Origin: Zygnema cylindricum
Taxonomy: Eukaryota > Streptophyta > Zygnematophyceae > Zygnematales > Zygnemataceae
Length of the DNA stretch: 64,000 nt
Direction of reading: 5' to 3'
NCBI GenBank assembly: GCA_037447655.1
Contig: JBBHKE010002430.1
Coordinates: 31,255 to 95,254 of the forward strand
Part shown: piece by piece, positions 1 through 64,000 of the stretch
Layout of the letters: each line of letters begins with the position of its first letter
How positions within the stretch are numbered: position 1 is the first letter of the stretch
Notes under the pieces: model-generated
What the model was told of the DNA's origin: nothing
The model's input: only the letters and a program-made list of their open reading frames with translations
Database searches by the model: none
Translations under genes and position numbers: made by a program

Positions 1-778
1 ATCCAGATCTAGATCCGGAACTTACAGTGTAAAAGGAAAAAAAAACAAAAAAAAAAAAAAAAAAAAAAAAACTTATAAAATTAGGACTCTCATAAACTAC
101 TCTACGAAAAGGAGAAAAAATAATCTAGAAACGAAAAACCCCAACAGCAAACCTCAAAAAAAGGACAAAAAAAAAGGAAAATGTGACATTCAAGGCCTAG
201 ATCTAGACCTATATTTTCAAACTTTATACACAATTATTGTGACATAAAAAAACTAATTTTTTTTGTATTTCACTAGAAAAAGTTGCTCGGAAAAAAAAAA
301 AAAAAAAAGAACCAAAACAAAAAAAAAAAAAAAAACGGAGCCGAATCAGAGTCGAAATTGAAAAAAATTGAAGACCATTTAGTGATTTCGTATCTCCCGA
401 CTATTCTTTTAAAATTTCTATTAATGACTTATGACAACAACTTCACTAAAAAACTTACAAAAAACTCACAAAAACTTACAAAAAAAACTCACTCTTCATA
501 TACTCCTAAAAACGCCTCTAAAAAAGAGAGAGAAAAAGAAGAATTGGTCTCAAACTCCTTAAAAACCATTCCATATCTCCTCCTCCTCCTCCTCCTCCTC
601 CTGCACCTCCTCTTGCTCCTCCTCCTACTCCTACTCCTCCATATACTAATAAAAAAGCATTTGACCAAAAAAAAGAAAAGAAAAAAAGCTGCTCCCCAAA
701 AACCATTCAACATCTCCTCCTCCTCCTCCTCCTTTTCACCCCTCTCCCTCTCCCTCTCCCCCTCCCTCTCCTTCTCCC
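1..778. other. 3' flank of the PMI1-like gene, low complexity
   Basis: No gene is supported here. The stretch holds several poly-A tracts (about 40-70, 290-310 and 320-335) and CTC/CTCCT-rich runs (575-650, 715-780). The CT-rich run abuts the stop codon of the minus-strand gene, so on the transcript it is the purine-rich start of the 3' UTR. The open frames that cross it are made of these runs and show no protein family. Confidence 0.6.
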
Positions 779-2113
779 TCACTTCCCTCCCATCCTATTC
801 CCCGGCAATTTCACATCCGGATTCCGAACGAACGGATTCGGTCTCGCGACTTCCTCCCATCCCTCCGAAATTTGTCCTTTCTGCGAGATACTCCACAACT
901 TATCTTTCGAAGGATTTTTCGACGATTTTTGTAACATGGGATTCTTCCCTCTCTTCCCTCTCCCTGCGGCCAATAACCATCGAGAACCGGCTTGGTTTTG
1001 TTTTTGGGTTCCCCATCCTTTACTTCCCACCTCCTCTACTTTCAGTCCCATCATATGAACTCCCGTAATACGGAACTGAGGACGTCCGTTTCTATGTAAG
1101 ACCATAGATCTTCTCGCCTCCTCCTCCTCCTCCTCAGGAGTACGGAATTTCAAATTGTACTGTCTTCCTAGCTTGACAGGTGGAGGTACGAGCACTCTTT
1201 CTGCTTGTACTATCGCCATCATGGGAGCCCCAACCGGTTCGTAATTACGGAACGGATCACGGAGTTGCACAAGGAGAGCCAGTGTCAGAGTATTTCCCAT
1301 CCCTCCTCCTCCCCCTCCTCCTCTTCCGTGACTACTACTACTACTTACGATTCCTTTAGACGACCTCTCTCTCACCCTCGTCTCTCCTCCCGTCACTACC
1401 GACAATTGATTCTGGGAACTGCTTCTGCCCAAAACAATCGCCCCATCTGTCTCCCCCTTTCTCTCTCCCTCTCCCTCCTCAGCTTCCTCAATATGGAAAG
1501 CTTGATGTCCTTTCAAAATAGATAAAGTTTCTTCCTCCATAGCCTCGTCTCCTAATAAATTTGCGTCCAAAGCTTGCCATTCGTCCATAGTTATCGCATC
1601 GAGCTTCTCCCATTCGTCCAAAGAAATCGCCATAGCCATCAAATCCATATCTCCTCCCTCTTCTCCTCCTCCCATTTCCCCGGAACCATCGAACCAAGGA
1701 TCCATCTCCTTCCCTGCCGAAAACCTCGTCATCTCCTCCGGAGTATATCCCCCGACTTCTTCCGTCTCTAAAACCTTACTTCCCACCCCAAAATCCCTCT
1801 CTCCTCCGGTAATAAACTGCATTCCCCCCGTCCTTGTCGTCCCCTCTAACCTCCCCATCTCTCCCTCGTTCGTCTTTTTCCCCTTTTTCCCCTTTTTCCC
1901 CTTCGTTTTTCCCACCGGGAGAGGATCCACGATCTCCTCCGTCTCATTCCAGGGATCTGATTGGATCTGGAGTCCCTCCATCGCCAGCTGTTCAATTACG
2001 GAAACGGCCAACGGAGCGAGTTCGTCCAAAGAAACGAATTCTTCCGGAACTTCCCCTGGAGCTAAAGGACGATCGCCACGTGATGTGACAATCGCTAGTT
2101 CAGCGGCAGCCTT
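779..2113 (-). CDS. PMI1: PMI1-like protein, last exon
   Basis: This is the C-terminal exon of a PLASTID MOVEMENT IMPAIRED1-type protein. The family acts at the plasma membrane and cytosol in light-driven chloroplast and nuclear movement through chloroplast actin filaments. Landmarks in order are EEFVSLDELAPLAV with GLQIQSD, two LDEW/MDEW repeats, GNTLTLALLVQLRDPFRNYE, GSRWLLAAG, and a LysM-like end with LWSIS, NPFVRNP and LPGN. All match the order in land-plant PMI1 as I remember it. The stop is TGA at 781-779. I place the start at the acceptor TCCCAG|AAG (exon base 2113), which leaves 444 codons in phase 0. Alternative acceptors lie further upstream, after CCCCAG near 2226 and TTCCAG near 2191. 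Glu-rich and Gly runs between the landmarks look like lineage-specific expansions. No frameshift is seen. Confidence 0.87.
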   Translation of the reverse strand, partial: KAAAELAIVTSRGDRPLAPGEVPEEFVSLDELAPLAVSVIEQLAMEGLQIQSDPWNETEEIVDPLPVGKTKGKKGKKGKKTNEGEMGRLEGTTRTGGMQFITGGERDFGVGSKVLETEEVGGYTPEEMTRFSAGKEMDPWFDGSGEMGGGEEGGDMDLMAMAISLDEWEKLDAITMDEWQALDANLLGDEAMEEETLSILKGHQAFHIEEAEEGEGERKGETDGAIVLGRSSSQNQLSVVTGGETRVRERSSKGIVSSSSSHGRGGGGGGGMGNTLTLALLVQLRDPFRNYEPVGAPMMAIVQAERVLVPPPVKLGRQYNLKFRTPEEEEEEARRSMVLHRNGRPQFRITGVHMMGLKVEEVGSKGWGTQKQNQAGSRWLLAAGRGKRGKNPMLQKSSKNPSKDKLWSISQKGQISEGWEEVARPNPFVRNPDVKLPGNRMGGK

Positions 2114-2215
2114 CTGGGAGCTCGAGCGACAGCCAGCTGTCACCGCACTAAAGTCCAAATTTTGATGACCGACCAAGGCGGAGCTGGAAGGGTAGGAGGA
2201 GTGGGCAGAGTCTTC

Positions 2216-2530
2216 GATTGCCGGTCTGGGGAGGGGAGGGAGAGAGGGAGGAGGGAGAGAGGGAGAGGGATGGAGAGGGACAGAAAGGGAGACAGAGAGA
2301 GAACGAGGGAGATAGACAGAGGGGAAGAGAGAGAGAGAGGGGGGGAAAGAGACAAAGAGGGAGAGGGAGGGAGAGAAAGAGAGAGGGAGAAGAGGGAGAG
2401 AAATAGAGGGAGAGGGAGGGAGAGTGAGGGAGAGTGAGGAAGAGAGACAGGACGGGAGAGAGATGAAGGAAGAGGAAGAGAAAAAGAAAGGGAGAGAGAG
2501 GGAGAGTGAGGAGGAGAGACAGAAAGAATT
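2216..2530. repeat. GA-rich purine tract inside intron
   Basis: About 310 bases on the plus strand are almost wholly A and G, built from GGGAGA and GAGAGG units. On the PMI1 transcript this is a long CT-rich polypyrimidine tract just upstream of the candidate acceptors of the last exon, so it may serve as an oversized pyrimidine tract. The open frames through it are compositional artefacts. Confidence 0.8.
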
Positions 2531-2566
2531 AAAAAGCGAAGGCTAAAAAAAAAAAAAAATGGTCAC

Positions 2567-2625
2567 CTTGTCCACATCTGAAGCCGCCTGAATGGCGCTC
2601 TCGGCCAATGGGGAGAGACCGGCCT
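2567..2625 (-). CDS. PMI1: candidate small PMI1 exon (exon 3)
   Basis: A 59-base island of ordinary composition lies between two simple-sequence tracts. It is bounded by a C-rich run ending in CAG (acceptor, exon base 2625) and by AAG|GTGACC (donor after 2567). In one frame it reads GLSPLAESAIQAASDVDK and ends in phase 0, which fits the last exon starting at 2113. It would need one base from the preceding exon, and I could not find an exon 2 donor giving that phase without a stop. I do not recognise the peptide as a conserved PMI1 block. Treat it as a splice-site prediction only. Confidence 0.35.
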
Positions 2626-2640
2626 CTGGGGGGGGGAGGG

Positions 2641-3023
2641 AAGGGAATGGAAGGGAACGAAAATAAAATAAATAAATAAATACATAAAGGAGGAGAGGGA
2701 GGAGCGAGTGGAAGAGGGAGAAGGCGAGGGAAAGGGAGATGGAAGGGAAAGGGAGAGGGAGATGGAAGGAGAGTTGAGGGAGAGGGAGAGAGAGAGACAC
2801 CCATCCGATCATTTTTCCTTTCCTCTGATACTGTAGAACGTCTCTTCACTCATCCTCATTGGAGGGTTGTTACCCCTTTAGACACCTTATTATTCCATTC
2901 ACCTCATATTCAGGTCTTATTTTACAACGGGCGCTCCATCCCACCTACACTAGCGGTCTCGCCACTCTCTCTCCCTTCCCCCTCCCCCCTCCCCCTGTTT
3001 AATGGATAAAATTAAGATGCGAA
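2641..3023. other. PMI1 intron, low complexity
   Basis: This is intron of the minus-strand gene. 2630-2800 is GGGA-rich with a short AAATAAATAAAT run. 2810-2950 is ordinary sequence with no open frame of note. 2965-2996 is CT-rich. No conserved PMI1 block was found here in any minus-strand frame. Confidence 0.5.
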
Positions 3024-3175
3024 TCAAATTTGATTAAAAAAACGAATTTTGATTAAAAAATCCATTTTTGATTAGAACATCAAATTTTGATTAAAAAATC
3101 GAATTTTGATAAGAAAATCGAATTTTGATTAGAAAATCGAATTTTGATTAAAAGAATGAATTTTGTTAAAAAATT
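3024..3175. repeat. AT-rich minisatellite, unit about 20 bp
   Basis: Roughly eight degenerate direct copies of AAAAATCGAATTTTGATTA lie head to tail. They vary by single substitutions and 1-2 base indels. The array sits in the presumed intron between exons 2 and 3 of the PMI1-like gene and is unrelated to the 97-bp array further on. Confidence 0.85.
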
Positions 3176-3443
3176 GACTATTATTAAAATAATCAGTGGA
3201 CTAGATTGGATGACACTATCCCTTCCACGGATTAGAGAGAGAGCTAGGCCCCACAGTCTAACCTGAGATTTGGTTTCCACACTAATTGGGTGATTGCACC
3301 TAAACTTATTCTCTCCCTCTCTTTACCCCTTTCTCCCCCTTCCTCCTTCCCTCCTCCTTCCCCCTTTTATCCTTCTGTCTCCCTCCCTCTCCTCCTCTCT
3401 CACTGGTCCCGGCATTATTCTGGTTCAGATCCTCTCCAACTTA

Positions 3444-3566
3444 TAGTCCTCGGAGAAGATCTTGATTCCGCTGACATTCGAGATTGATCGTGTGTGTCAG
3501 CGCTGTTCGTTCCATATCTGGGGCGGACGTTCCCATGCCAGCTGGCAGTACCACAGGTTTCGACAC
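3444..3566 (-). CDS. PMI1: PMI1-like protein, exon 2 with conserved PAEMG-type block
   Basis: After the acceptor GATGCCAG (AG at 3568-3567) the minus strand reads VSKPVVLPAGMGTSAPDM. Land-plant PMI1 proteins have MQVS(T/K)PVVVPAEMGS directly after the block that ends exon 1 here (LVMQ). Exon 1 ends in phase 0 and this exon begins in phase 0 with GTG, so the join is exact. The conserved Glu of PAEMG is Gly. Beyond about residue 18 the frame no longer resembles the expected conserved continuation, and it meets a TAA at 3443-3441. A donor must lie before that or the gene is damaged. I could not choose a donor: AAT|GTCAGC is weak and would give a stop when joined to the candidate exon 3. The exon start is well supported; its end is not. 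Confidence 0.72.
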
Positions 3567-5115
3567 CTGGCATCAACGAAGGATACATTGACCGTTATGT
3601 TTTTAGTTTAAATTCATTAAAGGTTTTATTCAGTAAAAGGTATTCAGTTAAAGGCTGTATTCAGTTAAAAGTTTTATTCAGTTAAAGAACCACAAGTTTT
3701 GATACCTCGCACCAAGGAAAGATACATTAATTGTTAGGTTATCAGTTTAAAATCATATTATTGGGTCTTAATTAGTTAAAGCACCACAGGCTTCGACACC
3801 TGGCATCGACAGATGATACATTAGCAGTTATGCCTTTAGTTTATTATTAGTTTATTTAATTGGGTTTTAGTTAGTTAAAGCACAAAATGCTTCCACAGCT
3901 GACATCGACGGAGGAAACATTGACGGTTATGCTTTTAGTTTAAATTCATTACTATTTAAGGTTTTATTCAGTTAAAGCACCACATCTTTTGATACCTGGC
4001 ACCAATAAAGGATACATTAATCGTTATGGCTTGAGTTAAAATTCCTATTATTAGGTTTTAGTTAGTTAAAGCACCACAGGCTTCGACACCTGGCAACGAG
4101 GGAAGATACATTAACGGTTATGTCTTTAGTTTGTTATTAGTTTATATTATTGGGTTTTAGTTAGTTAAAGCACAAAAATCTTTGATACCTGGCGTCGATA
4201 AAAGATACATTAATGGTTACGTCTTTTATTTAAATTCATACTTTTAGGTTTTAGTTAATTAAAGCACCACAAGCTCTGATAACCGGCACCGATGAAGGAT
4301 GCACTAATGGTTATGTCAATAGTTTTAAATCCATATTATTAGTTTTTGTTAGTTAAAGAACCACAGGCTTCGACACCTGGCAGCGACAGAGGATACAACA
4401 GTTAGATTTTGGGTCTTAGATGGTTATATTCTTAGTCCTTAGTTGGCTATATAGTCCTTCATTAGTTGTATTCTCAGTTTAAATTCACGTTATATTTCTT
4501 AAATAGGTTAAGGAGCCATAGGCACAAAAAGAGAATAAATGAACAGTTACATTCTTAGTTCGTGATTGGTTATCATCGTAGGTTCGATGGAAGATGCGTT
4601 TACAGTTATTTTATTGAACAACCACTACATTAATATATTAGTTATACTCTTAGTTAAAAATCACATTATTAGTTCATTCACATTATTGGATCCTGGTAAG
4701 TAAAAGCACCACAGATTTCAACACCTGGCATCGACGGAGGATACATTAACGGTTAATGAATGATGTTAATGAATAACCGTTACTTTAACTGCTATTGAAA
4801 TTCATATTATTAGTTCATTTACATTATTAGTTCTTGTTTAGTAAAAGCACCACAGGCTTCAATACCTCGCATTCAATGCAGAATACATTAATGTTTATGT
4901 TTTTAGTTCAAAATTGCAGTTATTAGTTAGTTTAAATACACATTATAAGGCTTAGTTAAAGCACCAAGGGTATTCACACCCGGCAACGATAGAGGATACG
5001 TTGATGGTTATATCCTTGGTTTAGTTTCATGGTTATATTCTTGGATTCTTGGTTATATTACAAGTTTTCAGTTGCTTAAAGCACCACAAGCTTCGACACC
5101 TGGTAGCGAAAAAGA
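3567..5115 (-). repeat. about 97-bp tandem array of copies of the exon 2 splice acceptor
   Basis: About 13 degenerate direct copies follow the real exon 2 junction. Cores lie near plus-strand 3690, 3782, 3881, 3979, 4072, 4169, 4264, 4361, 4511 (weak), 4705, 4846, 4961 and 5080. Each core on the minus strand is close to GATGCCAG GTGTCGAAGCC, i.e. the acceptor plus the first codons of exon 2. It is followed by TTTAACTAACTAAAAC, which resembles a plant branch-point sequence for the next unit. Spacing is 92-99 bp in the best part and irregular after 4361. Most copies keep AG at the acceptor position; the copies near 4264 and 4961 lose it. The array lies wholly inside the intron between exons 1 and 2. 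Confidence 0.85.
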
Positions 5116-5855
5116 TACATCGGTTATGGTTTTAGTTCCTAGTTGGTTATATTTTAATGTTATTGGTTATGTTTTTGGATTCTTTGTTGGTTATGTTTTC
5201 AGGTCGAAGACAGTTAGATGTTTAATTTTTTATTTTTAGTTAGTTCGTTATATTCTTGGTTTTGATTCACATTATTAGTTCTTAGTGCTAGTTAGATTCT
5301 TTGTTCAGCTTCTTAGCCCTTAGTTGGTTACATTCTTAGTTCTTAGTTGCATTCGTAATTCATAGTTAGTTAGGTTAAGTATGTTTTTTCTTCTTAATCG
5401 TTAATTTCTTAGTTCTTAGTTACAAATCTTAGTTCAACATTACATTTTTCTCAATTGCTACATTTCAGAGTCGTTTACAAACCTTCTTACTAATACTTAA
5501 AATATGTTTGCGGACTGAAGGTTTTCTGCATTTCTCAAGGATTTTTTTACAAGTTTGTCAAGTTTTACTTCAAATACTCCAATATCCTCTTTTACACCGT
5601 AATAAATCCCCACCCTCAAAAAAAACTTGAAGCCTTAATTTTCACAGTCTTTAGTAGAAATGTAACCCTATTTTCTCCCATATTCCTCTATGAAATAGTT
5701 TATTAAACACAATTCATTAAAATTGTGCCCAAATACGATATCCTTTAATTTTTATTTTTGGAAAATCAAACTAAGTTTTGGTAAAAGAATTATATTCCCA
5801 ATTTTTTAAACAACGATTTTTTTATTACTTTAGCATCCTTCTTACATAACCCAAA
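5116..5855. other. PMI1 intron, degenerate TTAGTT-rich tail
   Basis: The 97-bp array fades here into short TTAGTTCTTAGTTGGTTA-like pieces to about 5440. After that comes AT-rich unique intron sequence. No exon or conserved PMI1 block is visible on the minus strand. Confidence 0.55.
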
Positions 5856-6275
<420 letters not shown>

Positions 6276-6303
6276 ACCCACTAAACCCAAGACTCTCTCT
6301 CAC

Positions 6304-9300
6304 CTGCATAACAAGATGTGCCTCGCTACTTTTAAAGTTCGCCGGAGCCATAGAAAGTAACATTCCTCCATCCTTAGTCGGAATCGCCGACCCAAATCCT
6401 TCTGCGAGAGGAGGCGGCTCGAAACTCACGTCGTTTTCAAGGCCTTTTTCTACCTCTCTCTCCATACTCTCCGCGAGCTCAAATGCCCTCTCATCCACAC
6501 CATATTTTTCCATTAACGCGGCAGTCTCCTCATCCTCTAACATTTTCGCTCTCTCCCGTCTTTTTTCTGCCCGAACTGCCCGAGAATGTTCCGCCTCGGC
6601 TGCCATAAGCATTTCCGCAAACTCGTCATTTTTTTTCATCGAATCTTCTCCTCCTCCTCCTCCTCCTGCCATTGATACTCTAGATACAAACTCCGGTATC
6701 TCAATCTGTCCTCCTCCTCCACCACCAATAGATACTCTCGATATAGCCTCGGGTATCTCTGTCTGTCCTCCTCCTCCTCCTCCTCTCCTTTGTTGATAAT
6801 CTTGAAGGTCCAAAGATCGCCACATGGCGGCTGAAGAATTGCTATCTGTCACTGAGTTTTGAGCCAATAATAATTCTTCTCGAGCTCCAAAACTATATGA
6901 TCGACTCGAAAGTTGTTGTCGCAAAAAATTTTCCTCTTCAATACTACCCGGACTAGGACTTTCAAAACCGACGACTTCGATTAGAGGTTCTTCGTCTACC
7001 TCTTCGTTGTCTTCCCAATTTCCTTTCTCTACTTGGGCAAGAAATTCTCTCTCTAATTCTGTGGTCAAACTTCCCTCTCTCTGTAATTCCCCTCCCTCTC
7101 TCTCTCTCTCGAGCAAACGTGCAACTGCGTCTTTCTTCTCTGGGGATTGACTTTTGTCTTTTTCATGTCCCACTTTTAGTCTGTCCAAAGGAGGGGCATC
7201 AATCACATCCATGGAGGACAAACCGCCGTATTTTTTCTCAGGTAATTTTATTTCCAATTTAACAGAAGGTTTTGCATTTTGTTTGAGAAACTGGTCGGTT
7301 TCGGTCGACTCTAATTTGTGATTGGTTTCTTTTCCACTTTTTTCGTCTATTTCTAAATGGGTTTCTATCACTGGGGGAATATATTTGATTTGAGAAAGTT
7401 TAAATGCTTCTTCTTCCTCCTCTAATAAAAACTTGTCCATGGCTGTCTTTCTCTGCCTTACTCTTTTTCCTTCCCTCTCCTCCTTCGTACTCGTCTCCAA
7501 CTCTCCAATTTTCTGAGTCACTTTTACGTCCTCAAAGGAGTTTCCTCTCTCACTCTCCTCCTTCCTCCCTCCCAGACGAACCCCTCCTTGTTTTTCTCCA
7601 TCCTCCACATTTTTTCCGATAATGGCATCTTCTTTTCCTTCGGAAAAAGCTACAGCACCCACAATTTCTGCCTCCTCATCTTTTCCAACATAGTTTTTGT
7701 CCTTTCTGACAGTTTTTTCATCTTTATCTGTCAAGATTCTGTCTTTATCGGTAAAATCTGAGAGAGAAGCCACAGCCGGTATCCCTGCTGATGTCACATC
7801 GTCTACATATCTCACACTTTCACCTCTCTCCAACATTGCCAAAAACTCATCGGTGACTTCTTCACCTACCACTCCTACCTCTCCTACCTCTCCTACCTCT
7901 CCTACCTCTTTTCCTACCTCTTTTCCTACATCTTTTCCGGCCTCTTTTCCCACCTCTTCTCCTTTCTCTTTTCCTACCTCGCCTCGTACCACTCCTCCCT
8001 CTTCTTTCAAGTCTTGTGAAATAAGATTTTCTGAAACTGAAACAGAGGGTAAAACTTCCTTCTCTTTGGTTTTTCCAGCAATAATTCGACTAAGTATTGG
8101 CTCTACTTCCCTCACCTCTGCTATTTTCTTCACTTTAATTATCCCAATTTTGTCTTCTTTCGAGTCAAAATTCTCCGCTTTTTCGAGCAGAAAATTGGGT
8201 TTAATAATTTTTCCCACTTTCTTATCCGTCGAAATTGTTTTTACCACTCTAAGTCCTTCAGATTCTTTCAGAGCTTGAGCTTCAAAAGCTTTAATTCGAG
8301 CTTTTAAAGCTTCCGATTTCACAATTCCTTTCTTTTTTTCCATTCCAGAAACAGAATTTGCGGACATTGTTTCTTTTTTCCCACTGGTTGATTCAAAATT
8401 TTCACTTTCTTCCAAACTTTTCACTAAAAGCATATAATCTTCAAGTGTCCCAAGTCCTTCCATAAAATCCTCCTTCTGCTCCTCCATTTCCGTCTCCTTT
8501 TCTTTTCCTCCTAAAATTTCTTCTTTCAGTTCCGAACTGAAAACGTTTGTTCCTTCCTTCTCCTCCTTCTCCTTCTCCTTCTCCTTCTCCTCGTCCTCTT
8601 CCTTCTCCTTCTCCTTCTCCTTCTCCTTCTCCTCCTCCTCCTTCTCCTTCTTCCCAGAAATTGAGGCTGGGATTTCCTCTTTCACAGTACTATCTTCTGT
8701 AATCAATTCTTCTCTCTTTTTATTTATCTCTCTCAAGTCTTCCTCCTCTCCCTCCTTTTCCAACTCCACAACTTTAGCAGTCAATCTTTCTGCCTTTGTA
8801 TCTTCCTCTCTCATCTCTCTCACCTTTCCCACTTCTCCCACCTCTCTCACCTTCTCCACCTCCTTCTCCACTTCCACAGCCTTTCCTTCGCTCACATCTC
8901 TCACTTCTACCCTCTTTACCACTGACCTCAACCCTTCTTTCTCTCCTTTCTTATCCTCCACAACTATTTGAGAACTTTCTTCTCTTTCTCTTCCTCCTCC
9001 ATCTCCACCTAAACCCACATTTTCCTCCTTCTCAATTTCTCCTCCTCCTCCTTCCCTCTCTTCCATTCCCTTTTCACTGTCCATCGATCCACTCAAGTCC
9101 AACTCGCTCCCCTCCTCCCCCCTAATCCCCCCTCCCAAATCCCTCTCTCTGCCCCCCGAATCTCCAATACTCCCCGACCCCATTTCAATTTTACCCCCCA
9201 TTACACCCACCGTAAAATCACCCTTTTCTGGACTATCTTGAAATTTACTTTCCACCACTCTCCCTCCCCTTGCCCCTCCCCCTCCCTTCCCTCCGCCCTC

Positions 9301-10362
9301 CCCCTCTCCCTCTCCCTTCACCCCTCCAGATGCTTTTGAAAACGCAAAAGTTTTCGGTCCCACTCTCGCTACCGCTTTCTTCCCTCTCTCCATCTCCAAC
9401 TCAAACCCTAAAGTTGCGACAAGTGTCGCTCCTATCGCCTTCCCCGTCAACGGAAAACTTGTGGTCCATGGAGGATGTTCTCCGTTCAGTTTCGCCGGGA
9501 GAATCCGTACTAAGTCCAAAACGTGTCGACCAATCACAGTCCTCCGATTTTGTACCACGGAGATTTCGAAAGTACTCGCTTTCGGAGCAAATTTCCTTTG
9601 ACCGTACCTTCCCACATCTCCGTTCTTCCCTCCAACCCCATTATTACTGTTACTTCCCCCATTACCATTTCCCCCATTTGCCCCATTTGCCCCATTTACC
9701 CCATTTGGAGTGGTCAATAAATGACATTTTAATTTTAAAGTTTGTTCGATTTCCGCGAACCCGTTCACAATTTTCGCGTTCGTCGTATTCAAACTCGAGT
9801 CCCTCCGGTGCCAGCTGGCAGTCACCATTTTCCCCTCCAAAGAAACCGGAAGTCCCTCGACTCCGTGCACGTGCAAATAAAATACGCACGGAATTCTGGA
9901 AGACCCTTTTTTCCCAAACGCACGAAACACGGAAAATATATTTTTCGAGGTTGTCGATTTTTCGGTCAAAAACGGAGCCTCCAACAGTTGACTGAACTGA
10001 ATCTGGTCCTCCAGCCACTTGGGAAAGTCTGGCTCCGGAATCCGTACATTTCCGTACGTATCCGTACAGCTGGCGTCATCGACAGTAAGGCGACCGCTTC
10101 CGGGGGCGGTGGGATAACGGACGACACTCTGGGACCTCCGGGGGAAGGAGATATCGAGGGAGGAGGGAGGGGGGGCAGGGAGAGAGGTGACAGTAGTGGC
10201 AGAGAGAGAGGTAGAGGTAGAGGTAGAGGTATGGGTGGAGGTAGGGATAGAGGTAGAAGAGGAGAGGGAGAGAGAGGAAGAGGATTCTTTGGTAGAGAAA
10301 CCTCTCCAGGATTTGCCTTTCTTGTCATCTTTTGTGACGTCATCATCTTCTCGTTTGGCCAT
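6304..10362 (-). CDS. PMI1: PMI1-like protein, first exon with NT-C2 domain
   Basis: This is the N-terminal 1353 codons of a PMI1-type protein. The start is the ATG at 10362-10360 in a good context (ACCATGG), after a pyrimidine-rich leader whose upstream in-frame codons are low complexity. Residues 1-70 are Ser/Thr-rich. About 155-325 is an NT-C2 (membrane-type C2) domain with PCVFYLHVHGVEGLPV, a Gly/Asn insert at 219-250, and GATLVATLGFELE. Residues about 330-1250 are a charged Lys/Glu-rich and Gly-rich region with many simple repeats, far longer than I remember in land-plant PMI1 (about 840 residues in all). The end carries the conserved blocks LEDEETAALMEKYG, PPLAEGFGSAIPTKDGG and HLVMQ, then the donor CAG|GTGAGAG in phase 0. 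Family role: chloroplast photorelocation via chloroplast actin, with plasma membrane association. The frame is intact throughout. Confidence 0.9.
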
Positions 10363-10456
10363 GGTTGGGTAGAGGAGAGAGAGAGAGGAGAGGGAGAGGG
10401 AGAGGGAGAGGGAGAGGGAGAGGGTGGAGGGAAACAAGAAGGATGGAGAAATAAGA

Positions 10457-10490
<34 letters not shown>

Positions 10491-10800
10491 ATGGTGAAAA
10501 TGGAAACACAAAGGGATAAGATTACGTGTGTAAAGAAAAGGACAAATGAGAAAAAATAGATAAAGGCAGGAAAAGACAAGAAGAAGAAAAAGAAGAAGAA
10601 GAAGAAGAAAACAAAGGGGAGTAAAATGGAAAAAGGAAAAAAGAAAAAGGAAATGAAATGCAGGGCTAAGGGGGAAAAAAGTAAAAAGAAAGGAAGAAAG
10701 AGGAAAAGGAAAAAAAAAAGGAAAAAAAAAAGGAAAAAAAAAAGGAAAAAAAAAATGGAAGAGAGCTAGGTTGAGTGAAGGGTTAAAAAAATAAAAGAGA
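10363..10800 (-). promoter_or_regulatory. 5' leader and proximal promoter of the PMI1-like gene
   Basis: Upstream of the ATG the coding strand is CT-rich (10376-10435), then a run of about 30 T (10456-10488), then further pyrimidine runs to about 10760. CT-rich leaders are common in plant genes. I see no convincing TATA box, so the transcription start cannot be placed. Confidence 0.4.
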
Positions 10801-11456
10801 GGAACTTAGTACAGAATCATGGCCCAGTTCTATATGTTAAACAACTGTCAAAGAAAAGGTTAATGGATTTCAAATTTTGAAGCCAAAAAGAGAACACATG
10901 GTTCAGAGAACAAATTTGATATTTCACAAGTAAACGCCAGCCGTCCGATGAGGATTCACTTTGCCGTCCGATACGGTCACAACGGATTGGCATTTTTGTT
11001 GAGGATTTTGTGACAAGTGAGGCTGTACTTGCAGTGAGTCGATTTGAGCCGTCCGATTTTGTTATTTTAAACTTTTACAAGCGAAAGACAAAATCCGTAT
11101 GTTGTAACCGATGTAAACCGTTCGATTGTGTGTCGGTTCACCCTGCGGTAAATATTGTGACAATTATAGCTTTACTTACCATAGTGAATCTCAGCCGTCC
11201 GATTCGTAGTTTTTGAATTTGGATAGGCTCGTTACTGGTGCAGAGCATCTTCAGACTGGCACTTGGCAGAGTACTGGGTGCAACAGTGCAACTTGAGAAG
11301 GTGACGTGGCGCATCGAAAGTGAGACAAAATACCGTTACATTGTCATGTCACACAAAACGACAATTGGACCATCCGCCCAAAGTGCCATGTCCGTACGTC
11401 TTGTCAGCCACAGTACATCTTGCCAATTGGCATTACCTATTCATGATCTACGGATA
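10801..11456. other. intergenic, recurrent GCCGTCCGAT motif
   Basis: No gene is supported. The decamer GCCGTCCGAT or a one-base variant occurs five times (near 10940, 10962, 11048, 11108 and 11193), unevenly spaced and in the same orientation. Short plus-strand frames here have no family resemblance. Confidence 0.5.
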
Positions 11457-11824
11457 TATAATGGGAATTGATCATGACAGTGACTGTTTTGGTTGTGCAC
11501 AGTCACTTACGTCATTTTGTCAAAAAACGTACGTTTGAAGTACACATTGGTACAAATAAAGAACCGTTGAGTATAAATTTGACGGTCAATCGGTTGGACA
11601 TCTTTGACTTTCACAATATTGTTTCAACCGCTTAAAATTTTGCCGCGCTTGCGAACGTCGACCGTCATAATAAAATTAGCAATTCACACGGCCGGCGAGC
11701 GTTTACGGTAACAAAACTGCGGCGACCACATGTAAATAAAATGGTTGCAGACAGTAACTTTTTGTCGTTATGTGAGCTCCACGGTGAGAGCACTTAGCCG
11801 CAAAATTGAAATTGAATCGTCTAA

Positions 11825-12620
11825 GGGTAACCTTCCATCAGGCGAAAAGTGGGGTTGTTTACTGGAGAAAGTACCGTTCCGTACTAGGCCGTACTGTTTT
11901 TTTTTTTTTTTTTTCAAAAGATGTTTACTAAAAATTCGTTGAGATTCTCCAGACTTCTTGGAGAGAACTACCACCGTCCGATTTTCAAATTTCGACGCAA
12001 ACGCTTCTTGTTTCCAGTACGTAGCTAGTCTCCTCCAACTGTCCTCGGGAGGAGAGTTTGTGATTACTGGACGCTTGTTTTGGTCCACTTGTAAAGTCAG
12101 AGTCGATCCACGACAGACGTGAAGTAATAAACTTACATGTGGCAATTGGAGTGTACCGTGTGACATGAAAGCCAGCCTGTTCGACGACAAAAAAATCTTG
12201 GTTGTATGGTCGACGACAAAAAAAACTTTGTTTGTAGGACATCCTGTGACGTCTCCTTCATAAATGTGCGATACAGCGATTTACGTACAAATGGTACATC
12301 CTTGGACATTTGTACAAACTTTAATTTTGCAACGGTTTTCGTGGCCGTTGATACCACAACAACCGTAAGAACGTTCAGATTGTACATTAGCGTTACGCTA
12401 CTAGATATTTTAATCGGCATCCGCCCGTACACATACGCAGCTGCGATTTTGTCCTTTTGGAAATGATGATTATTCCTGGGCGGCACAAAAGGTCCTACGT
12501 GGTACCAATCGCAATCTAACACCTCATTCACTGGCACGACCTGATGGAAGGGTGCTACAAATTTTACTCCCAGTAAACGTGTTCGTACGATTACTGGGAA
12601 CGCCTGATGGAAGGTTACCC
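11825..12620. mobile_element. PIF/Harbinger-like non-autonomous element
   Basis: The ends are perfect inverted repeats (GGGTAACCTTCCATCAGGCG at the left, its complement at the right). They are flanked by TAA at 11822-11824 and 12621-12623. The undisturbed right arm of the surrounding inverted repeat (near 15120) shows the empty site with a single TAA, so this is direct evidence of insertion. TAA/TTA duplication with ends starting GGG is typical of PIF/Harbinger. No transposase is present. A related, more diverged copy lies at 45766-46499. Confidence 0.88.
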
Positions 12621-12997
12621 TAAGTGTTACATTGAACTTAGACGCAAAGTGAAACGAAACCTATTGAAACTGAAAGTACTATAAGTCTCGTACGGAAATA
12701 TTATAACGCACGAAACGAAATAAACTTTTATAATAAAACGAACCGGCGTAAAAATATCATTTGAAATTAAATGAAAAAAATGAGCGTCGTCACGCGTGAC
12801 GAAATCGAGCCACGCTATTTACGAATCAACATACTTACATTGACAAGAATCGTAGCAGGATCGGCCGTACAAAGGTATTGCCGCTTTGTCGTACACATAA
12901 ATTACTTCCACGGACGAAAAAATCGCGTCACGCTTCGCGAACCAACATTTCCTCGCAATCGACCAGCGTGCGACTAGAACAAATGAATACCGATCGG

Positions 12998-13847
12998 CAG
13001 AGGTCGCAAACGGTCAACCGAAACCGTGACCGACCGTTAGCCGACCGCCCGCGCCGGATCCGGAACGGATTCGGTTTGCCAAATTTTGGGGGTCGGGCGG
13101 TTACGGTAGGTTGACTCACCAAGAAAAAAAAAACGGTCAGTTACTGTCGGTCAAACAAAAAACCAAAAAAAAAGAAAAATTTGTACTTTTTTTTTCCAAC
13201 ATTATTGTTCTTTGTACTTTTGGTATCGTGGAAGTACGTGGCAAATCTGACACGGTACTAACACTATTCATTTCGCGAATCTTACAAAAAGATAATCCAA
13301 CATTCATGTACTTTGTACTCTTTGACATCGTGGAAGTACGTGACATCATGATTAGCGTCGCAAATCTGACACGGTACTGTAGTAGGCTATTTATTTCGCA
13401 AATCAAAGGGAACGCGACAAAGCGTCGCAAATCTGACACGGTAGTACACTATTCATTTCGAAAATCTTAGGGAACGCGACAAAGCGTCGCAAATCTGACA
13501 CGGTAGTAAGTATTCATTTCGCAAATCTTAGGCAACGCGACAAAGCGTCGCAAATCTGATACAGTAGTCACTATTTATTTCGCAAATCTTAGGGAACGCG
13601 ACAAATTGTAATTATTGGCTTATTCCGTCGTACATTGATTAATTTTGTACTTTTTCGGTTACGGGCGGGCACGGTTAGTCGCGAAAAATCAAGATTCGGT
13701 TAATTTTTCTTTTCGTAAACGACGGTCGGTTAACGGTTAACAATTTTGGAGCGTGACAAAACTCGGTCCGGCGTCGGTTACTCAGATTTTGAAAAAAAAA
13801 AAACGGTCGGTTTCGGGTATGATTTTTTTTGACTTTTGCGACCTCTG
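12998..13847. mobile_element. hAT-like non-autonomous element, copy 1
   Basis: It begins CAGAGGTCGCAAA and ends TTTTGCGACCTCTG. The 8-bp target duplication CCGATCGG (12990-12997 and 13848-13855) is exact. An 8-bp duplication with ends starting CAGAGG is typical of hAT. No transposase is present. The interior has a minisatellite of about 63 bp at 13235-13610. Confidence 0.88.
13235..13610. repeat. about 63-bp minisatellite inside hAT copy 1
   Basis: Five copies of a unit containing GCGTCGCAAATCTGACACGG, a CTATTCATTTCGCAAATCTTA part and GGGAACGCGACAAA. The first two copies are interrupted by a spacer; the last three are head to tail. Confidence 0.85.
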
Positions 13848-13998
13848 CCGATCGGCGCTCGAACCAAACCGAACCGACAAAAAAGTACAGTACCGAACGA
13901 AACAAAACATAACTGGCGCGAACCGAACAAAAATTTGACTGCACGATTTCGGCCGACGCCGATTCACCCAATATCCTAACATTTCGCTGTCAATGTAA

Positions 13999-14788
13999 CA
14001 GAGGTCGCAAACGGTCAACCGAAACCGTGACCGACCATTAACCGACCGCCCGCGCCGGATCCGGAACGGATTCGGTTGCCAAATATTGGCGGTCGGGCGG
14101 TTACGATCCGTTGACTCACCAAGAAAAAAAAAAACGGTCAGTTACGGTCGGTCAAACAAAAAACCAAAAAAAAAGAAAAAATTGTACTTTTTTTTTCCAA
14201 CATTATTGTTCTTTGTACTTTTGGTATCGTGGAAGTACGTCGCAAATCTGACACGGTACTAACACTATTCATTTCGCGAATCTTACAAAAAGATAATCCA
14301 ACATTCATGTACTTTGTACTCTTTGGCATCGTGGAAGTACGTGACGTCATGATTAGCGTCGCAAATCTGACACGGTACTGTAGTAAGCTATTCATTTCGA
14401 AAATCTTAGGGAACGCGACAAAGCGTCGCAAATCTGACACGGTAGTACAGTATTCATTTCGCAAATCTTAGGCAACGCGACAAAGCGTCGCAAATCTGAT
14501 ACAGTAGTACACTATTCATTTCACAAATCTTAGGGAACGCGACAAATTGTAATTATTGGCTTATTCCGTCGTACATTGATTAATTTTGTACATTTTCGGT
14601 AACGGGCGGGCACGGTTAGTCGCGAAAAATCAAGATTCGGTTAATTTTTTTTTTCGTAAACGACGGTCGGTTAACGGTTAACAATTTTGGAGCGTGACAA
14701 AACTCGGTCGGGCGTCGGTTACTCAGATTTTGAAAAAAAAAAAACGGTCGGTTTCGGGTATGAATTTTTTTGACTTTTGCGACCTCTG
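13999..14788. mobile_element. hAT-like non-autonomous element, copy 2
   Basis: Same family and orientation as the element at 12998, with the same CAGAGGTCGCAAA end and the complementary right end. The 8-bp target duplication is CAATGTAA (13991-13998 and 14789-14796), exact and different from that of copy 1. This shows two separate insertions, not a tandem duplication. It lies at the inner edge of the right arm of the long inverted repeat. Confidence 0.88.
14225..14550. repeat. about 63-bp minisatellite inside hAT copy 2
   Basis: The same unit as at 13235-13610, here with one copy fewer. The copy number has therefore changed since the two elements shared an ancestor. Confidence 0.8.
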
Positions 14789-15492
14789 CAATGTAAATAT
14801 GTTGATTCGTAATAGCGTGACGCGATTTTTTTGTCCGCGGAAGTAATTTATGTGTACGACAAAGCGGCAATACCTTTGTACGGCCGATCCTGCTACGATT
14901 CTTGTCAATGTAAGTATGTTGATTCGTAAATAGCGTGGCTCGATTTCGTCACGCGTGACGACGCTCATTTTTTTCATTTAATTTCAAATGATATTTTTAC
15001 GCCGGTTCGTTTTATTATAAAAGTTTATTTCGTTTCGTGCGTTATAATATTTCCGTACGAGACTTATAGTACTTTCAGTTTCAATAAGTTTCGTTTCACT
15101 TTGCGTCTAAGTTCAATGTAACACTTAGACGATTCAATTTCAATTTTGCGGCTAAGTGCTCTCACCGTGGAGCTCACATAACGAAAAAAAGTTACTGTCT
15201 GCAACCATTTTATTTACATGTGGTCGACGCGGTTTTGTTACCGTAAACACTCGCCAGCCGTGTGCATTGCTAATTTTATTATGACGGTCGACGTTCGCAA
15301 GCGCGGCAAAATTTTAAGCGGTTGAAACAATATTGTGAAAGTCAAAGATGTCCGACCGATTGACCGTCAAATTTATACTCAACGGTACTTTATTTGTACC
15401 AATGTGTACTTCAAACATGCGTTTTTTGACAAAATGACGTAAGTGACTGTGCACAACCAAAACAGTCACTATCATTATCAATTCCCATTATA

Positions 15493-16312
15493 ATTTTACT
15501 ATTATGTATGGATTCTGTACTCTCAAACTGTTAATGTCGTTGTTCACAATCTTATATACGACAGTTTCGGCCCATATTTACTGTACGCTAAACTGCGATG
15601 TTTGTTTAAGTATCCACATATACACACGCATAAATCGATGAACTGCAGTGCATGACGTGACGCACATGACGAGACACGACGTGACAGAGAGTAATCATTC
15701 TGGAAGTCTGGAGCACTAACAACACAATGTTTGACGTACAACATTATTCGTACTGTTTTGTCCCTATGCATCCAGTGAATTGTAACCGACTTCGTTTTTT
15801 CTTTTTTTAAACCGTATTTAGTTACGTCTGACGCACAGAGGTACCAAGCGTTTTAAACGCACCCATGAAACGTCGAAAAAATAATGATATATGCGCACGG
15901 AACACATGCAATTTTTTAAAAAATGCGACTTTGACTTCTTAATAAAATAGAAAATAAAAAGATATTTAATCAAAAGTACTACTACAACTTAGGGTATGTG
16001 CCCATGTATAAAAGTACCGGCTTTTTAGTATATCTTCCGTCAAAGATTTGCCCGCGGCTTCCGCTGGCTTTGCATCCACGCAGGGGGAAGGCACATGGCC
16101 TCTGCCACGTATAGCCACGTAATCGCGCGCTCGTCGCGGATATTTATTTACATTTCCACGAGGCGCAATGCTATTCATTCAGGCTCCTAAAATTGAACTC
16201 ATTCAGGTCACTTGTTGCAAACTGAAAAGTACCGACGGCGTATCCGATTCTGCATCTGACGATCAAGGTTTACGCCCATAACCTTGAAGAATGACATCAG
16301 TCATCCAGTAAC
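15493..16312. other. intergenic, no gene seen
   Basis: There is no supported coding sequence. At 15989-16006 TTA is followed by GGGTATGTGCCCATG, which matches the end of the Harbinger-like element starting at 16316. This is probably one end of a further broken copy whose other end I could not find. Confidence 0.45.
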
Positions 16313-16315
16313 TTA

Positions 16316-17094
16316 TGGTATGTCCCCATGTACTTGTAACTTAGCGAACTTACTTTGTATTTTAGCGCGGATCCGCCGAACCCGGTTTTCAAGTGTCCCT
16401 ATGTCTGTAAGGACGAAATCGTAACTTACTCTTATGACGATTGTACACATCGAAAATACATGTGACGGCTGTCAACGTCTACAATCTGTGGTCGCACGTT
16501 CTTTTTTGGAACTGCTTGTGACGCCGCATGTCTTACCGTGACATTGTAGACGTACCGCCTTTCAGCCTGTGCCGTTTCACGGTTGAAGACGAGGCGCTTT
16601 GCCTTTGCGTCTCCTATCCGGTCGACATGAAATAGCATCAGAATTTGAAGACCCCTGCAAAAAATAAATCTGTACTCGACGAAAACGGACAAAACCAAAC
16701 AAACTGTGAACTTTTCTTTGTCGTGTTCGAACGCAAACAGACAAAACATAGCGAATTTTGTACTTCTTTTTGTCCTTAGAAATCGTATGAAAATTTTCGA
16801 AAATTACGGCACGTGCAAATATATGTTCCTATTTGTTTATCGAAAATACCTAGTTTTAAAACACATCGCGCATGTGTTTTAAACATCAGGTTGAAGATGA
16901 CGTTTTTTGTCGTGGAAGTGGGTCAAAAAACACGAGACAACAAATTTTCATACATCCTAAATTCGAGGAGAACGCAAATCGTACTCTACAAATTTGAGAT
17001 TCCTTCGTACGGTTGCAACTTAGGCAGTAAAGCGCTAAGTTTTACAGGAAATCGACAAAAAAAACCCCTTACTTATGCACATGGGGACATACCC
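16316..17094. mobile_element. PIF/Harbinger-like element, GGGTATGTCCCCATG family
   Basis: Its ends are inverted repeats of about 18 bp (TGGTATGTCCCCATGTAC at the left, the complement of GGGTATGTCCCCATGTGC at the right). They are flanked by TTA at 16313-16315 and 17095-17097. It has no transposase. Homologous copies occur at 45400-46709 (same orientation) and 24302-24580 (one end, cut by an LTR), so this is a family. Confidence 0.8.
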
Positions 17095-17097
17095 TTA

Positions 17098-17796
17098 GTT
17101 TTTCTAAAAGAAAAAAAAAATGGTACGGCATTGTCTGAAACAGAATGTCCGACACTAAATAACAACATTTTCAAATTTCAACCCTCAACGTAACTTCACC
17201 CTAACTCAAAAAAAAAAATACTTTAATACTGGAACTGTTTCAAATAACGTTGATTACTCTAATGCCGAAATTTTTAAGGTAGTGTAATGTACGAAACGTG
17301 TCGGTCTGTACTATGATTTCTCATTATTTCGTACAGATGTTCAAAATAAGTGTCAAATTATCGCATCAACCAAGACGATTCAGTGCGTCGCGCAGAAAAA
17401 GTGTACCCAGATTAGATTTTAAGCCATAAAGACGAAGGAAAATCGCACTAACTTGTTCTCACATGTTCAGGCGTCGAATATCTAAACACGTAGTATCGCG
17501 GCTACCCTAAAAACATGGGAACGTGTATCGATTCCTTAACTTTAACACCGATTGACGGTGTACTTTTAACCTCTTTTTTTTTATTATTATTCCGTACATT
17601 TTGTTCGTACATTAAATTCGTACACGAAAGCTATGAATTTTACAAAAAATTCAAAATCTTAAAAATTTAAAGCATTTTCGTAAAAAAGTGAAAATCCGTA
17701 CGGTTGGTACCTTTATGGTATGACGCTAAAAATTTCCGGCCATTTAAACCATAGTTCAAAAGTAGGCATTTATATTGTAGGCCTTTTGTAGGCGCC
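17098..17796. other. intergenic, no gene seen
   Basis: AT-rich sequence with no family-recognisable open frame on either strand. Confidence 0.5.
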
Positions 17797-17984
17797 TTTA
17801 TCGTAAGTTGTGTTATGGGTTTTTCATGTGATCTTCTTAAATCGCTACTTTGATCAGCGACCGTCCGATCGTCCAAAATCTAACGATAGTCCTATCGTAA
17901 GTTGTGTTATAAGTTTTTCATGTGATCTTCTTAGATCGCTACTTTTATCATCGACCGTTCGATGGTCCATATCTGACGGTTTAA
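17797..17984. repeat. two-copy tandem duplication, unit 94 bp
   Basis: The segment with TCGTAAGTTGTGTTAT, TTTTTCATGTGATCTTCTTA, a GATCGCTACTTT part and an ACCGTCCGATCG-like motif occurs twice head to tail, with about ten differences. Confidence 0.85.
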
Positions 17985-20330
17985 ATCAAAAATACCTCAA
18001 AACTCACAAAAAAATATTTGTTTGTCCAAATGTTTTTCAAAATTTAGACATGACGTTTAAATCTCTATCAATCGATGTGCAACTCAACCTTGCTACTATT
18101 TTTTTTTCATTTTGCGACCAATATAATATGGGTCTTAAGGTCATATTGTATATTTTGCGTACAATAGGCATATTGTATGGGCGTACTTTCACCTACTTTT
18201 GAGCTATGATTTAAACAACTTGTGTTTCTGATGTTTTCAATTATTTAACATTTTTTGTACTTTTCAGAAATAATTAATGAAAGTTGAACTCTTATGTTGT
18301 TACGGTAGCACAACCGTACCCTCTACATTCTTTAGATTGCAAAAGCAATTGAGGGCGTCTGTGGGGTCTTTACTATCTAATCAAGGGTCCCTTTGCCTTG
18401 GTGGCCTCTAGCTTGAGAAACGGATCACGATGTGCTATTAAAGGCTCATTATATAAAGGAAATCTCTCTTTGAAATCCTTTAGAGCCCATCCAACCAATA
18501 TTGTAATGCTTATAATGTACATATGTTTTCAAATACATATCATAAATTGCGAAACACATTCCAATTGCCTTTTTTACTTTAATATTACACATTACCTGAT
18601 CCTTTATCATGGATTATTTGAAGACATCCAAGGTGCGAAGGTTCTTCTTTTTATGGTCGATAATTCTCATTCGTCATGCTATCCACTATGCTCAAAAGGT
18701 CCCTCTCTTCAAAATAGTAGTTCAACATATGTGTCGAGTAAAGTTAACCTGTTCCGTCCACTATCGATAGTTTTCGGTGTGGGCCAACCTACGGGAGGTC
18801 ACTCAGTTATGACTAACACTCGTAATAAAACTAACACTTTCACTAGGCAATAACAAGAGCATTAGCCTCAAACATGTTGTTTGCAACAAAAGTGATCTCT
18901 ATCAACAAAATGCTTTATAATGGCGAATATAAAACTCAAACAGATAAAGGTCTTTGAAATTATATAACGTTGTAATTTCAACTAGACATATGGAGACCAC
19001 ATATGAAACAAAGACAATACAACATAAAAAGTTACTTAATCTGCACTTAATGCGTTTGTTTCCCAACGTTATACAATGTATATTTTATATTTTTTTTGAT
19101 AATTCATACTTAGTCATAATAACATCGTGAGTATGAAGATATATAACCACTAAAAAAAACGTATGCACATATTGAGCCACCATGTCCACCCATCAATTTA
19201 TATTGTACAACCACAATGGTTCAGTCACAATATCTACACTTGAAATTTATGCGAGGCGAGTATCATGTTAGTAGCAGTATATATCACTTCGTTGAAATAA
19301 GAAATAAATAAGTAATTTGAAAATCAACACTAAAATAGGTTAATATAAAATAGTTTGATATTGAAAAGTGTTACAACTCGCGGGTTCTCTTCTCTCAAGC
19401 TATGACTTACTAAAACTTATGTTCATAATAGTGAATACTACTCTAAAGGCAAAAGTTTTTTATTCTTCCGACCAGGGGATCGAAAGAGAAAATCAAAGGA
19501 GCTTCGGTGATTTGTTCCAAAGCCACCTCGGCTCTAGTTGCCTTATTTTCCAAATTTTTGTCTCGATGGGAGATGGTTGGATGCCCCTATCCAAATCTCT
19601 ACCGTATTGGAAAACAAATGGATCTCTATAACGGTAGAAACTTGCCCAAACGGATATTTAGATTTTGTGTTGTTCATGACCACATCACAAATAAGTTTCA
19701 AATTTAATTTTGAGATAAAGGTGTCACTATAATCTCTTGTGAATCATCGGTGGTTTTCCATCCGAAGAGTTATCCCCTCGTCCTAACAGTTACTAGCCGC
19801 GCTTAATATATATATTGGCCCCCTTGTTTTTGTTGCGAAGTGAAAAGGTTGTGTTTCGGGTTCAAGTGCCTTGAGCTAGAGGCTTGTGGACAATACGCCC
19901 AGTTTGAGAAAAACCCCTTACACTGTACAAGGAATTTTGATTGGTCGTTTATTGGATGTTTGCTTTAATACCTTGCCCCTTTTCATCCTTTAACCGCCAA
20001 CTGACAGCTTAAGGGAGGGGGGCTACCTTGGTTCATCTCCTCTTACTAACGGTTAACCGACCGCCCTAAGGAAGGTATAATTGCTAATATTTGGTCGTCG
20101 AAGGGCAAATTATTGGTATATAAACAAAAAAAGAGTTATATAATCATTTTTTTAGAGGTCCAGAAAGGAGTAGATTGATGGGGTGAGTATTCCGAAGATA
20201 TCCTCTTGATCATACCAATGACCATTTCCGTCCCCTACCCCTAAGGCCGGTCCTTCTCTCGTGAAAAATTTCCTCTCAATACACGAGGGCCCCAGATTAA
20301 CCCTCAGATCTTGATTCTTTGAGGAAGTAG
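17985..20330. other. intergenic, no gene seen
   Basis: The longest open frames (18398-18853 and 19368-19631, plus strand) show no domain, no splice context and no family resemblance. The stretch is AT-rich and probably old repeat debris. Confidence 0.5.
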
Positions 20331-21535
20331 TGAAACTCTGTGTGCTCCATTGCCCACAGAAATCGCAGATCCAAAAGAAGCTTATCTAGATAATGCCGAC
20401 TCCAAGTTTATATAAACCCAAATGACTGACCCCTTGACAATCACAAACCCATTATAGCTTCACCCGTGTGAAATAAGACTTTCTGTGTGCTCAGTTCCAC
20501 CACAGAATGCAAAGTTGGAATATGAGTTTTGGACACATTCACCCACTTTGACTTTCCCTTAGAAATGCAGCCACCCTGGCACGCAAAAACTCTGACTGAC
20601 TACACCATTGTGTAGCATGGACTCCCTTGAGTCCGCGGCAAAAAGATTCACTAAAAATGGTCAAGTAAATTGATCGTTATGGCTAGCCAAAGTTTGCCAT
20701 TTATACAAGGTGCTCTCTAGAAGAGGCAGCTTACCTACCCAAAATTTTCTAAGTCCTATTTCCCCTCTAAAACTCTATCTACTGAAGAACGGCACCAATC
20801 AAATTATCGTGTCGTACAAAAAATTACAAGTGCCGGTGTACTTTCTGTACGGCCATGGTACAACATGGCCAAAATGTGGATTTGTTCCTGTAATCTCCGG
20901 AGTTCCCGTAATCCAATGTTATCACGCCACGTGTCATCTAACGTGGCAATGACTGTAAAACGCCAAAAGTACCTCGTTCGTGATCGCGGCGCCTATCGCG
21001 ACTGTCCGATCAAAACCGGTTATAGTCATAGCCGCTGAAATTGGACGCGCGGTATTTGTTTCGCTATCGAAACAAATGCGCGGTATGCGTTCCGTCCCAT
21101 ACCGTACTCCGTACTAAATCAAACTGTATCTATGCACTAAGTATCTATTCTCCGTTAAACGAATTAATCTACGTGTAACAATTTATATATTTATCAAACC
21201 CTATATATCGTAATATAAGTCATAGACTTAACGGTTAGAGCTAACGGCTACAGTAACTTGACGGACGGCAGGTACCAGGATCAATTCCTGGGTCCGTCAA
21301 GTGCCTTTTGGTAAATCTACCTAATCCACCCCTTGTCTTCTCTAGTGAGCTTAGGCAGCCATGGCTCTAGCTAAGCCTTCAGTGACAACAACAAGTGTGG
21401 GGGCTTGGAGAAGGGAGTCAAGGACAGACTGTCTTTGCTCTTTTTCTATAAAGACATAGCCTTTGCTATTTTTCTATAAAGACCTAGCATTTGCTCTTTT
21501 TCTATAAAGACCTAGAAAATACTCAAATATTAACA
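20331..21535 (-). mobile_element. Ty1/copia LTR (3' LTR of the short element at 21.6-22.9 kb)
   Basis: On the minus strand it starts TGTTAATATTTG right after a polypurine tract (AAATAAGGGGAG), and by homology to other LTRs ends near 20331. It shares the family features: GCCATGGCT, three CTATAAAGACCTAG-like units near the start, and a hairpin at 21268-21302. A piece of the same LTR recurs at 33911-34264. No matching 5' LTR is seen to the right of 22944. Confidence 0.8.
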
Positions 21536-21600
21536 CTCCCCTTATTTTCTAGTCTACTTCCTTTCAACTCTTACAAACAAATAAACAAACACTCTTTCCC

Positions 21601-22566
21601 CTATTTTTTTTTTTTTTTTTTTTTTATAAAACCTAAGAAAAAACTCTCGTATTTAAAACAATGCATTAGATGAACTGGAATAATAATTGCATCACACATT
21701 TCATTTAGCACCCCACTTATCATAAATCCGATCAAAGATTTTATCCACCTCCTCCCTTTATCATCCAACCAGAATCTACTTTCCCTTTTGCATTTCCAAC
21801 AGCCAGCCCCCTCCCCAACCTGCAACACATACCCGTATGATAACCCTTTTACAGGCACATCTTCACAAGCGACATCACACCAAGTAGTGATGTAAAATCC
21901 ATCCACCCCCAAATATTCCCAAAAAACACTAGTCCCCACTAAGTTCCTCATAAGATCTACATATTCCGTACTCATATTTTTATCCATGATAATTACCCCA
22001 TTTTTTGAACTTCCCTCACTCTCTCCCATGGAATTCTTTCCACTATCACTTTCTAATTTAATTCCCAATAAATATTTCTTCTCCTCTAAACCTTTAATCA
22101 AATATTTCTCTTCTCCCCTATCCTTTAAAACCTCTTCGAGTTTCACTTCTCCCCTTTCCTCGGAATCCGTTGAAGTCTCCCTTTCCGACCAGTTTTCTGT
22201 TTCCCTATTATCTATAAAATTATTCTCATTAATTTTATCTTTCCTGTTTTCACTTATGGATCCTAGATCTGACTTTCTCATTTCTAAGTCATACACTCTA
22301 CACTCCTCGACATCCTCAAGTACCTCCTCTCTCTTTACTTCCCTTATACCTCCAAAAGCACACATTTGCTTTCGTGGATTTTTTGTGTGCTTTTCTCTCT
22401 TCCCCGTACTACTAATCTGGAGAAGCTCTAAAATATCTTCATCCTCTTTCTCCTCTTCCCATTCTTCCTCCTCATCCACATTCCAACTTCTAAGTTTTTC
22501 CAAACAAGGGCATTCCTCCATATAATGACCCGGTTCCCTACAAAAGAAGCAAACCCCATTTTTCAA
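21601..22566 (-). pseudogene. copia-derived chimeric ORF: zinc knuckle joined to pol remnants
   Basis: An open frame of about 320 codons without stops. It starts with a CCHC zinc knuckle (CFFCREPGHYMEEC), the nucleic acid-binding motif of copia gag. An acidic Glu-rich stretch follows. Then comes KYLLGIKLESDSGKN, which matches the end of copia reverse transcriptase (compare KYILGIQMERDRGNR at about 27.4 kb). Then LVGTSVFWEYLG and ITTWCDVACEDV match the linker and start of copia RNase H. Integrase and most of reverse transcriptase are missing. It lies between a gag fragment (22687-22944) and the LTR polypurine tract, so it is the body of a deleted, probably non-autonomous element. The open frame is surprising beside the stop-ridden neighbours. 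Confidence 0.6.
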
Positions 22567-22686
22567 AGCTCCCCTTTCTTTTCCTCTCCCTCTCTTTCCA
22601 CCAAAGTTCCGATAAGGTTTACCTTTGTCTTTCTTCCTCTCATCACGCTTTTGCTCGTCACCGGCGTTCCTCTCATCACGCTTCGG

Positions 22687-22944
22687 CTAATCACCACCAG
22701 CTGTAAATCCATTCACCCCGTCACTTCCCCTACGAAGCTCCAAAGTGCTTTCCCTCACAAGAATTATCCCCATGGTAAAGCTCCAAGTCCATGAGGAGCC
22801 ATCCATTGCCTGCATAGGACAAATGATGTTTTCGTACTCATCTGGGAGTTTCATAAGTAGTGTATTAATCTTCCTCTCCTCATAGTGTAACAAATCTATA
22901 TAACCCAAACTAATGCCCCCCCTCATTTGTTTCCAAAATGCCAT
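22687..22944 (-). pseudogene. copia gag fragment
   Basis: It reads INTLLMKLPDEYENII and then MGIILVRESTLELRRG, like the C-terminal gag of the two larger minus-strand copia elements (LLMKLLDDYKNIV near 37.45 kb and VREITIEIRRG near 37.38 kb). It is separated from the zinc-knuckle frame by a stop and about 120 bases. The N-terminal gag and 5' LTR are missing at its right end. Confidence 0.65.
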
Positions 22945-23379
22945 ATCTCACTAACGTGTCCTCGTTTGTTGTACAATAATATTGAAAAATTGCCAAATAA
23001 CGAAGCTGAGACGTGAAAGTGAGTGGCGTCGACTTAAGAATTCGCTTTCGAATATGCTTACGAATAATAAAGATGGGGAAAATAACACGAATGGATTTTC
23101 ACATGTTCAAATGTCGACCGCGGGCACACAACACAGGCACACACACCAGCACGGGCTACACGGGCTATAAGGACTACACTACTGTACCGGAATGAGTATC
23201 CAAATCAATATTAAAATTGGAAATAAGCGTTAATGTTTTGTTGGTGTTTGGCCCTTCAACCCAAAATCGAGTTGATAACACTATTTGTTCCTTTACACTT
23301 ATGTTTTTTTTTACACTAATAGTGATTTACAGAGTACACGTCAATTTGTTTTTTGCATTAAAACCATAATCTCTACTAG
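22945..23379. other. intergenic, no gene seen
   Basis: Unrecognised sequence between the broken 5' end of the short copia element and the inverted-repeat element. No open frame with a recognisable family. Confidence 0.5.
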
Positions 23380-24090
23380 TGTTGGGTATCGAGGACCATT
23401 TGCCGATATTCGATATATATCGAATTTCACGTACCCGATAATCGATATATCGCTTCGATATATCGAAAATCAAAATATCGCGATATATCGCCGATATGTC
23501 GTATCATCGATATATCGAAGCATTTAAATAAAATGAAAATTCTCACAGTTTTCCAAAGTCATGTGCCTTCGGACACGGTGACCGTAAAATTTATGCCGAA
23601 AAAAGAAATACGGTTTTTTCCTAAAAGTTAGCAGAGTAAAGGAGATCTCTGAGGTACATTGACGCGGTACACTAACATAATACGCAAGTACACGTACATA
23701 GTGTTTGGTATCGGGTAAATTCATATCGCGATAATTTCGATATTCGATATATCGAATATCGATCGAGAGGATTCCTTAATATATCGTACGGGGACCAACA
23801 TAAATTATCATGATATTATCGCAAAAAATGGGTGTCCGTACAGTCCTAGTACGGAAAATCGTACGGAAACCCCCCCCTCATAGAGCGAGCGCGCGCGAAG
23901 GGGAGGGGGGGGTGTGATTTTTTTTTTTATTTTTTTTTTTATGCCTCGATATATCGGCAATATATCGGCAATATTTTGGCGATATATCGCGATAATTTGG
24001 TTTTCGATATGTCAAAGCGATATAACGATTATCGAGTACCTAAAATTCGATATATATCGAATATCGGCAAAAGGTCCTCGATACCCAACA
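23380..24090. mobile_element. terminal inverted repeat element rich in CGATATATCG
   Basis: It begins TGTTGGGTATCGAGGACC and ends with the complement. The inverted arms extend about 140 bp (23380-23520 and 23940-24090), made largely of palindromic ATCGATATATCGAT-type motifs. The middle 400 bp has no coding. The end sequence suggests a hAT-type MITE, but the flanking octamers do not match, so the superfamily is uncertain. Confidence 0.7.
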
Positions 24091-24301
24091 TTACACGTAC
24101 ATAATACGCAAGTACGGATTTCCATACCAAAATGGTCGGTTCTCAAATCTTTGACGATTTTAGAGATTTGATCGTCAACTTACATGGAACCACTCAAATC
24201 AAAACACGTAGCAAAAACTTGTTTACAGAAGATACACCATGTAGAAATTTTGTTGTCCGTATTATTACAAAAACCTCCTCATTTAACCATACCCCAAATA
24301 A

Positions 24302-24580
24302 GGGTATGTCCCCATGTACATAAGTAAGGGTTTTTTTCTATCGTTTTCCTGTAAAACTGAGCGCTGTACTGCCTAAGTCGCAACCGTACGAAGGAATCGC
24401 AAATTTGTAGAGTACAATTTGCGTCATCCTCGAATTTAGGATGTATGAAAATTTATCGTCTTGTGTTTTTCGACCCAATTCCACGACAAAAAGCGTCATC
24501 CACAACCTTAAGTTTAAAACAAATATACGATGTGATTTAAAACTAGGTATTTCTGAAAAACAAATAGGAATATATATTCG
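24302..24580. mobile_element. partial Harbinger-like element cut by a copia LTR
   Basis: TAA at 24299-24301 is followed by GGGTATGTCCCCATGTAC and then the reverse complement of the 16.8-17.1 kb part of the element at 16316. Homology runs to 24580 and stops exactly where the LTR begins, so the retroelement inserted into this older element. Confidence 0.75.
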
Positions 24581-25470
24581 TGAAATTCTGTGGTCTCAAT
24601 TAACCCTCAGAATGAACAGCCTATGTAAAGCCTCTAGGATCATATTTGACCCTTTCACTTTCCCACTGAATAAGTGCCGCCCTGGCACACAAATATTTTG
24701 ACCACCCTCACCCCTCCAAGGACAAGACTCCTCTGAGTCAAACGCAAAAAGAATCACTGAATTTGCTCCCTTGAGACGTAAGTTATGGATGGACAAAGAT
24801 GGCCTATAAATACAAAAGGTCACTTGGAGAGAGGCGCCTCAAACACGCTTAGTCCCTTAACTTCTACTCTCAACTACGTAGTACTCTACCCTCGGCCAAT
24901 CAAAAGGGTGTATAGTACAAGAAGGTACAGTGGCCGATAGTACTTCTTGTACGACCATTGTACAACATGGTCATCTGGTTGACACTTGTCAACATGGGAG
25001 CCATCGTTCCTCCTCCCATCCTTTCCGGCGTCCAATGATGTGGCGCCACGTGGCACAGCGCGCCGCTATGTTTGAAAGCCGCCAAATATTCATGCGGGTT
25101 TGGCGGGGGCAACGTCCGATCATGTATTTTACACAGTTAGATTCGCGCCTGCGAGCGCCGTTTGACTATAGATGTCGTTTTGTCAATTTTTGGTATGTTT
25201 TAATGAAAGTGACATTTTGCGTAACACTTTAAATACATAGGAAAATGAATACGTGTATCGTTTTGTTAACGCATTAATGGTTTAAAGCGTACATCTATGT
25301 AATTCTATATAGACCTAGGATTACATCTCGTTTAGGGCAACATTTTGGCAATCTATGAATCTGTCAGCTTGTTTCTTTCTGACCATGGCGGCTCCAATGG
25401 TGACTCTCTCGCTCTATCTTCACTCTAGAGTCTAAATTAAGAAGTGAATATTAATTACTTATTTTCAACA
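24581..25470 (-). mobile_element. copia 3' LTR of element C1
   Basis: On the minus strand it begins TGTTGAAAATAAG right after the polypurine tract AATTAAGGGGAG (near 25471-25482) and ends near 24581 (plus-strand TGAAATTCTGTGG). The RNase H stop lies about 60 bases upstream of the polypurine tract, the normal arrangement for a copia 3' end. Confidence 0.8.
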
Positions 25471-25528
25471 CTCCCCTTAATTCTTAGTCAACTTTTAATT
25501 TAAGTCCACAATTTTCTCTGCAAAATTT

Positions 25529-25963
25529 TTACTTAGGAGAAGTTACCGGTTTTGTCATCATGTCTACAATCATCTCTTTATCACTTTTATGAACCACATT
25601 AATTATTTTATTCTCCACCTTCTCTCTGACAAAGCTTAGTCTTATATCCATATGTTTAGCTTTGAAATGGTGTTTTGGATTAGCTGGGATAGAGATAACA
25701 ACTTCATTATCACAAAAGACATTCTGAGTCCCATAATTCATAAACCCACGTTCTTTGAGTAGAGATTTTACCCACATTAATTCTTGAGTGGAAGCACATG
25801 AAGCCATGTATTTAGCCTTTATAGTGGAGTGAGCAATTACTTTCTGTTGTTTTTTACTCCAACAACATGTACCAGACCCAATTTGCAACAGATATCTAGT
25901 TGTACATCGTCTCAAAGGCACATCCCCATAACAAGCATCACTCCAAGTGGTGATGTCAGTGTG
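25529..25963 (-). pseudogene. copia RNase H, C-terminal pol of element C1
   Basis: This is the Ty1/copia RNase HI domain. It has TWSDACYGD, CCWSKKQQKVIAHSTIKAKYMAS, ELMWVKSLL, VFCDNEVVISIPANP, HFKAKHMDIRLSFVRE and the terminal VDMMTKP, all in family order. The stop is at 25531-25529. The domain is intact in frame but cut off from its reverse transcriptase by the solo LTR at 25969-27037. The part of the open frame to the right of 25968 is read from that LTR. Confidence 0.85.
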
Positions 25964-25968
25964 CTCCC

Positions 25969-27037
25969 TGGAACTCTGAGACCTCCATAAGTCCTCAGAG
26001 TGAACAACTTCTAAGAAGCCTTTAGGATAACTCTGACCCCTTTGTGTTTCAGCAAGAACAACTGTCACCCTGGCAGACAAAAACTCTGACCAGCTTCACC
26101 CTTGTGAAGGCAAGACTCCCCTGAGTCGATAGCAAAAAGAATATGTGAATTTGCTCCCTTGAGCAGTAAGTTATGGAGGGTCAAAGCTGACCTTTTGTAC
26201 AGAAGCTCTCTAGGAGAGAGGGTCCTATCTCCTAATTTTTCTAAGTCCTATCTCTCTCACAGACTCTATCTACTGATGTACGAAGCCAATCATATTCCAC
26301 TTTCGTATACAAAAGTACAGCTACCGGTGTACTTTTTGTACGGACATTGTACGACATGGCCTAAATGTCGACACGTGGTATATCCGGATTTGCTCCCTTA
26401 ATCCTCGAAGATGCCGCAATCCAATGTTTTTCCTCCACGTGTCATTTGATGTGGCCATGACCACAAACCACCGAAATCCTCTTCCGCGATCTCGGCGTTC
26501 ATTCCGGCCGTCCGATTAAATTCACATTTAATCGTAGCCGTAATAAATACCTGCGCGGTATTCGTTTCGTTAAAGAAACAAAGGCGCGATATTCGTTTTT
26601 TTATCCGTACCACAATCCGTACTTTTACATTACTGAATCTATGTATCCCGTAAATAGTTTTAGTTAAATGAATTATCCTACTTGGTAATGTATAAGTAAA
26701 TATCAAACCCAATAGTACGTAACACTAGGTCTAGACATAACGGATAAGGTTACAGGCTACCGACTGCTTACCGTCCAACAGGTACCACGATAAAATCCTG
26801 GGGGCAGCACATATCCTTTTAGTAAATAAACCTCTAACGTTAATAAATAAACATATATATTTCCCGTAAACCTCTGGATAGCCTAGGTAGCCATGGCTCT
26901 AGCTTCCTCTCCAATTTCTCAGTGACTGAGACAAGTTTGAGAAGTTGGAGAGAGAAGTTAGAGGTACACTGCCTCGGCTTTTTCTATATTTCTATTTAGA
27001 CATAGAAAATACTTTAAACGGACCATTAATTTCTACA
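25969..27037. mobile_element. solo copia LTR inserted in element C1
   Basis: This 1069-bp LTR starts TGGAACTCTGAG and ends TTTCTACA on the plus strand. It is flanked by an exact 5-bp target duplication CTCCC (25964-25968 and 27038-27042). The insertion lies in the linker between reverse transcriptase and RNase H of C1, and the coding frames on both sides fit when the LTR and one target copy are removed. It has no internal region, so it is a solo LTR left by recombination. Closely related in sequence to the LTR at 41188-42236. Confidence 0.9.
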
Positions 27038-28192
27038 CTCCCCTCCCAAATGCAACCATAAGTCTCTTGTTCCCACCAAATACCTCATCACTCTTTTGGC
27101 TGCTTCTGAGTCTCTTTTCCTTGGTTCATTTAGACTTCTACTGAGAATGCCTATAGCCGCAGCTATGTTTGGAGGTGTAGAATTCATAAAGTAAATTAAA
27201 CTGCCTACAATTTGCCCATAAGGAATTCCTTCCATAAACCTCTTTTCTTCCTCATCCATCTTATCATTCAAAATCAATATCCCTCCCTTTTCACTCCCCT
27301 CCGATACTTTATTTAGATCCATGGGAGTGGTACACCCATTTGCTTTCTCCATCTGAAACTTTTCTAGCATATTACCAATAACTTCTTTGTGAGTGAATCT
27401 TATAATTCTATTCCCTCTATCCCTCTCCATTTGAATCCCCAAAATGTATTTTGCTTCGCCGAGATCTTTCATGTCAAACAGACTTCTCGGATCCTGTTTG
27501 AGTTTGTTATTTTAATTTAAGAACTTGTTTAAGACTAACAAATTATCAACATAAATTGCAATAAATATCACTCCATTTTCATCCTCAAATATATATGTAT
27601 ATGGAGTGATTTGAACTTATTCTAATGTATCCCAAACATGTAACAAATTCGTCCAATTTTATATTCCATTGCCGCGGGGCTTGCTTAAGGCCATAAAGTG
27701 ATTTTATCAGTTTGCACACCTTGCTTTCTTCTCCACTATCCACGAATCCTTTCAGTTACCTCATGTAGATTTCTTCTTCCAACTCTTTGTGTTAGAAGGC
27801 GGTCTTAATATCCATCTGGTGTATTTCCAAATCCTTGGCTACGGCTAAACTAAAAAAAAATTTGACAGAAGGGAATCTGACTACGGGTGCAAAGGTTTTT
27901 TCATAGTCTATTCATTTTTTCTAAGTATAACCTTTAGCTACCAATCTAGCCTTATATCTTTCAATTTATTATTTGGGTTTAGTTTAAGCTTAAAAACCCA
28001 CTAACATCCAATTGGTTTTCTGTCCGATGGACAATCTACCAACTCCCATGTATTGGCTTCCGTAATAGAGGCCATTTCTTCATTGATGGCAGTGATCCAC
28101 CGGCTACTTTCTGGGGGATTTATGGCCTCGAAGTATCTTTGAGGTTCTTCTGGGTGAGACATCTTTGTGAGTTTGCTATTTACATGTTTTTC
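27038..28192 (-). pseudogene. copia reverse transcriptase of element C1, broken
   Basis: The C-terminal part (27043-27472) is open: KDLGEAKYILGIQMERD, VIGNMLEKFQME, CTTPMDL, YGQIVGSLIYFMNSTPP, AAKRVMRYLVGT. The N-terminal part (27480-28192) is recognisable in pieces with stops and frameshifts: an IFIAIYVDN-like site near 27550, PRQWN near 27670 and a QMDIKT-like site near 27815. This reverse transcriptase is inactive. Confidence 0.8.
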
Positions 28193-29185
28193 TTAAAGCC
28201 GTTTACTACTTCTTTTTCCTCCTTCAAAATCTGACGCCGGTATAGAAGGCATCCTCGGGTTTCGTTTACGAAAATTTTCATCTCCCTTATCTTCGAATTC
28301 CAGTGTTTGATCAAGTTCTTTGTCAGTTTCCATTTCGTATTGTGGTGTTACTTCGGATGTTGTAGTTTCGTCCTTCTCTTTTGGCACATCTGCACATTTT
28401 TCCTTCTCCCCGTCTTCATTCTCTTCATTTCCCAAGTCAAAGTCAGAATACTGACCCGATTCAAATCTGATTTTGACTTCTTTGTTATATTTGAATGGAT
28501 CAATAGACTTTACTTCATTCATCACCATTATGTGTTTTACCAAAATGATATCTCTCTTTTTCAACTCATACACTCGATATCCTTTTGTGCTCTCATCATA
28601 TCCTACAAGATATTCTGGTTTCCCTCTTCCCTCTAACTTCCATTTAGTCTTATCGGAATCCAAACTGTATACTTGACTTCCGAACACTCTCAAACTAGAC
28701 AAATTTGGTTTTCTTCCCGTCCACCTTTCATACGAAGTTTCCTCCTTATTTGCCGAAGTTAGCACTCTATTTTTGATGAAGTTAGCATAGTTTATAGATT
28801 CAACCCAAAACTGCAATCCTATTCTTTTATCAGTTAGCATACTTCTGGGCATATCTCCTAAAGTTCTATTCACTCTTTCTGCTACTCCATTTAGTTCCGG
28901 ATTATAAAGAACAATTTTCTCATGATGGATTCCTTCTTTTTTGACAAATTCTTCAAATTCCTTTGATGTGTATTCTTTCCCATTATCACTTCTTATCTCT
29001 TTTATTGAGGTTTCATGTAAATTTTTACTCCAAACTTTGTATTCTTTGAAAAATCTTAGTACCTTTGACTTATATGTAAGAAAATATACCTTAGTGTATC
29101 TAGACCAATCATCTATAATGGTTAGCATCCATCTTTTCCCCCAATGTGAAACATACCTAGCTAGTCCCCAAACAACAGTGTGAAC
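28193..29185 (-). pseudogene. copia integrase of element C1
   Basis: Integrase core and C-terminal region. The first catalytic Asp is in LTIIDDWSRYTKVYFL, the second in EIRSDNGKEYTS, and the Glu in NGVAERVNRTL. FWVESINYANFIKNR, YERWTGRKPNLSSLRVFGSQVY and a K-rich tail follow. The 311-codon frame is open from about 29128. Farther upstream the HHCC part is broken by stops (near 29200-29400). Confidence 0.85.
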
Positions 29186-29639
29186 TAGATCTAATACTTT
29201 CTTTTTCTAAATGTGGATGCCTTTGGAAATGGGAGTCTATGAATCTTCCCTTGGGCACATCCACTACAATCATCTGAGGTCTCATCATCTCCAAACTCAA
29301 TTCCATCCACTATTCATTTTTTCTTCATTTTCTTTAATCTATCTAGATTCACATGCCCCAACCTCTTGTGCCAAAGCATCATATCAATTCCACACTAGAA
29401 GAGAACACCATTTTCATTGCAAAGTACAATTTTGAACATTCCTAGACTACCCTTTTCATCTATGAAATAAACCTCATTATCAAAGCTGGCTTTGAAGATT
29501 CCTTTCTTAGTTCTGGTTTCGAACTCTTTTTCATCTAAAACAGCTATAAAGACTATATTCTTGCTAAGCTATGGAACGTAAAGAAAATCTGAGAGTGTTA
29601 CAATTGAAGCCTTTCCATCAACTATAACCTTTAAATCAA

Positions 29640-29800
29640 CCGATCCAACAAGACTTGTGGTTTCTTCTCTACTATCTCTATACTCTATCTCAACTTTTGG
29701 AAATTTTCTTAATTTAGTAAACCACCTCTTATCCTTGCACATATGCATTGAGGCCCTTGAGTCTATGATCCACCTATCTTCAGGTGGATCCTTCTTACCT
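29640..29800 (-). pseudogene. copia protease remnant of element C1
   Basis: The minus strand reads WIIDSRASMHM, where active copia proteases have DSGAS; the Gly is Arg here (GGG to AGG). The HMCKDKRWF and VGSVDLKV-like parts that follow match element C2. Stops nearby show decay. Confidence 0.7.
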
Positions 29801-29964
29801 CCGAAAGCACACTTTTATCCCCGTAGAATGTTTGTATGCTTCTTAGTGGTTTTTGGCTTCATGCTCCTCTTCCATTTCGGTTACGTCATCTTCTTCCTCG
29901 TCAAGAACTTGAGTCAGAAATGCCTTTTTCTTTCCTACATCTTTGGAAGAACGTTGTTCATCTT

Positions 29965-30955
29965 TCAATCAAAGAACTGCAAGCTTAACATAATCTGCCA
30001 TATAATGTCCCAGTTTTTTGCAAAATTGACATAATCCACCTCAAGGAGCTCCTCTCCCTTGTCGATCAAATCTGCCACCTCCTTGTCATTTTCCTCCAAA
30101 GTTTCGATAAGGATCCTTTCCCTTTTCCTCATCAGGCTTCCGCCAATCAGATCCTGCAGCAAATGCTTAAACACTCGGACTTCCTTTTCTAAGTTTTAAG
30201 GTACTCTCTTTCACTAAAATCTTCCCCGTTGTATCATCCGAATTCTAATTGCTATCACCTAGATCCTACAACCGATTAATGATATTCTCATACTCTTCAA
30301 GTAGTTTCATTATCAGTGTATTTACTATTTGTTTCTCAGACCATGAGTTACCTGCACTCTCTAGCTCTCCAAATAATCCTCCTAAGTCATTGCAATAATC
30401 ATTCATACTTCCTCCCTTGTAAGTATAAGCTGAAATTTTATTTTCTGCCAGCTGTTGCAGCTGCAATGACCCACTCTTATATTTGTTTACTAGAGATACC
30501 CAAATTTAACAGGAAGATCTAACATGCATAAGGGGAATGGCAATACCCTTCACTACACTTTTGAGAATTAAGAGCTTAGCCACCTTATCCTTATAGTTCC
30601 AATTTTCATATTCTGACCGTTCGGTCTGACTCCTTGTCACCATTGCTGGTGGTGCTGCTGCCACTATTGTCCTTAGTAGTGGAGCCCCTCGAGAAGCAAC
30701 TTCTCCCTTTTCTCCATCCATGTTTATTTCCCCCCCTTCCTCTTTATCGTTCATGATGATGGGTGATGTTTTAACAGCTGTTGTGACGGAGGTGACCAAA
30801 AAACGTGTTCCTCCAAACCCACGTTGAGGTGGGCATCGAATATGCCCAAACACTATGCCCCATAGGTGCTTCTCAAAAAGTTCTCCCTCCATCATCATTT
30901 CTGAATAAAAAAATTATGATCCATTAAATATAGGCACCCTAGAGGGAGGGCCAAT
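29965..30955 (-). pseudogene. copia gag of element C1, broken
   Basis: Several frames are needed to read it. There is a zinc knuckle near 29990-30040 (CQFCKKLGHYMADY, with the last Cys lost), NTLIMKLLEEYENIINRL with SYTYKGG-like gag near 30266-30466, and an N-terminal frame at 30506-30898 starting MMMEGELFEKHLWGIVFG that matches the gag start of element C2 near 38020. Homology to the C2 leader (GGCACCCTAGAGGG) continues to about 30945 and then stops, so the 5' LTR is missing. Confidence 0.7.
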
Positions 30956-31490
30956 ATTGAAAAGTAAGCTTTAGTAAGTCTTAGAAATTTGAGTCTATGA
31001 CTTAAAATATTTTTGGAATACCAACTATTCAATATTGACCAAATTTAGTGTAGAATTTTTGTAGTATCTACACGAATAGTTATCTTTAAGTAAATTAGTG
31101 TGTAGGGTCGCCAATGAATGTGGACGTGATAAGGATCACCCGGATTTTTAGGGTATAGATATTGTTAGTGGACAATTCTGGTCCAAACACTTAGATTTTT
31201 GTCAGTAGGTTGTCTAGTGAACCCTGTACATACGTTTTAGATTTTTTCTATATATTTTAAGTATTTAGTTCAATTAGGATTGATCAATTCCATACAGAAT
31301 GTACATTCTACACAGAGTTTAAGGAAATGAGAGCACTAAGTGCAGTTTAAGGTGTTTTGTGCTCTATTGTCTTTGATTTGCTTGTAGTACATGTTTATTT
31401 GGTTGAAAGACCTCTTTCATTTGTAGTTACGTATCTTACAGTATTGATCTAGTCTGATAGGTATTCCTCTTTGGGTTTGCTTCGGCTAAC
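30956..31490. other. probable leader of the plus-strand copia element, no gene
   Basis: AT-rich sequence between the broken 5' end of element C1 and the gag of plus-strand element C3. It may hold the C3 leader or LTR remnant, but I see no second copy in the window to define one. Confidence 0.4.
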
Positions 31491-33890
31491 ATGTTTGATA
31501 ATGGCTCAGCTCCTGCAAGAAGTGCTCCTATTAGCCCTAGTGCTCCACCAGCTCCTCCATGGACGAATATCCTAGCAGGTGCAAGTGTGACTCCTAGTGG
31601 GAGTGGATCACAGGCGAGTCTAAATGCCCATGACCTTCAACAGGTTATGGGCCCACCGCCCAAATTGCCTATCTTTGATGGATCAGACTACTTGTACTAG
31701 GAAGATATGCTGAGCTCCTATTTCGAAAAGAGGGACTTGTCATCCATTGTGGATGGGAATGCTGATGAGACTGCACCGGATTGGAGAAAGAAGAATCCAC
31801 TGCCTCAATGTCTTGAAGCAGTCCATGACAAAGGAGTTGGTAATGTCTTACCTTGATATGAAAAAGGCTTCTCAAAATCTGGTTTAGCGTACATGCTATG
31901 TATGTTCAGCTTGATGTCACTGTTTAGACTAATATAGCAACAGAAATCTTTGAATTTAGATATTCTGGAGGTAGTATGTCAGATCATTGCCATGCTATGA
32001 AAAGATTGTTCGTTCAGAGTACAAGTGCAAGTGGGGACTTTTCACCACCTCAGCAGGCTATGCTATTGATGAGAACTTTACCCAATGAGTATAAGGGAGC
32101 CATGGATAGGCTTAGGGCTCTTCCACAACGTCAATGGAACATATCATTAGCAATTCAACTTATTTTGAGTGAAGAAGCTAACCAGATTTCACAAAGAGGG
32201 GATACTAAGTCTGTTCAAGTACTAGCTAACTAGTTTTTAGATTCTAATATTGGTAGTGGCAGTGGTAGAGGTAATGGTCTTAAAAGGTCACCTTTAACCT
32301 GCTATTACTGTGATGAAAAAGGGCATGTGTTCAGAATGTGTAATGCATATAAGAGAGCGAAAACTACAGGAATTTTTTGCTCTGGATGGGACAAAAGTCG
32401 GGTTCCTTCTCAATCAGGTGGTCGACCAACTGCTCTCTTCAACGAACTTAAGAAGGAGGACGTGAGAAACTTTCCCAGCAACAGCGAAAAGAAATACTTT
32501 GCGATAGCAGAAGCAACGGAAGGCGTGGAGGAAAACGAATGGATAATGGACTCCGGTGCATCTGCACACATGAGCCAAATTGCCATCTGTTTGAGAGTAT
32601 TCAATCTATTTCACCCATCAAAACTTATTTTAGTGATGATACCTTTGATGAGTCAAAAGCAAAGGGGAGGGTGTCACTTATGTTGAACGTAGAGGGAAAA
32701 CCTATGAAAAGGGTTTTAGAAGATGTGTTGCATGTCCCAGCTTTTAAAAGAAACTTTTTCTCTACGTAAGTGGTAGAAAAGAAAGGTTTTAAAACTATAT
32801 CTGAGAATGGAAAGAAAACAGTAAGTAAGAATGGGAAAATAGTTGCAGAGGGATTTGCTAGAGGAAACAATTTGTATCGGTTAAGTCTTGCAAATGATAA
32901 TGACAATGATGTTATGTACTCAAGTGTAATCAATGATTGTGATTTATGGCATAAACGTTTAGGACATGTAAATTATGATAGATTAGAAAAGATGGTAAAT
33001 CAAAAAATGGTGGAAGGTGTAAAAATTAGTCAAAAACCAGCATCAAATGTATGTGATGGTTGTGCAATGGGAAAAATTCATAAGTTGCCTTTCCCTTTGC
33101 AAACTGATCATAGAAGTAGCAGGGTGCTAGAACTAATTTATTCAAATGTATGGGGGCCATCTAGGTATCCATCTGTGGGAGGTGCTAAGTTTATGCTTAC
33201 CTTTACTGATGACTATAGTAGATTTACTACAGTTTAATTTTTGAAAAGGATGAAGTCTTTGCAAATTTTAAGGAGTATAAGGCTTGGGTTGAGAATCTTC
33301 ATGAGAGAAAGATAGCGGGATTCAGATCTGATAATGGAGGGGAGTACATTTCTAATGAGTTTGCAGAATTCCTAAAATTGCATGGAATCTCACGTCAACT
33401 AACCATTTTTTATTCTCCGGAACAAAACGGTGTTTCAGAAAGGATGAATAGGACCACATCAGAGTGTGCTAGGACAATGATGGTTCATATGGACATAGAT
33501 TTCAAATTTTGGGCAGAGGCAATGCATTGTGCAGCTTATGTGAAAAACAAGCTAGAAACAAGGGCAATAAAAGATAAAACTCCCTATAAAATGTGGATAG
33601 GACACAAACCAGATGTAAGTCACTTCAAAGTTTTTTAAAGTAAGGTATTCTTGCTAGATAATGATCCACAAAAATGGTAATTAGAGCCAAAAGGCATACC
33701 ATGGATATTTTTAGGGTATGATGATCATGCCAAGGGTTATAAAGTATATGACATTAAGAGAAATAGAGTTGTGGTAGCCAGAAACATCAAAGTGAAGGAT
33801 GAGGGAAAAGGAGTAGATGTATTTAGTCAACGTAGCGATGAAAAGAAAATTCGAAGTGTTGATAATATCTTTTAAGAGGAAAATCCTTTG
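31491..33890 (+). pseudogene. truncated Ty1/copia element C3 (gag, protease, integrase)
   Basis: A different copia family on the plus strand. Gag starts at 31491 and continues with RTLPNEYKGAMDRL (31976-32233). An intact CCHC knuckle CYYCDEKGHVFRMC is at 32300-32341. The protease site WIMDSGASAHM is intact near 32541-32575. The GAG-pre-integrase/HHCC part (HKRLGHVNYDRL, CDGCAMGKIHKLPF) and the first integrase Asp (TFTDDYS) are in 32770-33237, and the Glu region (EQNGVSERMNRT) is in 33378-33638. Stops at 31698, 32231, 32767 and 33235 separate these parts. Integrase tail remnants run to about 33890, where the element is cut off. No reverse transcriptase or RNase H follows. Confidence 0.82.
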
Positions 33891-33910
33891 TTTTTCAATA
33901 AAAATATACT

Positions 33911-34264
33911 ACAATTCTATGGGCTCCATTGCCACACAGAATTCGCTGGTCTAAAGGAAGCTAATCTAGATAGTGCCGACTCCAAGTTTATATAAACCCA
34001 AATGATTGACCCCTTGACAATCTGAACCCCATTACAACTTCACCCCTGTGAAATAAGACTTTATGTGTGCTCAGTTCCACCATAGAATGCAAAGTTAGAA
34101 TATGAGATTTGGACACATTCACCCACTTTGACTTTCCCTTAGAAATGCAGCCACCCAGGCAGGCAAAAACACTAACCGACTACACCCTGTGTAGCTTGGA
34201 CTCCCCTGAGTCCGCAGCAACAAAAATCACTGAAATTGGTCAATTGAGTTGATAGTTATGGCTG
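33911..34264 (-). mobile_element. copia LTR fragment
   Basis: About 350 bp, close to 90 per cent identical by eye to 20335-20690 in the same orientation, including GCCGACTCCAAGTTTATATA. The remaining roughly 800 bp of the LTR and the RNase H of the adjoining element are missing. At 34265 the sequence passes directly into reverse transcriptase coding, so this is a deletion or recombination junction. Confidence 0.8.
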
Positions 34265-35330
34265 GCTATCAAGTATCGCATGATCCTTTTGGCCGCTTCC
34301 GAATCTTTCTTCCTAGGATCATTTAGACTCTTACTAAATATCCCTACAGCTGCTGCTATATCAGGACGATTACATTCATAAAGTATATCAATCTACCGAC
34401 AACCTGTCTGTATTGATTAGTTTGCATAAACTTGCTTTCCTCATGTCCTAACTCATTATTCAATATCAAGACTCCCTCTTTCGAGCTCCCCTTATTTCCC
34501 TTCTTTAACTACATTGGAGTCGTACAACTATTTGCTTAATCTATTTAAAATTTTTCAAGCATATTTCCTATTGCTTCTTTTTGAGTTAGTCTTATCGTTT
34601 TCTTCTCTCTATCCCTCTCCATCTAAATTCCCACAATATACTTTGCCTCCCCTAAGTCCTCCATTTCAAATCTACTCTTTAGATCCTTTTTCAATCTATT
34701 AATTTTCTCCATTGATTTACTCAACAAAAGCAAATTGTCAACATAGATGGCAATGAAAATTACACCTTCTTCATCCTTAAATAGATAGATGGAATGATCC
34801 GAATTGATTCGGATATATCCAAAACTCATCAAAAACTCGTCCAGTTTCTTATTCCATTGGCGTGGAGCTTGCTTTTGTCCATAAAGAGACTTTATCAATC
34901 TGCACACATGACCTTCTTCTCCTCTCTCCAAAAGTCTTTTCGGTTGTCGCATGAAGATCTCTTCTTCTAATTCTCCGTGTAAGAAAGTTGTTTTGATGTC
35001 CATCTGGTGCACTTCCATGTCTTCCGCTGCAGCTAGACTTAGTAGAACCTAAATGGAGGGAAATCTAACAACTGGAGCAAAGGTCTCCTCATAATCGATT
35101 CCCTCCTTCTGTGTGAACCTCTTTGACACTAATCTGGCCTTTTATCGCTCACTACTGTTATCCGGATTGAGTTTCAACTTAAATACCCACTTATATCCTA
35201 TTAGCTTTCTGTGTGGAGGACAATCCACCAACCCCCATGTGTTTGTTTTCATAATGGAAGCCATCTCGTCATTAATAGTTGTCACCCATCTACTACGTTC
35301 TGGACTATTAACTACTTCCGAGTAAGTCTA
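34265..35330 (-). pseudogene. copia reverse transcriptase of element C2, broken
   Basis: The central open part (34623-35018) has HQMDIKTTFLHGELEEEIFM, CRLIKSLYGQKQAPRQWNKKL and the active-site region AIYVDNLLLL, where YVDD has become YVDN. EDLGEAKYIVGI follows. The C-terminal part (34265-34622) and N-terminal part (35040-35330) are recognisable but contain stops. Confidence 0.82.
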
Positions 35331-35475
35331 GGGTTCGCTCAAATGTGACAACTTAGTTACCTTGTTGTTTACTTGTCTCTCTTCAAGTTTGTTGTTGCTT
35401 CTCTTTCCTCCTTCAAACTCCGACGCCGGAATGGAGGGTAATCTTGGATTTTTCCGAATAACTTCAACCTCTCCC

Positions 35476-36300
35476 CTAACAGTGGAGTCCAAATCTTGGA
35501 CGTTCATCGTCCATTTTCAATCTTTCCTCGTTTTCTTCCTCAATTTGAACCAAAAGGTGTGACTCCAAGAGAGGGTCACTCTCAATCATTTTTTCTTCTT
35601 CCTTTGCAAGGTCAAGCTGAACCGGAGTTAGGTTAGAAGAATCTGAATCTGACTCACTTTCTGATTCAATTCTAACTCTAACCGGTTTAGTGTACTTAAA
35701 GGAATCTATGGACTTTCCTTCATCCATGACTACCAAGTGTTTTACTAGAATTATGTCTTCTCTTCCGAGATCATAAACTCTATATCCCTTTACATTTTCA
35801 TCATACCCAAGTAGGTATCCCAGCTTTCCACTTGCATCTAACTTCCAATCAGATTTTTGTGTGTTTAGACTAAAGACTTGACTTCCGAACACCTTTAAGT
35901 GTGAGAAATTGGGTTTTCTCCCGGTCCATCTTTCATAAGGTGTTTGTACTTTTATTGTCGAGGTAAGGACTTTATTTTTGAGATAGCACAATTCATAGCT
36001 TCTACCCAAAAAGTTTTTCTTATCTTTTTATCTGTCAACATACTACGAGCACTATCACTTAATGTCTGATTTAGTCTCTCGGCTACACCGTTTTGTTCTG
36101 TATTCTTTGGGACAGTCTTTTGATGTTGAACCCCATCCTCTTTCAAATAATCCTCAAACTCATTAGAAGTGTATTCCGCCCCATTATCACTCGTCACTCT
36201 CTTTATAGGTGTCTCATGAAGCTTTTCACTCCATGCTTTATACTTCCTAAAATAAGTCGAAGCCTAAATATATAATAGTAAATGATAAAGTAATTACTTA
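35476..36300 (-). pseudogene. copia integrase of element C2
   Basis: Two overlapping frames. 35952-36197 has TSDNGAEYTS (second Asp) and EQNGVAERLNQTLSDSARS (Glu). 35476-36009 has TPYERWTGRKPNFSHLKVFGSQVF and a Ser/Asp-rich tail. A frameshift lies near 35980. It resembles the C1 integrase but the two are well diverged. Confidence 0.85.
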
Positions 36301-36990
36301 AATGATAGTAAGCATAAATCTTTTCCCTCCAACTGATAGCACTTTGGCCAGTCCCCATATATCAGTATGAACAAGATCTAAGACCTTTTCACCCTTATAT
36401 GTTGCGGTTTTCGGAAAAGGCAACCTGTGGGCCTTTATTTTAGCACATCCACTACAATCTTCCAAAGTCTCATTGTCTCCAAAATCTATTCCCTCAACTA
36501 CAGCCATTTTTTTCATTTCCTTCACTCTATCTTTATCCACATAACCCAATCTTTATGCCACATCATCAAATCACTTACACCAGCAAAGGAAACTCACGTC
36601 TTTCTATTACTCAAAATCAGCCTAAATATGCTTTGGCTACCCTTTTCGGCTGTGACGTACACTTCATTTTTATAGCTAGCAACAAAGACTCATTTCTTAG
36701 TACTAGTCTCACAACCCTTATCATATAAGGCCGACGTAGAGATAAGATTCTTGTTCAACTCTAGAGTAAAAAGAACATCAGAGAAAGTGACCAAATATGT
36801 CTTACCATCAACTAAGACTTTCAGATCCACTGATCCCACTGAATTGGTGGTCACTATTCTCCCATCCCCAAACTCTGTCTCTACAGTGGGGATCTTTCTC
36901 ATTTTTGAAAACAATGGTTTTTCTATACACATATGCATAGAGGCTCATGAATCAATAATCCATCCTTCTTTAGGAGCTTCTTTTACTCCA
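36298..36990 (-). pseudogene. copia GAG-pre-integrase and protease of element C2
   Basis: 36298-36549 carries CSGCAKIKAHRLPFPK and LDLVHTDIWG, the zinc-binding and linker region ahead of the integrase core. 36690-36990 is the protease region, with VGSVDLKVLVDGKTYLVTF and a TALYDKGCE-like end. Its active-site motif reads DS, stop, AS: the Gly codon has become TGA. Confidence 0.78.
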
Positions 36991-37171
36991 CCAAAAGCAC
37001 ACTTTTGCCACGTTTGAATCTACGGCTCAACTTTCACCTCCAGCTCCTCGTTGAGGAAAAGTTCTCCATCGTTCTCATTGGAATCTTATCTTATGACTTC
37101 AGTTGCCACAAATGCCTTCTTTTTCTTTGCGGCTGGTTTTTTGATATGTTCCTCGTTCAATCTCAGCTATG

Positions 37172-38084
37172 TCAGTTTAGAACACTCTGCCATATAATGC
37201 CTGGCTTCTTACAAAAGTGACAAAGCCCGTTGTGAGGCCTTGATCCAGATCCGTCATGGTTTCCTCTTCCTCCTCCACCAAAGTTTCCATAAGGTTGCTT
37301 GGAATCCTTATCCCCACAATTAGTTCCAACAGCCAATGCCTGAACACTCTTTCCTCCTCTCCGAATTTCAATTGTGATTTCCCGAACCAAAATCATCCCT
37401 ACAACGGAGTTCCAGATCCATCAATGATCTGGCAAATCTTGAACGTTATTGACAATGTTTTTATAATCATCTAGGAGTTTCATTAACAAAGTATTCACCT
37501 TCTCTTTCTCTGTCTCCCTTTTTATTAAACTCTCCAACTCTATAAATAACCCGACCAAGTCATTGCAAAAGTCTAACATCTTCACCCTTTGTACACATAT
37601 GCTTGTACTTTGTGATCCGCAAACTTCTGCTGTTGAATCATACCGCTGTTGTAAATGTTGACAAGAGCCTCTCACAACTCGTCCGCCCTGACCACATAAA
37701 GATGAGGTGTAGCCACTATTGGAGTATGACGCCCGAGAGTAAAATGAATTGCATGGGTATTGTTGAAATCCCACATTTCACTACCATTTGCCTCAATTTT
37801 CTGGACATCTACTACCGGAACAAATCTTGTAGCCATCTGTGTGAGTTTCTCCTTCCCCCTCTCCTTCCCTATGTCTGACACGATACTTTTTCCAACATCC
37901 TCTACTACTACCTCCCGCAAATCCTCTTGTGAATCGAGATCCTCAAAACCCTGGTGGAACTCCCAATTTTGCGGATGGCCACGACCACTCACAATGCCCC
38001 ATAGCCGTTTTGCAAACAAAGCACCCCTCATCGTGTTTTCCCAATATATGAACCTTGGGCACCCTAGAGGGTGGGCCCATAACG
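37172..38084 (-). pseudogene. copia gag of element C2, broken
   Basis: A zinc knuckle region lies near 37180-37240 (GLCHFCKKPGII, last Cys displaced). NTLLMKLLDDYKNIV is in 37421-37500, FCNDLVGLFIELESL just upstream, and the N-terminal frame 37672-38112 has LFAKRLWGIVSGRG. Three frames are needed. The leader GGCACCCTAGAGGGTGGGCCC separates gag from the LTR. Confidence 0.75.
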
Positions 38085-39205
38085 TGTAATTTTGTGACCT
38101 CCATTGGTACACATAATGTCTAGCTTATATGAACCCTCTAGGATAATATTTGAACTTTTTACTTTGGCAATGAATAAGTTCCCCCTTAGCACGCAAAAAA
38201 CTCTTATTGGGTACACCTCTATGTAGCCAGGACTCCCCTGAGTTGGCAACAAAAAAAATCTCTGAATTTGCTCATCTGAATATTAAGTTATGGTTGTTTA
38301 AAGACGGCTTATTTATACAGATGGCCTCTGAGAGAGAGAACTTTCAAAAAAATTGTCTAAGTCCTAAGAACCTACTCTTAATTACTCTAGACCAATCAAA
38401 TTATCGTACGCTAAATTATGTACATACAAAAAAGGGTAGCCGCCGTACTTTATGTACGGAAATATTCGGCACCACTCTCAGTGTGCCACGTGGCATGCAA
38501 GTCATCGTCATTCTGTCTTTTTCTTCTCCGGCATCCTATAATATAATGCCACGTGTCATCCTCCTCTTTATTCGCGAAGTAAGTTCAAATATTCTCTCCG
38601 GCATCCCGACCCTTACGCGTGCCGTCCGTTCTTGAATCGGTAATCAATATCTGCCGTCCGATCTTGACGGCGCACTGAAAAATGTCGACCGTTGAAATTC
38701 TTTTTCGTGTTGACCGTTTGAATTTCAACGGTCTTCGTCCCATGTTGACCGTTGAAAATCACGGCATTTTTGCGAGTCGTCGATCACGGAAAACATTAAA
38801 TTTTGTCCGTTGAAATTAAATGTCGTTTCATTTATTTCGTGCGATACAGTACTTCTTACAATACTGTCCTTCCCATATTCCTTTTGTTTTGTTAGCCGTT
38901 AAATGACTTATTTCGCCGTGTCACCTTTTATATATTTATCAAATACAATACATGCATCGAATCTTCAAGACCTATCGGAGAAGGCAGACGGATGATCCGT
39001 ACGGCTGTCATCTCAAAGGTCCCAGGATCAATTCTTGCCCCTCACAGATATATCTTTTGCAAAAGCTCTATCTTCTAACTATCTTCTCATCTGCCTGAGG
39101 CAGCCATGGCTGCGTGCAAGATCTCAGTGACTAAGACAAGTATGAAAACAATAAAATAACCATGGATTGACTAAGGAGATAGATTGTAAAATACCCTTTT
39201 TCAAC
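38085..39205 (-). mobile_element. copia 5' LTR of element C2
   Basis: 1121 bp, TGTAATTTTGTG to TTTTTCAACA on the plus strand, so TG...CA on both strands. It lies directly upstream of the gag leader in the minus orientation. It shares the GCCATGGCT motif, a CAGTGACTAAGACAAG region and a degenerate form of the hairpin found in the other LTRs. Confidence 0.82.
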
Positions 39206-40412
39206 ACATGGATGATACTCGAATTTGCCCTTTAGTATGTGCTTGTTTGAGGTTTTAGTTCTTAGAAAATTTTTCTATTTTGGAGTTTGTAGATAGCTTA
39301 TTTAGTATATATTTTATATTTTTTTTTAGTTTGTAGTTTTCTGTTATTTTCTCTTATCGTCTTTTTGCTTTTTTATTCTTTGTTAGGTCATTTTGGGTTT
39401 TCCATCTCTTACCCCCAATGGTAGTCAACAATTTTCCATTTCAATAATATTTTGTGCTTTCATGTTTTCACCATTGCATTACTGATGATAAAACATTCTT
39501 CGAGTACGTCTAGATGAATCTATGCATGCTCGTGAGATAAAAATACTTTATAATTGTCTGTGGAACTTCTTGATTCGAGTCTAATATAAATGACCAATGC
39601 ATATTGTTTGACGTGGCAGGCAGTACATAACCATGTTAATGAACATCCCGTACATACTACTGCAATATGAATAATTTGAAAATTTTAGTGAGACATTAAA
39701 CATTTGTACATGCTAGGTTAGTCAGTGCGGTAAGCTAATCCAAACATACAAGGATGACGTGAATGATGCATCCACGCACTGTTAGAAAAATAGTGAGTCA
39801 CTTGTGGGTGTTGTATACCTAATCGGTATATACCAGTGCATATTTATTAGGATTCTTCAAGCTTATGGCGTAAACCTTTACCGTCACATTTTTTGCTTTT
39901 TCAAATCTGCGAGGCAATCTCTTAGGCCTTTACGCTATTACGTGGTCACACTAAACACACGGACTTGTCTTTTGGCAATGTTTGCTCGAAGAGTCTTCCA
40001 CTATGCAGGGTTAGTAAACAACCTCTCACTTAAGGTGGCTTTTTTTGGTTCGTACAATATAAGTTATTATTCAGATGTTGAAAATTTAATAATATTCTTC
40101 AAACGGAAAATGTGAACATTATATTTGTACCAACTGAGGTATTTAATGACTCATACAAAAATTTTGGGACCAAATTTTAATTTTGAAAATGGAAATGAAA
40201 TTTTTGAAATAGAGGGGCAAAAAGGCGCATCAATTTTTAGAGGTTAGTGGATGATAGAAAAAGCGTGCGAGTAAATTTTCGGTTGGCTTGCATCCACTAT
40301 AGCGGATGGCATATAGGTTTTACGAGGTGTAGGCTTATAATCGCCTGTTCGGCGTGGATAGCTCTTTATTTTTTCACAGGTACCAACAGTACACTTTTAG
40401 TGTGAAGCAAGC
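39206..40412. other. intergenic, no gene seen
   Basis: AT-rich sequence with no family-recognisable coding on either strand. The 103-codon plus-strand frame at 39804 has no domain that I recognise. Confidence 0.5.
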
Positions 40413-42535
40413 TGTAAAAATTAATATTTTATGTTTAGTATTTTCTAGGTCTAAATAGTGTAAAATAAAAACAGTAAAGAAACAAAGGCATACTGCCTCT
40501 TCCTCCACTCTCTATTCCCCACACCCTTCGCATCTTACTCCACTCTCTATTCCCCACACTCTTTGCAATCACTGAAGACTCAAGAGGGAGTTAGAGCCAT
40601 GGCTGCCTAGCCTTCCTAAAGAGACAAGGAGAAAATCAGACAAGACTTACCAAAAAGGCTGCCGAAACCAGGATTTACCAAAAGGGTTGCCATAACCAGA
40701 AGTTGATCTTGGTACATACCGTCCGTCAGAGAAGCCGGTAACCGTTACCTTTATCCTAAAGTCTTGGACTAGTCCTAAGATATATAGGGTACGATAAGTA
40801 TATAAACACAGACATGTAACGAAATTCATTTAAAGAGTTATGGCTCGAAAAATACATGGAACTACCGCGCACGCACTAAAATATATCGAGACGCACAAAA
40901 TGAAACTAAACATTCAATTTAAATGTGCGGAATTAAATGTTGTTATCGATCGGACGGCTCACAAAGGAGCCAAAGCACCGGAGTGGTCGTTTGGCGGTTT
41001 ATGGGCGAGACGTCAACGGATGACACGTGGCAGCCTACAAGTGGACAGCGGAGATTGCGGAGGGAGCAATTATGGCTCAAGAAGGGACGGCCATGTCGTA
41101 CCATGGCCATACAAGAAGTACACCGACACCTGTACCTTCTTGACCTTTACAATCGTAGGATCTGCTAGGTACACCCATAGTAAGGAGTGTAGAAACTAAT
41201 GGTTTTATTAGTATTTTCTAGGTCTGAAAAGAAATATAGAAGTCGAGGCAGTCTATCTCTAACTTCTCTCTCCAACTCTCAAACTTGTCGCAGTCACTGA
41301 GAAATCGGAGAGGAAGCTAGAGCCATGGCTACCTTGGCTACCATGAGGTTTACGGGGATTTTATATTAGAGTTTATATATTTAATTAAAAGGTATGTGCC
41401 GGCGGCAGGATTTGATCCTTGTACCTGCCGGCCGGCAGACAAGAAGTAGCCGGTAGCCTTAGCCGTTTCATCTAGCGGAAGTGTTACCAAGCATATAGTT
41501 TGATAATTATTTACGTATGTATACAAACGATAAACCATTTAACTAGAATTAATTACGGGATACATAGATCCAGTAATATGTAATGTACGACTTACGGTAC
41601 GGACATAAATCAGTACCGCGCATTTGTTTCGTAAATGAAACAAATACCGCGCATGTATTTATTACGGCTACGATTAAAGCCGAATTTAATCGGACGGCCG
41701 GGATTAGCGCCGAGATCGCGGAGGAAGATTTCGGCGGTTTGTGGCCATCGCCACATCGGATGACGCGTGGCAAAATTCCGTTGGATTGTGGAAACTCCGG
41801 AGATTATGGCACCGAATCCGGATTTGACATGTGTCGACATTTTGGCCATGTCGTACAATATCCGTACATAAAGTACACCGGCAGCTGTACTTTTGCGTAC
41901 GGAACTCAATTCTGATTGGTTCCGTACATCAGTAGATAGAGTCTGTGAGAGAGATAGGACTTAGAAAAATTAGAAGATAGGACCCTCTCTCCCAGAGAGC
42001 TTCTGTACAAAAGGTCAACTTTGACCCTCCATAACTTACTGCTCAGGGGAGCAAATTCAGAGATTCTTTTTGCTATCGACTCAGGGGAGTCTTGTCTTCA
42101 CAGGGGTGAAGTTGGTCAGAGTTTTTGTCTGCCAGGGTGGCAGTTATTTTTGCTTAAACACAAAGGGGTCAGGATTATCCTAGAGGCTTCTTGGAAGCTG
42201 TCCACTCTGAGGACTTATGGAGGTCTCAGAGTTTCAAGGAGTTCAAAGAGGGGATTAAAAATTTAGAAAATTTTTAGGTAGCTTCCTCTCTCTCAGAGTG
42301 CATCTGTACAAAAGGACAACTTTGACCATCCATAACTCACTTCTCAAGTGAGCAAATTTAGTGGATATTTTTGCAACAACCTCAATCAAGTCTTGTTTTC
42401 ACAAGGGTGAAATCAGTTTAGTCGGGTGGAAGTCACGATGAGAGTCAGTCTTTGTCAAACTCAAAGGGGTAAGGGCGAGCTATGAGCTTTTAGTGAGTTG
42501 CCTACTTTGACGACCAATGGAGGTCCCAGAGTTAC
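40413..42535. mobile_element. copia LTR, plus orientation, split by a second LTR
   Basis: The left half runs 40413-41187 (TGTAAAAATTAATA start, TATTTTCTAGGTCTAAATAG, GCCATGGCT). The right half runs 42242 to about 42535 (ending near GGAGGTCCCAGAGTTACA) and is a diverged copy of 41970-42236. The two halves join once the inserted LTR and one AGGAG are removed. No internal coding lies on either side, so this too looks like a solo LTR. Its own target duplication was not found. Confidence 0.75.
41188..42236. mobile_element. solo copia LTR nested in another LTR
   Basis: This 1049-bp LTR, TGTAGAAACTAATGG to CAGAGTTTCA, is flanked by an exact 5-bp target duplication AGGAG (41183-41187 and 42237-42241). 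It is the same subfamily as 25969-27037 in inverted orientation. It inserted into the older LTR that begins at 40413. Confidence 0.9.
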
Positions 42536-45396
42536 ACTAATGTCCTCGCGAACAGACTATCCACACTCAAGATAATTTGTGCAATTACATCGGGAATTTG
42601 AAAAAACGAAACATATAACGGTCAAGCTTTATGTTGTTTTCAAAAGTTAGTTTCGTGCGTACGCGAAATTTTTTGCGTGAGCGACGTTTCGTGTGCGTAA
42701 TATATTATTGAAATTAATGTGGTGGTTCGAATGAGTTAACACAGTGGGGGAGTAAATGTACGAGTAAAATTAAAGGGACGTGAGGGAGTTATTGAGTGGC
42801 GTGGATTGCGTCAAGAAATGGACGGCGGATTGCGACGCGATTTGATGTGAAATATATGAAATGTACGTCGCCGGTACGAAGCATCTAATTTAGACAATTG
42901 TAATTTATATGCAACGGGGGACGTTTATGACAAATGACGTGTAATTCATTTGTGACAAGCCGCATTTATTGCAAAGGACGCGGTTCCGGGATAGAAATGA
43001 TTTCGCCTGTAAGATTATTATTTCAAGTGGACGTGAATTCGCTTCGCGACGTCGTGGGATATTTGATGACTCACGTGGATTTCGTTTGCATTTTTTTTGA
43101 CCATGTGGCGTGACATCGAGGGTGCTGAATAAGAGTGACGGACGGCGGATGTAAGCCGCGGTTATTTTTCAAGTAGTGGGGACGCGAAATCGCGTCAATC
43201 ACACGATGTTTATTTTGGACGTCCCGGATTGTTTGACAAAATCTGAGGAGTTTCGTTGAGTGACTCATTATGACTGAGCATACGATTTTGTGAGATTGCG
43301 TGTACTTTGAAAATATTTACAACAATGGTTTGTCTTTTGTGTATTAGTTATTAGTGTAGATTTATTCATTCTGGCATACCTCGAAGTATTCGGGTATACT
43401 AGCATTAAAATAGGAAGCTTGTAGATTGCGTACGGCTGGTATGCTTCCGTACACTCAGTAATGAACTCTAGTATATAATTGTAGGACTTAGTCATTTTTG
43501 CACTTAAGGAACTTTTCTGTACCATAAACTGTTTATGGACATTTTTGGTAATTTTATCTGAGAATTGCTTTCAGATCTGTAGGCACAATTATCTGAAATT
43601 TTGTATGTGTGTTCCTCTTTGTATTTTTAATGTTGTCACAGATTTGCAGGGCTATTGTGGGCCTGGTCTGTGTTTTACTTCGTTGTGAAGTTAGTCTGTT
43701 CTATCAAAGTTCTGGCAGACTGTTTTTCTGCAACTTTGACTAGATTATGTGATCACTCTGTTTATTATATTTGTCTTAAACTTTGTGAGGTTTTTCTATA
43801 GCCTAGATACTATCTGTTAATGTAGTTTCATCTTGTTTTTATTTCTGTAGAATTCTGTGTTGATTCAAAGTAGGTTGTTTTTGGGTAGTCTATGGTGCTT
43901 CCGAGGGTGAATCCATGGCTAGAAATGGCTATGGCCAACACTTTACGCCTATACCTTCGGAGAATCTTGACGGGTATCCACTAAACATGTTTTGTCTGAC
44001 AAAAAAATCAAAATGTAGGAATTTGAACAAAAACGTACGACGTCCAACAAACAACCCCACTACCACCATTACACCGTCTTATGTGTTGCTAGTGTCTTGG
44101 CGAGGACATCATCTACATAGAGGACTTGAGCAATTCATCCACGTGTAATAGTAAAATAATATCCACAATGAGCGAGCAATGAAAACCTTCCCTATAGTCG
44201 TATAGACCATGTGCCTTCCTACACGGTGGAGGGAAGCGGAGAGAAAGTCTTTGACGTATGATATTTTATGACATTGCTTCATGCCATCCATTGACCTTTG
44301 TGGAAATAGTTTTGCATTTTAAACATTGTTGTTCAAATCGTTCGTTTTTTTCATTTTTCCTGATTTCTATGTATTATTCGTGACGTTTGAAAAAATCGCA
44401 AAAAAATGCTGAGTACTTTCTTTCTAGTAAATTGAACGAAAAATTTATAGAAAATGTATGGAATTTAAAAAAAATATACGTTGCACTACTTAGTAATTTA
44501 TGTCTGGTAAACTGAATGTAAATTTCACGGGAAATGTATGGAATTTTACCAAAATGTACGAAATTTTACAGAAAATGTACGGACTTTTACGAAAAGGGAC
44601 GTTTCTGTGTTGCACCATCTACGCGCGATAAGTTTGAATTCCGTACAATAGTACATAATTTTTTTCACAGGTACTGAATAGTACAGATACAAAATCACTA
44701 ACGATTTTAACGATTTTTTCAAATCATTCAATGCTTTATTTACGTATAATTCGCCGGGATTGAATTGTTAGTACTAAATGGTTTGAAAAGCTATGGTTTT
44801 AAAACAATACAACAAAGTTTGTATACTAATATGGTACGCACGTTCAAATATGATATTTGAGTTTGCTTTTCCAAATCTAATTTTCGTTCGCCCATACCTA
44901 GTTTTATTCGAATTTAGCGTTTGAATAATCTTTGACTATTTTTAATGTGAACAAAAGCTTACGTGGTGCCAATAAAATACTAAACACGTAATTAGAGGCA
45001 GGTTACAGGCCAGACATGATATCAAAATGCCAGAAAAAACCTATCCGAACCCATTAAACGTATCCGCTTAATAAAAGCCCGGTCTAATGCGTACATAACC
45101 TTGCAACATTTAGGATTACCTCAATAAGGCAAAAAATGACGTTGTTTACTGTAAAAAGTGCATTTTCGTACAAGATTGTACATGATTAAGGGAGATTTCG
45201 TGAGATTCTCCAAACTTTTGGGCCACAATGTCGAACGTCTGATTCTGTGTTTTTCGAAGCAAGCGGTCATTCTATGCAGTGTCTGACTAGTCTTCTCTCT
45301 TGTTTTCAAGGAGGAGACTAGCTCCATGCTGGATATGTAAAAGTTTTACACGTGGAAAGGTCACGTAAGATCCACGATGGATGTGAGATAGGAACC
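42536..45396. other. intergenic, no gene seen
   Basis: There is no coding sequence I can support. Open frames are under 90 codons and lack domain signals. AT content is high and there are many GTACGG-type motifs, as in the transposon-rich intergenic DNA elsewhere. 45120-45360 resembles the left part of the element at 11825-12620 (shared GAGATTCTCCA and an AGGAGAGTT-like part), so it is probably an old relative. Confidence 0.45.
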
Positions 45397-45765
45397 TTAA
45401 GGAATGTTCTCATTTACTTGTAACTTAGCGAACCTACTTTGTATTTTAGGGTGGATCTGCCTGACCCGGTTTTTTAAGTGTCCCTATGCGTAAGAACAAA
45501 ATTGTAACTTACTTTTGTGACTATTGTATACGTCCACAATACTTGTGACGGTTGTTGGCGTCTAGAATCTATGTTGTGCACGTTATTTTTTGGAACTGCT
45601 TATAACGTCGCATGTCTATCGTAACATTGTAGATGTACCCCTTACAAATTGTGTCGTTCTACGGTTTGAAGAATATGTGCTTTGCCTTTGCGTCTTGTCC
45701 GCTCGACGTGAAATGGCATCAAAATTTCAAGACCCCTGAAAAAAAAATCTATACTGTGGCGTTCC

Positions 45766-46499
45766 ATCAAACGAAAAGTGTGGTTATTTACAGAGATCTG
45801 GACCTCTCCGTACTACGCCGTACCTCTTATTTTGTTTTTATAAGCGAACAACATTTCAGAGAATCTTGCCAATATTCTCCAAAGGTATGGGAGGTAATAG
45901 GGACCGTTGGATGTTTTTTCGCAAAGCATTCGCTTTGAAAGTTTTTGTAAATGGTGATGTACCTCGAGGAGGTACATCACCATTTACAGAAAAATTTGAG
46001 CAGCGTCACGTTTGATAATGAATGTACGTGTCAAGACGGCAACCAACGAAAATCGAAAAATCTCGCACATGATATATACATTCAAAAATTCAACGGAAAT
46101 CACGAAAGTGATCTCGTAACGAGCTTCCGTTCGCGCTATTTTTGTTACTGGCCATTCGTCACACTATTTGTGGAAGTACTCATTCGTCACGCGAAAAAGC
46201 AAATACCCTAAAAATAACGAGCTGGCATCTGACAAGCGTTTGCGAAGAGTTCAAAATGTGTGTGGCACGATGCCTTGGTCCGCACGTACATGGTATGCAA
46301 ATGAACTAATGAAGATTTCGAGTTGAAGTTGGTCGGTGTAAAAAATATTTGACGATTTTCAATATACGATCTTATCTTACGTGGTACCACTCATTTCTGA
46401 GCACGTGGATTACAAACTTTGCGCGAGAGAACAACGTTCAAAATGTAGCATTCTGTAATGTTGTTCGTACGATTACTGAATTTCCTGATGGAACGCCAC
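45766..46499. mobile_element. nested element related to 11825-12620
   Basis: It begins GTGGCGTTCCATCA and ends TGATGGAACGCCAC. The interior matches the 11825 element at both ends (AACGAAAAGTGTGGTTATTTAC at the left, GTTCGTACGATTACTG at the right). Target duplication could not be settled. Confidence 0.7.
45947..45987. repeat. 41-bp near-perfect palindrome
   Basis: GTAAATGGTGATGTACCTC, then GAG, then the exact complement of the 19-base arm. It lies inside the nested element and has no counterpart in the related copy at 11825. Confidence 0.9.
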
Positions 46500-46712
46500 C
46501 CTAAGTCTGAAGATGATGTTTTTGTCGTGGCCGTGTGTCTAAAAACACATGGTGACAAATTTTCATACATCTTAAGTTAGAAAGTGACGCAAATTGTACT
46601 CTACAAATTTGCGATTCCTTCGTACGGTTGCAACTTAGGCAGTACGGCGCTAAGTTTTACAAGAAAACGACAGAAAAAAACCCTTACTTATGCACATGGG
46701 GACATACCCTTA

Positions 46713-48016
46713 CATGTGGGACAAGCCATGCTCCTTCGGACAGGCTGAAATCAAATCCACAGAAAACCACCAAAAAATCTTTGTTGAAGATTGTCCCGTG
46801 ACGACTCCGTCACCATCCATTGACATTCGAGATTTGCCGCGCCTACGTTTTTTTTGAATTTTCAAAGGAATAAATACGACCGACAAAACAACGACAAAAA
46901 AGACAAAACACGAATGTACAAAGTGTACATTCACGTAATTTAATTTGCGGCTGGTTGTACAGATACGAGTTTCAGATTTTCTGCTTTTGGAATCTTTGAC
47001 CGTGCTCGTAGTCTGAAGTCTGAACATGAACCTACTCGGATCCAATAGAAATAAAAAATCCTTGCTGACACCACCCGATGGAGAAGTGAACAAAATATTA
47101 CTGCCACTAAACGTTTTCGTACAATTACGTTTTCGTACCCGATGGAGATGAGGCCTTAGTAATTATTGTAGTACATGCGTGCGACAAGAACGATCCGTGC
47201 GTACTAGCACACCATGAATAATGTATACATGCCAGCTTTAGATGAGTAAGGGTGACATCCCATGTAACATTAAGCTAGTCTTGTTACTTTGTTTTTTAAT
47301 GAAGATTTTACGTACAGCTTCTCAATGTGTTCCCATGTTCGATAATGAAATCGTTACTTTAAATAGTGACGGATGTAGACGTGTATAAAACTTGTCACGG
47401 CTGTAGACGTTAACGAAATTTTATGATACTGAGAAGCGTCTACATTATATAATGTAGATCCGCGTGTACATAACTACAGTTATGACGGATGAAGACGTCT
47501 ACAAAATTAAAAATACTGCCAAGTGTCTACAATATATAATGTACATATGTAGTCCGTGTGCCATATTAATAATCCGTACAATACAGGTACAACATATTCC
47601 GACGGACAAAAGGCGTCAAAATTTGCAAAAAAAAAATATTGTGCGGTGGTAAGTTTAGTTTGTCCGCAGCCATGCCGCCGTAGCTGTAGAGAATCATTTG
47701 TCGTCATTATAACGCTCATCATAAAAAGTAATTTGTATTTAAAATACGGGTCATGATGACGCGAGAGGCCCAAAATAAATTTGACTTTTCGTCAAACTGG
47801 CTGCAAAGACGAATAGAAAATAAAATACGAAAAAAAATCCTTCCACTGCAATCGCCCCGCGCACTAAAGACAACAAACAGGTTGTTTACCCACCGCGTCC
47901 CAGCACCTCTCCCTCTCTCTCTCTCTCTCATCTCCATCCCTCTCCTTCTCCCTCCCAAAAACGCGTGACGCGTCACGCAGAATCCCACAAATTCCAAGCA
48001 CCTTCTCGCTGACGTC
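46713..48016. other. intergenic and promoter side of the LysM-like gene
   Basis: No gene is supported to about 47750. 47390-47550 holds diverged repeats around ATATAATGTAGA and GTCTACA. At 47246-47268 TAAGGGTGACATCCCATG looks like a decayed end of the Harbinger-like family. 47905-47955 is a CT repeat just upstream of the ATG at 48017, a common feature of plant leaders. I see no clear TATA box. Confidence 0.45.
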
Positions 48017-48263
48017 ATGCCTCGCCGTACAATTCTCCTGTCGCTGCTCCTATTCGCTCTCCTCCTTGTTTGTACGGAATGTAGCCTCACGCCCAGTTGC
48101 AAAGGAAAATCAATTTCGTTAAAACCAACCACCACTTGTGCCACTCTAAAAAAGTGTTTCAATAAAAATTCATTTTCCGAACTAAACGGGTACTATTGTA
48201 CGGGAAAATCCCTCCAAATGATGCGCAAGAAACCTAACCCTAGGATATGTGTTCCTAAAACTA
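48017..48263 (+). CDS. secreted cysteine-rich LysM-like protein, first exon
   Basis: The ATG at 48017 begins a signal peptide: MPRR, then a hydrophobic stretch to about residue 18, with probable cleavage near residues 22-24. The mature part has Cys at 28, 41, 47, 61 and 78, with TTCATLKKCFNKNSF, ELNGYYC and RICVP. Its spacing resembles an extracellular LysM domain, which binds chitin or related N-acetylglucosamine glycans: GDTC...F..LN...C and a final VCV. The exon ends at a strong donor, CTA|GTAAGTCC, at 48264. Beyond it the frame enters a GGA-rich run that is clearly intron. The downstream exon was not found, so the complete protein and any membrane anchor or kinase are unknown. A simple secreted Cys-rich peptide unrelated to LysM is the alternative. 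Confidence 0.6.
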
Positions 48264-49330
48264 GTAAGTCCGGACGTTTCAGAAGGGGGGAGGGGAAGGA
48301 GGAGGGAAGGGAAGGAGGAAGGGGAGGGGAAGGAGGAAAGGGAGGGATGATAAGGGTGGGGAGGAAGGAGGAGGGGGAGGGCGGAAGGAGGGAGGTGTCG
48401 AATCGGTGCATCCGGATGGTTGGTGCATGGTGGTGCGGTGATGGTCGTTGCGATCGTCGTCCGTCGTGCTTGGGCGTCAGCTCAATCAATCGGTTTGTGG
48501 GCGGCAAAATCAGAAAAGGCATCACGTCTCGGCAATCGTTCGATCATCGTCAATCGTTCACAAAATTTCGATTCGTTAATGAAAATCCGGATAATCGTCT
48601 TTCGGATCGACTCCGTATATCAAAGTAAATGCGTAAGTGGGATATAGGGGAATGAAACTACTGAGAGGAAGATTAGGGGAAAGGAATATGCAGGGGATGT
48701 ATAGTTAAGAAGGAGAGGCATTGGTTGAGATTTTGCTGGTTATGGGAGAGGGAGAGAGAGAGAGGGGCAGAAGGAGAGGGAGAGAGGAAAGAACATCGGT
48801 GGAGCTCAAATAAATGGGTATAAGAAACAAAGGTTGAGCGGTGGACATTTTTTTCGTTTTTGGCTTTCTTCTAAATGGGGGTAAATATTGGTTAATTCTT
48901 TGTAAAAGCGGAACTTGCAACTTTTTCTGGTGATAAAGCTGATTGTTTTGAGGATTTTTTTGGGTCCAATGGGCACGCTTAGGAAATTTGACAATTTCAT
49001 GTATCTGTGATTTCTGTCTTACATTTGGAGATTTGCGAATGATATGGTTTTTATCAGGTGGTCGAGTTTTAGTGTTTTGACTGTTTTTAAATATTGGATT
49101 TTTTTGTTTGTACTTGGAGAGTTCAAAACATTTTAGAATTGTTTTCGTTTGTATTTTGTTTGGAGAGTTTTTTATGAATTTTTCATCTTAGACATGGCTA
49201 AGTTTCCGCAACGATTGGTGTGTTCCACAAGTTTTGAAATTTTCAGTCGGAAACACTTTTTTGAAGAGAATTTTTGAAAGCTATGGTGTTGAGAAATGAG
49301 AAAATTATTTTTTGTACTTCTTGCACGCCC
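48264..49330. other. probable intron and 3' region of the LysM-like gene
   Basis: GGA-rich to about 48400, then ordinary sequence, a GAGAGG tract at 48740-48790, and AT-rich sequence. I could not find a second exon with a Cys pattern or a clear acceptor-frame match on the plus strand. Confidence 0.4.
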
Positions 49331-49368
49331 AATATTATCAAAATAAATTAGTACCTAGTTCCAATAAC

Positions 49369-51640
49369 TTAATAATGCACAAGATAAATTAAAAAGCACG
49401 ACGGTAAACCATCTGAGTCCGAGGGTACACAAGGGGCGGCAAGGCAAAAGCTGAAAAAACTACAAGTAGGGCGATAAAAAACAAACAAAGAAAGCAACGT
49501 GAACACATAAAAATGGAAAGTAAAATAAAAGCACCCAAACCCAAAATGAGAAGCACAGCAACAAACAAAAACAAAACTACAAGCCCAACCCCAACTTAAT
49601 AAAATATCTACAAAAGCAACCCCGTAAGTCCCCCAACCACGTTGAGAGAGTTCCGGAACACGTCGACGATCCATACATGCCATAGCCAAACGAAGGAGAA
49701 TAGAAGCCTCCACTCGCTGTAAAGCCACAGATAAACGTTGACGATAAAAAGAAGTAAGGATCGAAGGAGGAGGGCTCCCAAGTCTTCGTCGCTTGAAAGC
49801 ACATCTAGCACAGGTACAGAGAAACTCGTCGAACGCAACACCCAAACAACTAAAGATCTCGACCGCCATCGGAATAAAGTCACCCATAGGGTCCCGGTGG
49901 GCATAATCACGCTTCTTCCCTTTAGCGGCAATAGAAGCTGCCACCGTAACATGTCGAGCCGCCTGACCAAAACCTGTAGCCGAAGAAGGGTTCGCCAAAA
50001 CAATATCACCGAAGATGCGACGGGCACCATCGAGCAAAACAACATCGATCCGGCGCGAGGGAATGATATGAGAAACCTCTCAACGCACAAAAAATCCCCT
50101 TTCCAAAGCGATAGACGGAACAACGTCACGAATAGTGTCGTGCGCCAAGATCAATTCTCCCCCATGGGAGCAACGAAGCAAATAGACACCATCGAGCCCC
50201 AAGACACGACCACAAGCACAAACAAGAGAGCCAAGTAAAGGAGGATGGGGGAGGCCAAGGCAAAACCAAAGGGCGGTAGTGAACTGAGCAGGTGAGAATC
50301 GGAGAGTGGACAAAATAGGTGTTGCAAATAGCCAAGACCTAGAACCTGGGCCACCACAAGAGAGAATACAAGCACGCGAAGAATCACAGGGAAGCTCGGA
50401 TTTAATGGCGGCGACAACCCAATCAAAAATTGATTCTTGGACACGCTCAACGGATTTCGTAACAAGGGTGGAAAAAAGTGGCACATCCACTAGGGCATGA
50501 GGAGGAAGAGAAAATGACGCGTCCAATAAAAACTGGTGGAAGGCGTACACACCGTCTAAAACTCGGTGGACCACAGTGGCGAGAACGAGGGAGTCCCCAG
50601 CCAAGAAGCGAGAAACAAGAGTGGAGGCAATAAGGCACCAACTTGCCAAATATACAGCGGGAGCAACCCGAGCAGTTGATAATAAACCTAACCCCCCCGT
50701 AGAGATAGGGAGGGATGCCTTAATGCGGGCCGAAGGCCCAGACTCTCGATCGAATGCCCCACGACCTAGTAGAGTGTGGAGAACATCCATCAGGCGATCA
50801 ACAAAGGCGGAGAGAGAGGAGACAAACGTCGGGGTGGGAGGGGAAATACGAGTATGGTTAGAAGGGCGGTGGGGGAAACACCTGGTTAACATAGCAAAAG
50901 CCACTTGGGGATCGGGAAGGTGAGGAGGGTCATCCACGTTGGCCATATCCGTCTGTAGCGCATCATCAAGACATTCGGTCACGATAGTATCCGTACCAAG
51001 GGGACAACCCAACACACAAATGCCATCTGAGGGAGAAGGAGTTTGAAAACAAGCAGGGGGAGTAAAGGAAAGTGAAATATCTGTCTAGGACCAAATAACA
51101 CATTTAGAAGGCTGTACTGAAAGGTTTGGTTAGGCTAAACGTTCCTTGAAAAAATTATATGCCGACACAACTTGTTCCATAAGTCCAATAATGTGCGTAT
51201 CATGTGCCACCGAAGGGAAAAAACAAGAAGGAAAAGCGGATGCGAAAGCACGGAGGGCTTGGTAATGGGGGAGGGCGAACAAAGGTCCACCCAAAGGGTT
51301 GCCTTGGCGAGTGCCGGTCGCAGAGGAGAGAGGAATGAGAAAACCTTCGACTGAGAAAGAAAGGCTGTTGGTCAAAAAATAATAAGCCATCACAAAGGGG
51401 AATAATTGGACAATCAGAGATGGAACCGCCATAAGCTCTGAAAAAATGACTTTCCGATTCACTGTATTGAAGGCATTTGAAAGGTCGACCTAAAAGAACA
51501 ACCAATCCGGAAGTACATCAAACAAAGCTCGAATCCCGTGGACCACGACCTCACAACCTCCTTTCGTGGCTACTCCAACTGTGAAACTTCGAACATCTAA
51601 TCATTGATCTTGCGACCCTCAAACATCAATTTTATTACAC
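49369..51640 (-). pseudogene. decayed non-LTR retrotransposon reverse transcriptase, 5' truncated
   Basis: Reverse transcriptase motifs appear in order on the minus strand. Motif A VDLSNAFNTVNRKV is near 51460-51500. Motif B TGTRQGNPLGGPLFAL is in 51130-51462. Motif C is near 51190, where VADDT has become VAHDT. A long C-terminal region (50080-51015, GTDTIVTECLDDAL) follows, then GARRIFGDIVLANPSSATGF with YAHRDPMGDFIPMAVEIF (49369-50037). That last pattern I recognise from plant elements of this group, where it follows the reverse transcriptase and may be nuclease-like. Frameshifts lie near 51480, 51120 and 50050. The N-terminal endonuclease is absent to the right of about 51640. Confidence 0.75.
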
Positions 51641-51889
51641 AGTCGAATTGAATAGATGCGTCAATATAAGAAAAATCAAATAAACAAAAGTCCAAATCAA
51701 AAAAGGTTTTAACAAATGACACGTTACACCGGTCGGATTGTCAATGGGACGGAACCGATTTGGAGGTAAGGTTCTCAATTTCCAACCGTTGGTCTCCAAT
51801 CTTAAACCAGACACGTGTGAACAAAGAAAATATGTATTAAGTGGCTAAACAATCATTAACACAATAAGCGATTCATGCTGTTGTGAATT

Positions 51890-52139
51890 TTGTCGAGCGT
51901 GCCTGGGAAACATAAGAGAAGGGCCCACCCCCAAAAATAGAGTGCATTGAGGTTCTGGAAACCGGTAGGTTTAGGGGGGGGATGTCCGAGAAGGTGTGCA
52001 TAGAAGACTTGCAATCCACCCCAAATGCAGATGCGGTTCCGCATGCGTGACCATGCCCTTCTCTGTCCCTCCCTTCCTCGGGGATATGCATTGGTAATAG
52101 TGAGGCAGCGAGTGAAAAGAGGAAAAAGTACCTCGTACA
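51890..52139 (-). repeat. partial gypsy LTR end, second copy
   Basis: About 245 bp here are some 88-90 per cent identical by eye to 53331-53571 in the same orientation (GGGAAACATA...CCCAAAAATAGAG...AGGAAAAAGTACC). It directly abuts the start of the full left LTR at 52141, as if the end of another LTR copy lies upstream. Confidence 0.75.
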
Positions 52140-52140
52140 G

Positions 52141-53571
52141 TGTTTATTCGCCTGGAGCCCGCTAAATGGTGCAGTCCTGAATACTATCCAAAAGATGGCA
52201 AGGGAATGTTAGCCGTCCAATCCAGCCCACAAAACTACGGACAAAAACCAAGGACTATCACAACAGTAAGCAAATAACTCCCACGCAAAAATATAGAAAC
52301 AATAAATATCGGCTCTTTCAGATTAAACAATATCACCTTGCCCCAAAAAATAGAAATAAAGATAGAAATCAATGAAAATGGTGAAGCAAGCTCACATACC
52401 CCGGGGTGCAACGAAGACAAAACTTAGAAGAATAAACCCTCTCCAAATTGCCCTGAAGGCTGATATGATTCTCCCTCAACCCTCGGTTCTGCTGTACGGA
52501 TCCGACCTGACTCTTCTAAGTTTCAAATAGTGGAAGTCCAAACCGCCCAAAGAGAGGATAGTGCCAACCACCCACCCGAGCTACGGTTTCCACAAAAGAC
52601 AATCTAAAACAAAGATGGCAATAGAGTTCCCAACACAATGCAACAGTTCTCCAACAGAAAGATTGATTGTATTTCTCTGAGGGTTTTCTCAGGAGACAGT
52701 ACTGAAAAGCAACTTGTCTCCTTCGGCCAAAAGTGCCTTATACCAGCAAAGTTTGTCCTACTGAAAGTGCCAAAGTCAAAGCAATACCAAAAGCCAATCA
52801 GCGGCCAAAATTGTTATCGTACGGATATAAGACCAAACAGGCTGTACTACAGTTAGGGCAAAAAGTTAAGCGACTAGCTCCGACTGGATTTGAAGCCAAA
52901 ATGTCCTCCTATGATACAGTGATGAGCCACAAAGTTCTGAATTGACGTGAAACGCCTAACTTTGACCCAAAGTAATAAATGTTGTGCCTGTCTGGTGGAG
53001 CTGAACTAACATCGTACTGACAGCCAATAGCAAAATCTACAGGTCTATCCCCAAAGTTACATGGCGTTCCATAATGTACCCCCTACAAGGACCGGTGGAA
53101 ACTGGAAGCATGTAACAGAATGGAAATCTTTGAAGCGAAATAACTCTGTTATCTAACCTCCGTTAGTCGCGAAATAAAGTGCGTTCCGTTTTGTTTGGTA
53201 AGTAGAAGGAATTTGTCCGGCGAGGTGCATCTTCTCCTCCGTACTTTGAGGACCGTACTGGTTCAAAAAGGGTTTGGAAATCCTTGGTGATATAAAGGTG
53301 TGCCGAAAATGCACACGAGCCTGACAGCTGTTGAGCATGCTGGGAAACATAGGAGAAGGTCCCACCGCCAAAAATAGAGTGCATTGGGGTTCACGAAACT
53401 GGTAGGTTTACGGGGGGGATGTCCGAGAAGGTGTGCATAAAAGACCTGCAATCCACCCCAAATGCTGATGCGGTTCCTGATGCGTGACCATGCCCTTCTC
53501 TCTCTCTCCCTTCCTCGTAGATATGCATGGGTAATAGTGAGGGAGCGAGTAAAAAGAGGAAAAAGTACCCC
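52141..53571 (-). mobile_element. gypsy 3' LTR (left), about 1.43 kb
   Basis: 52141-52985 is a direct repeat of 63162-64000, starting TGTTTATTCGCC and TGCTTATTCGCC-like respectively, with long exact runs (for example around AATATCACCTTGCCCC). The right boundary near 53571 is set by the end of the 51890-type repeat. It is followed by a strong polypurine tract on the minus strand (AAGAGGGGGGGGG..., 53572-53605), as expected just before a 3' LTR. Exact boundaries are inferred. Confidence 0.75.
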
Positions 53572-53630
53572 TTACCCTCCCAAATTCCCCCCCCCCTCTT
53601 AGTCCGGCGTGACGAAGAGGTTAAGACAAA

Positions 53631-54095
53631 TTAGCCGCCAAATTCGCAGTCCCCACAAAACCACAGATTTGCGGTTTGAGAGCAGGACTCCCAAGTTGGC
53701 GGCAGGCAAAAGTCATGCCACACTTGATGACAATGATCACACACCGACACGAAGCCGGGCATAAAAGACACATTGCAGGCAGAGGAACACGGGGATGGAT
53801 CTAGAAAGTAAGTGAGGTGGAAATTGGGTTTGTCCTCTAGCCCTCGTAAATGGTAAGGAGCCACATTGATCTGGTTATCCTTAATTTTGCGGCCATCCTT
53901 TCTTTCCAAGGTCAAAACCCCTTTGCTAAAGACCTCCACTACTTTCAGAATCACCCGTCCGGCCGAAATGTCCAAAGTGTCTTTCTTTTGTTGCATGCGA
54001 TACACGAAATTCCCCGGACATGAATCGTTGTTGTCGAGGGACATAATTGCCGCTCCTGCGTTGGGAATACCAAAGCTAATCCTTGTGCTGAGCAA
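53631..54095 (-). pseudogene. gypsy integrase C-terminus with PHD finger
   Basis: Residues about 28-82 form a post-integrase module (GNFVYRMQQKKDTLDISAGRVIL, VLTLERKDGRKIKDNQINVAPYHL). Residues 103-150 are a complete C4HC3 PHD finger: C103, C107, C119, C122, H127, C130, C147 and C150, with a WH pair before the fifth ligand and WFCGDC at the end. PHD fingers read histone H3 tails. In this position it probably guides integration, as a chromodomain does in chromoviruses. The stop follows closely, then the polypurine tract. The frame is open for 154 codons. Confidence 0.82.
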
Positions 54096-54123
54096 CTTGT
54101 AAATTGCCCATAGCTAGAGGCAT

Positions 54124-54923
54124 TTATCGTTGAAATACCTTGGCCCTGTCGGCAATCAGCTTCTCCACAGTCCCCAGGTTGTCTATCTCCGGAAGTACAA
54201 CCGCCTGAGCCGATGCAACTCGAAGAAAGATGGGATGTCCGCCGAAGAGAATGAAGTAAGGGCTATAGGAATGGAGGGAGACATGCCTAGTGAATCTGTA
54301 TCCCATGGCAATCGAAGGCACGCGTCTGTCCCATTCCCCTAAATCCTTTTCCATTGCATATTGCCGTAGTGACCGCTTCACTTTCTGAACACACCTTTCG
54401 GCCAAACCATCGGCTTGAAGGTGGTCTTAGCTGGTCAACCAGTGGTGAATGAGGCACTTCTCCAGAAGGTTAAAAAATTCTCCGGCAAACTCGGATCCCT
54501 GATCAGTTAAAACTTCGGTCGGTGCTCCAAATTGGGACAGCAAGAATGTGTCCGCGATTGCTTTGGATTCCTTTCGGGGGAGAACCACCAGTTCGATCTA
54601 TTTGGAGAAGTATTCAACCATTACCAATACAAAACAGTTTCTTTCTGGCTGGTGGGAAGTGGTCCTAGTAGATCTAATGACCATCTGTTAAACATCCCTT
54701 GGATGGGGAGGGAGTGAAGTTGAGTTCCACCCTTTTTGTCAAAAGTAGCTTTCACCCGTTCACGGGAAGGACACGTCTGCACCACACGATTGACCTGGGC
54801 CTGCAACCCATGACACCAATATGATCGTGTGACCAGTGAGGTGGTCCGTTTCTGTTCGAAGTGCCCGCATTGCTGGTGAAGATGAACACTAAGGGTTTCC
54901 CGATCTGCCGGAGGAGGTACCAC
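54124..54923 (-). pseudogene. gypsy integrase zinc domain and core, broken
   Basis: 54621-54923 holds the HHCC zinc region (HLHQQCGHFEQKRTTSLV, SYWCHGLQ, and CPSR where CxxC is expected) and the first Asp block (WSLDLLGPLP). 54124-54405 is the end of the core (AERCVQKVKRSLRQYAMEKD, WDRRVPSIAMGYRFTRH, SPYFILFGGHPIF). The middle, with the second Asp and the Glu, lies in 54406-54620 and contains at least one stop or frameshift. Confidence 0.8.
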
Positions 54924-54962
54924 TTTCCTCGTACCATCGGCCCATTTTTTGAGAAGAATGCC

Positions 54963-55640
54963 TTAGTCCCATTCATACGCCCACATACAGGTATAAACCT
55001 GGGACAAGTGAATTCCGGCCAAGTGGGGAAGAGGGGAACCTTTCTGGATATACCCAAGGGAATCGGGGTTATTCCAAATATCCTTGGGGCCGGCTCCAAT
55101 GGGAGCGTGCCCCTCCACGTCTGCAGCAAAGGTTGACAGTTTCCCTTGAGCTCGAGGCAGCCAAATAAAGGCAGAGGAAGCCCTGATAAATCCCAATCTA
55201 AGCTCGGGGTCTTCATCGTGCCACGCCCTTGTAGAGTCTCTGGTGGAAGGGTCCGGATTTCTGCTAAGTCCGTCGGCATTCCCATGGATGTCCCCTGCTC
55301 GGTGGATAATGCTGGAGTCGTATTCCTGCAAGTTGAGAACCCAACTGGCGAGCTTGCCGGTCAACTTAGTGTTCTCCATTATCCATTTGAGGGGCTGATG
55401 ATCCGTAATAAGGGTAAAGTGTACTCCATAGAGGAAAGGCCTGAAATGTTGGATGGCCCACACCGCTGCAAGTAATTCTCTGTGGTAATTGCTGTAATCC
55501 CCCTCGGCTCTGTTATAACTCTAGCTTGCGTAGGCCACCACGTACTTAGCCCTTGCATCGTGCAATTGAGCCAACATTGCTCCTAATCTGAACCTGCTCC
55601 AATCAGTATAAAGGAGGAAAAGCCGCTGGTGATCGGGCAT
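54963..55640 (-). pseudogene. gypsy RNase H
   Basis: YTDWSRFRLGAMLAQL (first Asp) near 55590-55640 is followed, across an in-frame stop, by VWAIQHFRPFLYGVHFTLITDHQPLKWIM and LASWVLNLQEYDSSIIHRAG, ADGLSRNPD. The order and spacing are those of the Ty3/gypsy RT-RNase H. A tail of ordinary linker sequence leads to the integrase. Confidence 0.85.
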
Positions 55641-55799
55641 CCGAAGCAAAGGATGTTGCTTAAGGGAATCTTTCAAGAATTGAAAAGCAGTCTGTTGTTT
55701 TTCCGCCCACTGCCACTCTGGTCCTTTTGCAATAATTGATTGAATGGCTGGGCGTGGCTACTGAATTCGGGAATAAACCTCTGGTAATAGTTGGCCAGT

Positions 55800-56590
55800 C
55801 CCTAGAAAGTGCAAAAAACAGAAATTTTCTGCGGGGGTGGAAGGGCGTCATGGGCTGCCACCTTAACCGTGTGGGGACCTAGTGTCCTACGAGTCACCGC
55901 ATGACCCAGAAAAATGATTTTCTGTACCCCAAAAATGCCCTTCCTCGGGTGACACTTCAAGCCCCGTGCTTGGAGAGCCCGTAGAATGATCTGTATGTGC
56001 TCCTAGTGTTCCTCAAATGTCTTAGAGAAAATAATCACATCGTCGATATAACACCGTGCGCAATAGATTCCCCGGGAGAGCCTCGTCCATGGCCCGTTGG
56101 AATTTGGCATGTGCATTTTTGAGGCGAAATGGCACGTACAGCCATTCATATAACCTGGATCCGGCCCAAAGAGCAGTCGTTTCTCGATGCTTCGGCTCCA
56201 TTGCAATCTGGTGGAACCCATTCTTCATATCCAACGTAGAGTAAATGTTGGCCCTAGCAAGAGAGCCAAAGATCTCTTCCGAGGTGGGCATGGGATAACA
56301 GTTGGAGACAGTTGCCTTGTTGAGCATTCGATAGTCCCCACACATTTGGAAATCTACCGTTTTCCCGGATGAGTCTTTCTTTGGCGTGAGCACTGTTGGA
56401 GAGGCAAACCCATGTAACCCTGTACTTTCCTGCACCAGCCCCGCGTCCACCAAAGTCCACACCTTTGCGGTGATGAACTCCTTCTCCTTGAAGTTGAGAG
56501 GGTATTGTTTCTGCCAAACAATCGTCGTCTCGTCGGTAAGGTCAATGCAAAAAGGGCTCCCCTTATAGATCCCTACATCTGTGTCAGACT
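55800..56590 (-). pseudogene. gypsy reverse transcriptase, frameshifted
   Basis: 56022-56462 carries GLVQESTGLHGFASPTVLTPKKD, CGDYRMLNKATVSNCYPMP, YSTLDMKNGFHQI, and FRLKNAHAKFQRAMDEAL. The active-site motif CYIDDVIIFSKTFEEH is found in the next frame (56003-56221), so a frameshift lies near 56050. 55800-55990 has HPRKGIFG-like and HAVTRRT-like pieces of the thumb region. Confidence 0.87.
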
Positions 56591-57154
56591 AGGAGAACTC
56601 TTGCACGTTCTCCTCTAACAGCTTGAAGAGCCGGGCCTTTTGATGTGGGTCTAGCTGTTCCCCTAAAGTCCTGTCCATCTTCCTGGGTTCCAATGCCACC
56701 AAGGCTTCCAGTGGCCGACCCCAAAGGGAGATGTAGAATTCCAATTCTACCTGTGGATCTGTCCTTTGCTCAGTTGCTAAAATTCTACCGCAGACAACTT
56801 CCCAGAAGCAGCTTTGTTATGAGCCTCCGCTCCCCCCCCTTGTGAGGAAACTCCTTGGTTCAGTGTTTTCTCTAAATGTAATTTGCTGATTTTTTCCCTT
56901 CTTGCCTCTCTCCCCCCCTCAAGTAGAGTTGCTTAGAAGGCCAACAACTGTGGAGCTTGAAGGTATTTTTCCCGTGACTTTGAAGATTAGAGGCTGGAGA
57001 ATGCGAGAGAATGTTGTAGCACCCAAGAAATTGCATTCAAATCCATACTTTGCCCGATAAAAATGCACCTTTTTGAGGCCGAGACTCCTAATGTTGCTGT
57101 TGTTGCCGGTCGAAATCCCATTGCCTGTTCGCGTTCCTCAATACTTGGTGCCGT

Positions 57155-57960
57155 TCAAGTAGCGGTTGTACTGTCAAAGATCATTCCTGGTGCCACTTTC
57201 CGGTAAGCATGGTTGTTAGAGAAAGATACCACAATAAGTAGGGCCTTTCGTGGATTCCCGGGTTTATTGTAACTAAAATAGGGGAATCGGTTGGCTGTGG
57301 TCACACGGGTGGCCATTCGCCGTGGTCCAAGAATTTGTTGAACTAAAATGTTGGGATCCTGAACCTGTGTTTTCAACAGTTGTTGGAGCACGGGAAGTGG
57401 AGCGAAGTTGGTCCAATAAGCCTGATTTAGGTGGGCTCTTGATCCGACCTGAGCTGCATCAAACACTATGGGAGTCCCCAAAACCTTGGTCACTTGGTTC
57501 CAACTGTTAAATCCGTGTTTCCTTTTATCATATGTGGGGTGAAAATTTTCCAAGACGTACCCCACTGGTGTGTCTTGGCGTTCCTGTAACCCTGTTATCT
57601 GTCGAGTCATTTGAAAAAATGTTATGCTACGGACATCCTCGTGTCCCTTGCCTTGTCGTGCTAACGAATACCCCTGATAAGGCCATCCAGCGATCACCAG
57701 GTCTACCCTTCTAAGCTTCTCTAAATGTGAATCTGTGATGTTGTCTACATTCTGAGGAAGCGTACGGTGAGAGTTAGACATGGCGGACACCGAGAGTTGC
57801 AGTGGGTATAGTTGGTGCAGCTATTGCAGTCAGTACTGACTGACTGCACGGGCGTCTGGGTCAATCTCGACTACTGTTTACGTTTTTGCTTGGTATCCAG
57901 CTATCAAGACGGCTTCCTAGTCAAAACTAATGCCGAAAAATAGTGAGAGAATCCGGAGTC
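57155..57960 (-). pseudogene. DNMT3-like cytosine-5 DNA methyltransferase domain inside gypsy pol
   Basis: One minus-strand frame carries the C5-methyltransferase motifs in order. Motif I is LRILSLFFGI (57929-57958; SAM binding). EIDPDA (about 57851-57871) fits motif II. DLVIAGWPYQGYS is motif IV, where the catalytic Cys of the PC pair is Tyr (codon 57677-57679, TAT). YVLENF (near 57541) is motif VI. RAHLNQAYWTN is motif VIII. A TTANRFPYF region follows. Four stops (TAG, TAA, TGA, TAG) fall between motif I and about 57790; the rest is open for 211 codons. The LSLF.GI and EIDPDA style is closest to DNMT3/DRM. The domain lies between protease and reverse transcriptase, so it is part of the element. 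This copy cannot be active. Confidence 0.82.
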
Positions 57961-58109
57961 CTGAGGGCGAGATATCCAGTGACACCACTTGTCGGTTGAA
58001 GTCCTTCCCTGGGTTAGGAACTGTAGGGAGTTCAGGCCGGATGAACCTTGCTGTCTCGGATGATATGGCGACAAAGCTCATGTCCACTCCCCGCCGAAGT
58101 GTGGCCATC

Positions 58110-58720
58110 TGTACGAATCTGCTTTGATACTCTCTTTCCCACCGCTTAGAAATGGGGAATTGCTAGATGGAATTTGCGATATCGGTGGAATCTTTGAACA
58201 GCTCTGAAGGGGTAAATGCAGAGTACACTAAAAAACATCAAGCCACAGGAACAGTCGTTTTCCCTCGGTTCCATAAATCTAAGGGGACCACCACTTCAGT
58301 GCCCTATGGATCTTTCGGGTCTGAATCTTTAACTTGTTCCTTCCATATTCTCAACTCCATGTTCAACCTTGTCCACGTGGCCATACCCAACATAATTTCA
58401 AATTGCTTACCTTCCACCACAAAGAAGGGGAGATGAATTTGCATGTGTTGGCATGCGTCATCAGTGAATTCTATTGCCATTGCTTTAATGATGCCATATA
58501 TTGGCTGGATCCCACTGCTGAAAGTACTCAGGCATATTTCACTGGACTGATTTTTTGTCTGATTTCTTCGAGCATTTTCTGTAATGCTGAGGTGGTTATG
58601 AGGTTAGGGAGTGCTCTCGTATCCACCACTGCATCTTGATACTTGCCGGATCCATTAAGTTTAAAATTCCCTGTCATGTTAAGAATAAGAGCCGCCGACA
58701 GGGCCTTATAATCTCTATCC
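58110..58720 (-). pseudogene. gypsy retropepsin-like protease, inactive
   Basis: NGSGKYQDAVVDTRALPNLITTSALQKM holds the active-site position near 58620-58640: DTG has become DTR. Downstream, MAIEFTDDACQHMQIHLPFFVVEGKQFEIMLGMATW ends with the LLGMDFL-like motif of gypsy proteases. A stop separates the two halves near 58530. Confidence 0.72.
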
Positions 58721-58889
58721 GCCAAATAAGTTTTCGGTTCTGCCGACATGACAACTGTCTTGGGTGGTTTTGCCAACGCAACTTTTTCTCTCCTGGTGTG
58801 AATCTCTTCCTCTAATGCCTGAATGAGGATTTCTTCGGGCAAATTGTGGGAGGAAGCTATCGTTTTGACATTGGTCAAGGCGTAGGGCA

Positions 58890-60190
58890 TCAGGTGTCGT
58901 ACCAACATGACAACCGGTTTGGAAGAAGGAGGGTGAGCTTTGGGCGATGAAAGGTTGAGTCCTCGTCTCTTGATTCCTCCTCTCCCCCCCCTTGCTTCTT
59001 CATCTTCTGCGTCAGAGTTCCCTGTTGGATGTGTAATTGGTTGATCTGCTGTTGTCTTTCAGCCAGGTATTGGTCAAACCATTTCTGATCTGTTTCCGTT
59101 GTTGAAGCATCCTTTTCTGGCTGTGGTTTGTTGTAACCCTCGAAACCAGAAGGAAGTTTCTTCGGAGCCGGAGGAGGAGGATGGGTCGGTTTTAGGCCCA
59201 GCCTAATGTCACTATTCAGCAGGACAACTTGCAGTGTGAAGGATAAAGGACCGGTGGCTTTGCGGCTGTGGTCTTTTGGTTCCATCGGCTGTTTGTCCTT
59301 TCTTTGTGAAGACGTGGTAGAGCGGAGTTGCCTGCGATTTTCCCCGACTCCGATGATCTTGGCTCCGGACAGAAATGTTCGAGCATGATGAGCCTTTGGA
59401 GGCTCCATATCCCAACCCATGTGGTCATCATCATCTCCACCCACCGTGGTCTGCTGTTTCAGCCCCGCAAGCTATTGTAACAGTTCTTGTTTCTGTTTAT
59501 ACAGTTTCTGAGGGTGCGTTAGAGGTGGAGGTGTGCGAGCCTTTGATTCCAAGCGGAGAGCGGCCAGCTTTGCTGCAATGGCGGACAATTGATTGCTTTG
59601 CTGCTGGATGATGTGTTCCACCGTCATGTTACTTAGTCTCGGTTCATCTGGAGATCGACGTCCCCAAGGATACAAAATTTGCAATGGCAGCGGATTCACG
59701 GTTGTTTCCCCCTCGCCTTTGAACAAAGCATAATTCATCATTTCTTTTGGGACACCATTCATCCATAAACATTGCCCATCCTTATGGCCCATGAACCTAC
59801 AAGCCTCACAATTTGACCCCTTAGTGGTGTAGTTCCCTTTTAACTCATTAGAGATCTAAGCATCATCAAATTTAGGAAGCCTGATTTGTCTTAATTGGGA
59901 TAAAGACATTTTGGCGGTTTTAGAGCGCGGAGAAGGTTTATAAGTTTGTTTTGTGACCTGTGTGCGGTCCCCTCCTCGTCCTCCCTGCCTTTGTTCTTAC
60001 TGCTTTCGGGTTCTTTCTGCACGTTCTTTCTCAAACTCTTTTTGCTTGATAGCGAGTTCCGGGTTGAGCTTCTTAGGGCATCGTTTCCACCCGTGACCGA
60101 CCGGTTTGGTTGCAGTTCAGGCCGTTGTATAGGTAAACTTTTTCATCCGCACCCATTGCAGGTTCGGATCTGGTCCTAGCTTCCTGTTTC
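58890..60190 (-). pseudogene. gypsy gag C-terminal region with zinc knuckle
   Basis: A CCHC knuckle reads CEACRFMGHKDGQC near 59776-59817. Downstream comes a coiled-coil-like segment (MTVEHIIQQQSNQLSAIAAKLAALRLE) and then a basic/Pro-rich and Gln-rich linker (58890-59444, QQQINQLHIQQGTL). Near 60050-60110 GHGWKRCPKKLNPELAIKQKEFEKE looks like a second, frameshifted knuckle followed by a charged helix. Confidence 0.65.
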
Positions 60191-60210
60191 CCCTTAAGCT
60201 TCGACATAGC

Positions 60211-61215
60211 TTAAATTTCTATTTGTTCCTCTTGGTTAAGAGAAGATTCCCCCGTGAAACCTGCAAAGTTGGCTTGCGCTTTTCCAGTAACAGCCTTTTC
60301 TCTGGCCTCGCTGTTTACAAAATGATCATATAACTTCATCGCAACGAATGAAATTTCTTGCACCGTGGGATTTTTGTCGTGGATTGCCTGACTGGAACTC
60401 CAATTGTCGAAAGCTGCCTGTCCTGTAGGTCCAAACGAATTCCCAACAGCGACATAATATTTTGTGGCCAAGGCTGGTGTGTCAATGGTAGACAGCTTGG
60501 TTTTCTGACAAAGGTTCGAGAGGCGGTTGAACAACGTCTGCGGTGTTTCATTCTTCAAACATCAGAATTCCGTAAATTCCTTGATTGCAGTTATGTTCTT
60601 TTCGGTGTAAAGGAGCCTCCAGGCGTCCAAAAGAGCGGTGCAAGGAGTAGGGTTTGCCACCATCCGGGTGAATGCCTCAACGGCCTATACGGCCAGCAGA
60701 TGGTTACCATAGGCTCTACCTTGGGCCTGCAGTTTCATGCCCATAGTGAAAGTGGCGGTAGCAGGGGCTGCTGCGGTGGTAGCCAGGTCGCTGGTGGCGT
60801 CAAGGACTTCGGCGTCAAGCGCCGGATCTTAGCTTTTGATGTAAGGAGCCATTAAAGAGGGTTGACGATCTTTATAGTCGGCCAATGCTCCTCCTGCTAG
60901 ATAGTTTACCATCATAGGAAAAAGAGTGGTCTCAAAATCCCCTAGGATGGGCCCTCCCCTATATTTGTTAATTTCGGACTGCGTGAAGGATTTCCACAGC
61001 AGTTCAAAATCAGAAAATCCGATCTCCGAGCTATCCCCCGTAAAGATCCTTATGTCCCCCATTTCTTTTTCCTCCTCAGAAAGGTGGGTGAACTGTCGAG
61101 AGGCACGTCTGGTGGGGCTGACAAACTGAAATGGTAAAATTGCTCCGGGATCTGTCCATTCTATGTTCGAACCTCTTTCTCCTCCGGGTGTAATTGTTGG
61201 GATCTTCCCCCCCAC
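60211..61215 (-). pseudogene. gypsy gag capsid region
   Basis: 60829-61215 reads DIRIFTGDSSEIGFSDFELLWKSF and YLAGGALADYKDRQP. 60211-60558 reads NETPQTLFNRLSNLCQ and YYVAVGNSFG, FVAMKLYDHF. The two halves resemble the N- and C-terminal parts of a Ty3/gypsy capsid (a F.G....DF..L start and ET...F..RL end). They are joined through 60559-60828 in a frame with stops. Confidence 0.65.
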
Positions 61216-61636
61216 TGAAGATGGTCAAGCTGTCAAAGGAGGTGTGGAATTTTTGGCTCCTCTATATCCAGGAGAGTATAGTACTTCTCTTAGAACCGTC
61301 TCTATCGAAGGGATGTGGAGACGAAGTCTGTTCAAAGATCTTTATGGGATGGCATGTGGCAGGGATGGAGACGACTAAGGGTTTTTTGGATATGGTGTCT
61401 GTCTTCGGGTTGCCTTCAGGATTGCCTTCTGGAGGTCTCGGGAGGAGGAGTTCCGGAGCTAGAAGATAAGGAATGTTTGTGAGGAGGTGAGTAGGCTCGG
61501 ACGTCGTATTTGTAGGGTAAAATAGGCGGTCTAGGGACCCACGGATGGCTGCAGCGGGAGAAATGGATGGCGAAGGAGAGGAGGCGTGAGGTGGAGATGG
61601 CGGAGGAGTGGACAGTCCTAGAGAAATGTGTAATCT

Positions 61637-63030
61637 CTAGTCAGGTTGTAGTTGCACCACGACCTCCACAGTGGAAGTTCTCGCCACCGAGACTAAGGTA
61701 GGATGCTCAGTGGAAACAACTGCCAAGTTACCTAGTAGATCTGCACCCATCCCCTCTTCTTTAGACTTTGTTGTCCCCCCCCTTTCCCGCCAAAGGGGAG
61801 ATTCTGGTCTAGGTCCCGGGTGAGTCCTCGGGGCATATGTTGTAGGAGGAGTTGCTTGGCCCTGAGGTTGTCCTCCCGCAAAGGAACTTGTTCTACTAGA
61901 GGGATCGACCTGTCCACTAAAGATCCCCCTTGCTCTCCGTTTAGCCTCTCGGATGAGGAGCATTTCCGGTTCCAGTGCCTTTTTCTGTTCCTCTTTAAGA
62001 GCCTCCTAGTCTACGGTTACGGTTCTGGCCCCCGCCGTATCCTTACTCTGAGACCGCAGGAAATCAACTAGCTTCTGGGTGCTGCTCACCACACCCGAGA
62101 GATCCGCAATCCCCAAGTTCTATACTTCGGGGTCTGTAGGTCTCGAACACCACAACCCTTCAGAAGGTTGGAGAACCAACACTGATGGAGACAAGGAGGT
62201 AGGAGAGACTAAGGAGGAAGGAGAGAACGGCTCATCTTTAGGTCGAGGAGCAAATCTGCCCTTGTTGTCTCGATGATCGAACCATTGCACTCTTTTGGGC
62301 TCTAGGAGCCCCCGCTTACAGTTCCCTTCCACAGCCCGGGCCTGTGAGGTTGCCTTGCCTTTGGACGGTCCACTGGTTGGAGTGTCCTGAGATTGGGTAG
62401 GATGCCGATTCGAAGTTGATGGTATTCCCTGTTGTTCCATGACAAAGGTTGAAGAGCCAATTTTTGATGAACTGCTCAATATTTCCACTACACCTCCCAC
62501 TGAGCGTAAGATCTTGGTTCGGTCGGACTTGGCTACCCGCAGCACAAACTCCTTCTTAACCTTCAACTCATGGAGATTGTGAAGGGCTTAGATTTCTTTA
62601 CAACCTGGCCAGTTAGGGTTTGCCAAAATTTTGGGATCCATGTATATCTCCGCTATCGGAGCCTTAGATCTTGTATGGCGTCCTATTTCGCGAGGGTGAC
62701 CGGGGTCCGCTTCCTTATGTGCCAAGCCCTTCCTACGTGATTTAGGGGATAAGGTCGGTCTCTCCACCTTCTCCGCGGCCCTAGATCTCAAAGCCTCGGA
62801 CAAAGTTGGGAAATTATCGAGAGAAAAGACAGGTGGAGGTGGAGGAGAGGGTGGCTTCACTGGCTATTTCGGAGAAGTCTCAATTTTAACAGCCTCAGAC
62901 ATCATTCCTTGAAGAAACTGCTCTATGTTTAGAGTTGAGGCAAATGGAACTGCTACCTCAGGCACTGGAGACTCTTCCTCCTGTGCAATGCTTATTGCCT
63001 TTCGTGCTCTTCCAGTATGACACCTGAATG
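61637..63030 (-). pseudogene. gypsy gag N-terminal region, poorly conserved
   Basis: Three open pieces (61637-61963, 62120-62566 and 62588-62860) are rich in Pro, Ser and charged residues, with no domain I recognise. Composition and position before the capsid suggest the disordered N-terminal part of gag. Stops lie between the pieces. Confidence 0.5.
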
Positions 63031-63161
63031 ATCCCTATTTTGAACTTCTCCTCCTCCTATAGCAGACTGGAACTGAAGAGCTAAATCCCTTTTTGAAAGT
63101 ACTCCGCCCTAAGCACCTATCTTCTTTAACCTAAAGAGAAAGGTGTGGCTTTTCAATACTG

Positions 63162-64000
63162 TGCTTATTCGCCAGAAGCCCACTAAATCCTGAATAATAT
63201 CCAAAGGATGGAAAGGAAATGCTAGTCATCCGATCCGGCCTAAAAACTCCGGAGAGAAACCAAGGACTATCACAACAGTGCGCAAATAACTCCCACGCTA
63301 AAATATAGAAAACAAAAAAAAAAAAGGCTCTTTCAGATTAAACAATATCACCTTGCCCCAAAAAATAGAAATAAAGATAGAAATCAATGAAAATGGTGAA
63401 GCAAGCTCACATACCCCGGAGTGCAACAAAGACAAAACTTAGAAGAATAAACCTCTCTAAATTGCCCCAAAGATTGATATGATTCTCCCTCAACCCTCAG
63501 TTCCGTTACGGATCCGACCAGACTCTTCTAAGTTTCAAATAGCGAAAGTCCAAACCGCCCAAAGAGAGGATAGTGCCAACCACCCACCCGAGCTACGGTT
63601 TCCATAAAAGACAATCTAAAACAAAGATGGCAATAGAGTTCGCGACACAATGCAACAGTTCTCCAACAGAAAGATTGATTGTATTTCTCTGGGGGTTTTC
63701 TCATGAGACAGTATGGAAAATCAACCTGTCTCCTTCAGCCCCAAGTGCCTTATACCAGCAAAGTTTGTCCTACTGAAAGTGCCAAAGTCAAAGCAATACC
63801 AAAAGCCAATCAGCGGCCAAAAATTGTTATCATACGGACATAAGACCAAAGAGGCTGTACTTCAATTAAGGCAAAAAGTTAGACGACTAGCTCTGGCTGG
63901 ATTTGAAGCCAAAATGTCCTCCTATGATACAGTGATGAGCCACAAAGTTCTGAATTGACGTGAAACGCCTAACTTTGACCCAAAGTAATATATGTGTTGC
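63162..64000 (-). mobile_element. gypsy 5' LTR (right), cut by the window end
   Basis: A direct repeat of 52141-52985, about 90 per cent identical by eye, in the same orientation. An internal A-run near 63309-63323 replaces a short segment of the left copy. It continues past the end of the window, so the full LTR and outer target duplication cannot be seen. Confidence 0.82.

Follow-up and report, generated by a model that had tools for sequence, protein, structure and literature searches.

The window, by which we mean the whole stretch of 64,000 nucleotides analyzed here (C1837:31255-95254), holds on its minus strand an element that is almost certainly a Ty3/gypsy retrotransposon with a DNMT3-like cytosine methyltransferase (MTase) (Table 1). 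A preliminary description had placed this domain between the protease and the reverse transcriptase (RT). This was borne out by a Pfam scan, in which the open piece of the domain matched the PF00145 profile (E 1.2e-5, cut-off 22) and RT, RNase H and integrase zinc-binding domains followed downstream on the same strand. The motifs listed in that description (LSLFFGI, EIDPDA, GWPYQGYS, ENF and RAHLNQAYWTN) all lie within 57964-57400 of the minus strand, in a single frame that runs from motif I of the C5 cytosine MTases to the motif X region, but this frame carries five in-frame stops. The claimed same-strand neighbors hold for the RT, while the retropepsin had no Pfam match in the window and is placed through a relative, L031, whose homologous piece (7977-8813) scored 22.3 bits for Asp_protease_2 against a cut-off of 24.3. 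Similarly, a zf-CCHC match in a relative of another subfamily scored 17.7 bits, below cut-off. The integrase core of the window copy extends in broken frames towards 54124 (by eye), and two relatives matched the integrase core profile rve with 46.4 and 46.7 bits. The pair of LTR-like repeats that had been described is real (A1 and A2 are approximately 90% identical), but the layout is more complex and includes an extra pair, B1 and B2.

Table 1. Parts of the element, listed in its 5' to 3' order (window coordinates unless stated)
Feature	Position	Strand	Evidence or remark
A1, left repeat	63157..64000, runs past window end to contig position 95593	-	90.0% identical to A2 over 1195 columns
Gag-like region with CCHC-like knuckle (CEACRFMGHKDGQC, by eye)	59475..59855	-	No Pfam match
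Protease region, motif DTR	58307..59058	-	No Pfam match in window; homologous L031 piece scored instead
In-frame TAG then CAATTC at protease/MTase border, candidate readthrough stop	58163..58165	-	Same in 18 distinct relatives
DNMT3-like cytosine-5 MTase domain	57000..57964	-	PF00145, 25.4 bits on 57158-57820
TAT (Tyr) replacing the motif IV catalytic Cys codon	57677..57679	-	PCQG in relatives
RT, N-terminal part	56025..56588	-	PF00078, 38.8 bits
RNase H domain	54966..55520	-	PF17917, 72.4 bits
Integrase zinc-binding domain and start of core	54624..54962	-	PF17921, 40.5 bits
Integrase C-terminal region with PHD-like finger at end	53634..54113	-	PF00628, 16.4 bits, below cut-off 24
Polypurine tract (AAGA and G-run), precedes B1	53587..53600	-	By reading; same position in relatives
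B1 repeat	53329..53575	-	89.9% identical to B2 over 248 columns
A2 repeat	52136..53324	-	Pairs with A1
B2 repeat, right end of element	51891..52138	-	Shares 3 nt with A2 at border

The window copy is dead: besides the five in-frame stops, it has lost the catalytic Cys of the MTase. Motifs IV, VIII and IX of the domain are degenerate, and the protease active-site motif reads DTR in the window as compared to DTG in the relatives. Across the MTase-RT part, taking only positions at which five relatives share one base, we counted 235 changes; of these, 93 were C>T or G>A. At positions of unambiguous context, such transitions had affected 16 of 88 CpG sites versus 60 of 573 other C/G sites, a pattern of decay that fits CpG methylation after insertion.

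The score of the window copy is modest and, taken alone, might reflect chance similarity; alternatively, a separate MTase gene might have inserted into an ordinary gypsy element. The probability that either of these accounts for the domain is negligible. In the same assembly (352.8 Mb in 2,689 contigs), PF00145 had at least 123 scored places (782 candidates), so the window match is more than chance. Searches with an L015-type MTase and an L015-type RT gave at least 125 (1847 candidates) and at least 150 (2669 candidates) scored places, respectively. The preliminary description had proposed a genome-wide search for intact copies with the same domain order. Intact relatives are present in this assembly, and in L006, L024, and L015 a single open frame spans MTase and RT. 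From the first 37 or so rows of the L015-type RT matches we also chose by eye 12 RT-bearing copies for which no MTase match was listed. In 11 of the 12, MTase pieces were found upstream of the RT, mostly broken and in some cases short (31 residues in C1864, 99 in C2046, and 90 in C2216); the twelfth, C1601, had none in the 1.4 kb examined. The MTase is therefore not a separate insertion, and this explanation is refuted for the family as a whole.

The window element is a dead member of a long-lived Ty3/gypsy family with the polyprotein order protease-MTase-RT-RNase H-integrase. There are at least two distant subfamilies, that of the window (frames starting with QFPISK; L006, L024, and others), to which L018, L021, and L030 are sister, and that of the L015 type. 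On the L015 side, the C1344 copy has an open frame of 2395 amino acids in which Pfam, run on two pieces, matched MTase (45.3 bits), RT (104.5 bits), RNase H (119.6 bits), H2C2 (57.1 bits), rve (46.4 bits), and PHD (39.7 bits), with CCHC (17.7 bits) and protease (17.4 bits) both below cut-off; its two A repeats match at every position over 931 bp. CpG observed/expected was 0.62-0.70 in copies of the window's subfamily versus 0.92 for window positions 1-50000, and the young C1344 copy was not depleted (0.91). C1344 belongs to the other subfamily, and self-methylation thus leaves no uniform mark.

The PHD finger at the integrase end is a feature of some members only: PF00628 was matched in C1344, as given above, and with 18.0 bits, below cut-off, in C1374. 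Chromoviruses are Ty3/gypsy elements with a chromodomain, a chromatin-reader module, at the integrase C-terminus. The module found here occupies the same place and is likewise reader-like, but it is a PHD finger rather than a chromodomain, and the polyprotein contains an MTase in addition.

In the window's subfamily the protease and MTase regions are separated by an in-frame TAG followed by CAATTC. Besides the window, every one of the 18 distinct relatives with a recognized border has it (23 loci; the border was recognized by the downstream CAATTCC, so that copies lacking this sequence fall outside the count). The TAG is shared by groups whose MTases differ from each other to the point of dS saturation. 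One further CAATTCC match, in L027, has GAA in place of TAG, and the protease/MTase border of L015 has no such stop. The classic leaky context for readthrough is UAG followed by CAR YYA, from which the sixth base after the TAG of this family differs. Judging from this conservation, programmed readthrough of the TAG is a likely candidate mechanism in the window's subfamily.

As to the affinity of the enzyme, similarity and fold both placed DNMT3 first. DNMT3A and DNMT3B are the nearest solved structures, and DNMT3A was the top PDB chain for the open MTase piece of the window (20.4 bits). Intact relatives show the unrearranged motif order I-IV-VI-VIII-IX-X and the catalytic Cys that is missing in the window. 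DRM enzymes have a rearranged motif order and were ruled out, as motif I here precedes IV, VI, and VIII.

Protein searches, which returned 1, 27, and 31 proteins, extended the family to sequences labeled Klebsormidium nitens (P0007), Closterium (NIES-53, -54, and -67), Mesvir1 (P0019; we take this label to mean Mesostigma viride, and no RT was seen in the protein), and Haematococcus lacustris (P0028), as well as to environmental sets. P0007, which is partial, has a CCHC knuckle (Pfam), a protease-like DSGA motif (by eye), and then the MTase. In a tree of 59 MTase rows, 21 rows formed one clade (100/100). The 16 of these that have other domains, Haematococcus included, fit the order RNase H-MTase-integrase, with RT/RNase H before and integrase after the MTase both visible in only six of the 16; P0009, P0036, P0040, P0041, and P0047 had no other domain. 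Outside this clade, the MTase precedes the RT in members with a visible RT. P0032 from Closterium is an exception to the order pattern, with the MTase followed by integrase and no RT between, perhaps as a gene-model artefact. The same two-way split was recovered in the RT tree (18 rows, 100/100) and in the integrase tree (16 rows, 100/99).

When set against 13 viral-contig enzymes and human DNMT3A, the retrotransposon MTases formed one group (100/99), whether represented by 21 rows or by 23 with P0019 and P0028 added; P0007 is among the 23. DNMT3A itself fell beside the retrotransposon MTases in the 21-row set (72/26) and paired with four viral-contig enzymes in the 23-row set (83/70), so that in the trees the link of the family to DNMT3 is loose. 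The viral-contig enzymes came from a scan with 394 relatives among 518 pattern matches, of which 80 were kept and 13 of these used in the trees. A viral donor was rejected: the best viral-contig segments were at most 36% identical, except for one 67-residue segment at 46%, while other retrotransposon members reach 34-49% in the best rows of a protein search. One sequence inside the group, P0030, is labeled as a Candidatus Obscuribacterales MAG; a bacterial origin was rejected here too, the label probably being a binning error that placed eukaryotic DNA with a bacterium.

The simplest reading of these trees, which contain no DNMT3 gene of a green-algal or land-plant host, would be one old capture of the MTase followed by one relocation within the polyprotein. 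Several captures from such host genes are a rival reading, and the two places of the MTase, before the RT or between RNase H and integrase, could be read in this way. We consider this unlikely given the grouping of 23 retrotransposon MTases apart from DNMT3A and the viral-contig enzymes, and given that the MTase, RT, and integrase trees share a split that fits one capture and one relocation. A single old capture bears on, without disproving, the published view that the MTase was captured within the lineage of K. nitens (PMC5890265).

The preliminary description had mentioned reports of captured MTases in algal and dinoflagellate retrotransposons, and rightly so: this kind of element is already known from KnitGypsy-Dnmt3 of Klebsormidium nitens (de Mendoza et al. 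2018, PMC5890265), which is of exactly the same kind, split repeats included. As described there, it shares with the family here a Gypsy domain set, a Dnmt3-like MTase in the Pol frame, DIRS-type repeats, and purifying selection; a figure legend gives its repeats as those of DIRS and its domains as gypsy. Of the Gypsy domains, the window has RT, RNase H, and H2C2, and two relatives have rve. KnitGypsy-Dnmt3 comes from another assembly, and our comparison is with its main-text description. That main text makes no mention of PHD, Mesostigma, Closterium, Haematococcus, Zygnema, or a frameshift. The dinoflagellate elements SymbioDIRS-Dnmt3 and SymbioLINE-Dnmt also encode cytosine MTases, and SymbioDIRS-Dnmt3 resembles the family here in joining a Dnmt3 domain to RT in Pol and in its split repeats, but they have a tyrosine recombinase or a LINE endonuclease rather than a DDE integrase and are described as independent captures (PMC5890265). 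A second report, PMC12344493, refers to earlier accounts of DNMT3s embedded in retrotransposons of streptophytes and dinoflagellates, which it names as LTR Copia and DIRS, and mentions a separate ChloroDNMT group. Among titles and the beginnings of abstracts we found no published elements of this kind from Closterium, Mesostigma, or Haematococcus. Our data add one retrotransposon MTase group across Klebsormidium, Closterium, Mesostigma, and Haematococcus with two domain orders echoed by the RT and integrase trees, the TAG-CAATTC border stop, and 4-bp duplications at the outer ends of split repeats. A case published from one species thereby becomes a family in streptophyte algae and one chlorophyte, with two domain orders and long-term selection on the enzyme. 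With this breadth, one can test why an element should encode an enzyme of the type that its host uses for silencing.

The MTase is under purifying selection across intact-frame copies, as in KnitGypsy-Dnmt3-type elements. We estimated dN/dS with a Nei-Gojobori script for 24 within-subfamily pairs, using intact frames only, which biases the sample towards intact copies. In the window's subfamily, MTase dN/dS was 0.10-0.35 in 14 of 15 pairs; in the remaining pair, L008 and L009 are identical, and pairs involving either one hence duplicate each other. The L018/L021/L030 group gave 0.13, 0.14, and 1.25, the last from a near-identical pair with 10 changes. For the L015 type we obtained 0.21 and 0.32 (the latter from two changes), and four pairs had dN of about 0.15 with saturated dS. 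The linker-RT region gave 0.10, 0.40, and 0.41, with two pairs saturated and one without changes. The relatives as a whole point to an enzyme that has stayed intact over a long time and that is present in several green-algal lineages. The notion of a once-active ancestral copy fits the intact relatives and their low MTase dN/dS.

It could be argued that the MTase today serves chiefly a structural role, as a spacer or a module that binds nucleic acid, in which catalysis is optional. Two copies, L162 (C1063) and L163 (C2234), are alike at 1087 of 1096 nt and have a common 1-nt deletion in the MTase, yet they occupy separate sites, each with a perfect target duplication. A lineage with a broken MTase thus seems able to move, the enzyme being supplied in trans or dispensable, unless the deletion is an assembly error. 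In many members, moreover, the Pro of motif IV is replaced by Glu (WECQ in L015, L016, L025, L029, P0002, P0018, P0019, P0021, P0022, and others). A mainly structural role is nevertheless improbable, as the catalytic Cys is kept in these WECQ members and, with other motif residues, in divergent members, and the MTase dN/dS is low. On this sequence evidence, the intact relatives are very probably DNA cytosine methyltransferases.

For these enzymes we propose the following role, which we regard as rather probable as a whole. In the window's subfamily, the UAG after the protease would be read through to yield the MTase and everything downstream of it. As part of this readthrough product, the MTase would be packaged together with RT and integrase. 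It would then methylate CpG sites in the double-stranded cDNA of the element itself, either ahead of integration or in the course of it, and the new copy would be marked already on arrival and therefore less conspicuous or less damaging. The PHD finger, where present, would read chromatin and steer insertion. That the packaged enzyme works mainly on the element's own cDNA we put forward more tentatively, as a serious possibility. Another possibility is that the MTase targets the genome or chromatin of the host, marking target sites or shifting host methylation. Chromatin contact is suggested by the PHD fingers that some members carry at their integrase end, and effects of retrotransposon MTases on the host methylome have been proposed in dinoflagellates (PMC5890265). 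Against this, the position of the MTase inside the polyprotein predicts packaging with RT, and the K. nitens methylome is reported to resemble those of land plants despite such elements (PMC5890265); we consider a host target unlikely. Expression of the KnitGypsy-Dnmt3 enzyme in yeast gave no detectable methylation, a result its authors call inconclusive (PMC5890265).

The repeats raise a second question, that of the integration route. The layout A1-coding region-polypurine tract-B1-(gc)-A2-B2 was observed in C1344, C1374, C829, C1915, C449, and the window, where B1 and B2 are, like A1 and A2, approximately 90% identical. The outer ends of this layout read TGTC (A1) and GACA (B2). PAT/DIRS elements have split direct repeats of the form A-coding-B-A-B and a tyrosine recombinase. 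The layout here is alike, but these elements have a DDE integrase and 4-bp target duplications and no tyrosine recombinase: PF00589 had no match in the seven frames scanned, and rve was present. Both ends were available for nine copies. In six of these the outer repeat ends show a perfect 4-bp target duplication (C1344 TTGG, C829 AAGG, C1915 CCCT, C2602 CCCC, C1063 TTGT, and C2234 TAGA). Two more match at three of four positions, C449 (TCAT/GCAT) and the window (GAAT/AAAT, if its first TG became TC), and the ninth, C1374, has none (CCGT/GAGG at its outer ends). For C829, C449, C2602, C1063, and C2234, the duplications come from inspection of the borders by eye. Left out of this count were C494, C2304, C2495, C750, C1506, C1407, C783, and C2577, which lack one or both ends, and also C544, C412, C2458, and C1735, whose ends could not be placed. 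No primer-binding site was recognized after A1 by eye in C1344 and C1374, the two copies inspected.

The border between A2 and B2 is clean in C1344, has one additional nucleotide in C1374, shares three nucleotides in the window, and differs by two nucleotides between C829 and C1915. In C1407, 227 bp of A are gone at this border and nine nucleotides are shared; its A repeat is 99.9% identical to that of C1344, and the loss may be a deletion after insertion (the left repeat of C1407 was not found). Target duplications at the outer ends of split repeats hint at an end-joined intermediate, and the arrangement fits a model in which the LTR ends are joined before integration at an internal site. We raise, as a possibility short of a probable one, that this Ty3/gypsy lineage integrates from an end-joined (2-LTR) circle that is methylated by the packaged DNMT3. 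In such a model, the polypurine tract and the left leader would define the LTR as B-gc-A. The DDE integrase would join DNA internally, at the inverted site GACA-gc-TGTC where B meets A, and the 2-LTR circle would thereby become an A-coding-B-A-B unit whose target duplications are 4 bp long. The scar of end joining would be the A2/B2 border, variable between close copies, and the circle would be the DNA on which the packaged DNMT3 acts. If true, a 2-LTR circle as a genuine integration substrate would break with the textbook view of LTR elements.

Elsewhere in the window, the minus strand at 782-2542 matched the C-terminal domain of PMI1/PMIR (31.6 bits, cut-off 28.5), a plant family, and presumably represents a plant-type host gene, in keeping with a streptophyte host; PF00016 had no match. 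A frame of 1559 amino acids on the same strand (5845-10521) had no Pfam match. Copia-like fragments occupy both strands of 26000-36100 (partly by eye), with rve and SH3-like domains at 28196-29206 and a gag pre-integrase domain at 32770-33234. LINE-RT-like frames were seen by eye on the minus strand at 50083-51489 (VDLSNAFNTVNRK), with no Pfam match. In Zygnema cf. cylindricum SAG 698-1a, the PHD family is reported to be at least 9-fold larger than in other Zygnema strains (PMC9915684), and PHD-tailed retrotransposons could be behind this count. Lastly, a nearly identical tandem unit of 61-62 bp forms two arrays 1 kb apart, at 13354-13605 and 14355-14546.
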